64,000 nucleotides of DNA from Viola odorata (taxonomy: Eukaryota; Streptophyta; Magnoliopsida; Malpighiales; Violaceae), in NCBI GenBank assembly GCA_963691705.1, contig OY829539.1:63028327-63092326 (forward strand). The letters run 5' to 3'. Below are positions 1 to 64,000 of this stretch, one piece after another. The notes beneath the pieces were generated by a model, which was given only the letters and a program-made list of their open reading frames with translations, did no database searches and was not told the DNA's origin. Both the position numbers and the translations under genes were made by a program. Every line of letters starts with the position of its first letter. Within the stretch, counting starts at the first letter, position 1.

Positions 1-1810
1 AGCAATTAATTTTAATGTGTTATAAATAATGAAAGAAATGTTTACCTCATCAAATGTCTTTTCCTCGTCAAAATTAGGGATCTAATGCTAGGTTGCCATC
101 CCCTACTAATGAGTGTCTTCATTTAGTTATTGCCTATTGGTATAGAATAAATTAGTATAAATTAAAATACTGATTTTAAATAACATTTCAATATGACGGG
201 TGTAAATCGAGATAAAAATTAAAATGATATAATATTTTTTATATTTTATTTTTAGTATTGCCATGAAACGTTATCAAATATAATATGAGATCAATTACGT
301 TGATATAACATCCTTAACATGTATGTGCTCAATTTCACGATTTTTTGTCAAAAGAACTAGGGGCCTACAAACGGCAAAAAATAAATTATTCAATCAACAA
401 AATTAAAACTTTAATATATAATACTAAGAAATAGGGTAATTAAACTTTGATGACCTGTGCATGCTCGGAGCTGAGCTTTGAAGTTGTAGAAGAACTGTTG
501 GCGGATCTATAGCTAGTATCGGAACTTTACTCAGAGTTATAGTATGAGGTCTAGCAAGCCTTATTGCATATGAAGGACGGCTGACAAGTCTACATCTTCA
601 GTTAGGGTTTGGAGGCTAGGAGCTGGGTTTTAGCTTCTTGTTCATGTGACCTATGTTGAGTTGAAATCATTCTTGTTATGATTCAAAAAAAAAAAAAAAC
701 TTTTCATGGCCACGATGTCATATGCCCCATGTGCTGTAGTTACTATTAAACCATCCACAGCAGCGGGTGTTAAATTTAGGGTGTTATTCACTTTCTCTCA
801 CTGGCACATCAACTTAACACCCAACCAAAAAACATTTAACACCCACGCGCTCACACCAAGGGATTATTCAGGGCGTTAAAAACTTTCTCTCCCTTCCACA
901 TCATTTATCATATACCCCACCATATTTTTCATTTCTTTTTCTTATTAAATTTATAATTACTATAATAATTACTTTTTATAATATAATAAATAATAAATAA
1001 TATTTTTTTAATATAAATTAATTAAATTTCATAATTTCTTTTCAGATTTCAAAAAATCTATACTTTTTTATAAATAAATAATATAATAATTGTTATTGTA
1101 TGTTTTACTTTCAAATTGTGTGTTTTATTTTCGAATTGTGTGTTTTATTTTCAAATTGTGTGTTTTTATTTTCAAATATGTTTTATTTTTAAAATATTTT
1201 GAGTAATTATTATGAAAAAAATCATTTAAAAAAGAAGAAAATGAAAAAAAAGTGTAAAAAATTCTGATTTTTTTTAGTGTCCAAATAATACAAACCTAGT
1301 CTCAATTTATAGATCTCAAAAAATTAAAAATAATGGTATATTTTTTATAAAATTATTTTTAGTATATATTATAAAAAAATCGATTTAAAAAATGAGGGAG
1401 AAAAAAAAATAACACCCTCATCCAATGGCATAGCGCATTGGATGACTGTTTTTTTTTTTAATAAAAAAACTGGTAGTGGGGTCCCACTGTCAGTTTAGTC
1501 CGGGACCAAATTTTGGTCCCCGTACTATCCAAGCTGGCATTTGATACCCATTTGCTCCCCTGCTGCACGCTTTGCTCCTCCTTTGATACCCATTTGCTGA
1601 TGGTCTTATGGTTTAAACTAATAAAACTTATGAACTACGAACACTTTGTTTTTTATGTCGTGCTCGTATCAGATTTATTTTTCGATATGAATACTTGACG
1701 GATACCTAATTTTTTGGGTCATAATTTTAATGGTGTCAAAGAAATTAAACTTAATTTAAAAATAATGTTTTAATTGCATTAGTTGAATTTATTATTATTA
1801 TTATGAATGA

Positions 1811-1813
<3 letters not shown>

Positions 1814-1880
<67 letters not shown>
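1814..1880. repeat. (TA)n microsatellite
   Basis: An almost perfect run of TA dinucleotides, about 67 bp long. Shorter TA runs recur in the 3' intron of each NLR copy (about 5742-5769, 19215-19227, 26850-26866 and 27283-27304). Confidence 0.95.
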
Positions 1881-1885
<5 letters not shown>

Positions 1886-2178
1886 TATATACATACATAT
1901 TGATGTCTAGATCTGCTAATTGGATGGGTCGGGTCGGGTTGAATTTGGACCTTTGTCAAATTCGGTAAAAATTGAGACAGGTTGGGCCAATTTTTACATG
2001 ACACAAGGCCGCCCCTCCTATGAAATGGGCTGCTCGTAGGCCTCACGAGCTAGTCTATTTTTTGATTTTTTATTTTATGATGATGAGGAGTAATATGGAG
2101 ATTTAATATTGCTAATACTAACAAATCAAATCCACGCTTAAAATAAATAAAATTAAAACTGCATAATTTGCACAATTT

Positions 2179-2321
2179 GCACAATTTGCACAGCAGTGGT
2201 CAAAGTATACACGGTCGTTTCCTTTATTTGCATTAACGCAAAAACTCCAATGTGCAATGACATCTTATCCACTGAATAATGACAGTTTGTATAATAATAA
2301 TCACTGCTGTGCAAATTGTGC
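2179..2321. repeat. 20-bp perfect inverted repeat flanking a 103-bp spacer
   Basis: Positions 2179-2198 are the exact reverse complement of 2302-2321. The left arm is preceded by further copies of the 10-bp unit GCACAATTTG. It could be a small MITE or a foldback, but no target-site duplication was recognised. It lies just upstream of the duplicated promoter of the first BED-NLR. Confidence 0.6.
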
Positions 2322-2981
2322 AAGCATCCAATTACATCATTTCTTGTATAGTACTCCATACATTTTTTCAAAAACAATTGATTAAAGTCAACATAATAAT
2401 TAAAAGACTACATCACTACCCCTATCCCTCTTCTCGACACTCTCTCTCTTCTGGTACTGATCCGTTTGACCATGTTTGCTTAATCTCCTCCTATCTTCCT
2501 CATAATTCTAACCAATCAGGTAATTATTATTATATATTATAGTTCTACTCTCTCTTTTCTTCTGCTTATACAGATCCAATCTTGTTATATGTCTAGTTAA
2601 TCCAATCTTGTTATATGTCTAGTTAATCTGGTAATTTTGCTACCTCTTTTGATTATATAAATATCCATGTATGTGCTTATGATGTATTTGCTTCTTTTGA
2701 TCAGATCATTTGGAAAAACATCTTGTAGCTAATCAGCACCATCAATCATCATCACTGTACTTGTGCTGACCATCTGCTTTCTTATAATTTATAACCACAG
2801 CAGGTAACACCTTTTTTTTTCTGTTCATTATTCTGGTCTCCTCGGAACATATATTTCTATTTTTATTGGATGATAGTTGAGATTTCTTAATACTAATTCA
2901 ATTGCAGTTTTCATGTATATTTTATTTTTATCAGTCCTTTAATTAGTTGTTTTGTATAAATGCTGCAGGTTGTTGAGAAGA

Positions 2982-5709
2982 ATGGCAAATATTAAGCTGC
3001 ATTTCAATAAGGACAAAGAGAACGGCAAGTATCTGTGCAAACATTGTGGACATGATCTTGCTGGAACTACTTCTACAACAAGGTTAAGGGCTCATCTAAT
3101 CGGAGCGACCAATGCCGGTTCTAAAATTTGTCCAAACGTTCCTGATGAGGTTAAGAAGTCTTTGTCATGTGAAATCAACAAAAGGCAGAAAACCGCGCCT
3201 GGCTATGTCCTATCATCCCCTTCAAATCTTCCACCTGTAGAAACAGAAGGTGTCACAGAAGCGATGACATTAGTTTTGCCACCAAATGGGAGTGGTGCAA
3301 ACAATCAAGGAGGGGTGCAATTCTTGCCACAACAACATTCCACGCCACTCCAATACGTAGCAGAACTGAATGAGGGGGCCAAGAAGCCTTGTGGTCCAAC
3401 AGTGGGCTTGGAGGAGAAACTTGCTGAGGTTTTGAGGTACCTTGAGAAAGAAAATGTTGGGATTGTGGGTATTTACGGGCAAGGGGGCGTTGGGAAAACT
3501 ACGCTCTTGAAGAAAATCAACAACCATTTTGTTGACCATGGCTCTGAACGTTTTCTGGTGGTTTGGATTGATGTGCCCAAAGATATCAACCTTGAGGCCA
3601 TTCAGCAAGCCGTTGGAGAAAAGATTGGCCTTCTCGACAAATTGAAGGACATTAGTATCGAGGAGAAAGCTGCATATATATCCGAGAAATTGCAGCGAAA
3701 GAAGATCATCTTGCTGCTAGATGACATACGTAAGGCTATTAACCTTTCTAAGATTGGGATTCCTCCATCCTATAGTCTGAATGAATCCAGGGTAGTTTTT
3801 ACAACACGACCTGAACATGTATGCAAAAAAATGGAGCCGAAGCCTGGCTGGAGCACTAGCATAGAGACTTTGGGAGATGAAGAAGCTTGGCAACTGTTTG
3901 TGATGAGAGTTGGAGAGGATATCATCAACAGCCATCCACAAATTCAGCAGATTGCAAGAAGAGTAGCCAAAAAGTGTGGGGGGTTGCCACTAGCATTATC
4001 TATAATAGGTAAAGCCATGTCTTGCGAGAGAGAACCCAAAGTGTGGGAGCATACTGTCAAGACTTTTGAAAGACCATCCCTCCAACATTCAGAAGCTCAT
4101 CAGGATGCCTATGGGGTTAGTATGAGTGAATTGTTCTCAATTTTGAGGTATAGTTATGAAAATTTACCAAATGAGACATATAAATCATGTTTCTTGTATT
4201 GTGCTCTTTTTCCCGAGGGCTGTCTGGTTCAGAAAAAAAGCATAATAGAATATTGGATGTTTGAAGATTTTTGGATTGATTGTGATGATGATGACTTTGA
4301 CCCTCGTTGCGAGGCGTACCGTATTTTGAATGTTCTTGCTAGTTCATGTCTACTTGAAGATGAGAAAGATTGGGTAAAGATGCATGATGTGGTTCGAAGC
4401 ATGGCATTGTGGATAGGAAAAGAAGATACATTGGCTATGGCTGGGATGGAGCTCGAAGAAACACCAAGTGTTAGGATGTGGAAACAGATGAAAAGGGTGT
4501 CACTGATGGAAAATGACATTAAGGAGCTAAAGCAGGTACCTGCATGCCCTAATCTTTTGACTTTGCTTCTCAACAACAATAGACAATTGAATGAGATATG
4601 TACTGGATTTTTTGAATCCATGGGCATGCTGACTGTCCTGGACCTGTCGTTCACTAGTGTTGAGGAGCTTCAGCATATCAAGATTGGTTTTATTAAAATA
4701 CCTCAACATATATGGTACGAAGATAATAGAGTTACCTGTTGTGTTGATAAAAATGAAAGAATTAAGGTATTTGAATGTTGGTCACCTTACTAATCTAAGA
4801 TTCAGCAGAAAAAATCAAGTAATCCGCCAATTGTCATCATTGCAATTTTTGGGAATGACGTTTACGTATTATTATTATTATTATGAAGAGGATGAAATAA
4901 GCGAGGTAGAAGGGGGTGATGAGATTCTTTTGGAGGAATTGCAGGATTTAGAAAATTTGAAGGTGTTAAAGATCACACTACGATCTTTCTCAGGTCTTGT
5001 GAAATTGTTTAATAATCGTAGATTGTTGAAAATAACTCGAGATTTGTGCTTCATCGATATCAAAACTCCAAATCAGTCGATGGATATTTCTTTGTTAGCA
5101 CAAGCAAAACACTTGGAGGTGCTTGAGCTTATAATTTGTGATTTCAAAGAGTTGAAGAATAGCCAGGAATCTACTGATTCCAGCAGCAGCAAGCTCCTTA
5201 AAAGTACATCAACTGGTTTAACACAAATGATAAGTTTCAATAGCATCGAGAAGTTGGTTGTGGGTGGCTGCAATTACTTGGAGGATATAACATGTGTTGT
5301 TTCAATGCCAAATTTGAGACAGCGGTTTGTTGGTCATTGTGATGAACTAAGAGAAATAATCTGTAGGGAGAAAATAGGTGAAGTACCACTGGTAGGAAAG
5401 GGCGAAGAGGTGTATCCAGTATTTTCCAGTCTTGCAGTTCTGCATTTAAATAATCTTCCAGTATTGAAGAGTATTTACCCAAACAACACTCTGGCGTTGC
5501 GCTTCCTGTATGATCTTATCGTGAAGGATTGTCCACAACTGAAGAAGCTTCCAGTGGACCCTAATAGTGGTGTGTTGGGATGTAGTCAAATTAGGTTGTT
5601 GGCTGAAGAAGATTGGTGGGATGCGGTAGAATGGGAGGATGCTGCTGCTAAAGCTGCTCTATTACCCCGTTTCAATCTTTATAATCTCAGCCGGAAGGTA
5701 ATGATCTAA
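2982..5709 (+). pseudogene. BED-type zinc finger NB-ARC-LRR resistance protein, copy 1 (LRR frameshift)
   Basis: This is an intracellular immune receptor of the RPS2/RPS5-type NB-LRR group, with the usual coiled coil replaced by a BED finger. The chosen start follows a CTGCAG splice acceptor; two 5'-UTR introns precede it (donors near 2520 and 2805). Counted from the upstream in-frame Met at 2952, the BED ligands are Cys29, Cys32, His48 and Cys60, and the P-loop GQGGVGKTT starts near residue 176. Then follow kinase-2 (LLLDD), RNBS-B (FTTRPEH), GLPLAL, RNBS-D (CFLYCALFPE) and MHD. Relative to copies 2 and 3, five bases are missing at about 4677, so the first frame stops at 4793; the rest of the LRR stays open in another frame to 5709. 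A spliced C-terminus is possible: the donor at 5698 joins an exon that stops almost at once. The product would be a truncated BED-NB-ARC of about 603 aa unless the lesion is an assembly error. Confidence 0.85.
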
Positions 5710-5737
5710 TATTATCTTAATTTCCTAATAATCAATT

Positions 5738-5771
<34 letters not shown>

Positions 5772-6111
5772 TGATTTTATTTTATTTTTTAATTTTTTTT
5801 TGCAGGGATTCTAAGCTATTGAGAATGAGAGGCATTAATTTAATTCAAGAACTTGCTTCAAGCTTTCAAGAATAACCAGCTCTTACGGAGAGTTTCTTTT
5901 CTTCCTTGTTTTGGATCCCTCTTTTATATATGTTGTGGCTGTAATTTATAAATCTTTGGATAACATTTAGTTATGTCAAGAATATAGTTTTGGTGAGACA
6001 GTAAAATTCTTACGTTTGGTATTGTTTTTTATTTAAATTACATTTACCTATATATATTATGTAATTTTTTCTCATATTCGATTACTTTTTACTCCAATTT
6101 CATTTTCATAT

Positions 6112-6185
6112 ATGTTAGATTAATTATTCAAACCAGATCTTCCTGATATTGTACACTTTTCATTTTTATGCCTTACAATTTAAAA
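6112..6185 (+). pseudogene. Relic of a defensin-like gene 3' end
   Basis: This stretch, from the TGTTAG stop context through the following 60 or so bases, closely matches 28384-28450 and more loosely matches the 3' end and 3' flank of the intact defensin-like gene (from 7314). No coding exon remains. It marks an older tandem copy of that gene between the first NLR and the intact defensin-like gene. Confidence 0.5.
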
Positions 6186-6883
6186 AAAAAACTTTTATGT
6201 TTAGAAAATAAATAAATAATTATAAATTTAAAATTTGATTCCTTCCAGTTCCACACTACAATATTTTTTTTAAAAGAAAAAACAATCCCATGTTTTCTAC
6301 GGTAGTAAGCCACCAAAAGGGATCAAAACCAATTGAATCATGCACGAAAGACTCGCAAAGATTTACTTGTCGCCACTATTTCTCATTAGGTATATGCCAT
6401 TTTTGTAGTTCAACAAATAATATTAAGGTTTTAATTAAATATATCTGAAGTAAACGATCTCTAAGGTTTTGCAGTTTAATCGTTTGAAATCAATTCTAAT
6501 TAAGAATAGGTTCTGATTCAAAGACTAGTGAATAATCTCCCGAGTGGTTCTGCTAAGTTGAATTTAGTGTACGTTTTTCTTATCTCTTCGATTGTACATT
6601 TTATTTGTCTATTCTAGTTGAGAGATTAATCTAGTTTGAGAATTATTGAATTTCGAAAACGATAATCCTCTTAGCATATTTTTCTCCATTCTCTGTACGC
6701 GAAACTGACAACTTAATTGTAAGTGAATAAATCACTCACCATTCAGTCATAGTCAATGGTATATTATTTCTGGCCTACTTAATTTGATCACATTCTTTAG
6801 TCAATTGAGTTTGATTCAATTTCCTTTTATAATTCCCTAACCTTTTTAAGACAATTTTCTCTTAGAATAGTGATTTGTGACTC

Positions 6884-6904
6884 ATATATTATTATATATA
6901 TATT
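6884..6904 (+). promoter_or_regulatory. Putative TATA box of the defensin-like gene
   Basis: An ATTATATATATATT-type element lies about 66-85 bp before the ATG at 6970, a plausible TATA position for a plant gene with a short leader. About 100 bp of the sequence just upstream (6772-6873) is duplicated at 21174-21274. Confidence 0.4.
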
Positions 6905-6969
6905 GGAAGAGTTGGTTGTGAAAAAAGAAGAGACTATAAACAATCAATCATCAATCTCATCTCTTAAGA

Positions 6970-7320
6970 ATGGCCTTCCGTCTCATGTTTCTACTCTTTC
7001 TCCTTTCATCATTCTCAGGTAATTACTATCACATACCTTAAAATATAAATATAAAATGATTATACATTGATTATTTTACTGTTAATTTGGCATCGCTAAC
7101 TAGTAATTGCTAATTTATGGGGAAATAATAATAATTTTTTGTACTGACAGAAGAGAAGATGGTGGTGGAATCAAAGACATGTTACCAAGTGAATCCAAGC
7201 TATCCAACAGGTGGGCGAGGTTGCAACCAGTCAGATTGTGCAATCTCTTGTGAGTATGAAATGTGGGACTCCGGATTCTGCCAAGATCCTAATACCTGCG
7301 TTTGCACTGTCAAATGTTAG
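6970..7320 (+). CDS. Secreted defensin-like cysteine-rich peptide (DEFL)
   Basis: Two exons (6970-7018 and 7151-7320) split by a phase-1 GT-AG intron encode 72 aa. Residues 1-16 are a strongly hydrophobic signal peptide (MAFRLMFLLFLLSSFS). The mature part has eight cysteines at residues 27, 41, 46, 50, 60, 66, 68 and 72, with the closing C-x-C-x3-C pattern and C-terminal Cys. The single intron at the end of the signal-peptide exon is the classic DEFL gene layout. Such peptides are secreted to the apoplast and act in antimicrobial defence or in signalling, including pollination; which applies here cannot be told. It lies between two members of the NLR cluster, and relics of it occur beside the other NLR copies. 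Confidence 0.85.
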
Positions 7321-9100
7321 ACCAATTATTATTCACATCAGATCATACAATATTGTAGCTTCTTGATATTGTCAACTTTTCATTATTAATAATAAAAATA
7401 AAACATTTATAATATTAATGGGGTGTGAGGGTCAAAAGAAGAAAGAAAAATAATGTGGCATGTTTCCTGACGTGTTTTGTTGATGTGGCAACGACTGAGT
7501 AGATGATGTGGCACATAACGATGCCATGTTAGCTCACCGTGACAGTAGGATTGTCATTAAACAAAATATTATAGTTCAAGGTGTAAAAAGACAAAAAATA
7601 GTTGAAGGTTTTCATTAAATAAAGCATTAAAGTTCAGAATCCCTTATTCTTTTTTACCAAATAACAATTACTTAAAATTAAATTGGAGGGATTAAATTAC
7701 AAATTATTTAAACGGGGTGTCTTTAAAGGAAAAAATGAAGGGACGTGAGGAAACTAGGGGCTAGGGCTGTGAAAAAAAGAGAAATCGAATTGAACCAACT
7801 GGTAAACTAAATCGAAAAATCGGTTATCCAATTAAAAAATAAAACTTTATCCGATTCATAAAATTAATTTTTTTACTATATTAGATATCCGAACGAGGAA
7901 TCATAGAATAACTAATTAATTTGAACCAAATCGATTCGAAGATAATCACAAGAGGAAATGAAGAAAACAGGAAGAATCGCAGAAAATGCAAACCCAGCCA
8001 TAGAAACCTCTTTTTTTCAGAGAAATCAAAGCTAAGAATGATAAAGCGGAAGAAATTCTGAGAAGGGTATCAGAGAATTGATGATACCTTACACGAGATA
8101 GGAACAACCAGAGTCCTCTCTTAGCATACAGCTCCTACAGTCCGATTCGAGTGAGGAAACTGAAGAACTGAGAAACGGAGGAAAGAGCCAAACCCTGGCT
8201 AAAACCCTGCTGCCCTTTTCGTTTTCTTTTTTTCTAATTATCTTTTTAATTTTGGTATCGGGCCGTAGCTTTGCTTACTTTGATGGACCCTTCAGTGCAA
8301 TAAGGTAGTTTTGACGAGGCAGGAATCAAATTAATCCACTTAAATGTGTATAACTACCAAAAAAATTCATGGGTACTGTAAATTCAAATAATTTAAATAT
8401 TTGAACTAAATTACAGAGTGATATTAAATGGATAGATAAATAAAACTATCCAAATGATTGAATCTTTTTGTGTTTTGTTGATTATCCGAACTAAGTGTAC
8501 ATAAATATTTTAGTAATTTTTAATTATCCAAACTAAATTAAAATTTAATTATTTAAAATATTGTTTTTTTCGGTTATTATTTTCCAAGATTTACAAACCA
8601 CAACCAAAAATTAAAATAATAAATAACAGTTTTACAGAAATTGAAATTTTAAGTTGCTGAATTTGTAATATAAATCTTATTTGTAGTGAATATATTATTA
8701 ATTGTTATTATAATATTAAGGATTGAAATTTAAACGTTATAAAAATAATATATATGTATATATATATACTAATTAGTTAAACTATATACTGTATTTGTAG
8801 TGAATATAGTCTATAAAATACTAATTACTAAATATATATACATACTTTATGAATTAATTTTTTTTTACAGTTTTACTAATGGAAATAAAAGTAACAAAGT
8901 AAATTAATTTTACAATGTTGTTTCCTTTTTTTATTCGTTGTATTAGAGATTAAAAAAGGATTTTATACAATGTAAATTATATTATATTATACTCCAAGTA
9001 ACAGTTTTACTGATGGAGTACTAATTAAAAAAGAAGAAGAATTTATGAATCAACCGTGAACCAATAGATTAAAGTCAATTGATATAATTAATTAAGATAT
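7321..9100. other. Intergenic region, no gene; possible captured 5'-UTR relic on the minus strand
   Basis: No coding frame is supported. The first 130 bp are DEFL 3' flank, with a homologous stretch at 28391-28510. Around 7960-8220, less AT-rich than its surroundings, the minus strand reads like a transcribed leader ending in a splice-donor-like CGTGTAAGGTATC, but no exon follows. The rest is AT-rich. Homology to the first NLR promoter begins near 9103. Confidence 0.4.
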
Positions 9101-9718
9101 AAAAAACAATTGATTAAGTCAACACAATAATAATTAAAAGACTAAATCACTATCCCTTCAAAAAAATAAGAAGAAGACTAAATCACCATCTCTCGACTCT
9201 TCTCTCTTTTACAGTATGTGTTCTATGTTCGTACAGATCCGTTGCCCCATGTTTGTTTAACCAATCTTCCTCATAATTCTAACCTCAGGTAATTACTATA
9301 GTTCTACTCTCTTTTTTCTCCTGCTTATACAGATCCAATCTTGTTCTATTTCTAGTTAATCTTTTGATTATATAGATATGTATGTGCTTATGATGTATTT
9401 GCTTTTTTGATCAGATCATTTGGAAGAACATCTTGTAGCTAATCGGCACCCTCGATCATCATCATTCATCGCTATACTTGTGCTGTGCTGATCATCTGCC
9501 ACAGCAGGTAATTAAAAGTCTATCATTGTGGTTCCTATTATTTGTTTCTCTAATTACCGACCAAAGTCAACATGTATTTCTATTTTTATTGGATGATAGC
9601 TGAGATTTTTTGTTGGATGATAGTTTTGACTAATTCAATTGCAGTTTTGCAGTATATTTTATTTTGACCAGTCCTTTAATTAGTTGTATTGTATAAATGC
9701 TGCAGCTTCTTGAGAAGA

Positions 9719-12700
9719 ATGGCAAATATTACGCTTCATTTCAATGAGGTCGTAAACATAGAGAGCGGCAAATATAAGTTGCAGTGTAAATATTGTCTAC
9801 ATGTTCTTGCTGGACATACTTCACCAACAAGGTTAAGGGCTCATCTAATCGGATCGCCTAAAGCCGGTGTTAAAATTTGTCCAAATGTTCCTGATAGGGT
9901 TAAGAAGTCTTTGTCATGTGAAATCAACAAAAGGCAGAAAACCGCGCCTGGCTATATCCTATCACCCCCTTCAAATCTTCCACCTGTAGAAACAGAAGGC
10001 GTGACAGAAGCAGTGATGCCATCAAATGAGACTAGTAGCAATCCCCACCAAATTGAGGGTGGTGAAAACAACCACTATATCCCATGCTTTTCACCAGAAG
10101 TAAACAACGACTTCGGCAATATAGGACAGCACAACTGGTTGGGATATGAACATGAAAGTATTGATGAGTATCTTGTTCGACTTCGAGATAGCATGCCAAC
10201 ACCTCCAAATGAGTGTGGTAGTGTTGAACATTTGTTACTTCCAAATGATGTGGCAAATTTTTCAGTTGAAGAAATGGAAGATTATCAAGACACTAGAGAT
10301 GAAGAAACGGATCCAACTAATATTTCACCCAACATGAGGTTTAGAAGGAGTATTACTAATTGGGAAAGGGGTAAGCTTTTGGGACATGGGTCATGTGGAT
10401 CGGTGTATGAAGGATTGTCTGAGTAAGTGCTGAACTTGTGTTGTTAATTTGTCATTATTTTAGCCCTTTGTTAGTTGGCATATGCGCCTCTCCTTATTGT
10501 AGTTTCTTATCTTTGGTTTTGATTAGTGTTGTCATTTCTCTCTCTTCGATTATGTTCAAAATTTCTTCTAACATGCTTTAATAGTGGGTGAGTTTGCTTA
10601 CTTTTTGAAATCTTGAAGTTACAAACTGCAGACTTTAGGATTAGTCTTGACTTAATTGTAGCATTGTGGATTATATCTGCCCCGTCCGTATTTAAGTGAG
10701 GAATGAGCATCAGGCCTGATATGCGGGATTCTTTGATCATTTATTTTGAAATAGAAACTTAAAATCCTTGCACTTTTGCTTTAACCCTTGATGATGTTTT
10801 AAGGTCTGCCATTGCAGTTCAATAGAGATGGTGTTTTTGCTCATCTTTCCTGCATTAATATGATAGGGTATTAATGCTGTGTAGGTAACTAAGTGATATT
10901 CTGAAAGTTGAGATCTTCAGGCTCCAAATATAGTTGGCTGTAGAGTTGAGATCATGACATAATAGATATCTTGGATCAGTCAAGATCTCGGGTGTACATT
11001 TCGATTGGTAGCTATTATATTGGGAAGAGGGAGATTACAGTTTGTATTTTTTGTTGATCATTTGGTGTTCATATGAAGCCATTATAGGCGCTTAGGCTTT
11101 ATTTAACTTCTGAAGGATTTCTCCTTGCTAATGTTTTTGATCGGTTGTTCTCTCTCTTAAGAAGTGTATTTGGATGTGAAACAAGAAATGCATGATTTTC
11201 TGGCTCGTTAGGCGAAACCTATTAGTGGGCCTATCTATAAGTTATTGTTTAAAGATTAGCTTTCATTGACAGACATTTCTATGTTGCTGTGGTTAATTAA
11301 TTTTTTGTCTCTCGCAGTGATGGGTTCTTTTTTGCTGTCAAGGAGGTCTCATTACTTGATGATCAAGGAAGTCAGGGGAAGCGAAGTATTATTCACCTCG
11401 AGCAGGTGATACATGCTTATCTCGTACCAAACCATAGCAGCATTGTTTGATTGTGTTTCTCTTCCGTGATTATGGTTTTTGGACGCCTTAATGTTCTCGT
11501 GTTTCTCTTGATGAAATATGCATGTGTGTTTTCAGGAGATTAATCTTTTAAGTCGGATCGAGCATGAAAACATAGTTCAGTACTATGGCACTGATAAGGT
11601 ACTGGTTTCTTTCTTTCTTTAAATCGAAGTATTCTGAATGCATCTAAAGGAAGTGAAGTCACACTATGTTTCTTTTGTGCTCTTTTTACATATGCCTATT
11701 TTGTTAAACATCTGCTGTGGTGGATTTCAGCAAATTTTCGTATGATGATTGGGATGGGTTTTTGGTGTTACTCCAGGGTGGAAACTGTAGCTTCCATTTT
11801 AACTAACTGAATGCACAAAACTGTTCGATGAACCTTAAACTTGGACTGTAGATGGAAAGGATGCTTTGAGTATGATATTGCTGTATTTAATCTTGTATCA
11901 CTCCAAATTTTAGAACCAGAGCATATATTTTTCTTTATGTTTTTCAGAAGCATGGAGTATAGATAGTATTTGCTGAAACAATTTATATCTTTCCCTCCTG
12001 AAGGAATACCTTAGCTTAATGAGCTAATCTGGCTATTATTATGAGAAAATTATCTATCCACCATAGAAATGCATGAAATGCATGAAATGCAAAAGACATT
12101 TCTATTGAGGCCTTGGTACGTGCTAACTGATAACTTTGTAACTTCCATCTTTTGAGGTATAGTTTTTTTTTATTGGAATTTCTATTTCCTGAGACACCTT
12201 ACTACTCTTTTTCTTTCTTTATTCAATATTAGAGCCTGTTCTAGGCCAGAGGAATTATGGGATTCAAACCTGACGGAGTGAATAAGGAACTTTTTTGCCA
12301 CTATATCATTGTTTGATCCTCACTAGCATTTTATAGCAGTTTATAGGTCATCATAACACAGCTGGTGGTGTCGTTATCCATAATAATTTCTAATCTATAT
12401 AGGAAGGAAACAAATGCCTGATGGGAATAAAGCACCTTATAATTCTAATATCCTACCTTATAAGAGAAGAAATTTCCTGAATTACTTAACTGACTGGGGC
12501 CCAAAATTGGAAATGGGTAATCTCTCAATCTCCTTAGGAACTTGCTAAATGATTAGTTGATTTGGAATTTGGGAATAATGAGCAGTAGAATACCTACTGA
12601 TACAATGACTTGAGTGAGAGTATGGAAAATTCACATTTTCATAGGCACATTTCATTTTTCATAGCTTTCTTTCTCATTTTCGATTGTTATGTTATCACTG

Positions 12701-15139
12701 TCAGTGCATAGGTTTGTTTATTGATTTGTTTTGTGTTTTGATTTTTTGCAGGATGAATCAAAACTATACATCTTTCTAGAGCTTGTAACTAAAGGCTCCC
12801 TTTTAAATCTCTATCAAACATACAAACTCCGAGATTCCCAAGTTTCTGCGTACACAAGGCAGATTTTGCATGGTTTGAAATATCTTCATGACCAAAATGT
12901 TGTTCACAGGTGATATAAGTGAATTGATTGTGCCATTTTTAATATACTTTGCCGGTGGTTGTTTGATTCCGTGATTTTATTTTATGATGGGTTGTATTGG
13001 GTAAGATATTTGTTTTATTTGACTTTGACGTATTCTATCTTCATAAGTCAAAAACATGTTGGTCTTCCATGTGTTGTTCTCCTGTTATAGTGTCGTTATT
13101 TTTGCCTTCCAGAAAGATTTCTGTAGGATCATACTCATTGAAGATTGAGTCTATCACCTTTTAGTTCGGTGTTCATGCTTCTTGGTTAACTTTAGGAGGA
13201 CTATGGTTTCTAGTAGGGTACTCCCATGCTACAGTTTTGAATGAGTAGCTTCTACCAGCACAACATTTGACACTGTAATCTTACGATCTGAAATGCAAGT
13301 TAAGAGAAGCCAACAAAGGAGTCATCTATGGAATACACAAACACACACACACACTTCTTATGCGCATTTGCCTAGTCATAATGATTTCTTTTTGGAGAAG
13401 TTTGTTGTTACATACTCCCAATTGAAGCATTAGATCTGTTGGTATTCATGAATCACGATGCATACATGTGAATGCATGAGTTCAAGTGTACACACCAGCA
13501 CATATTTTGTGTTACTTATTTTCTTCAGTGTTATGACCATCTTTTTTCTGGGTTTCAGGGATATCAAATGTGCAAACATACTAGTTGATGCAAATGGATC
13601 TGTTAAGCTTGCAGATTTCGGATTAGCCAAGGTTTGATCATCTTTATTCAGCTGATATTCTCTTGTCATAAATCATCAGAGCTTCAAGATAGCCTTGGCT
13701 GTTCTTAATATTTTCCTGTTTTCTCTTTCCAGACCACGAAATTAAACGATGTTAAATCTTCCAGGGGAACTGCATTTTGGATGGCTCCTGAGGTTTGCCT
13801 CCATGCCTTTTGGTTTGGAAAAAATCAATTATTGTAAACATTAAGCTTATCAAAATAATACTTCACGTATGCATCGATCATGATTTTTATGGCACTTGTT
13901 AATTTAGTGAAGAAGGTTAACATTATGATTTTGCTGGCGTAAGCTAATTGGTACGCATGATGTCTTTTAGAGGGAATTTATTCTCTTGGTAAATCTTCAG
14001 TGGTTAAATTTAGATGATGCTTTTTAGATGTGTTTGTTAGTTCCTGAATTGTGATGCATGTATTAATGAAGGAGTACCAAGTTCCTGATGCCATTTAGTG
14101 TAGAGCAAAAGCTATATATTTGAACTGCATGCATCAAACAGAAAGTAACAAACACAGAGACACATCAAGCTGAAATTCAAATACTGGAATTTAACAAGCA
14201 TATGATGGTGGAGTATGACTTAATCCGTGGGATTGTCTCACGTTTTCTCGCTCTATCACACTCATAGCCATAATAATCTCAGGGCTGATGGATGGTTGAG
14301 GATAGTCGTTATTGCTGCTTGAGTCTTTGTTGCCCTTCCATTTTTTCATACTGAAGCTATTCTGTTAGTTGTTGGATCGTTTTGCTTGGTAATCAGATGG
14401 ATTGAGCCTGTTCATTTGTGGTGCATTGGCACTTCTATCGTCTTACAAAAGAAGAGAGGAGGATAATTGCAAGATATTTTCCTGTGTAATTTTTCTCTAA
14501 GACTATTGGGATGTATCATTTCAAATATTTTGGAGTATATGTTTCTAATATCTTTCAGTGCTGCAGGTTGTCAATTTAAAAAACCAAGGATATGGCCTTC
14601 CAGCAGATATATGGAGCCTTGGATGCACTGTGCTGGAGATGTTAACCCGTCAACTTCCATATTTTGATTTGGAACCTGTAAGTTGTAAGTTCTTATAAGT
14701 TTGTACAACAATTACAATATTTCCATTGCATGTCATGTGAAATTTTGGTCAACCTGTTTATTGGTGCTCTTGTTCTGGCTTGTTTACAACTAATCTTTAT
14801 AATAAGTTAGGCATTCAGTATGGAACTGTTAGTTTTTTGTTTTACCATGGCGATCTTGGGACACATGCCATTGCAGTATTGCCTTTTCCCTTCAAATATT
14901 GACTTCTTTTTCACTTTTTGTAACTGTAGATGCAAGCTCTGTTTAGAATTGGTAGAGGTGTACTGCCACCTGTGCCCGATTCTCTCTCACCTGATGCACG
15001 GGATTTTATCTTGCAATGCCTAAGAGTTAATCCTGATGATCGTCCCACTGCTGCTCAGCTCTTGGGGCATGCATTTGTCAAGAGACTGCTTTCAACAAAT
15101 TCGGGTTCTGCGTCTCCTTACATTGGTAGACGGTCTTAG
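9719..15139 (+). CDS. BED zinc finger fused to MEKK1-type MAPKKK catalytic domain
   Basis: Eight exons (9719-10422, 11318-11405, 11536-11598, 12752-12909, 13559-13631, 13733-13792, 14567-14677, 14930-15139) sum to 1467 nt, giving 488 aa with no stop. Residues 1-60 are the BED finger of the neighbouring NLRs (Cys23, Cys26, His42, Cys54). Residues to about 115 continue the NLR linker and are closest to NLR copy 2. An acidic linker follows. The kinase domain starts near residue 214: glycine loop Gly222/224/227, catalytic Lys243, HRD 337-339, DFG 357-359, and GT-x-FWMAPE near 374-382 (family GTPFW, here GTAFW). It closely resembles Arabidopsis MEKK1 through the end of the domain. All catalytic residues are present, so an active Ser/Thr MAP3K is expected. 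The 5' flank and UTR introns match NLR copy 1, suggesting co-regulation. The fusion point lies inside exon 1, not at an intron. Transcription is unproven. Confidence 0.88.
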
Positions 15140-16027
15140 AAGTTTTCCCATCACATCAAGAGGAGCTGTTTGGTGGTGATTGGCGGCTTTTCACCAGTAG
15201 ACTACTTTTCAGAAGAAGCAATTTGCAGCCTTTTGTCCTAACCTCCATAACAGAGTTATGTATGCGTGGCATTTGATGGGTAGCTAACTGAGCATCGAAG
15301 AGTAAAAAGTTCTTAAATTTTATTATATATTTGCTTCAAAAGAAGAAGAAAGAAAAACAATCCATTGGTTGTACTCCGATGACAAAGCATCAATCCATTT
15401 GTTGTGTTTGGAATGTTACGACTGTTCTGTGCTGCTTACTTGCCAGATACCGGCCCCGTGCGACCCGTGAAGGCCCTAAGCCTTGTCGTATTCAGGTCAA
15501 CGTTAGCAGCACATATTGTTGAGGGTATATACGCATGTCGCCTAGCGAAAAGGGTGGATCCTGCTAATGCAAATGCATTTTCATTGCGTTTTCTGTTGAA
15601 AGAGCCAATAATTAAAGGCTTAAGTTGTTCTAATGTCTACCCATACCTTTGGCATTCTTGTAGAACTTTTTCCCCCTTTCTTGTAGTATTTGATTTCCGG
15701 TTGACTTGGCCCTGAGGGAAAATTCTAAAAAAAAATGACAGCACATGAACAAATTAGGTGTGGGAAACTGACAATTTATCTTTATATTATACTTCCAACT
15801 TGTGTTTTAGAAATGAGGAAAATTATTTGAATAACATCACCATTATTCATCTATAATAAATGAGAAAAATAATTGTTTTTATATTATAAATTATGAGCTA
15901 TGAATAAACGAAGTTCATATCTAATGGTAAAGAGCATATCATTTTATTTTAACATTTAAAATTGGTGATGTAAATGTGAAATCAGACCTTGTGCTTGCTT
16001 TGATATTGGCAAGCATGGGACTCTTAG
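15140..16027 (+). other. 3' flank of the BED-kinase gene and junction to the next NLR unit
   Basis: The kinase 3' UTR probably occupies the first few hundred bases. Open frames at 15331-15715 lack any recognisable domain and are not called. Homology to the 5'-UTR first exon of NLR copy 1 resumes abruptly at about 16028, so the second BED-NLR unit begins partway through that exon and lacks the promoter found in front of copy 1 and of the kinase. Confidence 0.5.
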
Positions 16028-16503
16028 ATCTTCCTCATAATTCTAACCAATCAGGTAATTATTATTATATATGATAGTATAGTTCTACTCTCTTTTTTCT
16101 TCTGCTTATACAGATCCAATCTTGTTATATTTCTAGTTAATCTGGTAATTTAGCTACCTCTTTTGATTATATAAATATCCATGTCTGTGCTTCTTTTGAT
16201 CAGATCATTTGGAAAAACATCTTGTAGCTAATCAGCATCGTCAATCATCATCACTGTACCTGTGCTGATCATCTGCTTTCTTATAATTTATACCCACAGC
16301 AGGTAAACACCTTCTTTTTTTTCTGTTCATTTTTCTGGTCTCCTCGCCCTCGGAACATGTATTTCTATTTTTATTGGATGATAGTTGAGATTTTTTGTTG
16401 GATGATAGTTTTGACTAATTCAATTGCAGTTTTGCAGTATATTTTATTTTCCCCAGTCCTTTAATTAGTTGTATTGTATAAATGCTGCAGCTTGTTGAGA
16501 AGA

Positions 16504-19183
16504 ATGACACATATTAAGCATTTCAATAAGGCCAAAAACAAAGAGAGCGGCAAAGATGAGTATCGGTGTAAATATTGTCCACATGTTCTTGCTGGATCTA
16601 CTTCATCAACGAGGTTAACAGCTCATCTAATGGGAGCGACTAATGCCGGTTCAAAAATTTGTCCAAATGTTACTGATGAGATTAGGAACTCTTTGTCACG
16701 TGAAATCAACAAAAGGCGGAAAACCGGGCCTGACTATATCCTATCACCCCTTTCAAATCTTCCACCTGTAGAAACAGAAGGTGTGACAGAAGCAGTGATG
16801 ACATCAAATGAGACTAATAGCAATCCCCACCAAATTGAGAGTGGTGCAAATCAACAACTATATACCCAGGGGGCCATGAAGCCCTGCGGTCCGACAGTGG
16901 GTTTGGAGGAGAAACTTGCTGAGGTTTTGAGGTACCTGGAGAAAGAAAATGTTGGGATTGTGGGTGTTTACGGGCAAGGGGGTGTTGGGAAAACTACTCT
17001 CTTGAAGAAAATCAACAACTACTTTGTTGGCCATGACTCTGAACGTTTTTTGGTGGTTTGGATTGATGTGCCCAAAGATACCAACCTTGAGGCCATTCAG
17101 CAAGCCGTTGGAGAAAAGATTGGCCTTCCTGACAAATTGAAGCACAGTAGTATCGAGGACAAAGCTGCATATATATCCGAGGAATTGCAGCGAAAGAAGA
17201 TTATCCTGCTGCTAGATGACATACGTAAGGCTATTAACCTTTCTAAGATTGGGATTCCTCCATCCGATAGTCTGAATGAATCCAAGGTAGTTTTTACAAC
17301 ACGGCCTGAACATGCATGCAAAAAAATGGAGCCGCAGCCTAGCTGGAGCACTAGCATAGAGACTTTGGCAGATAAAGAAGCTTGGAAACTGTTTGTGATG
17401 AGAGTTGGAGAGGATACCATCAACAGCCATCCACAAATTCCGCAGATTGCAAGAAGAGTTGCCAAAAAGTGTGGGGGGTTGCCAGTAGCGTTATCTATAA
17501 TAGGTAAAGCCATGTCTTGCGAGAGAGAACCCAAAGTGTGGGAGCATACTGTCAAGACTTTTGAAAGACCATCCCTCCAACATTCAGAAGCTCATCAGGA
17601 GGCCGATGGCGATAGTATGAGTGAGTTGTTCTCAATTTTGAGGTACAGTTATGAAAATTTACCAAATGAGACATATAAATCATGTTTCTTGTATTTTGCT
17701 CTTTATCCCGAGGGCTGTCTGGTTCAGAAAAAAGGCATAATAGAATATTGGATGTTTGAAGATTTTTGGATTGATTATGATGATGATGACTTTGACCGTC
17801 GTTGCGAGGCGTACCGTATTTTGAATGTTCTTGCTAGTTCATGTCTACTTGAAGATGAGAAGGATTGGGTAAAGATGCATGATGTGGTTCGAAGCATGGC
17901 ATTGTGGATAGGAAAAGAAGATACATTGGCTATGGCTGGGATGGAGCTCGAAGAAACACCAAGTGTTAGGATGTGGAAACAGATGAAAAGGGTGTCACTG
18001 ATGGAAAATGACATTAAGGAGCTAAAGCAGGTACCTGCATGCCCTAATCTTTTGACTTTGCTTCTCAACAACAATAGACAATTGAATGAGATATGTACTG
18101 GATTTTTGAATCCATGGGCATGCTGACTGTCCTGGACCTGTCGTTCACTAGTGTTGAGGAGCTTCCAGATAGCATATCAAGATTGGTTTCATTAAAATAC
18201 CTCAACATATATGGTACGAAGATAACAGAGTTACCTGTCGTGTTGATAAAAATAAAAGAGTTAAGGTATTTGAATGTTGGTCACCTTACTAATCTAAGAT
18301 TCAGCAGAAAAAATCAAGTAATCCGCCAATTGTCATCATTGCAATTTTTGGGAATGAGGTTTACATATTATTATTATTATTATGAAGAGGGTGAAATAAG
18401 CGAGGTAGAAGGGGATGATGAGATTTTTTTGGAGGAATTGCAGGATTTAGAAAATTTGAAGGTGTTAGAGATCACACTACGATCTTTCTCAGGTCTTATG
18501 AAATTGTTTAACAACCGCAGATTGTTGAAAAGAACTCGAGATTTGTGCCTCATCGATATCACAACTCCAAATCAGTCCATGGATATTTCTTTGTTAGCAC
18601 AAGCAAAACACTTGGAGATGCTTGAGCTTATAATTTGTGATTTCAAAGAGTTGAAGAATAGCCGAGAATCCACTGATTCCAGCAGCAGCAAACTCCTTAA
18701 AAGTACATCAACTGGTTTAACACAAATGATAAGTTTCAATAGCATCGTGGTTGTGGGTGGCTGCAATTACTTGGAGGATATAACATGTGTTGTTTCAATG
18801 CCAAATTTGAGACAGCTGTTTGTTGGTCATTGTGATGAACTAAGAGAAATAATCTGTAGGGAGAAAATAGGTGAAGTACCATTGGTAGGAAAGGGCGAAG
18901 AGGTGTATCCAGTATTCTCCAGTCTTGCCTTCCAGTACTGAAGAGTATTTACCCAAGCAACACTCTGGCGTTGCGCTTCCTGTATGATCTTACCGTGAAG
19001 GATTGTCCACAACTGAAGAAGCTTCCATTGGACCGTAATAGTGGTGTGTTGGGATGTAGTCAAATTAGGTTATTGGCTGAAGAGGATTGGTGGGATGCGG
19101 TAGAATGGGAGGATGCTGCTGCTAAAGCTGCTCTATTACCCCGTTTCAATCTTTATAATCTCAGCCGGAAGGTAATGATCTAA
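16504..19183 (+). pseudogene. BED-type zinc finger NB-ARC-LRR resistance protein, copy 2 (two frameshifts)
   Basis: This is a close paralogue of copy 1 with the same splice acceptor before the ATG. The BED finger is followed by NB-ARC with P-loop GQGGVGKTT, LLLDD, FTTRPEH, GGLPVAL (Leu to Val in the GLPL motif), CFLYFALYPE and MHD. Two lesions break the LRR. A run of six T after the GGA codon is five T at about 18104-18108, stopping the first frame at 18126. A 19-nt deletion near 18930 stops the second frame at 18941; the tail is open again from 18971 to 19183. A 6-nt in-frame deletion lies near 18748. The homopolymer change could be an assembly error but the 19-nt deletion is not that type. 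The 3' exon is interrupted by a solo LTR at 19338. Confidence 0.85.
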
Positions 19184-19337
19184 TATATCTTAATTTCCTA
19201 ATAATCAATTCTTTATATATATATATACTGATTTTATTTTATTTTTTAATTTTTTTTGCAGGGATTCTAAGCTATTGAGAATGAGAGGCATTAATTTAAT
19301 TCAAGAACTTGCTTCAAGCTTTCAAGAATAACCAGCT

Positions 19338-21068
19338 TGATAGCGCGCTTGTCGAGAGCACGATCAAACAAATTATTACAACTTATCACATACAACAAAA
19401 TAGATTGAAGACAGTGGCAAGAGGATCGATCCACAGAGATTGGTGAAGACTTACACTAGACAAGGCCAGATTATAAAATAAAACAATAAAAGAAACAAAA
19501 CAGAATTCAAGGTCTTGAATGGATTCAATGTCTTGAATGTATTCGGGGGACAAAGGCACAAAAAGTAACAATCAGGGGGGGTTTTACTTGACCAAACGAG
19601 TTGGTCAAGAGAGATTTGGAGCTAACAAGTTTATCTAAGAAAGTAAGGTTCGGGGTTCCGAATGTAAAAATATAGCAAATCAGTGAACAAATTCAGAATT
19701 AATAAAACAGAAAGTGAAACAAGCACAAATAATCAGATAGAGAAAGATCTTAGCAAAAGGTATTCTTGGGTTGCATTCGGGACCAGATTGTCATCGGCTC
19801 AAGGGTATTCTATTCAAGACATCATAGAAATGACATAGGGACCAGATTCCTCGGATATCCCCTACTTTTCTCTTAAGAGAAACTACCCCCCGTTTCCACA
19901 TATGAGGTAGTCTTGACAGTTTGCCATCCCCCCATGCACGAATGCGGGAGGGCCATACTCAAACCGCCCATGAAGATAAGAAAAGACAGATCTAGAGCTA
20001 GAAGTCCCTCAGTTTGTCAAGCTCGTGACCTCGCTCTAATCAACTACCCACCCTATCTATTCGAGACCACTTTAGCGCAGTCAAGACTAAATAGATGCCT
20101 ACTTGTTCCATGCAATTTTCCTTCCGTATTCACCACACGAATGACAGCATTCACACAAAGTAATAATCAGTTGATCAAACCTCTAATTACTCCAAGTGAA
20201 ATTATAATTAAAATGATAAGCAATTGAATATGGCATCAAAAATATATTTAGTATGTTTAGGCCTCGAATCTGCCCCTGCAGCCCTTGAATAACCCTTTGC
20301 TAAGAATTAAATATTTAGCTACTCATGCTTGAAGATAAATAAATAACAATTAAAGAAAGCATAACAAGTAAATAAATAGATGAAGGGAAGAAAACTTGTT
20401 ACTAAAATCCGTTTGAAGCCCGACGGCAAGGTTGAAGATGAGCTAACAAGAACTAGAGAGATAAACTAAAGAGAAGTCTAAGAAAACTAAAACTACATGA
20501 TCATGGATGATCCAAGATGTCCTAAACTACTCTTAGATGCCCTTTATATAGTAGAGCACTAAGCACAAAATATCTTCAGCCTAAAACTAGGAACAAAATG
20601 CATTAATTGAAAACCTAAAAAAGTGGATCCATGTTCCTTAAAGCACAAAGCTGAAAAAGCATAAAGCTGTCTGATTTTCCCAGCTTTGGCAGGTCTGGAC
20701 TGGGCTCAAGGGCTGACTTGGTCAGAGCGGTAGGTATTTGGTGGTCAGTGCAGACTGTAGGAACAGTGTCAGAGGAGGCACATGGAAGCTCTGGCGAGAT
20801 GACACGTGGAAATGTCATTCTTCGCCCTTCGGGGTCCCGAATGGTGAATCCGATTGGGGACCTTGAACGCTGCTTTGGACTCGGGACCTCGACTCTGGGT
20901 CTTGAAGCTCAAAACTGCACAAAATGCCCCAAAAATGCATCTTTTCGCATAAACTCCCATTTTAGGCATAATTCTGCAAAAGTAATGGAAACAAGGGTAA
21001 ATTAGCAGAATCATGTCTTAAATAGGCGAGAAAATGGAGGGAAAATCATGCATAAAAACATGCTATCA
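19338..21068 (-). mobile_element. Solo LTR, probably Ty3/Gypsy-like, minus orientation
   Basis: The element is 1731 bp, starts TGATAGC and ends GCTATCA (7-bp terminal inverted repeat, TG...CA ends), and is flanked by the 5-bp duplication CAGCT (19333-19337 and 21069-21073). The paralogous positions after NLR copies 1 (about 5876) and 3 (about 27411) hold a single CAGCT, so these are empty sites that define the insertion exactly. On the minus strand a TATA box (CTATATAAAGG, 20541-20551) supports that orientation. No gag-pol frame is present, so it is a solo LTR from unequal recombination, or an LTR-like non-autonomous element. The superfamily is inferred from ends and length. Confidence 0.85.
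20541..20551 (-). promoter_or_regulatory. TATA box of the solo LTR
   Basis: CTATATAAAGG on the minus strand lies roughly 520 bp from the 5' end of the LTR in that orientation, a normal place for the U3/R boundary promoter. It could drive read-through transcription towards the 3' end of NLR copy 2 in antisense. Confidence 0.5.
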
Positions 21069-21073
21069 CAGCT

Positions 21074-22290
21074 CTTACGGAGAGTTTCTTTTCTTCCTTG
21101 TTTTGGATCCCTCTTTTATATATGTTGTGGCTGTAATTTATAAAGCTTTCAAGAACTTGCTTCAAGCTTTCAAGCCTACTTAATTTGATCACATTCTTTA
21201 GTCAATTGAGTTTGATTAAATTTCCTTTTATAATTTCCTAGCCTTTTTAAGACAATTTTTTTCTTAGAATAGTGACATGCTAAAAGGAGCACTTGTAGCT
21301 CATCATGTTTTAACCAACTTAGTTCCATCGATATCACATTGCACTTGAATCACCTGGTGTTACTAGGAGTTACTGATGGAGAATTCACCAAACGTCTCGA
21401 CTACTTTTGAAATTGGATATGCTTGATTAGGAGTATTTCAGAAGTTAGAGAATAATTCTTTTTCAATCCTACTGTTATTGGTCACGAAGAGGGGGAAAAA
21501 TTAACTAATGAAAATATTGGTGTGAATCAATTGTTTTTTTCTATAAAAAAAAAAATGATAAGCGAATGTAAAATTAATAACCGATATATCCAATCAAATG
21601 AATTGATTCAATTAGATAAATGAAATGATATCCCATGCTTATCAATGAAGTGAATAATTTCGGTTATATTTTTATTTTTTTTGACAAAACTACCCCTATA
21701 TTTATTAATTAATTTTACCATTTGTAATTAAATATTCATATATAAACTAACTATAATAAGGAGTTGATCATCATCTGGTTAATTTTTATAATTAAGTTAA
21801 TTACGAATAAAAGGATAAAATCACTAACTAACCATTTAAAAAAAGATAAATATGATTACTAAAAAATGGAAGGAGTAAATAATAATATTTTTTTCAAATA
21901 TCAAGGTAATATTCATATGTAACAAATTAATTCTCTTTTTAAAAACAATTCTGACGATGGCATGTGATTGCCGTATTAGAAAGACTTTCATTATATATAC
22001 TTGATACTTAATGTGCTCCACAAATACCGTTTCGTTGTATCGTAAGTAAACGCTTAAATAATAATTAAGGGCCAATTCCAAACTAACAAGTTGATCATAT
22101 AAAATATTATAGTATGGTTATGACATAAGGATTGAATTGTATATCATATGGTGAAACCAGATGTGATAAGCATTAAATTTTCAAATGAATATTTCCTGAC
22201 AGAAATTATATTAATTTCAGATCTCCAATTGACTTGGTCGGAATTAGCTTCTATTGCAACAACTTAGTGTTAGAAAATTATTTGAATGAT
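21074..22290 (+). other. Rearranged 3' flank of NLR copy 2: deletion junction and DEFL promoter fragment
   Basis: Positions 21069-21144 continue the NLR 3' UTR. Positions 21145-21173 are filler copied from 19300-19326. Positions 21174-21274 match the DEFL upstream region (6772-6873), then homology ends without any DEFL exon. The rest is AT-rich with no supported gene. A short piece near 21310-21345 resembles part of the OEP21 intron at about 29462-29495. Confidence 0.6.
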
Positions 22291-22294
22291 ATCT

Positions 22295-22553
22295 GTATTT
22301 TATTAGATGTCGTTTTTTTAATTTTCACAATAATTAAAACAATCATTAGATTATAATTATTGTATAATTATTAACTAAATTATTTTTATTAACTATCAAC
22401 CATCTTTTTTAGTTATTTTTTTCAAAATTAGTTAATTTAAAATTATTTAGAGTTAATTTTATCACTGACTATAAAAGTGATTTTGAAAATTAAAATACGA
22501 CAATTAAATGGAGAATTTTTTTTATTAAAAAAAAACGATATCTAATAAAATAC
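22295..22553. mobile_element. MITE with about 25-bp terminal inverted repeats
   Basis: Left end GTATTTTATTAGATGTCG and right end CGATATCTAATAAAATAC are inverted near-copies continuing into T/A runs, giving a 259-bp element without coding capacity. A clear target-site duplication was not recognised, so the superfamily is unknown. Confidence 0.6.
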
Positions 22554-22731
22554 AAGGGAGTGTCTGGTAGACTTTATTAGCTAGCGCAACAATTGCATCG
22601 CTCCTCTCAAAATTACAAACCATCTCAGATCCTTTTTCCTTTATCAAATCCTTCTCAGATCTATCCTACTGATCAGAAAAAACGAAAAAAACAAGAAGAA
22701 AAAGCTTCTGACTATTAAACCTGCTAGAGAG

Positions 22732-22902
22732 ATGGGTAGTGTCAGCAGCTTTGGATCCGAGTATGCGACGGCGTACTGAATTCCGGTTATGAGTTTACTG
22801 TTAAACACGCAGCTTATGTGTACAATCTTCAAGCTTTGGAGACGAATCTCGCAGACGTTAAGGAAAGAGTTGATCGGAAGAATCAGTGTAAGACTGTTTA
22901 GC
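22732..22902 (+). pseudogene. Orphan coiled-coil exon relic of a CC-NB-LRR gene
   Basis: This starts ATGGGTAGTGTC in a context (GCTAGAG before the ATG) like that of the CC-NLR at 24022. After a frame disruption near 22770 it aligns with residues 21-40 of that protein (YEF-VKHAAYVY-LQ), then continues as an amphipathic CC segment until a stop near 22901. No NB-ARC follows; unrelated T-rich sequence leads to the intact CC start 1.1 kb downstream. It is a broken tandem copy of the CC module. Confidence 0.7.
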
Positions 22903-24010
22903 CATAAAAGCTTTCTTTCTAGGCCAAAAGACTATTTAGCCATATAGGCGATTTGATCATTCACCATTCCCTATTAGACAATTTTCTCATTGACTTTTGC
23001 AAAATTGTCAACTTAATCCATTAAGTAGCAATTGGTGCTGCTGAAACAACAAAAGAATGGACCCAAGCAAATCGATTCCCTTCTGTATAAAAACTTGCCA
23101 TTTTCTAACCTCCATAAATAACCCCTTGAGACAATCCCATCCTGCTTGTACAAACTCTTTCAATCTTTCTTGTGATTTAAATTCTAAAAGGACCAAACCC
23201 TGAATGTCTGGGATGTTTTACATTTTCTTACCCAACTGTCCGCAATTCTCCTCACCAAAAACGGAGAGGAATTGACCAACTGTGACCTTTTTTCTTTTGG
23301 TTTTCCTTTTTTTTTAATTCTAAAAATTAGTTTTACATTTTATTTTAATTTGCACATTTTTAAGAAGTTTATTACGTTCAAAATTTTTACATTTTTTAAT
23401 TTGCTCCTGAATGTCTGGGGTATTTTTCTATTTTATTTTGCATTTTCAAAATTTTTGAAATTCTCTATTTCACATTTATAGTTTTTTTTTTCATTTTTTT
23501 CTCACATTTCAAAATTTGACTATTCATTGAGATTCATATTTTTCCCTTTTTTTTACTGTTATACAAGAAAAGTTACGGAATGAAAAAAGAATTGCATAAC
23601 TTTATAAGGATTCAGTAACTTTTCTTAAATATTCTGTAATTTCTTGTTTTAATTCTATAATATGTTCATTATTATTTTAGGTCCAACTGTATTTTTTATA
23701 TCTTTTAACCCCATTTAAAAAAAATCTAAATTTTTTGACTACTTTATTTCAATTTTTTAAGTATAGGTGGTTAAGCTCTATTTTATTTGAATTTACCCTT
23801 AGTTTTATTGGAGAAAATATATACTTGGGCCACATATATGGTCACTAAGGAAAGCTAAATTGTACCACAAAAGCATGCATGCTTCACATCTGGATGAAGA
23901 AAGCATCACCGGTGCAAGCCACTGACAAATCAATTTTTTGTGTGTAGAAAATTAGTATTGAAAATGAAATTTCAATTCCCACAAGTAATAAAACTTTTTT
24001 TCTGCAGACC
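22903..24010. other. T-rich intergenic stretch between CC relic and CC-NLR
   Basis: No gene is supported. The stretch is rich in T runs. A pyrimidine tract followed by CTGCAG sits at about 24000-24007, just before the CC-NLR ATG, and could be the acceptor of a 5'-UTR intron. Confidence 0.5.
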
Positions 24011-24021
24011 ACCAGCTAGAG

Positions 24022-26481
24022 ATGGGTAATGTTATCAGCTTGGATCCTTTGATCAAGCGAGTTTGTGATGGCGTGGTGGATTTCAGTTATGAGTTTGCTG
24101 TTAAACACGCAGCTTATGTATACAGTCTTCAACACAACCTTCAAGAGTTGGACAAAAATCTGGATAACCTGCAGACTCTAACTCTAAGGAACGAGTTGAT
24201 TCGAAAAATCGCACTCAAACAAGGGTATCAGATGCAGATGGGTGAAAGAGTTTGCTCGTGGATTACGAGGGTGGAGAAGGAAATCGTCAGAGGTGCTCAG
24301 TTGAAAATAGAAGGTGACCGCCAAGTTGATAGACTGTGTCTCGCCGGAATTTGCTCTACGCACTATTTCTCAACCTCCGTATTTGGCGGGCAGGTAGACA
24401 AATGTGTGAAAGAGCTAAACCATCTTAAAACCACTAGAGAAGGGTTCACTGATGAAGATCTCGTTGTAGAGGCTGTAGCAGAACTGAACGAGGGGGCTAA
24501 GAAGCCTTGTGGCCCAACAGTGGGCTTGGAGGAGAAACTTGCAGAGGTTTTGAGGTACCTAGAGAAAGAAAATGTAGGGATTGTGGGTGTTTATGGGCAA
24601 GGGGGTGTTGGAAAAACTACTCTCTTGAAGAAAATCAACAACCATTTTATCGACCATGACTCTGAACGTTTTCTGGTGGTTTGGATCGATGTGCCCAAAG
24701 ATACCAACCTTGAGGCCATTCAGAAAGCCGTTGGAGAAAAGATTGGCCTTCCTGACAAATGGAAGAACAGTAGTATCGAGGACAAAGCTGCATATATATC
24801 CGAGGAATTGCAGCGAAAGAAGATTATCCTGCTGCTAGATGACATACGTAAGGCTATTAACCTTTCTAAGATTGGGATTCCTCCATCCCATAGTCTGAAT
24901 GAATCCAAGGTAGTTTTTACAACACGGCCTGAACATGCATGCAAAAAAATGGAGCCGCAGCCTGGCTGGAGCACTAGCATAGAGACTTTGGCAGATAAAG
25001 AAGCTTGGAAACTGTTTGTGATGAGAGTTGGAGAGGATACCATCAACAGCCATCCACAAATTCCGCAGATTGCAAGAAGAGTTGCCAAAAAGTGTGGGGG
25101 GTTGCCACTAGCGTTATCTATAATAGGTAAAGCCATGTCTTGCGAGAGAGAACCCAAAGTGTGGGAGCATACTGTCAAGACTTTTGAAAGACCATCCCTC
25201 CAACATTCAGAAGCTCATCAGGAGGCCGATGGGGATAGTATGAGTGAGTTGTTCTCAATTTTGAGGTACAGTTATGAAAATTTACCAAATGAGACATATA
25301 AATCATGTTTCTTGTATTTTGCTCTTTATCCCGAGGGCTGTCTGGTTCAGAAAAAAGGCATAATAGAATATTGGATGTTTGAAGATTTTTGGATTGATTG
25401 TGATGATGATGACCTTGATCCTCATTGCGAGCCATACCGTATTTTGAATTTTCTTACTAGTTCATGTCTACTAGAAAATGAGAAGGATTGGGTAAAGATG
25501 CATGATGTGGTCCGAGGCATGGCATTGTGGATAGGAAAAGAAGATACATTGGCAATGGCTGAGATGGAGCTAGAAGAAACACCAAGTGTTAGGATGTGGA
25601 AACAAATGAAAAGGGTGTCACTGATGGACAGTGACATTAAGGAGCTAAAGCAGGTACCTGCATGCCCTAATCTTTTGACTTTGCTTCTCCTAGGAAATAG
25701 ACAACTACGTGAGATGTGTACTGGATTTTTTGAATCCATGGTCATGCTGACTGTCCTGGACCTGTCAAACACTAGTGTTGAGGAGCTGCCAAAGGGCATA
25801 TCAAGATTGGTTTCGTTAAAATATCTTGACATATCAGGTACGAAGATAACAGAGTTACCTGTTGCGTTGATAAAACTAAAAAAGTTAAGGTATTTGAATG
25901 TTGGGCGTCTTGAGAATCTAAGACTCAGTAGAAAAAATCAAGTAATCCACCAGTTGTCATCTTTGCAATTTTTGAAAATGAGGTTTACGAATTATTATTA
26001 TGAAGAAGATGAAATAAGCAAGGTAGAAGGGGATGATGAGATTCTTTTGGAGGAATTGCAGGATTTAGAAAATTTGAAGGTGTTAGAGATCACACTACGA
26101 TCTTTCTCAGGTCTTGTGAAATTGTTTAACAACCGCAGATTGTTGAAAAGAACTCAAGATTTGTGCCTCATCGATATCACAACTTCAAATCAGTCCATGG
26201 ATATTTCTTTGTTAGCACAAGCAAAACACTTGGATGGGCTTAAGCTTATACATTGTGATCTCAAGGAGTTGAAAAATAGCCAGGAATCCACTGATTCCAG
26301 CAGCAGCAAGCTCCTTAAAAGTACATCAACTGGTTTAACACAAATGATAAGTTTCAATAGCATCAAGACGTTAGTTGTGGGTGGCTGCAATTACTTGGAG
26401 GATATAACATGTGTTATTTCAATGCCAAATTTGAGACAGCTGTTTGTTGGTTATTGTGATGAATCTGTAAGGAGAAAATAG
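24022..26481 (+). CDS. CC-NB-ARC-LRR resistance protein, copy 3 (C-terminally truncated)
   Basis: This is an RPS5/RPS2-type CNL immune receptor of 819 aa. The N-terminus MGNVIS fits an N-myristoylation site (Gly2, Ser6), as in plasma-membrane RPS5-type receptors. Residues 20-150 form the coiled-coil domain. NB-ARC motifs: P-loop 192-200, kinase-2 LLLDD 270-274, RNBS-B FTTRPEH near 299, GGLPLAL 359-365, RNBS-D 429-438, MHD 493-495. LRRs run from about 520 onward. From the AELNEGAKKP segment on it is nearly identical to BED-NLR copies 1 and 2, so the CC has replaced the BED module or the reverse. A 13-nt deletion relative to copy 1 near 26465 shifts the frame and ends the protein at 26481, losing about the last 105 residues. 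It could still be expressed as a slightly short receptor. Confidence 0.88.
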   Translation: MGNVISLDPLIKRVCDGVVDFSYEFAVKHAAYVYSLQHNLQELDKNLDNLQTLTLRNELIRKIALKQGYQMQMGERVCSWITRVEKEIVRGAQLKIEGDRQVDRLCLAGICSTHYFSTSVFGGQVDKCVKELNHLKTTREGFTDEDLVVEAVAELNEGAKKPCGPTVGLEEKLAEVLRYLEKENVGIVGVYGQGGVGKTTLLKKINNHFIDHDSERFLVVWIDVPKDTNLEAIQKAVGEKIGLPDKWKNSSIEDKAAYISEELQRKKIILLLDDIRKAINLSKIGIPPSHSLNESKVVFTTRPEHACKKMEPQPGWSTSIETLADKEAWKLFVMRVGEDTINSHPQIPQIARRVAKKCGGLPLALSIIGKAMSCEREPKVWEHTVKTFERPSLQHSEAHQEADGDSMSELFSILRYSYENLPNETYKSCFLYFALYPEGCLVQKKGIIEYWMFEDFWIDCDDDDLDPHCEPYRILNFLTSSCLLENEKDWVKMHDVVRGMALWIGKEDTLAMAEMELEETPSVRMWKQMKRVSLMDSDIKELKQVPACPNLLTLLLLGNRQLREMCTGFFESMVMLTVLDLSNTSVEELPKGISRLVSLKYLDISGTKITELPVALIKLKKLRYLNVGRLENLRLSRKNQVIHQLSSLQFLKMRFTNYYYEEDEISKVEGDDEILLEELQDLENLKVLEITLRSFSGLVKLFNNRRLLKRTQDLCLIDITTSNQSMDISLLAQAKHLDGLKLIHCDLKELKNSQESTDSSSSKLLKSTSTGLTQMISFNSIKTLVVGGCNYLEDITCVISMPNLRQLFVGYCDESVRRK

Positions 26482-26494
26482 GTGAAGTACCACT

Positions 26495-26798
26495 GGTAGG
26501 AAAGGACGAAGAGGTGTATCCAGTATTCTCCAGTCTTGCAGTTCTGCATTTAAATAATCTTCCAGTACTGAAGAGTATTTACCCAAGCAACACTCTGGTG
26601 TTGCGCTTCCTGTATTCGCTTACCGTGAAGGATTGTCCGCAACTCAAGAAGCTTCCATTGGACCCTAATAGTGGTGTGTTGGGATGTTGTCAAATTAAGT
26701 TATTTTCTGAAGAGGATTGGTGGGATGCGGTTGAATGGGAGGATGATGATGCTAAAGCTGCTTTATTACCTCGTTTCAATCTTTATAACCTCAGCTAG
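26495..26798 (+). pseudogene. Displaced C-terminal LRR of NLR copy 3
   Basis: The terminal LRR region is still open in a second frame, with the same closing residues as copies 1 and 2 (EEDWWDAVEWED then LPRFNLYNLS), ending at a TAG before the 3' intron donor at about 26807. It is cut off from the main frame by the 13-nt deletion. Confidence 0.8.
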
Positions 26799-26870
26799 CA
26801 ATGGAAGGTAATGATCTAATATATCTTGATTTCCTAATAATCAATTCTTTATATATATATATATAATCAA

Positions 26871-27284
26871 GGTTGTAAAACCCGGCCCGGGACATTGATC
26901 CGGGCAGGTCAGAGGGCGAGAGGGTCAAAGGTTCAACCGGGTTCAACCGGGTTCAACCGGTAGTATCGACCCGGTCTATTTAATAATATTATTTATATAT
27001 TTTTATAAATATAAAATTTAATTAATTACCTTATAAACTAAAAACACAAACAAAAAAATGAATTAATGAAATGGGATTAAAGGAAAGGAGTGGCCAACCC
27101 GGTTTGACCCGGTTTGACCCGGTACCGGGTCACCGGGTCTCCGGTTGAACCGCCGGGTCCCCGGGTTTTTGCCGGGTCAGCAAGAGTCCGGTTTTAGGGG
27201 GTTAACCGGACCGGTCAGGCCACCGGTCCCCGGTCGGACCGGTCGAACCGGCCGGGCCGGTCCGGTTTTTACAACAATGAATAT
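26871..27284. mobile_element. GC-rich MITE, possibly hAT-like, in the 3' intron of NLR copy 3
   Basis: The paralogous introns of copies 1 and 2 go straight from the TA run to ATATGCTGATTTT. In copy 3 about 414 bp is inserted between TA runs. Ends CAAGGTTGTAAAACCCGG and CCGGTTTTTACAACAATG are imperfect inverted repeats. The inside is built of CCGGGT/ACCCGG motifs and an 11-bp unit (GGTTCAACCGG) repeated three times at 26929-26961. TA-rich flanks hide the target duplication, so the superfamily is a guess. Confidence 0.7.
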
Positions 27285-27409
27285 ATATATATATATATAT
27301 ATATGCTGATTTTATTTAATTTTTTAATTTTTTTCTTTTCAGGGATTCTAAGCTATTGAGAATGAGGCATTAATTTAATTCAAGAACTTGCTTCAAGCTT
27401 TCAAGAGCA

Positions 27410-27560
27410 ACCAGCTCTTACCGAGAGTTTCTTTTCTTTCTTGTTGTCGATCCCCTCTTTTTGATTAACTCAACATTAACCAACTCTTACCGAGAGTTTC
27501 TTTTCTTCCTTGTTTTCGCCCCGCCCCCCCCCCCCCCCCTCCCCCCCCCCCCCCCCCTCT
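27410..27560 (+). repeat. Partial tandem duplication of the NLR 3' UTR with a long C tract
   Basis: The segment CTCTTACCGAGAGTTTC occurs twice (about 27415 and 27484); copies 1 and 2 have it once. The second copy runs into an almost pure C tract of about 35 bases with one T (27522-27557), where copies 1 and 2 have only ATCCCTC. Confidence 0.85.
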
Positions 27561-28353
27561 TTTGATTATGTTGTGGCTGTAATTTATAATTTTTTCGATA
27601 CCATTTGATTTCGGAACTATAATTAACTCTCTCGAAAAATGATATTTTTGTGTTTGATTGATGATTTTTTTTTGTATCGTTATTTGTTTAAATTACAAAT
27701 GTCGAATTGCCTCACATTTACCTATTATGTAATCTTTTCTCATATTCCATTACTTTTTACTCCAATTTATACAAAAGGATACCAAAAAAGGTTTTGAAAC
27801 AATGTCGTTTAAGACATTGTGTCTCTGACTGCTTTTAAACGTCTCCATACTTTTTTTTACTTTTGTCTGACGATTTTACCCTTGCCACCAAACAAAAGCG
27901 CGAGCATTATCTTCCTCTGCCATTCTCAAGCTTCTCTCCCAAACGAAAAAAAATCATTCAAATTTTTGGAAAATTTGGGAGGGACATTGAAAATCAAATT
28001 AGGTGGGAAATAAAAATTTGAGATGTCAATCACCGTGTTCACTATATATTCTTTGTATTTAATCAACTTTAATTTCATCTTCTCCAGCTACAGATTTTCG
28101 AATTTGGGCGAAAAGAATTGAAAATTTGAGAGGGATTAAGGAAAAAATTGGAAAATGTTGGCACGAAAATTAGGGAAGCTTATGCAGAGATGAAGAGTGG
28201 GGAATGACAGTGTAATAAATAAGCGAAAAGTATAGGGGCATTATTGTAATCAAACAACACCAACAAAGTCCTAAAATGTTGTGCCCAGTCTCCAAACGAC
28301 ACACTTTAAAGACAGGAGGAAGTACAAAATATACGAGAAAAGTTACTACCAAA

Positions 28354-28510
28354 ACATTCTAATACTTGTATTTGCCCTATCAAATGTTAGATTAATTATT
28401 CAAATCAGACCTTCCTGATATTGTAAACTCTTCATTTAATAATAAAAAATGAAAAAACAAAACATTTACAATATTAATGGTCTGAGGGTCAATAGATAGG
28501 AGAAAGAAAT
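28354..28510 (+). pseudogene. Defensin-like gene relic (last codons and 3' flank)
   Basis: The stretch CTAATACTTGTATTTGCCC-(11 nt)-TAG aligns with the last codons of the intact DEFL (N-T-C-V-C-T-V-K-C, stop), and homology continues about 120 bp into the 3' flank (7321-7450). The upstream exons are missing. It shows that the NLR plus DEFL pair was duplicated as a unit. Confidence 0.7.
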
Positions 28511-29291
28511 ACAATCCTTGTATTTTTAATATACAAACTCTTTTTGGATTTACCTTCAACTCATTATTTTTCGATCTTTTTGGGTTCGAGTCACTATTAT
28601 ATATGTGGAATAACTCGAAATAACTTAGCGAGTTCAGCGAAAGGAAAAACATAAAACATTCAACACCAAAAGTACAGAATCCAGATATGCCACTTAACAT
28701 TAAAGAAGAGAACAAAAACCTTAACATTTCTTAACATAATTCTAAATAACAATAATCTCATTATTGGAGTTCTAATTCTACATAGATGAACACAAACCTC
28801 CGAGCTGCAAGCAGGCAAATGTATAAGATCACTGTCAGTTCAAAATGAAACAGAGAGCAGGCAGTGGTAGAGTGGCATGTAACTCTGCATCAAAGCTTAA
28901 TGCATCATTACTAAATAAGGAATGACATGTAGTTCATTGGTTGTCGGCTAGTGGCAACTGATCAACACCATCCCTTTCACAGTTTGTAAGACAGTATTCC
29001 TTCTATTGAACGATGAACGACAATCATGTCAACTACACATTACATGGGACATTACGCTTAACTGCCAATTTTCACATTATGTCCATTCATACAAAGGGAT
29101 GAAAGTCACAACAACATTCTTCTTAGAATATGTTCATTCCTATGAGTTCTCTACCAGGATTATAGCTAGGAAACAACTAATCGGATCCTAATCAAGCATA
29201 TCGAGTTTCAAAAGTGCATTTTTATGCCTCACCTTAAAAAAAACATATATCAAGTTTCGCTCTTTGATCACAAATCAAATTCGCTCTTTGA
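28511..29291. other. Intergenic, no supported gene; OEP21 3' flank
   Basis: A minus-strand open frame at 28392-28727 is AT-rich, has no recognisable domain and overlaps the DEFL relic, so it was not called. The end of this stretch carries a 24-bp direct repeat (CGCTCTTTGATCACAAATC..., about 29258 and 29282); the second copy contains the OEP21 stop codon. Confidence 0.5.
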
Positions 29292-32200
29292 TCACAAATC
29301 AAATCTCACCCTCCATCTACCATTCATGTCACCATTGAGGGTCCAATTATTCTCTCTAACTTGAAAATATGGTACCTGAGGAGGGAAAATTATAAACATG
29401 AGAGTGGCAAAAGAATGGTCGCGGTTGATTTTGACAGCAGATGGAGCACTTTGCTAAGAACTGAGTTCCATCAATGCCATAATGCACTTGAATCACCAGA
29501 AAGAAAAACAAGGTAATATTACATCTAAAGTTCAGTTCAGCCTGGACAACAAAGGAACAACGATAAGGCAATTATAAGGAGAACGCTTCCTCCTTTACAC
29601 ACATTAATTGTCCTGAACCATAAACTATGATGACTGATTACATGCCAATTATAAATATTAAATAGAGAGGCTTCACTCTACCCCCCCAGCTGAAAATAAT
29701 CTAGAGGCTACTGAAAGAAACACACCATAAACTAACAGCAAAAGCTTGATTAGGGTAAAATAATAATAATAAAGAAGAATCAAAGAACAAGAGCTGTGAT
29801 CCAAAATCCAAGCATGTAAAGCACAAATTAATTGCCATTGATCTTATCCTGTATTACTGATTATATTATATGCAGATTACAATTGTAGAGGCTTCGTTCT
29901 ACCTCCCACCTGAAAATTTTGTGGAGGCTATGGGAGAAACAGGTTATACACTGACAGCATCAACTTTATTGGAAAGAAAGAACAAGAAAACCATAGAGAG
30001 CAAGATATATAGACAAAACGTACAAAAGACAGATTAATTGTTGTGGACCACAAACTGTGACTAGAGATTGTATGGCAAATATAAATATAAAGGCTTTATC
30101 TTAACTATCAACTGAAAATCTATGTTGAGGCTATTGAAAGAAACACAATACACAATGATAGCATAAAACTTATATGGAAGAAAAAGATGGAGATAAAAAC
30201 TAAAGGGAAAGAGAAGCGATCAGATGAAAAAAGATGGTCAATGAAATGACAGAAGCAAAGGAGAACAAGTATAAAGAATATTCGAAAAGATAAAAAAGGA
30301 AACATGTCTATATGCAAAGTGTATAGAAATCTACATGATTACATGTCTACAGGAAAGGGCAGGTACCTTGTCAACCACATCATATCCAATCTTGAACCTA
30401 ACATCTTGATCTTTCTTAAAATTAAATATGCTCCATGTAAGTTCTGCAGCTCCTTTGGACTTCCTCTGCAATGTTACCATAACATATTAGTTGAACAGGG
30501 AATTCAAAGCAACAAACTGGAATCCAACTCTTTTTCACAGTCACTGTAATTTCAAACAGACTAAACAACATACTGACACACAAGGGATAAGAAGAATGAT
30601 ACTGACACCAATTATGATACACTTCCTTATATTTAAATGAAGTTTCATCATGGCCTAAAGAAAACACCAACCTCTTTGAATTCTTTGTCAACATCACATC
30701 GACCCTTTACAATGAAGCTGAACAAACCATCTTCTGTCACCGGAAATGCTTTCTTCCCACGTACAGTGTACCGGAGTTTCTCACGCTTGTCATATTGCAA
30801 TCCCACACCAAGACTAGCTGACAACTACATTTAGTCATACGATGAGTAAGGTATAGTTAAGGGAAATTGCAAAATTTGGCACCTGTACCTTGGGGTTGCA
30901 TTTCATTTGGCACCTCTACCTTATTTCGTCTTTAAATGGTATCGTACTGAATTGTTTGATCACATTTGGTACCTCCGTCCGTTGCCGTCACCACGTCAGC
31001 AGTCGCCTCTGACATGGCGCGCCATGTCAGCGTATCCGGCCCGAATTGTTCGGGTATGGGTCTGGTCGGGCTGCTGGTAATGGGTTTCAAACGACGCGTC
31101 GTTTGAACCCGGATGGGGCGTCGCTCAAGCTAGAGTGAACGACGTGGCGCTCAAGGTAGAGTGAACGACGCGTCGCTCAAGATGGAATGGGACGACTGTC
31201 GCCCAAGGTGGACGACCTGGCGAACGGACATGGGCATAAGTGAACGACCAGTCGTTCACTTTACACCTCCTTCATCTCCTAACCCGCGACATCAGTTCTT
31301 CATTTTCCCTTTTCCCTTTCCTTTTTCCCTTTTCCCTCTTCTCAAACTAACCTAACCCTAGATTTCCCTAATTGCAATTCTCCCTAATGCTAACCATATG
31401 AAAGCCCAAATTTGACGTTTGAGAAGAGGGAAAAGGGAAAAAGGAAAGGGAAATGAAGAACTGATGTCGCGGGTTAGGAGTTGAAGGAGGTGTAAAGTGA
31501 ACGACTGGTCGTTCACTTATGCCCATGTCCGTTCGCCAGGTCGTCCATCTTGGGCGACAGTCGTCCCATTCCATCTTGAGCGACGCGTCGTTCACTCTAC
31601 CTTGAGCGCCACGTCGTTCACTCTACCTTGAGCGCCACGTCGTTCACTCTAACTTGAGCGACGCCCCATCCGGGTTCAAACGACGCGTCGTTTGAAACCC
31701 ATTACCAGCAGCCCGACCCGACCCATGCTCGAACAATTCGGGCCGGATACGCTGACATGGCGCGCCACGTCAGCCATGTCAGAGGCGACTGCTGACGTGG
31801 CTCGCCACGTCAGCAACATAACGGACACGTGGTGACGGCAACGGACGGAGGTACTAAATGTGATCAAACAATTCAGTACGAGTACCCATTTAAAGACGAA
31901 ATAAGGTAGAGGTGCCAAATGAAATGCAACCCCTAGGTACAGGTGCCAAATTTTGCAATTTCCCTATAGTTAACTGACAAATGGACTACATTCAGACGTT
32001 TTCAGTGTTCTTAAGTTGTCCATGAAGTAAAAGATAAAGGAAATGAAACATACATTCGGGTAGAAATGTCGAATCATTCCACTAACATAACACGGAACCC
32101 CAAGTCTAGTGTCAAGCTCTCCATGAACCTAACAAAATTTCAGTAAAATTGAATTACTCTAAATAAAAATGCAGAAGAAGAAAAAAAGATAGCAGTAGTA

Positions 32201-32444
32201 GTAAATTAAAATCATAATAATATTCAAATACCAAAAGAGATACAGTGAATACAATATTCAACCCAACATTTTTTTGGGATAAATTCAACGCAACATTTAA
32301 GTTCATAAGTAAGAAAAAATGTGTAATTCTGGGGAAGAATGGAAGAAAGACCTGCAAATGAGTCTGAGAGTCGATGGGGAATCTCTCCTTGGCATGGATT
32401 TTTAGTGATTTAGAGTCCCCTCCATATCTCAATGATGTCTCCAT
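29292..32444 (-). CDS. OEP21: Chloroplast outer envelope pore protein 21 (OEP21)
   Basis: Five exons on the minus strand (32444-32352, 32128-32054, 30824-30672, 30465-30367, 29375-29292) total 504 nt, encoding 167 aa. The N-terminus [20 protein letters not shown] and the segments [29 protein letters not shown] and RENNWTLN are those of OEP21. OEP21 is an ATP- and triose-phosphate-regulated, anion-selective beta-barrel channel of the plastid outer envelope; it has no cleavable transit peptide and none is seen. Length is normal and the frame is intact. Intron 2 holds a 1.1-kb Mutator-type foldback element and intron 4 holds a degenerate triple repeat. The gene shares a 440-bp divergent promoter with the OST1 gene. 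Confidence 0.93.
29603..30180. repeat. Three degenerate tandem repeats of about 210-225 bp in OEP21 intron 4
   Basis: Units start with ATTAATTG at 29603, 29827 and 30033. Each holds AGAGGCTTC/AAGGCTTTA, CTGAAAAT, GAGGCTA and GAAACA at matching distances. They have diverged strongly from one another. Confidence 0.65.
30861..31964. mobile_element. Mutator-like foldback element with about 490-550 bp inverted repeats
   Basis: The ends GGGAAATTGCAAAATTTGGCACC and their reverse complement are flanked by a perfect 9-bp target duplication TATAGTTAA (30852-30860 and 31965-31973), the hallmark of Mutator-superfamily insertion. The left arm is 30861-31347, the loop 31348-31416 and the right arm 31417-31964. 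The arms are rich in GTGAACGACG/CGTCGTTCAC units and contain the palindrome AAACGACGCGTCGTTT. No transposase is present. It sits in OEP21 intron 2, so the pre-mRNA would contain a very long hairpin. The small protein-like frame seen on both arms is simply the repeat read twice. Confidence 0.92.
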
Positions 32445-32884
32445 TTCCTCCCCTAACTACTAAACCTAAACTTTGACAAACTCTCCGTCGGCGGACGGAA
32501 GTCAGCGTTTCTGTCGCGGCGGTTCAGTAACCAAACCACCGCAACAACTACCGCTAGTTCTCCCCTACGGTGTTCTTTTCTTCTCTTCGTTATCTTCACC
32601 GAATTCTACAAAAGCAGCCAGGTTCTCAAGTCACGTGACTGTCCTCCGTTTTATTATCGAACAATCTAATTGGGCTTTCAGATGATTGAGCACATTCGTA
32701 ATTAAGTTGGTCCAATACATTATTTGGGCTGGGCCTTCCAATGCTCTATTCTTCCACATTACATTTTTGGTTTTCCATTTCACGGAGCAGAAATCAGTAA
32801 CAAGTCAAAGACTCAAAAACAGAAGTGGCGGAGGAGTGAGGGAGGCGAGAGAAACGCCGAACTGTGGTGGAGGAAGTAAAAACG
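32445..32884. promoter_or_regulatory. Divergent promoter between OEP21 and OST1
   Basis: Only 440 bp separate the OEP21 start codon (minus) from the OST1 start codon (plus), so the two promoters and leaders must lie here. The sequence is less AT-rich than its surroundings and holds CACGTGAC at about 32631, a G-box-like core. No strong TATA box is obvious on either side. Confidence 0.55.
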
Positions 32885-35800
32885 ATGGCGTTTAGGTTAG
32901 GATTAGCATTACTTCTATTGAGCATTGGCGCACTTGCGGCGCCTGTGCTCTCCGATTTGGTCCTCTCCAGGGTGGATCGCCGCGTAAGTGTTTCATCACT
33001 TATCTGTTCAACAGATCTGTTGCATCAAATTTCGATCATTTCTTATGCGGCGAGCTATGTTAATAGATGAACCCTTTATTTTATAATATTTCAAATTTGG
33101 TTTCTTTTGATAAATGCTAATGCTTGATCAATATCATTTGCAGGTCGATTTGACATCACAAATCGTTCGCATTTCTTCGACATTAAAGGTTTTAAACTTT
33201 CATCTTTTGTCTTATATATATTCGTTTCGTTGATTTTTTTGGGTTCTTTTTTGACTTATTAGTCCTATTATTAGTTTCAAATTTGGCTGCGGATTCTTGG
33301 CCCTGCTAGTTATAAGTTATGTTTCCATACATTAGGTACTGACATCTTAATTATCATTACTTGACTCTTAGGTGGAGAATGAGGGTCCTGGCTTGGTTTC
33401 AGAGGTTTTGCTGGCTTTCCCTAAGGTACAGGAAAAGGATTTGGCGTATTTGAAGGCAGCGACTAATGAAGGGAAAGGGAGAGTGAAAAGTTCCAGTGTT
33501 AACCTCCCTGTTCAGGTTGCCCATCCAAAAGGATTACCACCAGACTTGAGCTTTTACTCCGTATCGTTACCCAAGCCCCTTGGTGAGGGCGAGAGCTTGA
33601 CTTTTGATGTCTCGGCTGTATTTACACATGCACTGAAACCGTTTCCAGAGAAAATCACTCAGGCTGATGTTCAACTAGTGTTGTTCCAGGATAGTGCGTA
33701 TTATCTCTCTCCTTATCCAGTCAAATTTCAGTCATTCACCGCTAAGCTTCCTGGAAATAGAATAGAGACATACACAAAAATCGAGAATACCAAACTTCAT
33801 GGCTCAGAGATCAAATATGGCCCCTACGAAAACCTCCCTCCGTTCTCGTATGCACCCATAGTTGTTCACTTTGAAATCAATCAACCTTTTGCTGTTGCAC
33901 AAGATTTAGTTCGTGAGATCGAAATTTCTCATTGGGGCAGCGTTCAAGTGACAGAGCACTACAACATTATACATGGAGGGGCTGAGAGCAAGGGTGAATT
34001 TTCCAGGTCAATTACCTCACTCTATTATTGTTTTCAAATTCTGTTTGTGGCTTCTTTGATGCTGAGTTTTCCCTTCAATCCTACAGACTCGATTACCAGG
34101 CCAGACCCAATGTTAGAGGTGCATCAGCCTTCAGTCATCTTGTTGCTAAATTGCCTCCTAGAGCTCACTCCATTTATTATAGGGATGAAATTGGAAATAT
34201 ATCGACATCTGATTTGTGGAGTGATTTAAAAAAGGTGAATATTGCGATTATGTGATGCAAATTATTGCAACTTTTTATTCTGATTTTAACTCGGTCTTGT
34301 TTTCGTTTCCAGACAGAACTAAGAATTGAACCTAGATATCCTCTATTTGGTGGCTGGAGGACTGCTTTTACCATTGGATATGGCTTGCCACTTGAGGACT
34401 TCTTGTTTGGGTCAGAGGGGAAGCGTTTCCTAAACTTCTCTTTTGGTTCCCCTATGAATGACATGGTCATTGACAAAATAATTTTGAAGGTAGGTAGTAT
34501 AATGGATTTTAGTTCAAATTTCTATCTGATTTATTTTTTTGTCTAATTGTTAGAGCATTACTATCTCTGACTGCCAAAAACACTTTGGTTCAGTCTCATA
34601 TGAAAAATAAGAAGGAAATCAGTCGATAAGGTTCCATTTTGCTTTGAATCATGATGAGCCTTGGCTTAATGTTAGCTAGCCAATCTTTGTCAGAGAATGT
34701 CCCCAAACCCCCACTAGAAAGTGGCTTCGAGTATGTGCAAGTTCTTAATGTGTTTGCAAGTTCTATGCTTGATGAGGTCCCATTTTCGGTCTATCCGCTG
34801 ATGAGCTTTGGATTACTGTTAGCCAACCAATCTTTGTCAGAGGTTACATTTGCACCCTAGGGAAAAGTCGCTCCAAGCCTTTTCCTCTATAAATGTTAAT
34901 CTACAAGGTCTTGTTAACTGTTTGTAACAATTTTCTATGTTCATGTTTGTTTAGTCTAAATTTTCATGTGTTTAAATTGCAGTCTTTTGGTTTATAAAAA
35001 TACTATTGTTTGTACACTCTTGACTTGGTGTTTGATTTCAGGTTGTTTTGCCGGAGGGATCTGGAGATATCTCTGTTTCCACGCCATTTCCTGTAAAACA
35101 GGAGCAAGAGGTATTAAGTGCCTCAAAGATATTCTTGTCTACCCTTATTATTCTTGAAAATAATTATCATCATCTTTTAAACTGTTTTTTCTTAGTGGGG
35201 CTTGTTTTCTATAGTTTAAATTGGTACTGTGTGTCTATGTTTGTCTTCTTTTTATCTTTCCCATGTTTTGGTGCAGACCAAAGTTTCACACTTAGATGTT
35301 GGTGGTAGACCTGTAGTTGTCCTGGAAAAAGACAACATTGTACCAGAGCATAATCAACATTTCCAGGTATTCATATGGCTTCCTTTCAATTGAATGAATG
35401 AATTAAGGCTATCATTACCTTAGTTACAAACACAATTTATTAGAATGTGGGAAATTCATAAGATCATGGATGACATGCAGTGGTCTTGTTGAAATTTCAT
35501 GAAAAATCCTGTAGAATTCATTACCTTTGACATTAATTCCCAATGTTAAAATTATGAGTACCTTCATCTGTTCACTATGAAGGAAGAATGGGGAAAAAAA
35601 TTGAGGCAGTAATTTTCTGTTTAAAATATATGGTTCAAATTTTAATTTTTAACTCTTTGTTTGGAAATAAGGAAACGGAACAGAAGGAAGTGAATTAACA
35701 AAAGGGAAGGGAGGGGAGTGGAAGTTTTTTTTTATCATGTATTCTTTGGATAAGAGGAAGGAAGAGATGAAAAAAAAAATTACATGCGTGCCCTCTAACT

Positions 35801-38238
35801 TTATCACATGTAATATAGTTATAAATTTTAGACCACAATTAAAAATATATTTTATTTCCCTTCATTTTCCTCCAAATTTGGGGATGAAAGATTTTAACCT
35901 CCATTTGTAATATTCTCTCTTCCCTTTGCCTCCATTAACTCTTCCCAGACAAAGTGAACTAACTTACCCTCCCTTTCCCTCCATTAACCTTTCCCCAACA
36001 CCTTAGATAGATTGACTGAGGGAACTAGCTAAATACTAATGAATTTAATGAAGTTAAAAGAGGGGCAGTAAACAAACTGTTCAAGTACTTGAATGTAGAA
36101 GAGAACTTAATCTTGCATGTGATATACATGACACTGGCTTAGAAACCAGTGCGAAAACAGAAAAATAGAAAGGCTCTCAGGATGTTTTCTCCTATGGGAA
36201 TGAAGATATGGACAGTGGGCAGAAGTGGCTTCAATGATGGTGCAAGCCAAAAAATTTAACTATAATAGACTCTTTTATTCTCTCTCTCAATACTCTTAGT
36301 TTTGGCGCTGCAATGCGTCAGAAGTTACATGGCATTGCATTTGAAGCATGTGATTTTACCCCAGCTTATTTAGAATTCTTTCCTCAATCCTCATTTCAGA
36401 CAGTAAGTGTTCTATCTGTAGTAGTATGAGTATCCGCTGCCCTCATAATGATGGATGCTTTTCTAGCTTATGTAGATTTTTCCTCTTGTTCTTCGATTCT
36501 CTAGCTCTTCTTTGGAGAATTTTATGGGCTTGGCAAGTGATGGAAAAGTTCCAGAATAGCCACTCATTTTTTCCATTGGATAAATGTAGTCCTTATAGGA
36601 GCAAACTGGTAGTTGGTACGCTCAAACACTTAATTACTTGCGGTGGAGACCACATAAGGCCCTCGCCTGAGATGTGCATGAGCATTAGCTTGCTTGCTGT
36701 TTGTGGGCAACAGTGGGTTCTGCCTTTAAAAGGCAGATGATTTGTTTTAGTGAAAAGTGATGGGATCTTGAGGTGAAAAAAAGATTTACCTTTGGAGAAA
36801 CGGAAATTGCTGCTGTTTGCTTCTTGTGAGCAGAGCGTATAGTTATGGTTTTGAAATATAACTATTTATCTGAACCACCAGGTGGGACAGGATTACTTTC
36901 AGACTTCCTTTGGTGTGTTGCCTCGATGGCATACTGTAATGTAGTAAGAGTAGGGGTATATCAAAATTGGATCAGAAAATAGGCTGGAAATAACAGGCTA
37001 CACTAGCAGGTTTTCAGCAAGCATGGAGAGCATTATAATTGTATTATGATTTTTTTTTTCTTGTGTTAATATCACTATTGGGTGATGTTGTTTCTTTGCT
37101 GTACTTGCATCCATTTCATTCATGGGGGATTTGGTGGTTGGTTTGGATGAGGTTGAGGTGGGGGTGGGGTGGATGGTTAAGAAAATAGTGTTAGTTAAAA
37201 TATCTGGTATTTTGTCACTTTTTATTTTGACAATTTACCATAATGCTCCTAGAACAGTAATATAAATATCTAACAGATGCATTTTCTTGTTGCAGGTGTA
37301 TTACAGGTTCAACAAACTGTCAATGCTTAGAGAGCCATTTATGCTTGTTTCTGGATTTTTCTTCCTTTTTGTTTCGTGCATTGTATATATGCATGCAGAC
37401 TTGACCATATCCAAGTCTTCTCCTACTTACTTGGCAAAACTTCAGTGGGAGGAGGTAAATAACATCTGGCCATACCGTGTGCTTTCGGTAGTCTGAGATT
37501 GTCGCTTCCCACTGAGAGAACCCAGTAAAACTCATGTATGTGATAAAACTCTCTTCTAATTTTAGGTGCTAGGAACAATTCAGCAACTACAAACTATCAT
37601 CAACCAATGTTTAGCAGCACATGACAAGTTAGAAGCTTCACTACGTGATCTCTCTAGGACAGGGGATGTCCAAGGCTGTAAGACTGCTCGTAGGACTGCT
37701 GATGGTTTGTTGAAAGAGTATTCAAAAGAGTTGAAGCCTTTACTGTCATTCTTGCGTTCTTCTCCTCTGGCTGCTCAAGTATTGCCCAAGGTTTGTTTGC
37801 TGTTTCTTGTTATGATGATTTTGCTGAATGTGTGGAATTTATTTCAGCATCACCTTGAAATAGTTGATGGAAAATTTGTCTGGCCACCTTTCTCGACATA
37901 TGTTGTTCGAACTTTGTAAAGCATAATCAATTATATTAGCAGAAAAAAAAAGTATCGCGTTGTCCCCATCTATTGTCGTGTTGAGCCAATTACTTATGTT
38001 ATGCATCCATGCTGTTGTTAAGACTCAATACCATCTCTTTATACAGGTTGAAATGTTGGTGGCAAAGGAGAAGGAATTGCAAGAGAGGCTAATGGCAAAA
38101 CACTCAACAGTAGTGGACTGCTACGAGAAGAAAATTGGTGGAAAGGAACTCGAGAACCGGATTGCTTCACATCAGGAGAAAGTTGTTGCCTTGAGGCAGG
38201 AGGTCGATGAACTTCTTGACTATATTGACGAGATATAA
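32885..38238 (+). CDS. OST1: Oligosaccharyltransferase subunit 1 (ribophorin I homologue)
   Basis: Ten exons (32885-32983, 33144-33188, 33372-34006, 34087-34234, 34313-34489, 35042-35110, 35277-35366, 37296-37454, 37566-37790, 38047-38238) total 1839 nt, encoding 612 aa, the normal length. Residues 1-23 are an ER signal peptide. The lumenal region carries ribophorin I sequence (HYNIIHGGAESKGEFSR, SIYYRDEIGNISTSDL, EPRYPLFGGWRTAF, VLPEGSGDI). One membrane span (LVSGFFFLFVSCIVYM) precedes a cytosolic coiled-coil tail. Ribophorin I is part of the ER oligosaccharyltransferase complex and presents substrates for N-glycosylation. The frame is intact. Intron 7 (1.9 kb) is the largest and intron 5 has a diverged internal duplication (about 34650 and 34799). 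Arabidopsis has OST1A and OST1B; the exact orthologue is not resolved. Confidence 0.95.
34650..34846 (+). repeat. Diverged direct repeat in OST1 intron 5
   Basis: About 48 bp beginning TGATGAGCCTTGG at 34651 recurs as TGATGAGCTTTGG at 34799, both ending in CAATCTTTGTCAGAG. The spacing is about 148 bp. Confidence 0.6.
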
Positions 38239-39326
38239 GTCAATGCACATCTGAAGTGGTGGTAGGGTGCTGAAGTTTTCAGAGTAGAAGCTTGTTATCC
38301 AAACTATATCCTGACGAGTAAGCTGCAATTTTCCATAGCTGTATTTTTGTTGAGCGAACCTTTTTGGATATAAAATTAAATTATGAACATCTAGGAATGG
38401 TCTTGTCCAACTTTCTTGCTGTTATCCATCAAGAGTAGATTAAAACCAGAAGAATTGTTATTACTTTTAGAAGAAATGGAATTTTACTTTGAATAGTATT
38501 TAACTTTCTGCCTTGTGGTGAACTGTTGTTGAAAAATACACATGCACACACGGGTGTTTTCTTTATAGCTTTACTTCCTGTGAATTATCATGGCAGAATA
38601 CTAGATCAAGCAAGTGATTTTCTTCCCTCGTAAACTGGAAATCTATAACTTCTAATTGCTATGGGAATGCAGTTAAGTTTGCCTGTACCTTAGGCCGACC
38701 AAGAGAGTGTGGATTAATCTGATCCGAAAAGAGATCCGGAACAACGCATTATATATATATTTAAAAAAAAAAAAATTGCTTGTACTCGTTAAACGCATCA
38801 GTTACTCATTGAAATATGCCCAGAGTAGAATAAAGTCACCACACCAGCAACCATTTTCTCCAGGAAAAATGTATTACTTTTTATAAAAATTAAATAAAAC
38901 AATAGTTCTCAATATTACAAACGATTTTTTTAACAGCATTATATTCGGAAAAAATCATTTTATTTCGTATGAAAAATCAATGTAGGGATTCGTTAGGAAG
39001 AGTTCAACTCTCAATCCATAGATTATAGCAATATTAGCTTGTCATTGCTTGCCTTGCCTTATCCACAAGTTCTACTGGAAATTAATTGAAAGTCAAAAAT
39101 TGCTGATAGCATCTCCTTGAACACCTCAAGCAAAATCATCTTTTAACTGCACAAAAATACCAATATTGCATAAGCATCTTAATCTTAGCAGCTCAAAAAC
39201 AGGAGAACTAATAGCGACCTATAGTAATTTTCTCAATCTCTGCATTACTTACATTGTCTTTGTAGCAGTTCTTTCTCCAACAAATGAATCCTTCTATATT
39301 TTCCATCGCCGAAGTTCGGTTCACCC
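38239..39326. other. Intergenic between convergent OST1 and FKBP genes
   Basis: This holds the 3' UTRs of the two convergent genes. No further gene or repeat was recognised apart from an A-rich tract near 38761. Confidence 0.5.
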
Positions 39327-41378
39327 CTAATTCCCTTCAGATGGCATTATTTGCAAAAGCTCAATATTTAGCTCGAATGGCGCATCTGGCTGCGATATGT
39401 GCAAAATGATAATTTAGTAAGATACTGACACAATTTAAACTCCAGGAATTTCGTACAGTTATGGAAAAGTATTGCTTGAAGATGAAGGTAAATGCCCGAA
39501 GAATTGAAAATTAAACTGCTGATGGTACAGGCACTTGGTAGTTAGTAATATTCAAGCTGCTGATTGAGAGAACTAAACTTCCAGTTTCTAGACAAACCAA
39601 ATTTTGTAACCCTTTAATCTTTTATCAAAATGGGAGGATATCCTTGTTTTCTCATCTTTTTAGAGCCCGAGTAAGTCATCGGGGGTGAATGAAAAAAATA
39701 TAACATGGCATAATAGTTCAAAGATAAAAATCAAAAAATCAAATAATAGTTCAAAGATGACAAAAACTACTGCATGGCGCAACTGCGCGCTTTTTAATCA
39801 AGGTGAGCAAGGAACACACAATGCCCTGAAAACGTAAAAGTGACAGATGGAATTTAACCTATTACTGTAAAATTACACCAAGGAAGAAGATCCTACCGGA
39901 ATTTCATTCATTCCCTTTTTACCATAGCCAGCCTCAGGAGGAACAATTACGGTCCTCTGCGATGACAGAGAAGTTATGAAAATGTAATAAGATAGCAGCA
40001 ACAGACAGCGAAAAAGGTGTCTAATTGAGAGAGATTACAGAAGTTTAGAAAAGAAAGTTAAACAAATGATGTCTTAAGAGTTGTTAATAGAATGAAAACA
40101 ATAGGCTTCTCACTCACCTTCCCTCCTACCCTCATCCCTTCCGTTACTGAGTACATGGCTGGTGGGGGTTTTGGGGCAGCCTGAGCAGAAAATAGACCAT
40201 TTGGGGTGTCCACAAAGTCACGCTTTCGCTCTTTGCCTGGTGGAGCTCCAACCTTGAACTCGTAAGGCTAATCAAATCATACCGGAAAGGGGCAATCAGT
40301 ATGGATTCAAAACTTGATTTTTTTGCATGATTGGGTTGAACAATTTAACATTTTGACAAAACAGTTAAGGTATCAATTGAGACAGACTCAAAAGTTAGTA
40401 TAGCAAAAACCAGATGAAGATACATACTCCACAACCTGTGCAATTATACGATTCCCTGCTAGAAGCTTTGATTCTCGACTTGAGATAGCTGTTATACCTC
40501 GATATAAGCAGTCAAAATGCACCTAATTGTAGGACCAGGCAAGAGGAAAATGAACTTTACAGAACAGAATAGTAAAAAACATAAAGTAGTAGGTTCAGTT
40601 TGTCGTAAATAAGAACCTGAACTGTTGACCCTTTTTCAGCTACTGGACCTTTTCCCTCAACAACATCATAGTATTTCAAACCATCAGCTGCTAATTCAAC
40701 CATAAAAAAAGAAGAAAAGAAAAAAGAAAAAAAAAACAAGTATGAATTCAGTATCCATTTCCGCGATCGTAAATCCGCACCATGGCCATCTTCAACTCCA
40801 ATACAATTTCAGGAAAATAAGAAGAAATTTGAACCCCATTTGGTTGAATTCCACTGTATAATCATAGCCCAGCAGCATTTCCTCATAATTTATGCATCTA
40901 TCAATGATTACCAAGTTTTCTTTGTGCAGCAGAGGTTATCATCTATATCAAAATTTTGATAAACATAAACAACAAGCATTCAAAGATCATAAATTCATCC
41001 ATCCACAACATGCCAGAAACTTGAAATGAAACAATGAAAACACAGTTTGTTTAGCTAATGTAGTTACTTTATAAAGATGGTGTGATTGTACAGAATTCAG
41101 AAAAAGGGAGATTAGAGTGACTAGCGGGAAGTGAGATAATCTTCAAGAGGGATGTTCTTCTTGCTGCGTCTCTCCCTGGCGACAGATGAATGGGGCAATG
41201 AAGTGAGCGTAAAAGGCAGTGTAGAGATTAGAACTGCGCATCTTCTCGAAATGGGTTTTGAGAGAGAAGCTTGTTTTGATCGGTCTTGTGCTTGTTTTGA
41301 TGTGGATTTTGGAGAATTTTGTGCATGAATTTGGTGACCAAGTGTCCACCATTTGTGCAGGCTACTCGTTGACGCCAT
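39327..41378 (-). CDS. FKBP18: FKBP-type peptidyl-prolyl cis-trans isomerase, thylakoid lumen (FKBP18-like)
   Basis: Six exons on the minus strand (41378-41126, 40687-40617, 40522-40436, 40267-40118, 39956-39897, 39389-39327) total 684 nt, encoding 227 aa. The N-terminus has a bipartite transit peptide: a Ser/Lys-rich stroma-targeting part, then twin Arg (SRRCAVLIS) with a hydrophobic stretch ending S-V-A, a Tat-type lumen signal. The mature part holds the FKBP fold (GLKYYDVVEGKGPVAEKGS, VHFDCLYRG, EGMRVGGKRTVIVPPEAGYG, FELNIELL). It matches what I recall of FKBP18. FKBPs of the lumen act as folding helpers for photosynthetic complexes. To keep the frame, intron 1 must use the donor C|GCTAGT, a GC-AG intron, since no GT fits. 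Confidence 0.85.
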
Positions 41379-41410
41379 TGGCTTACAGTTGACAAGTTAG
41401 CAAAACGCAC

Positions 41411-42640
41411 AAGCGCTTTTCTTTTTTCTATCCATTCCCATATCTCCTACAACTTAAATTACCATATTATCCTTAGAGTTCCTCTTTTTATTTTATTTTT
41501 ATTTATTTTTATTGGGCATTGTTCCCAAACGGCTAAGGGTCTGTTTGACGTTCCGGTTCTGGTCCGAAAAGTGCTGTTGGTAAAAGTGCTGTGGGAAAAG
41601 TACTTTTACGCAAAGCAGTGTGCTGTTTGGTAAACATTTCTTAAAAGTGCTTTGGGAAACGAAAAGTTGTTTTTAGTGTTTGATAAACACAGCTTTTGAA
41701 ACTATGCTTTGAGTGTAAAATTACTATAAAGAGCATCCGTCATTTTCAATGTTATTTATTTACATTATTTATCTTGGGCACATTTTCTGAAATGAAGACA
41801 AATATGTGAATTTAAATGCTTTAAATGCAATTAGCATTTGATTACAAAGATTTTTATCTTGGGAGGCCATTTTGTATTTTTTTTATTGGGAATTTTTTTT
41901 TTACAAAGAAATTCACATTTTTGTGCCTCCATTTCTCTCTAATTGTGGAAAATTTAATTTCTTAATTGTATGATAAAAAAACACTCGAAATTAGGTAAAA
42001 AAATACCTCAAGATACCAAGATCAATACTATTCCTCAAACAAATTATAAAAAAAAAACCAGCCTTCAAAAAATTGAATAACCAATGAGCAAAATTCACAA
42101 ATCAGTTTCGGCCATTCTAACCTAACAACTAATCCTGTTCTCCAAACAAGAAAACACTATCAACACAACCTACAGAATCGTGCTGCAAATATCGAAGCTT
42201 TACTTCATCACAAATCTGCATCAGCTACTGTCAAGCAGTGGACTCGATCTTACTCATACAATTAACAAGACTGCTCAGTTCAATAAATCATGCCCGGAAC
42301 AACTCTATAACAACTAAATACTTTTTTTCTTCCCATTTCAACCATCTGACTTCCACCAAGTAAACCAAACCATACTTTCAAAACAAAACCCTAATTAAAC
42401 TCCTGGGCAAAACCAAACCAGCAATCACAAACCCTTGCTGACAGACAACACTTTACGTAACAAAGACCCAAATTTTGACCAAATGCTGACAGACTCCAAC
42501 CTCAGTAATGCATAATCCCACCCAGAAACCAAGTCCAGGAAAGTAGACTAGTAATACGAGGCAAACCATGAATCTCGGTGACGTGAAGAGGCAAATGGCC
42601 TACCACAAAACATCACATCCTTGTAACTCGGGTAAAGAAC
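41411..42640. other. Intergenic; repeat-like segment resembling a transposon end at 41535-41760
   Basis: No gene is supported. The segment from AGGGTCTGTTTGACG with repeated AAAGTGCT motifs looks like a subterminal repeat region of a hAT-type element. A loosely similar inverted segment occurs at 44760-44980, but no matching ends or target duplication were found. Confidence 0.35.
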
Positions 42641-42658
42641 AATTACAAGTCATCCCTC

Positions 42659-42871
42659 TCATGGTGAAGGAGCCTCCTCCGCATTCTTTTTCTCCGGCTC
42701 AGACTTAGTAACTTCCTCCTTGGCAGGCACCTCTTCCTCAACTTTCTCGGCAGTGTTCTCCTCGGTCTTCTTCTCTTCAACACTCAACTTTTCAAGAGCA
42801 TCAGCAGCTGCAGTTGCTTCTTTATCCTCTTTCTCCCCTTGAGATTGAGCGACCTTTTGAAACGTTTCCAT
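42659..42871 (-). CDS. Small acidic Glu/Lys-rich protein of unknown function
   Basis: A single coding exon encodes 70 aa (METFQKVAQSQGEKEDKEAT...), very rich in Glu, Lys and Ala and without membrane segment or signal. The ATG follows a good splice acceptor (TTTTAATCAG at about 42894), pairing with a donor GTAAGC at about 44425 to give a 1.5-kb intron in the 5' UTR, a common arrangement for broadly expressed plant genes. I do not recognise the family; it is probably intrinsically disordered and cytosolic or nuclear. The upstream leader exon carries a 22-bp minisatellite. Confidence 0.55.
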   Translation of the reverse strand: METFQKVAQSQGEKEDKEATAAADALEKLSVEEKKTEENTAEKVEEEVPAKEEVTKSEPEKKNAEEAPSP

Positions 42872-44450
42872 AAAGGTTTTGCAATCTGATTAAAAGCAGA
42901 CACTAATAGTCAAGGAATGCAAAGGGAAGATAAAACTTTTTCCACACAAAAATGTTCAAAGTAATGCATAGTTTCATACTGTAGAGTAAGGCAATTTATG
43001 AGTAAACAAGAAGGTGTGGATCCACAAGCTCACGCATAAGCCAAGAACAAACTAAAGGGACCCTCACAATGGCATTAAAGGCTTGCAAATGTTTTTACGT
43101 AGATATTCTTGCATTTTGGACCAAAAAATTGGAAACTTGAAAATTAAACAAGCAATCTTTTAAGAGAAACCACTTATTTGTAAGAGTTAAATTTAAGCTC
43201 ACAACACTAAGAAAGTTTCATTTGTAACATAACACTACCATGTCAATAGAGTTAGAAAAAAAAGTAACTACTGTCAAACAAGTAAAAGGGGTTGAATAAC
43301 AGTAACGAGCAACAGGAAAACAAAACACACAGACATCATGAAAGGCTATGATCATATTCCAAATCCTTAACTTGCCTAACCCAACCAACCCACTGCAACA
43401 AAAAGTAGATCAGAGCATACAAACAGTAGTTCATTCCAACAAAGAATATACCTTTTTTTTGGACAGAAACAAAGTGTATATTAAAAAAAATCAAGAACAA
43501 AAACAAAAACGAGCATAGTACTAGTTAGAAAAACTTTCACATTGAGTCTTCAACAATGGTATAGCTAACAGAGTAACTGAATTACCAAATTCCAGCCCTA
43601 TAGTTCATACAGTCTGTAATAAACCGGTCTAACATAAATCAAAATGGCTGGAAAAAACTTTTAATTACATCAATTATGAAAGATTCAGGGCCAGCTCAAG
43701 CACACATTTAAATAAAAAGGCCTAAATACTTGATGCTAAAATGACTGAAGGTAATATACTCACTTTCTACTGATCCAAAACGAATGCAAAAAAAGCTTTC
43801 CTTACACTCTCATGGTAACCCACAATGCATATAAATGATGAGGATGGTGTAGGCTTAATACTGAAATCATGGTTCCAAAAGGATTAGCCGAATGTTATCT
43901 TCCCAACTTTCTTTACTTTCCATAAGACCAGGACCTAAAAATTTATCCTTCAGCATCTACTACGTACCAATACTCAGCAATCAAAATGCCAAGTACAGTC
44001 CAGCAAACAAATAACCAAAGCAAAATTCTACACTCGGAACAACTGAGACCCACAATACTAGCGACAATGCAACTCCAAAATAAAACCAACAATAAACGAA
44101 TGAAAAAAAGAGAGCAAATCTTTTGGCTATTCTGGTCAAAACTAAGCAAGTCAAGGTGAACAAGCACGCAGTATTGTCCAATATCCATTACTATATTGTC
44201 AATATGGAAAGATACATCGATCAACTGTAAACTCAAATAGAGAACCACAATCGGCAGTGACAAAAACACACAAACAGGATATTTGCAACAACCCAGATGG
44301 ATATTTGTACCAAACTAGAAAGAAAGTGGACGTAATCGTGCTAAGAACGCCTCACAGTACTAGAAAGCCAACATCTTTGGTGTTAGAAAGAAACCCAATC
44401 TAATAAAACAAAAAGAAATGCTTGCTTACCCAGCCATAAGAGAGAAGGAG

Positions 44451-44561
44451 GGCGAGCCAAGTAGCGGAGGAGGGCGAGCCAAGTAGCGAAGGACGGCGAT
44501 CCAAGCAGCGGAGGAGAGCGATCCAAGTAGCGGAGGACGGCGAGCCAAGCAGAGGAGACCG
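44451..44561. repeat. 22-bp minisatellite, five copies
   Basis: The core CCAAG recurs at 44457, 44479, 44501, 44523 and 44545, exactly 22 bp apart, in units like GGCGAGCCAAGTAGCGGAGGA. It lies in the presumed leader exon of the small acidic protein gene. A period that is not a multiple of three argues against coding. Confidence 0.85.
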
Positions 44562-44689
44562 AGAGAAAGAGATGGTGAGCGGCGGCGAAGGGAGAGATGA
44601 TCAGGTGCCGCGGTGAGGGTTGATGATGGTGCTGCGGCGGTGAGGAGGGCGAGAGTGAGAGAAGAGGAGAACGAGGCAGCCACGGGAAA

Positions 44690-46093
44690 TGAGAAGGAGT
44701 TGGGTTTTTTTTGGTAAGTTATACCTGGTTTTTTTGTAATTAAGAAGGATAGCGGGTGATATTTTTGTCCAAAAAATTACTTGTTCCAACTTCCCGTGTT
44801 TTGGCTCAAAGCGCTTTGCCCACTGCTCCCTGAGGGAGCTTCTGATTTTGGAGGAAACGAAAGGCAAATGGACCAGAGCTTTTAAAAAGCTCTATTGCAA
44901 AGGTGGTTTATCAAACATCAACCCTTGAGCTTTTGGGTTTGAAAAATGCTTCTCCAAACCAAACCATAACCCCAAAGGGGTACTAAATAGACTTAGATGA
45001 ATTGATAAAAAATAAATGAGATAGAGCAACAAATTAAACAAGTGGTGTTGCCTTAGCTAATTTAGCATAGCCACTTACCAGTGTACCCTCAGCCTACTTC
45101 TATAGTTTGCCAATCAAGTTTAAAACCTCAGTATTTTTTTACTTTATTTTTTAGTCTCCAATCCGAAAAAGAGTTTCTCGAAAGAACAATTCTGAAACAT
45201 TTTATTGGTTTATAATGAATCGAGTGTTTCCGTTTTGTAGGAATGGAATTGGTTCTTTTGTTATAATTGGAAGGTTATATTCAGATCATGTGTTGGGATT
45301 TTTATGAAACAGCTCATTCTTATTTAGTTATTTTTAGCCAATTGGTTCTTTAATTAGAATATGATTTTGAGTTCTTTGTTACCTTTCCCTCTCCTTCGTT
45401 TCTTTCTATTTATCTTGTTCTTTGAGTTTCGGCGAGCATTAAATCAGATGGGAAATTTGCAGATAGCGGAGTTGGTGGCGAAGGAGAGGAGCAAGGCTAT
45501 AGTTGAGCTGGGCTGTTTTCTTTTACATGATTTGCTCACAAGATACAAATGCAGAATCTGGCATTTCTACTAATGCAGACCAGACTAAAGCAGGGGAAGA
45601 GATTGAGGAACAGTTGTAGACAATAATTCTGATATGGGTTTTACCAGTTATGTTGATCCTGACTTGAGTGACCAGCTGGGTGTTACTCTTGTTACTTGTA
45701 CAACAAGTTATTACATTGTCAAAATTGGAGAATAATTAAGAATAAAAGATTCTATTTTCAATTTTTATATGTTTTGTATATATTTTATAGAATAAAGAAA
45801 AAAATTGCGTTTGTTACAAATTCATACCAATCAACGGCATTTTTTGCATTGCCATGCAAACAAAATTTGTTCATTTTTGTCAACAACTAAATTCTCGGAT
45901 TGACTCAATAGATCTGGTTTTTGATAAGAGAACCGAACTGTTAACTATCTATACACAGCTGAACAAGTTTCTAACCTGTGAATTCTGGCACAACCTTCTG
46001 TACCTATCTTCAGGTTACATCAAATCGAAGAGTATTATATATTATATACGTATCTTCTTCAGCTTTCCTCGATGCTTTGAATAGAATGATTGT
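44690..46093. other. Intergenic, no supported gene
   Basis: Open frames such as 45361-45573 have no recognisable domain or splice partners. A stretch near 45450-45640 has codon-like texture (AELVAKERSKAIVE, then NADQTKAGEEIEEQL) and may be a decayed gene fragment, but no family was recognised. Confidence 0.4.
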
Positions 46094-49000
46094 TCAACTT
46101 AGTAGATCTATAGGGTGCGCCGATGCAGGGCTGTTCTCATTGCTACTTTTCTGGTCGGCATTAGGACTGCTGATGGCAGCCGTCGTGATTCCTACAAGTT
46201 GTTCAGATGAACTCCTCGGGATTGGTGAGACTTCACGATCGATATTCGGGGATTTGATAGTCAGACTGCGCCAACTTGACGAGAGGGAGTTTAATGATAA
46301 GTTACTCAAGCTTCTACCTAATGTCCTTGTTGGGTGACTGCCCGAAGCCCTTTTCCTGGCTCCTTTGTGCCACAGCCTTAGAGCCCTAGAAGTTTGCTCA
46401 TCGAAGATGGATTGCTTCAAGGTTGATCCCATCTGAAACATTTACGACAATACACACACACAAATATTTCAAATGTTTGATGTAATATTGCTTTCAGAGT
46501 GATCACTACCTTTAGTTACCAGAAACTGAATACACTAGTTTCCTTCTTGCCACTCAATGCTGACCAAAATGCCGAAAGAAAGAACAGATTCGGATAAGAA
46601 AATTTTACGGATCGATTATTATATTGACCGTACCTGAGTAACAAGGGCATAGAGTGGGAATATTATGTAGCTGCAGTAAAATTGAGCTCCTATCCTGTGA
46701 TATAAAAGAAATCATTTCATCTTTTTGGTCACTAGGGGCGCTCTAGTGGCGAGGTGTTCGGGAAACTTGGTAGAAGATCAAGAGTTCAAATTCGATGTAA
46801 ACCAGAAACAATGCTAGAGAATAGTATTACTTTCATGGAAACAAGAAATGTAACTTACCCTGCAACAGCTCTTAAGATCAGCATAGCACTACTTTCATGG
46901 AGAGTTCAAATTTGATGTAAACCAGAAACAATGCTAGAGAATAGTACTACTTTCATGGAAACAAGAAATGTAACTTACCCTGCAACAGCTCTTAAGATCA
47001 GCATAGCACTACTTTCATGGAAACACGACTCCACCCCGAATTCATACTGCAGGATACAGGACAAGAAACCATAAGATTTCAGTAGTGAATTTAAAATTAT
47101 CAGGAGGTGAAGGGAGGAGCTATTCGTACCCAATTCCAGAAGAAATATGTCAGCTCAAATGCATTCTGAACATGCAAAGACAGGCAAACAACTCCGTCAG
47201 AAAATCCCCAAGTCATACGGGAAAAAAGGCCGCACAGAAAATTATGTTCTCAAGGATACCTGGAAGAGGAAGAAATGTATAAGGTGAAGGATCAGCTCGG
47301 GCCAACCGAACCAAAAATATCTGTCGGATACTTGGACAAGTGGTATTCCTTGCACAACTGCATATCTTTCATGAATCTCGATTGCCATTTGTGCTATAAT
47401 AGCTTGAAGCTTTGTTCCAACTGCTAACATTACCTTTCAGCCGAACAATAGTCAGTTTTCCCCCTCGGGCCTCAAAAAGCAACAGAACCAGAACCTATTT
47501 TATGGAAATTTGCTTACTATTAGGGGAACTACGGAGACCCAGAGCATCGCCTGCCAAGCTACAAAGTATCAAAGTACGTAGCTAAGCATCCAAATCGAAT
47601 GTAGAATACGGGGATGACTAATATAATGAAGAACAAGGAAAATAACGATAAAGCAGAAAGAAAACAGGACTAACCATGGACATTAACAAGCAAAAATAGC
47701 ACCACGAAAGCCCAGAGTAGCGGACTGCCAGAAACATAGAAAGATTTAAATGTATTTGAAAGAGAACAACTCATTTAACAAAGCTAAATCTAGATGTATT
47801 TTCATTCCAACAAAGCCAATTGCATGAAGAAAAACCCAACTCCACGAAGCCTCAGCTGTAGAGTTTTGGAATAGAGGGAATATTCGATAACCATAAATTA
47901 TTGAAAACACAGATGTCAGTAGTTTACTTGATTCCCACAACAACCTTGAAATCGTCCTCTAATGATCTTTTGATGTACTTCCGAAAATCAAACCTACTTC
48001 CAGACCCTAAATGAACCTGTAAAATTTATCAATTAGTTAAGCTCCATAGCATTTGAAATGTGTTATGTTGTTGCACATTTTCAAACTTACACTGATGAAT
48101 CCATGCCTCATGGTCAAGTAGTCAGTCTTCCGAACAGATCTGAAGAATTGTCTACTGAAGCATACCTGTATTCGAGCATTATAACCGTTAAGCATCTAGA
48201 ATCAAGCTCACTTCAGGTTTCTGAACCAATTTCTTAACTCTAAATGCTTGGCTATGGTTTTCTAGATGATCAAAGAATCATAAGCAGAAAGGTGAATGAC
48301 ATCTTTCTTACAAGATAGTAGAGAGGTTTATTCCGCATCCACAAACCCGTGTGCTCTCTTATGAAAGATGCCTCATGAGTAAGCCTGATTTTTTTAGGAT
48401 CTAAGACACGAGCACTTATCCAATTCAGCAATTCAACAAACCAGGGAAAACAGCATTTTAAACTGCACTTTGGTCAGGAAAATAAACACTTAAATTACCA
48501 TTCAAGGCGTCATGTTCCCTTAAACACTCATGTTCCCATTCTTTCCACTGGCGAGTCTGCAGATGAGGTTGAGGACACAATTAAGAAAAGATTGTCATGG
48601 AATCATGGAAATAGACAAGCCTTATGTACAGCAGGAACAACTGAAAGTACGGAAGAGAACTAAGGTCTAGCAAGTAGCTTTTCAGCGATGATCATTCTTT
48701 TAGGATTAGGACAAATGGCAAGATGTGACGGATAAAACAGAATGATGAGAGGAACCATCCAACCTTCATTCTTCCAAGCATCATTGTTATGGCACTGTAT
48801 CCCACATGGAAAACTGCTAAAAAGAATATGAATATGTGAAGTTGATGCAGCCCATCTAACGATATAAGCGGCGCATATCCCTAAAAGAACAAGGATTAGT
48901 CATTGCATTATAAATGGTTCTTGACTAATATTAGTCTTCATAGATGATACAAAATAAAATCGAAAAGAGAAACTCAATACAGATAGCATTCTGAAATGCA

Positions 49001-50320
49001 GTTAAATTCAAATTCAGCCTTGGAAGAGGTCAAGAAACACGGAGAATACGACATTGCAAGAGGGAAAGACAAATGGGAAGGTACTAATACTTAAGATCTA
49101 TAATTCTCGAACAATGTCTAAAGAGAAACCAGAAAGAGTCGCGTTACAAACATTAAGCAGCATTTGGACGTCCCCCTTCACTTTGTTCTACATGTGTACT
49201 CCCATCAAATATTGTCAGTCGACCAGAAATAACCAAGCATAGTCTATATAGGTGGCTTTAATTTGAGCCAAAAGGATGGAAGGATATACACTTGCAATAC
49301 TAATATCAAACAGATACTACTTCCTAAACAAGAAATGCTTACCCCCTTGCACCCTTTGCTTGGCTCTTCTGCACCGGCCAAAGACCTGTGGAGATACGAG
49401 AGAAGCCTGCGGCGATGTTCCTTCTGACCAAGTTCACCTTTTCCGTAACTTTTCTTTGGGGGACACGGTAACATAGTATTTGCGTATCTTAAAGGGATAC
49501 AGATCTCAGCAATGTAGTTTTGACTGAATGACATTAGAAGAGATATAAATCCTAAAACCATCAACTCTGCAAGAAAGAAAAGAAAATCACGGAAAAGGGT
49601 AATGCTCATCACTTGGAATTCACTAACGTTCATCAAACAACGTCTGGAAGGAGAACAACGAAAGGGGATTTAGGGACACCTACCGGTTTTAACTTTCTGA
49701 AGAGCTTCAAATAAACCACTCTTGTTTCTTCTCCGAAACAACTGAGACAAAACCAGTAGAATGAGGTTGGCAGGAAATGATCAAAATATAGGAGAAATTA
49801 AAGAAAGGCTGGGTTTTTCCAGAGAACGGTCGAACAGAATTTTTTCCATAAAAATCTACAAAGATGCATTAAAGAAAATCTCTAAATATGTTGTGCAACA
49901 TCAATCCTTCAAAAATGGTGAAAAAAGATGGAAAAATCTCAAACTAAGGAATAAATAACCATTCACATCCCAAATTTGCCATGTTAAACCAAAAATCCAA
50001 AATTCATTCTCAATGGTTAAGAACTTATAATGCAGAAACCAAATTTAGAGGCAATCCAATGATTAATCTCTCTAAATTGCAGATGATATAAATAAATGGT
50101 TTGGCTACCAAACAAAAAAGAAGAAGGAAATGAAAGATTCATTTTCTTGAACATATAAAAAAAAGGAATTACAAAATTATTCACTTCTTACCTCTCCCGC
50201 CTTATGAAGAAGCTTCTCTAATATGATAGAGACTACAACTATTCCAGCACAAACAAAAGCCAATGCCCATGTCGGAGTCTCGTCTAGGCGCCTTGCACCA
50301 GGCGCTCTATCGCCCGCCAT
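46094..50320 (-). CDS. MLO: MLO-like seven-transmembrane protein, AtMLO5/8/10-like group
   Basis: Fifteen exons on the minus strand (50320-50192, 49741-49684, 49566-49343, 48880-48764, 48556-48499, 48400-48312, 48165-48091, 48016-47928, 47724-47675, 47558-47518, 47433-47260, 47165-47130, 47046-46979, 46694-46634, 46432-46094) total 1608 nt, encoding 535 aa with no stop. MLO signatures: [121 protein letters not shown], then a calmodulin-binding helix ([14 protein letters not shown]). MLOs are plasma-membrane, calmodulin-binding proteins now linked to calcium influx. The C-tail lacks the D/E-F-S/T-F motif. The end of exon 13 and its donor are tandemly duplicated (120 bp). The group is judged from memory. 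Confidence 0.93.
46733..46800. repeat. Possible tRNA-derived SINE head
   Basis: An A-box-like CTAGTGGCGAGGTG is followed about 30 bp later by a B-box-like GAGTTCAAATTCGAT, the pol III promoter layout of plant SINEs. No tail or target duplication was established, because a 120-bp tandem duplication begins inside it. Confidence 0.35.
46781..47020. repeat. 120-bp tandem duplication covering part of MLO exon 13 and its splice donor
   Basis: 46781-46900 and 46901-47020 are near-identical (two differences noticed). Each unit contains the last 40 or so exon-13 bases and the donor GGGTAAG (minus strand), so the transcript offers two copies of the exon end and donor. Confidence 0.95.
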
Positions 50321-50329
50321 TGCTGATGA

Positions 50330-51300
50330 ATCAAATCAACAACAATGGCAGTTTATTATCAGAAAGAATGAATCCAAATCAATTGAATAATATGTTTAAA
50401 AAATTCGATGCAAGCTTCTACAGTTGCATAAATCTGTAGAATGCATGGAATTTTTTTACGTGGGAGGGGGGCTCTTAGAAGTTTTTGGCCCCCCCGGCAA
50501 TTGCAGCTCAGTCGATGAAGGAGAATTCTAAGGATATTATTATATTCTTTCTGTGGAAAATAAATACCACAGCCTGTTTTAACTGAATTAATTTCAGAAG
50601 TTTGGTAATTAGCCTTCAACGGTATTCAACAGAAATATAATTAGCCTTTCAAAAATAAACAGAAATATAATTAGGGGCTGACTTTAATAGGGCTATTCTC
50701 AGGATTGCCCACACCTTCAACTTCCCAAATTAGACAACAAAACCTTGCGTGCCCCCACTTTCTTCTTTTGTTCATTACCATTCGACAATACTCGCACGAG
50801 AATAGTATAATTCGATAGAGAAGATACCCTATGGAAAAAAGAAAGAACCAAGATTTAGGTCTAATTAATCCGAATAATGACTACATTCTTGGTTCACTGG
50901 GGTTTAACTAGCCAAACCCAACCTATCAAATGATCCAATCCATCTATCCTTGCAACTGCATTCAAGAGTTGTTTACCCATCCCGGCAGGTGACCTGGGTT
51001 TGATCCTGGCAACGGCGTCATTATTTTTTCCTTTCTAAATTAGTAAATTTTACTGTGCCGGGAATGATGGTCTCTTCTTCTCCCTTTTCTTTCGTTCTAC
51101 CGTGTAATACCATGATCAATTGAATTCAATTCCTTTGAGGTTAGTGAAGTAGAATATTTGTTCAAAACCTGCACAAGTTGAGAGAAGGGTAACACAAATC
51201 CAAAGATCCTGCCTCTATGCCATCTATTGAAGAAAGAAAAAAAACAAATCACTACCCCTCTAATTAACTGGTTCTATATTTTCTATCCCTCATCTTGGTT
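50330..51300. other. Intergenic between MLO and S-acyltransferase genes
   Basis: No gene was recognised. A tRNA B-box-like GGGTTTGATCCTGG occurs near 50996 without a matching A box. A G-rich then C-rich pair (GGGAGGGGGGC / GCCCCCCCGG, about 50462-50496) could form a short stem. Confidence 0.4.
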
Positions 51301-51304
51301 GCTT

Positions 51305-54300
51305 TTATTGTGGTCTAGATGAAAATTGGTTTTGATGAGTATCGCTTGGAACAAACACCGGAAGTTGGGCACCTCTCTGCGATCTGCCCTGCTGATAATG
51401 ATTAGTTGCAGATCCTCTATCCGTTCCGGGGGGCAACGAGGCACCCATTCTCGTCCCCCCTCTGCTTAGGTTCTCATTCACAAGAGGGCCGCCAAAAAAT
51501 ATAGATTGGTCCGCGTACAGAAGCTCCGGAGCCTGAGAAGAACCAGCACCACTGGTAGAGGAGGAGACAAACCGTCCAGCTTCAGGATCCCAATAGACTG
51601 ATGTTCTCAGGTTCTCCATTCCACCCAAGTTTCGTCTGGCATGAACTGGGGCCACATTTTCAGGAGGAACATTATTCTCATTTGGTTCGCTTCTTCTTGC
51701 TGACCAGGGAGAGTGATGTGCTGACGATTGATACATGGGGTTGAGGTGGTCTCTGTTTGCTGCTTGCTGTGTCATCGGAGAAGTACCAAAGTTGGAGACA
51801 TTGGCACTGCTGAAGTTACTAAGACTCTGGTTGCATGCTTCGATGTCATCCCTGCTTGTCTGACTCTGACTGACATTGCTGGCAGGATATGAGTGGCTCA
51901 TGGGAGGGGATAAACCTGATGTTCCTGGTCTAGCATCTCTATTGCCTCGATCAGTGGCAATTGGACTGCTCTTACCGCTAACATTGCTACTAGATAAATG
52001 ATCAGTATCATATGGATGATGTCGAGAACCTATGGGCCGTAGCACAGAAGATGATGCTCTAGCCTTAGCAGCAACTTTAACTGCCTCATTGGAGTCCAGT
52101 TTTGCAAGTTTCCATGCACTGATTCGAACTTGACGCTGAGGTAACTTTTTGCTCTTATCAGCTAGCTGAGGAGCATCTGGATCAACAGTGGATGGTAGAC
52201 GCCCAGGCTCCAAATGTGGAATAAATTCATCCTGTTTCATTAAGACCAAAAAGTATCTGTATCGTTACAGGTCATGAAAATGGAAACCAACATACTAAAT
52301 GATGAAACAAAAGAGTAATGAGAAGTACGTCGTGGTCCGGAACAAGTTGTTCGTTAAATGAATTACAAGTTGCTAGATATCAGAGTAACTTGATTTCAAG
52401 AATAGATCATAGAGGTACCTGGTGATCCATGAAGATTCTCGGAGGGGTACACCAAGCACCTTTATATTGCAAACTCATTCCAATCGAGCTTCGTCCACTT
52501 ATGGCAGTAACAGCTGAACTGGTTGGAGAAGACGGCATACTTAAATGATCTTCTCCATCCACAGAGGGTCCAGGAGGTTCACTTAGGGTTCTCATTGCAA
52601 TAACATACTCATATGTTGTAATACCCTGGAAAAACAGAGTTAATGTCATTAATTGCATATAATGCTACAATAGTAAAGAAAAGGGACAGGAGTGTGGTGG
52701 GCATGGAATTTTGTGAGCACACCTTTCGAATCAGAATCATGTGGAAGAAGAATAGTTCTCCCAAAGGCACAGTGGCAAGAAGAGATACCGCCGTGCACAC
52801 TGCCTGCACTTTTTCTAGTCAGCCTCACAGAACAACATACATGAACGAGAAGAGAATCATATATAGACAGACAAGAAACAGCAGAGTAGAAAATCTACCA
52901 CTACAGTAGCAAATGGAGGACGAGAAAATCCAACACCAAGCTTCTCCACTATTTGATGTTCCATACCCTTTCTATCTACAAAGCATCGAACGAGGACTGC
53001 GACACCAGCTCCAAATTCGACAGTAAGCTGACAGTCAAATGCAAAGGCAGAAAACATGCGTAGATTGAGTTTGGAGAATTTAACTAGCAAATACAAATCA
53101 AATTGTTATTGAATGCAGTCAAAATAAAAGATCAAAGTTTACCCAAATTAGGCTAGCTGCCATAAGAGACACAAAAGTGATATAATTTCTCCTCCCAACA
53201 CAGTTGTTCAACCACTGCAAGAGTAAGAAGAGAGTTTCATCAAACTAAGTATTGTGATAAAAGTGGCAAGGCTTGCGAAAAATCTTTGCCTGTTCAGGAA
53301 ACATCATACAGATAATTTTCCAACTACAAAATGAATATCCAACTGTGCAACATCTGTACAATAGAAGAGCACACTTTTTTAAAAACATTTTAGTTTTTTT
53401 TCCTCCTCACTCTTCACCTATTAAGAGGAGGGACTCATTCTCTTTTGTTCCCACTTTCAGTTCTTTTTTTCACTTCCATTTTTCTTCCTCTTTTAGTCTT
53501 TTTTTATTATTATTCTTATTCATATTTTATTAGTATTTGGCCTCTTTCTATTTTCCTTAAATATAAAAATACTAAATTTAGAAGAAAAAAAATAATAGTG
53601 AAAATAGTAGTTATTATTCAATGGCTTGAAAAAATTATGTTTCATAAATAACAATAAATAATTCCCTCTTTTTTGGATACTATTGATAACAAAAAGAGTA
53701 ATAGCAATAAATAAATAATATAGAAGATGAAAAAAATAGTTCTAACTAACTATCTTACTTTTTCTATTTCTTCTCTATTTCTAATAATAAAAATAATAAT
53801 CCTCTCAATAACCTTCCTTTTTTACAAGTGCTTATCATACCCTAAGCGAAGCATGGATAGAATAGACTAGTCTCATTTTTTTATATTACTGTGACTAGAT
53901 GTAGTGAGACCGACTCTCATAAATTTTTATAGCTAGGTAATCATAGAACCCAAGATTGTAGAGAGACCAATAATGAACCAGTAAGACTTGTTCAAAGGAA
54001 TTTTTTTTTTTTGACTTACTCGACAATGATGATCAAATCCATCAACACATTTGCCGCAACTTCTGCAGTGTTTGCTAAACTTGCGTACCTGGGGGAAACA
54101 AGAATCAGCACCAGGTAATCGGTGTATACAAGCCATATCCTATATAAAAAGTGTGGAAAGTGTGGGAACTCAATCCTAACAACATCTTTACTTTCCTACC
54201 TTTTCATGATTCAACACTTCTATATGTGTGTCTCGTGCATGCTTTACGAAGTTTAAAGAAACTCTAGTAACTATAATTAAATCATGAGAAACCCAACTTT

Positions 54301-56360
54301 TGAGCTCTCCAGAATTGCACTTGTTATAGTTTATATCTCCCCCCTTTTCTCTCCCATTCCTCCATTCTTCTTCTTTTCTATCTCCTGTCATTTTTGCACT
54401 TGTGCATGCACATTGCCATTTTTTAAGATGAGCCCAGATTTCTACTTAACTCCAAAAGTATTATAGGCAACTCAAAAAGAACAATTATGGAAAAATCATG
54501 TACCTCTGCATTGCACAACGTGCAAAACAAAGCGTCCTCCTCGGATTGCTGCTGTAGAATATCTTCATCGCTGCGACAATCATGTCTCACAAAGACACCA
54601 CAGAAAAAACATCCGAGTCTTGAAGAACAACTTGAATCAGATTTTCTTCTGCTGTTTAGTCTTAGTTTGCAAGGTTCTTCAGTAGGTGTGTTTCCTGGTC
54701 AAACAGCACGAAGCTATTAAAAAAAATAAAAAAAAATAACATAAAAAGCAAAGGAATTCTCGTAAGTGATGTTGTTGGAAAACCTTGAGTCAGACTTCAG
54801 AAATTTACAGTGATCACTACCACTTATTTCTAGCCAACTACTCAGCATTAATATACTTTTTTTTTTCTAATGGTCCATTAGGAGCATGCAAGATGTATAC
54901 ATATATTTTACACGCTCTGTTTTGCAGAGCATTGTTTAATTTTAAAGACCGGTGAATTCCACTTCAGATGTCCAACAAGAGGTTCCCCAACTGGTTACTA
55001 CTCTTTTTGCCATAACTTAACTTCAAAGTAACCACAAAAAGGATTCCTGCAAAAAGCCTCTTGTCAGCACTCATGTGGCAAGAGAGGTGCATTACATGTG
55101 GACTAACCAGGAACATCTGCATCATCTTGTGATCTATGAGTTGCTGTCTCATCCACTTCAAGCAGAATTCCAGGATCAGCAGGATTGATAGCAGTGCATC
55201 GCACATAAAGAATGAATACAGAGAGTGCCTTCAGAATTAACCACAAAAGAAGGAAACACAATGATTGATAAAGGATGGAAAGAAGGAGCTATAAGTCAAT
55301 CATTGAAAAAGCAAGTGGAAAAGTATAATCATACACTTACCAAGACAGAATAAACACCGGTAGCTACATATTCATAGATGTCCTTCCCAAGAAATGGAGC
55401 AAAGAACGCATAGTATGCAACAGTTAGTAAGAAGAAAACTGTTATGGCCACAATCTGCCCACCAGGAAAAACCGTTCATGAGTAGATTGATTTGGAAAGA
55501 AACAAAAAAGCAGTAGACCGATCTATTTAATTCCAATTTCCATAAATTACATGCAACTAATTATGTTAGAACTTAGTTGGTCAAAATTCCACAGTCAAAA
55601 GTTGGGAAATATCAATCACTATACACATTTGAGATTCAAACAAGTAATTTGACTTTATCAGCATCATGTTTATAACAATAACATAAGTAGGACCATCCTA
55701 ACACATATTGGCCTTTCTTTTCACAGGTCAGAACAGATTGACCTACTGATGAGTGAAAGGGTGAACTGGAGGATAAGAGTTATGATTTAGATCTTACTAT
55801 GCAAATTCCCATAAAGCAGTTTCCAAAACTCCCATCATAACAGCCCGGTGGCCTCGATTATTTTGTCCCCACAACAACCACTTGAATGAGGAACCAAGAT
55901 TCTTATTTCTATACATCTATTCATTCACATCAAGAACCAAGTAATGGGCACAAACAAAACCAAACTGAACAAAATTTCTTTCTACAAACTAAAATGTTAG
56001 GGTCAAGATTATGGAAGTTAACACATTTTGTACCTAGATCACAAATATTCTTCACAGTATACTATAATCACAATATAAAAAAGGAACACACCACAAATTA
56101 TTGCGACACAAAAGCAAATCTAATCATCCATAACTAGTAAAAGGTGAAGTCAACCGTAAGATTCCACATTTTTATGTTTGCGTTTTTAAGATATCAGCCG
56201 ATAGAGCGTAAATATAAAGAAACCCCATAAACAACATCACGAGAAAAGTGAAGAAAAGATATAAAGACTCAGAATTTGACCACAATGTAAACAGAAAACG
56301 AAGAAGCAAACGCACCTGAAAAGTGTGAACAGGCAGTTGCCATCCGTGACGCCTTGCCAT
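51305..56360 (-). CDS. DHHC-type protein S-acyltransferase (PAT19-22-like)
   Basis: Ten exons on the minus strand (56360-56316, 55454-55341, 55228-55108, 54694-54504, 54088-54020, 53214-53143, 53027-52899, 52803-52723, 52625-52419, 52231-51305) total 1956 nt, encoding 651 aa. The N-terminus [15 protein letters not shown] and the following segment with [15 protein letters not shown], then [14 protein letters not shown], match the plant PAT19-22 subgroup. The catalytic cysteine-rich domain reads [29 protein letters not shown], with the DHHC motif split by an intron after its Arg. Two membrane spans flank each side, and a long Ser/Pro-rich cytosolic tail follows. The enzyme attaches palmitate to cysteines of membrane proteins through an acyl-enzyme intermediate. 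The exact Arabidopsis counterpart is not settled. Confidence 0.93.
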
Positions 56361-56369
56361 TGTGAAATA

Positions 56370-57940
56370 AATAAACAAAACGAATAAATATGAAAAACCA
56401 GTTAAAAACCTTGAATCAAAGCCAGTGTGCAAATCTAAATGAAAAGGCACAGAACCATATTCAAAAGTTAGTGCATCGTTGTGTTATAGACATTTTAGTA
56501 AAGAAAATCTGGTTCACTGAGGACCCAGATGTTAAAAATGCAATTTTGAGAGGACCCATAAACGTGATTTTTTTAATTTTAGGGTTTTCTGGAGTTTGAT
56601 GGATACTTGATCAAAGAGGACTGAGTTGGAGGAGAAGAACTGAACTGGAGGAGAATAAAAGGGGACTGGTGTAAGACTACGCCCCCAATTGAGTTGAGCG
56701 AGTGGGATAATAATACATTTTTTTCACCACAGTTTTTTCTTTTTTTCTTTTTTTGGGTTCAGTTGTTTCACTGTTTTTGCCGGCAGGTTTGCTACTTTCA
56801 ATCTTTGTTTTGCATTTCGGGTCATTCGAAAACCCTAATTTGCAAAACGGTTGTTAAATTTGTTCTCTAACGGAATTTATGTCTTATTTTGAAGGACTTC
56901 TTTTTTTCTGCTTGTCAATTGTCAATAACTTTTTTACCAAATTTATGTTTGACTATGCACTAGGGCTACTATTAAGATTTACTAGGTGACCTGGGTGCCA
57001 ACTTATTCTTTTAAGTAGAAAAGTCCATTATCAAAATTTCAATAAAAACTCGGTTGATTCATCGTTATGTTCGTTTGGATACGTGAATATCTCATTAAAA
57101 AAAATTATTATTATTATTAGTATTTTTTATTATATATTGTTGAAAATATAATTTTATTATCTTACTCTAAGGTAATGTTTATATTATTTGAAAATGAAAC
57201 TAAATATATTTTTATATATCATAAAAAAAATCAATCTCTAATTTTTTTATATATTTTTTTGTTCTCAAAAAATAATTTTTAATATAAATTCTATTGTTAA
57301 TGTTCCGGATAAAAAATTTAACGGTATGGATTAAGATTTGATAAATATCGATATGTTAGGGGTTAAAAATTAAAAACTCAAACATTACGAACGAAAGTAT
57401 AAAATTGCTGATACTTTATAGATCTCAAATATTATTTTTTTTATCATGATTCCAAATCGTTAATTATAAGGAGACAATGATGAATTTTCTTATGTAGAAC
57501 ATCAAAAGTTCATGTTCCATTGGAATATAAACAATTGAATTTTAAACCAGAAATCTTAGAGCATGTTGAATAAAATAGTGAGCATCAATAGTTTAATGGC
57601 CGAGGGCCCACAGCAACTCCAAGAATAAGAAACAATACATAGGACCACTTATTTGATGAAGCTTTAAATGATTAACCATCGGTCCCTCGTTTATTTTTAT
57701 TTTTTTTAATTAAATCCACTATCTATTTAGAGATCAAATTACAATCTAACCCAACGGGACAAAATCCGTCCCTGACCCAACTCCAAGAGAGAAGAAAACG
57801 AGAGAACAGTAAACCTTTTTTGCTCACCTGAGTTGGTGGAAGTTAGTATTGATGCTCCATTAGCTTTCCTGAAGAACAGAAAGTTTCTAACTTCCTGAGA
57901 CTTAAGACAATTCCTTGGAAATTTCAACCAAATCGAACTT
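56370..57940. other. AT-rich intergenic, promoter side of the S-acyltransferase gene
   Basis: No supported gene. The first few hundred bases upstream of 56360 should hold the minus-strand promoter and leader of the S-acyltransferase gene. The rest is AT-rich with no clear repeat. Confidence 0.5.
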
Positions 57941-57979
57941 CTTGATTTGCATTTTCATTCTTCATGCTTTACATTTGTC

Positions 57980-58364
57980 TCTGCAGAATTGAAGGACATT
58001 CCAACTCCTGCTTTGCCTGATGTCAAGCATGTCAAGCTAAGATTTCCTTCCAAAGCTCAAGTTCGTAACGAAGGTAAGGGCTTAGAAAAAAGGGATTGTC
58101 GGGCTTTTATGGATGGATTGGGCCGGAGTGTATATCATTGTTTCACGGCTTTCTGACAATGTTATGTTTGAAGTTTTCTGGGAGGAGTTAACGGGTATGG
58201 TTAAGAGCCAGCATTGCTGTACAACTGATGTTACCAGATATCCCTTGCAGAACTTTCAAATCAAGGAATCTGGAGATGCCAAGACTTTTACTTGTGATGA
58301 TTTGAAAGTATCAGAGCCTATTGCATCAGGAGAGAAGGTTGTTAGTTCTATGTTGGACTGGTGA
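57980..58364 (+). pseudogene. Gene fragment resembling the C-terminal part of F-box/FBD-LRR proteins
   Basis: After an acceptor-like CTCTGCAG, the frame reads ELKDIPTPALPDVKHVKLRF, the style of the last LRRs in plant F-box/FBD-LRR proteins. A frame change near 58130 leads to FEVFWEELTG, QHCCTTDVTRYPLQNFQIKES, a pattern I associate with the segment ending in 'yLk-fqie' in that family. No F-box or complete FBD is present. The assignment is from memory and weak. It lies just downstream of the MLO stop and on the opposite strand. Confidence 0.3.
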
Positions 58365-58627
58365 TTAATTTATTTTGCCTCATCTATATTTTTCAATTCC
58401 ATATAGAGAGTTTTGTTGTGTAGTTCTTTTCTTTCTTGTCCACATATATAAAAGTCCGCATAAAAATTATTTCTCCTATAATTCTGATGGTTTTCTTGTC
58501 TCTTGCTAATTGCCATAGTTCAAAGAAAGTTGTTTTGATAGTAAGCTATAGTGAAATTAGTGATGGATATAGGTGAATTGGACTCAACGACTATACAGAA
58601 ACACTGATTCGAGCCGGATCTCCTAAC

Positions 58628-61600
58628 TCATGCCTTCTCAAAGGAGAAATCAGTACATTGTATTTCTTGTTTCTGTTCTTGATGACCTTGTTTTTTTCCT
58701 GATCCCTTCGCCCCATGGCTGGATCCCTCGGGATCGGAAAGCTCGTAATCGGAAGGATAAGGTATTGGTGAACCTTCTATGTCTTGGCTGGAACGGTACT
58801 TGTGGCCGTGGAGCAAATGTATGGGCGAAGTACCACGACTTGGAGTGCTTTCACCACTTAACATGAATCCTGGACCTGGAGAAGTGCTTCCATCATTTGG
58901 TTTCCTATGCTTACTTCTTTCCTTTGCTGCCTTCTGCCATTTCAGAAGAGCTTTCGCTGTTTGTTCCTCGAAGATCCCGCGTTTCATGTGAGAACCCATC
59001 TGCGAAAAAAGTGTTGAGATTCCATCTTTCAACTTCAAAACTTGTGACCAGATGTTTATGAGCTGAAGTAGTACTTACTTGTGTCACTAATGAATACAGA
59101 GGGAAGGTAATATAGCTGCATATAAACTGAGTGATCACCCCAAGGACAACCCTGCACACTACTAGCGCCAAGTTCCCGTGGAAGCAAGGTTTGATGCCAA
59201 ATTCGCGCTGCAGATTACTCGCACGTCATTCAAAAGAAATATATTTCGGAAGTCTGCTGGATCACATGAAGGTCAGATGAAATGTATGAAGAAACACTTA
59301 CCCATGTCCACAAGAAAAATGCCATTTGAAACGCATTCTGCACGGTAATTGTATCGACATCAGTTCACATGCATTTCAATTTGGTAACTGTAAAGTGAAT
59401 AGATTTCGGTCTAATTTCGATGAGCTATGGCTTACAACAAACAAAACAGATATGCGCACCACAATTTTTGACGGCTAGGTGCAAATACCTGGAACAATGT
59501 GTAATGTATTAACAGTAGAATCCATTCTGGTCGGTTAAACCAGAAAAACTTGTTGCTAGGCTCGACCACCGGAGCTCCTCTGACAACGTGATTCCTTTCA
59601 TGGATTTCCTGAGCCATCTCCATGATAACGAGTTCAAGCTTCATACCGACCAAGAGGAGTATCTGTACAGGAATGTTGCACAACATTAAAATCCCTGCAA
59701 GATCTCTAAATTCTAAATAGACATGTGTTATCAGCAGTGCTTCAGTTCATGTCCTACAATGAGCGGCACCAGTGTCAACCATTCCAGCGTGTACCATTCT
59801 GCATCAACAAGACAAAAATAAGAATGTAGCTGATCATCATTACGTTATATAGCTATAAATACACGAGCAAATAGATCTTACTGTAGACATTTAGAAGCAG
59901 AAAGATGACAGCAAAAAGCCAGAGTGGGATACTGCAAAATCAAAATGAAAAGTGTCAGCCGTGAGACGTGGTATACAAAACAAAACAGCTGTAACTCGTA
60001 TTCATTGCGATAAGGACTTTGCGAGAGGGATGGAGAGCGAGACCTAATACCCACGACCACCTTAAAATCATCTTCCATGCATCTTTTGATGTACTTGTGG
60101 AAATCGAATTTGCTGTTCGGAGCAAAATGTGCCTGCAATGTTTGTTAGTACTGCCAGTTAACACAAGTTGGCTATGCAAAAGGGGCTGAAACAGGAGTAT
60201 TTGCAATCAACAGTCAGATGCTTACATTAATAAATCCGTGTCGCATAGTCAGATAGTCCACCTTTGTTACTGAACCAAAGAATTGCCTAAAGAATGCAAC
60301 CTGGAAACAAGATCACATACTTAAGTAAAGATCAAGAAGTCGAAGTTGATTTGAGATTCTTCACAATGCAACTGAGAAGTAAGCAAGCCTTCACTAAGCT
60401 TACAATCCATCTCATCCCAGGTGCTGTGGAGAGGCCAGAGTGACGTTTCACAAACGAAGTCTGGCGAGCGAATCTAAACCTTTCGGGATCTGTCAATTTG
60501 AAAAGAAAATAAGCAGACATGTAGCAAGATTTGGCAAGCGCCGAAGGTCTAGAATCAGCGAAATATTTAAGTTTAGTATTCGAATCACAAAAATAAGAAT
60601 CACCATGTGTGAATTGGTATTCCCAGGATGAGGTTTCTTTTTCCCAAGATTTCCATTTGTTCATCTGATCAAAAACAGAAAACCATAAGCAATCTGTCAG
60701 GTTATATCACAGCTAGGATTGCAGGTTAGTAAAATTTTATTTTCTTACAAGAAAAATCAGTAATGGAGGAGGGAGTTAAGAAATTAAGAATGGTAACTTA
60801 CCTTTGCTTGGCCCAGAACCATAGTGATGACACTGTAGAGAACATGAAAGATGGCAAGAACAAATAAAAAGATATGCAACTGGTGCACTCCTGTTTGCGA
60901 AATTAGCGGAATTTTACCCTGACCAAGAATTGCACAAGTAGAACAATTTAGAATACACGTTAATCTGTCAACCTCGAGAAAAAGAATCCACAAAGAAACA
61001 TTTGATTGATCAAAGATGTATAATGAAGATCGTATCCTTTTTGCACTTCTTGACAAATTTACAGTCTCGTTACATAAAGGATGCATGATTTACACAATTA
61101 GAAGTAGAGTTAGTTACCTTTTGGCCGCAGTAATCATCACCACCAGGTGCTGCTGCCAACATTCGATGCCAGATTACATCTCCGGTGAGTGAAAGCAACT
61201 TTCTCCCGCCATCACCGTCGCCTTTGTCGTTGCTATCTTCATTCTCCTCATCTAGTCTGCAGGGAAGCATTCTACTTCCCCATTTTTTAGGGATGCATAT
61301 CTTTAAAATACTTCTTGTACCCACTGTAAGCAACAGTGATATGAATCCCAGTAGCATCAGCTCTGTTTCGGAAAACAAAAATCGAAAAAAAGAAAAAGTT
61401 ATCGTCCACCCAAAGCAGCTAGCCACATTTGATCATTACAATTACTAGCGAAACGTGTTACAAGAAAACAGATTATAGGTGACAGAAACTGAAAATGGAG
61501 AGACTAATTCAGGTTTTAACAAGAATCAAGAATGCACATCATAGAAAATGGTATGGCGATCATCTTCAATGACATAACAAATTCTGAAAACCCAAATTAA

Positions 61601-61911
61601 AAGTACTAAAGGTAATCAAAGAAGAACAAACCAGCTTTGATCTTCTCCAAAGCTTCTCCTAAAGCTTTCTTGTTCTTCTTTTGAAACCACTGTTTGTCAT
61701 TACCAAAGCAAAGTTTCAGATCAGTAAATCAGCAGAAAAATAGAAGAAAAGCCACCATTTTTAGAACCAGAAACAAGAACCCATGTACCTTTCCAAGTGA
61801 ATGAATGGTATGCTCTATTAGAACCGATATGATCACAAATATTGCACAAACTGCTGCTACTGCCCATGTTGGTGTATCCTGCAAAGTCTTATCTCCAGCA
61901 GGACCAGCCAT
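58628..61911 (-). CDS. MLO: MLO-like protein resembling barley Mlo (clade IV type)
   Basis: Fourteen exons on the minus strand (61911-61789, 61689-61632, 61362-61118, 60918-60802, 60664-60604, 60489-60404, 60300-60226, 60132-60044, 59931-59882, 59798-59758, 59662-59489, 59337-59302, 59207-59079, 58999-58628) total 1656 nt, encoding 551 aa. Signatures: [140 protein letters not shown], a calmodulin-binding helix ([12 protein letters not shown]), [13 protein letters not shown], and the C-terminal tetrapeptide D-F-S-F. The last features are those of powdery-mildew susceptibility MLOs, and the sequence reads closest to barley Mlo. One intron present in the other MLO (between its exons 13 and 14) is absent here. 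Confidence 0.94.
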
Positions 61912-64000
61912 GGAATTCTAACAACAAAACTGGACCGAAACCAAAACCCAGTTCCAAAATCTCTTGCTTTTCTTAGTTTTCACCTCTAAAAGTCTAAGAA
62001 CCAAAGTTTAATAATCACAATCTTATAGGTTCATCAGTACAACATTGAAAGCCGGCGACTACCAAGTCAAAGAAACTAAACTATTGTAACATTGTCTTAG
62101 GAATGTTCACAAAGAAATTGAACTTTTTTATTTTAATAGGAAAGTTTTCAAGAAAATGACTTCCAATAATGTACTCCGCTAGTTAGTTCTTCAATTAGTA
62201 TCAATTCGCCTAGACTTTGAAAAAATGAGTGGCATGGAGGTGGACTAGAACTTTTCATAGGAAACAGTTGACGTAGAAAACTAAGCCGACGACATTGAAT
62301 TCAAGGTTCTACGTAGTGTAGGTCCTTCTCATTCTTGATCTTATTCTTTTTGTCAGATAGGAAACATTTTAGTTAATTAGGAAACATTTTACTAAACCAG
62401 GGCGCGACCCTATTGCCATCCAAATAATGAATCGTCAATAGGGGTGTTCATCCAAAAAAATCAGTAGAATTTCCTGCATTTTTATAATTCCTCATTACAG
62501 GGCCACTACCCATCCTATTAAAGCTCATAAAATATTTTTAAAAGAAAAAAGAGAAAAAAAACTAAGCTATATTTGCAGCCTAGGAAGCATATAGGTACAA
62601 ATATGAGACATAGATACGAATCGAAATACATTCGTGACGGAGCCTTGTTAGGGCCAGGGGGGGCTGTAGCCCCCCAAGCTTTTCAAAATTTTTTTATTTT
62701 TTTATATGTTGTTGGTTCTGTTCGAGCCAATAATACGAGTAATTTTACCTAAAAATGAATAAAAATTTGAACCGAAATTGCTAAAATGTGGAATAAAATA
62801 AAGCAAAATAATTAGTACACAGTAAGGAACGAAAAGTCTGCTTTATAATTCGATAAAATTCACTCGTAAGCGATAAAAGTTCGAACATAAGAGATAAAAA
62901 TTTTAAAAAATAATTAGTACACAGTAAGGGACGAAAAATCCTTTCAATTAAATCCCAAATCCTCATTTCCTAAATCATCACTACCAATAAACTCGTGCCA
63001 AAGCCAATTCAATCTTCGCCGAAATTCAATCCCTTCCTTTAATTCAATTTCTACACCAAATCATCACATATCGATCACTCTCTCAATCTCTCAATCTCTC
63101 ATTCAATTCCAATCATAAAGTTGAGAACAATTGTAAAAAATACGTATATTGTATGAATTATAATGTATAATTTTTTTTTTCTATATTGTCTTTTTATTTA
63201 CCTTTTTGTTAAGTTTATCTAAATATTTGTTATTTAGTGGCGGATACAAATACTCTTAAGCATTTTTCTAATTTTTCGTTCAGCTCGCTTACCTTCCCTT
63301 TAAAATACTCCAAAAAAAAAATTTCGAGGGCGCTGCCCCCGAACCCCCACACCACTTAAATACAAATTCTAGATCCGTCAGTAATCTCACCCCCCAACAC
63401 ATAGAGAGCAGGATCCGCCACTGGATACGATACGCTACAAACATGATACTTTGATACGATTTTTTAAAACAATTTAGAAAACATTGGGGCTTAAAACACC
63501 TTGATTTTATATATTATAGTATATGATTTACATAAATTTATATATTATAGTTACCAAGATAAAATTTTATGATATTTATAATTATAAGACATATTTTTGT
63601 AAATAAAATATTTATTTAGATTCAATTCTTTTAGAAACTCACTTGTTACGTGCAAAACAATATATTATAGACTAGCAAAACCATTTACATTGTCATTAAT
63701 TCATAAACTAAAATTATGGAGATTTTAGGAAGATTATAAATAATGGTGTTGCAAAACTCTTACTCTCTCCGAACTCTAATAAATGACGTTTTGAAACCGA
63801 GTACGAGAATTAACATAATAATTGGTAAAAGTATTTTTAATATTAACAATCATTTTTTTCTTCTATATTAAATAAACTGATCAATAAATACTCTTTTCTC
63901 TCCTTCATATTGAATAAATTAATCATAAAATACCTAAAAAAAATTATAAAACGTTCTTTATTTAATAGCAATTTTTTTAACTTTTAAAATATTATTTAAA
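61912..64000. other. AT-rich intergenic end of the window with repeat remnants
   Basis: The MLO promoter should lie in the first few hundred bases. A 30-bp direct repeat (AATAATTAGTACACAGTAAGG) occurs near 62807 and 62909. Fragments with GGGGGGCTGTAGCCCCCC (about 62656) and a C-rich stretch (63330-63350) look like decayed transposon ends. No gene was recognised. Confidence 0.5.

Follow-up and report, generated by a model that had tools for sequence, protein, structure and literature searches.

The closest precedent that we found in print for the gene described here is WRKY19/MEKK4, presumably Arabidopsis At4g12020. It is a WRKY-NLR-kinase fusion that the first-pass annotation of this DNA had not mentioned; excerpts of the paper concerned name At4G12020 as an NLR-kinase and state that kinases fused to NLRs retain intact active sites (PMC4759884). 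Kinases and BED domains are both described as common integrated domains (excerpts of PMC7761493 and PMC4759884). Truncations of Yr7 are reported to show that its BED-proximal NLS is functional, and an NLS close to the BED domain is said to be rare in dicot BED-NLRs (excerpts of PMC7761493).

The kinase half of the gene recalls a second set of described proteins. Arabidopsis MEKK2 is under negative control by the MEKK1-MKK1/2-MPK4 cascade, and excerpts of one paper describe it as structural, not acting as a kinase, and as scaffolding LET1 and SUMM2 (PMC7519094); the link between SUMM2 and the MEKK1 cascade that the first-pass annotation had drawn thus has support in print. Soybean GmMEKK2 is described as a protein without kinase activity that binds both GmMKK1 and GmMPK4A, blocking the cascade (excerpts of PMC12665255), and divergent members of the MEKK family are on these accounts able to alter the MEKK1-MKK1/2-MPK4 module (PMC7519094; PMC12665255). 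Among the matches listed, our searches of the open-licence literature brought up neither a described BED-MEKK or BED-kinase protein, in agreement with the earlier statement that none was known, nor a survey of kinase fusion proteins in plants.

Results

In the window, that is, the whole stretch of 64,000 nucleotides of Viola odorata DNA that was analysed, eight coding exons give a single open frame of 1467 nt (488 codons plus the stop) with zero internal stops; with the boundaries placed to that end, all seven of the introns between them are GT-AG with matching phases. The parts of the predicted gene are as follows.

9231..9705, + strand, 5′ leader common to the BED-NLRs (BLASTN homology to the NLR1 and NLR2 leaders, alignment)
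Donor 9289 to acceptor end 9414, and donor 9508 to acceptor end 9705, + strand, two proposed leader introns (splice sites read by eye)
9719..9946, + strand, BED module, residues 1-76 (homology to the flanking BED-NLRs; zinc-ligand pattern)
9719..10422, + strand, coding exon 1: encodes the BED finger, a KRQK-bearing helix (71-74), the linker, the middle segment and the first part of the kinase, G-loop included
10084..10330, + strand, middle segment from the BED-NLR linker to the kinase, open for 82 codons
11318..11405, + strand, coding exon 2: catalytic Lys243
11536..11598, + strand, coding exon 3
12752..12909, + strand, coding exon 4
13559..13631, + strand, coding exon 5: DIKCAN of the catalytic loop, DFG
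13733..13792, + strand, coding exon 6: activation-loop end GTAFWMAPE
14567..14677, + strand, coding exon 7
14930..15139, + strand, coding exon 8 and stop: C-terminal tail SGSASPYIGRRS

The first-pass annotation had proposed that one eight-exon frame joins the BED module of the flanking NLRs to a complete kinase domain carrying Lys243, HRD, DFG and the activation-loop end, with the junction inside the large first exon. The predicted fusion is borne out by the exon boundaries, the GT-AG introns, their phases and Pfam; homology and the zinc-ligand pattern agree on a probable BED module of the flanking NLRs at the N-terminus; the kinase domain is confirmed as complete by Pfam and its motifs; and the junction does fall within exon 1, at about position 10083. 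This exon is 704 nt long, and the BED-kinase junction lies in frame inside it, with the correct phase into exon 2. The product would consist of the BED finger, a basic helix, some 140 residues predicted with low confidence and the complete kinase domain, so that one open frame links a kinase to a second module, as in a kinase fusion protein. A scan of exon 1 for donors that could allow BED-skipping splicing found none scoring 7/9 or more, which is a weak argument against cryptic splicing because the seven donors that the gene model uses reach no more than 5-7 themselves; there are three acceptor candidates inside the exon, the best at 10097. Rfam at gathering scores gave no match in 9000-16600, and Pfam at E up to 1 listed no NB-ARC in the 488-aa fusion protein.

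Three NLR copies were found in the window.

2982..5706, + strand, BED-NLR1, with one frame-breaking deletion, of 5 nt after 4671
16504..18938, + strand, BED-NLR2, with two frame-breaking deletions, of 1 nt after 18102 and of 19 nt after 18928
23992..26795, + strand, NLR3, which has no BED, with one frame-breaking deletion, of 13 nt after 26461

By alignment all three are frame-broken in the LRR, whereas the frame of the fusion is intact. Since the three NLRs still have pairwise dN/dS values of 0.29-0.38 over the 405 codons that run from the NB-ARC up to the first LRR, their decay looks recent. The 1-nt deletion after 18102 sits in a T run and is possibly a sequencing slip.

The 5′ half of the fusion matches both BED-NLRs over the leader, the start codon and the BED module (BLASTN): positions 16028-16866 of BED-NLR2 match 9264-10083 at 82%, and 2454-3262 of BED-NLR1 match 9231-10011 at 75%. 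The part of the fusion protein derived from a BED-NLR is residues 1 to about 120. With the full fusion protein the Pfam zf-BED profile scores 16.1 bits (residues 18-43), under its curated cut-off of 20.6, so the BED label rests on homology to the neighbouring BED-NLRs. The BED domain of BED-NLR1, which is 72% identical to that of the fusion over 111 columns, itself clears the cut-off at 24.8 bits; that of BED-NLR2 scores 20.7 bits in a 147-aa piece and is unlisted at E 0.001 in a 540-aa piece. The zinc-ligand pattern C23, C26, H42, C54 is unchanged in the three copies. KRQK at 71-74 is the only basic motif seen near the BED domain of the fusion.

The kinase domain scores 226.9 bits with Pkinase (PF00069) over residues 216-469, covering profile positions 2-263 of 263. 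Its catalytic lysine is K243, its motifs start at 337 (HRDIKCAN), 357 (DFGLAK), 379 (MAPE), 396 (DIWSLGC) and 455 (DDRPTA), and the Arg of subdomain XI is present. The best structural match, among the best 60 of 2780 PDB matches, is an entry named MAP3K2 (9p6a; E 1.1e-58). Of 274 aligned residues, 200 (73%) are identical to a provisional, non-database version of the AtMEKK1 kinase domain, and it is mainly because of this comparison that we use the label MEKK1-type. The MEKK signature is given as G(T/S)Px(W/Y/F)MAPE in an excerpt of PMC12665255. The fusion kinase departs from it, reading GTAFWMAPE with Ala where the signature has Pro. Because GTAFW also occurs in other dicot MEKK1 proteins, the signature is a weak criterion; we nevertheless do not claim the putative MEKK1-type membership as proven. 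A search for the kinase pattern in prokaryote genome contigs, with possible plant contamination in mind, gave 64 matches and 0 relatives.

Homology to BED-NLR2 ends at about 10083, in the linker directly preceding the start of the NB-ARC (KPCGPTVGLEEK), which means that the kinase occupies the position of the NB-ARC and LRR. Because of a 1-nt gap near 10068, the final few residues of the linker are read in a frame other than that of NLR2. On the far side of the kinase gene, the homology of BED-NLR2 to the fusion leader begins at 16028, and the DNA before this point has no NLR-like sequence. One further feature lies behind the kinase gene.

15398..15577, + strand, TMEM254-like fragment, possibly carried along (Pfam PF14934, 35.3 bits, cut-off 23)

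Positions 10084-16027 thus read as a foreign block that holds the 3′ part of the kinase gene and the TMEM254-like fragment, and this fragment, together with the absence of NLR sequence from about 10084 to 16027, suggests an insertion or a deletion event. Two histories fit: a block of about 5.9 kb was inserted into the first exon of a BED-NLR with some 820 nt duplicated, or a BED-NLR and a neighbouring kinase gene were brought together by a deletion that took away an NB-ARC-LRR along with the 5′ end of the kinase gene itself. Capture by a transposon was considered and set aside, as none of the four direct and three inverted repeat families in 9950-16200 brackets 10084-16027. Positions 10086-10100, at the junction, match 15186-15200 at 14 of 15 nt; since a rough hand estimate gives about one such match by chance in 6 kb, we attach no weight to it.

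The 82 codons of the middle segment (10085-10330) are probably the end of a MEKK1 N-terminal region. Compared with the rest of the window, 10084-10330 gave chance-level short matches only (best E 0.53). Just 94 of 16206 overlapping noncoding windows of its length are stop-free, so it is unlikely to be open by chance. At 0.082 per codon, however, its coding score is one that stop-free noncoding windows also reach (their 95th percentile is 0.101), and codon composition is thus no proof that it once was coding. A reading of the segment as an NLR1-type linker was unconvincing, with a local score P of 0.025 in one of three tests and of 0.83 and 0.10 in the others.

Between the fusion and BED-NLR2, a pair picked afterwards from three, the BED module, compared over 114 codons, carries 3.8 silent and 38.2 replacement differences (dS 0.051, dN 0.160, ratio 3.15; Fisher two-sided p 0.030). 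So few silent changes arose in 0.07-0.33% of neutral simulations (3000 for each of four kappa values). The remaining two pairs have ratios of 0.80 and 0.77 (p 0.44 and 0.45) and no overall excess. When columns 9-22 are dropped the one-sided p for the fusion against NLR2 becomes 0.083, and with columns 23-119 only or 23-60 only it is 0.117 or 0.32. When NLR1 is used to polarise the changes, 13 replacements and 1 silent change fall on the branch of the fusion, 15 replacements and 3 silent changes fall on that of NLR2, and 4 stay unpolarised. In the noncoding leader the same two copies diverge by 0.19 (73 of 437 sites), well above the silent 0.05; were 0.19 the neutral rate, the anomaly would be a shortage of silent changes and not a surplus of replacements. 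The leader differences are concentrated in 9470-9589, and about 13 were counted in the other 60-nt blocks of 9290-9709, in line with 0.05. Exchange between copies is visible, the block that is compared deciding whether the fusion looks more like NLR1 or more like NLR2. We treat the apparent selection on the BED module as a hint, and not a robust one.

The probability that frame and splice dinucleotides would both stay intact by chance was calculated for three ages of the fusion lineage. For indel ratios of 0.05, 0.10 and 0.15, an age of 0.025 neutral substitutions per site gives 0.029, 0.007 and 0.001, and one of 0.0125 gives 0.17, 0.08 and 0.04; an age of 0.05 gives 0.001 or less. The distance was taken from the split of the BED modules and may therefore overstate the age of the fusion.

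Discussion

Our results suggest, and we say so tentatively because the reading may well prove wrong, that this is a real and fairly young chimeric BED-kinase gene, the product of which would most likely be MEKK2-like on the MEKK1-MKK1/2-MPK4 module. The anatomy, the open frame, the intact catalytic motifs and the origin of the 5′ half were observed directly; each step beyond the anatomy is one that we infer. A BED-NLR would have contributed the 5′ end, with the leader, the start codon, the BED finger and the linker, and a MEKK1-type gene its 3′ part, and the fusion protein would then be made under BED-NLR control. It could bind MKK and MPK4 partners as MEKK2, a relative of MEKK1, does and may shift the MEKK1-MKK1/2-MPK4 balance as a scaffold or a competitor, while the BED module would supply a new address (the nucleus or a BED partner) or an effector-binding surface. 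By analogy a MEKK2-like role appears to fit best, though the fusion kinase looks catalytically complete. That the protein already works in immunity, with an NLR-derived BED directly addressing a MEKK1-type kinase without NB-ARC or LRR, an NLR sensor module thus being re-used outside an NLR, kept intact beside decaying NLRs and with its BED surface under diversifying selection, we consider unlikely.

A plainer explanation, quite possible if somewhat doubtful, is that the locus is a by-product of rearrangement, a young chimera that is open by chance and silent or unselected. It sits among broken NLRs and next to a TMEM254-like fragment, as expected of chance rearrangements, and at low age an open frame is unsurprising (a probability of up to 0.17), but the frame, all seven splice-site pairs and every kinase motif looked for are intact. 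The same catalytic motifs could point to a putative active MAP3K with a new input, in which BED stands in for some or all of the MEKK1 N-terminus and MKK output follows BED-mediated localisation or oligomerisation, and the active sites of NLR-fused kinases are reported to be intact (excerpts of PMC4759884). However, MEKK2 is described as structural and GmMEKK2 as without activity (excerpts of PMC7519094 and PMC12665255), and we regard such an active enzyme as rather improbable.

It is more doubtful still that the fusion is a bait, a mimic of an effector target guarded by an NLR, with BED as the variable surface. The 38.2 replacement against 3.8 silent differences from BED-NLR2 (p 0.030), the NB-ARC dN/dS of 0.29-0.38 in the NLRs and the frequency of kinases and BED as integrated domains (excerpts of PMC7761493 and PMC4759884) speak for it, but the excess fades without columns 9-22 (one-sided p 0.083) or with columns 23-60 only (p 0.32), the other two pairs show no overall excess (p 0.44, 0.45) and the adjoining NLRs are broken. 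The last point also weakens the earlier proposal that the fusion pairs with the flanking BED-NLRs: both of these, and NLR3, are frame-broken in the LRR, which makes pairing with those copies less likely. Finally, the sequence comes from one assembly only, and two unrelated pieces could have been joined in error. This we hold to be very improbable, as the junction is in frame within a 704-nt exon with the correct phase into exon 2, and the homologous leaders differ by 18-25%, so that a collapse of near-identical repeats is unlikely.

If the chimeric gene is what we propose, the BED module is tied to a MAP3K, its role (address, partner or effector target) could be read as MAPK activity, and that role would be separable from NLR activation. 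NLR clusters could then donate sensor modules to signalling kinases as well as capture domains.

In the type of its kinase domain, as judged against the provisional AtMEKK1 sequence (200 of 274 residues), the fusion is like Arabidopsis MEKK1, MEKK2 and MEKK3 and soybean GmMEKK2. To our knowledge, the N-termini of these proteins are not BED modules. The kinase families of the cereal kinase fusion proteins (Lr9, Sr43, Pm4, Pm57) differ from that of the fusion. These proteins resemble it in that, in excerpts of the literature, a resistance gene encodes an unusual kinase or kinase fusion, and differ from it in that no BED fusion is among those in the matches listed. Like the BED-NLRs Xa1, Xo1, Yr7, Yr5a and Rph15, as described in excerpts of PMC7761493, the fusion has BED upstream of the NB-ARC position and a basic motif near it; unlike them, it has a kinase in place of the NB-ARC-LRR. 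Like WRKY19/MEKK4, as presented in excerpts of PMC4759884, it unites a kinase of the MEKK name with a domain of DNA-binding type in a single protein derived from an immune gene, but WRKY19 retains the NLR core, whereas the fusion lacks NB-ARC and LRR and its DNA-binding-type domain is BED.

Sequence features around the fusion gene

In the window, three NLR copies were identified (2982-5706, 16504-18938 and 23992-26795); in each, the reading frame of the LRR is broken by deletion, and dN/dS values of 0.29-0.38 are still seen in the NB-ARC parts of these LRR-broken copies. Within the 5′ leader that the gene fusing a BED module to a MEKK1-type kinase shares with the two BED-NLR copies, positions 9470-9589 differ from both of those copies, which match each other there, and it is possible that this stretch of the fusion leader was replaced. 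A direct repeat with 14 of 15 nt matching links the fusion junction (10086-10100) to the 3′ region of the kinase gene (15186-15200), and this pair could represent either filler DNA or a chance match. Directly 3′ of the fusion gene lies a TMEM254-like fragment (15398-15577, + strand).

Other genes in the window

33372-34226, + strand, Ribophorin I exon
49247-49669, - strand, Mlo-family exon (profile match)
58631-59074, - strand, Mlo-family exon (profile match)
61073-61432, - strand, Mlo-family exon (profile match)

Two of the three Mlo-family exons align to one and the same N-terminal portion of the Mlo profile, which points to two or more Mlo genes or gene copies.
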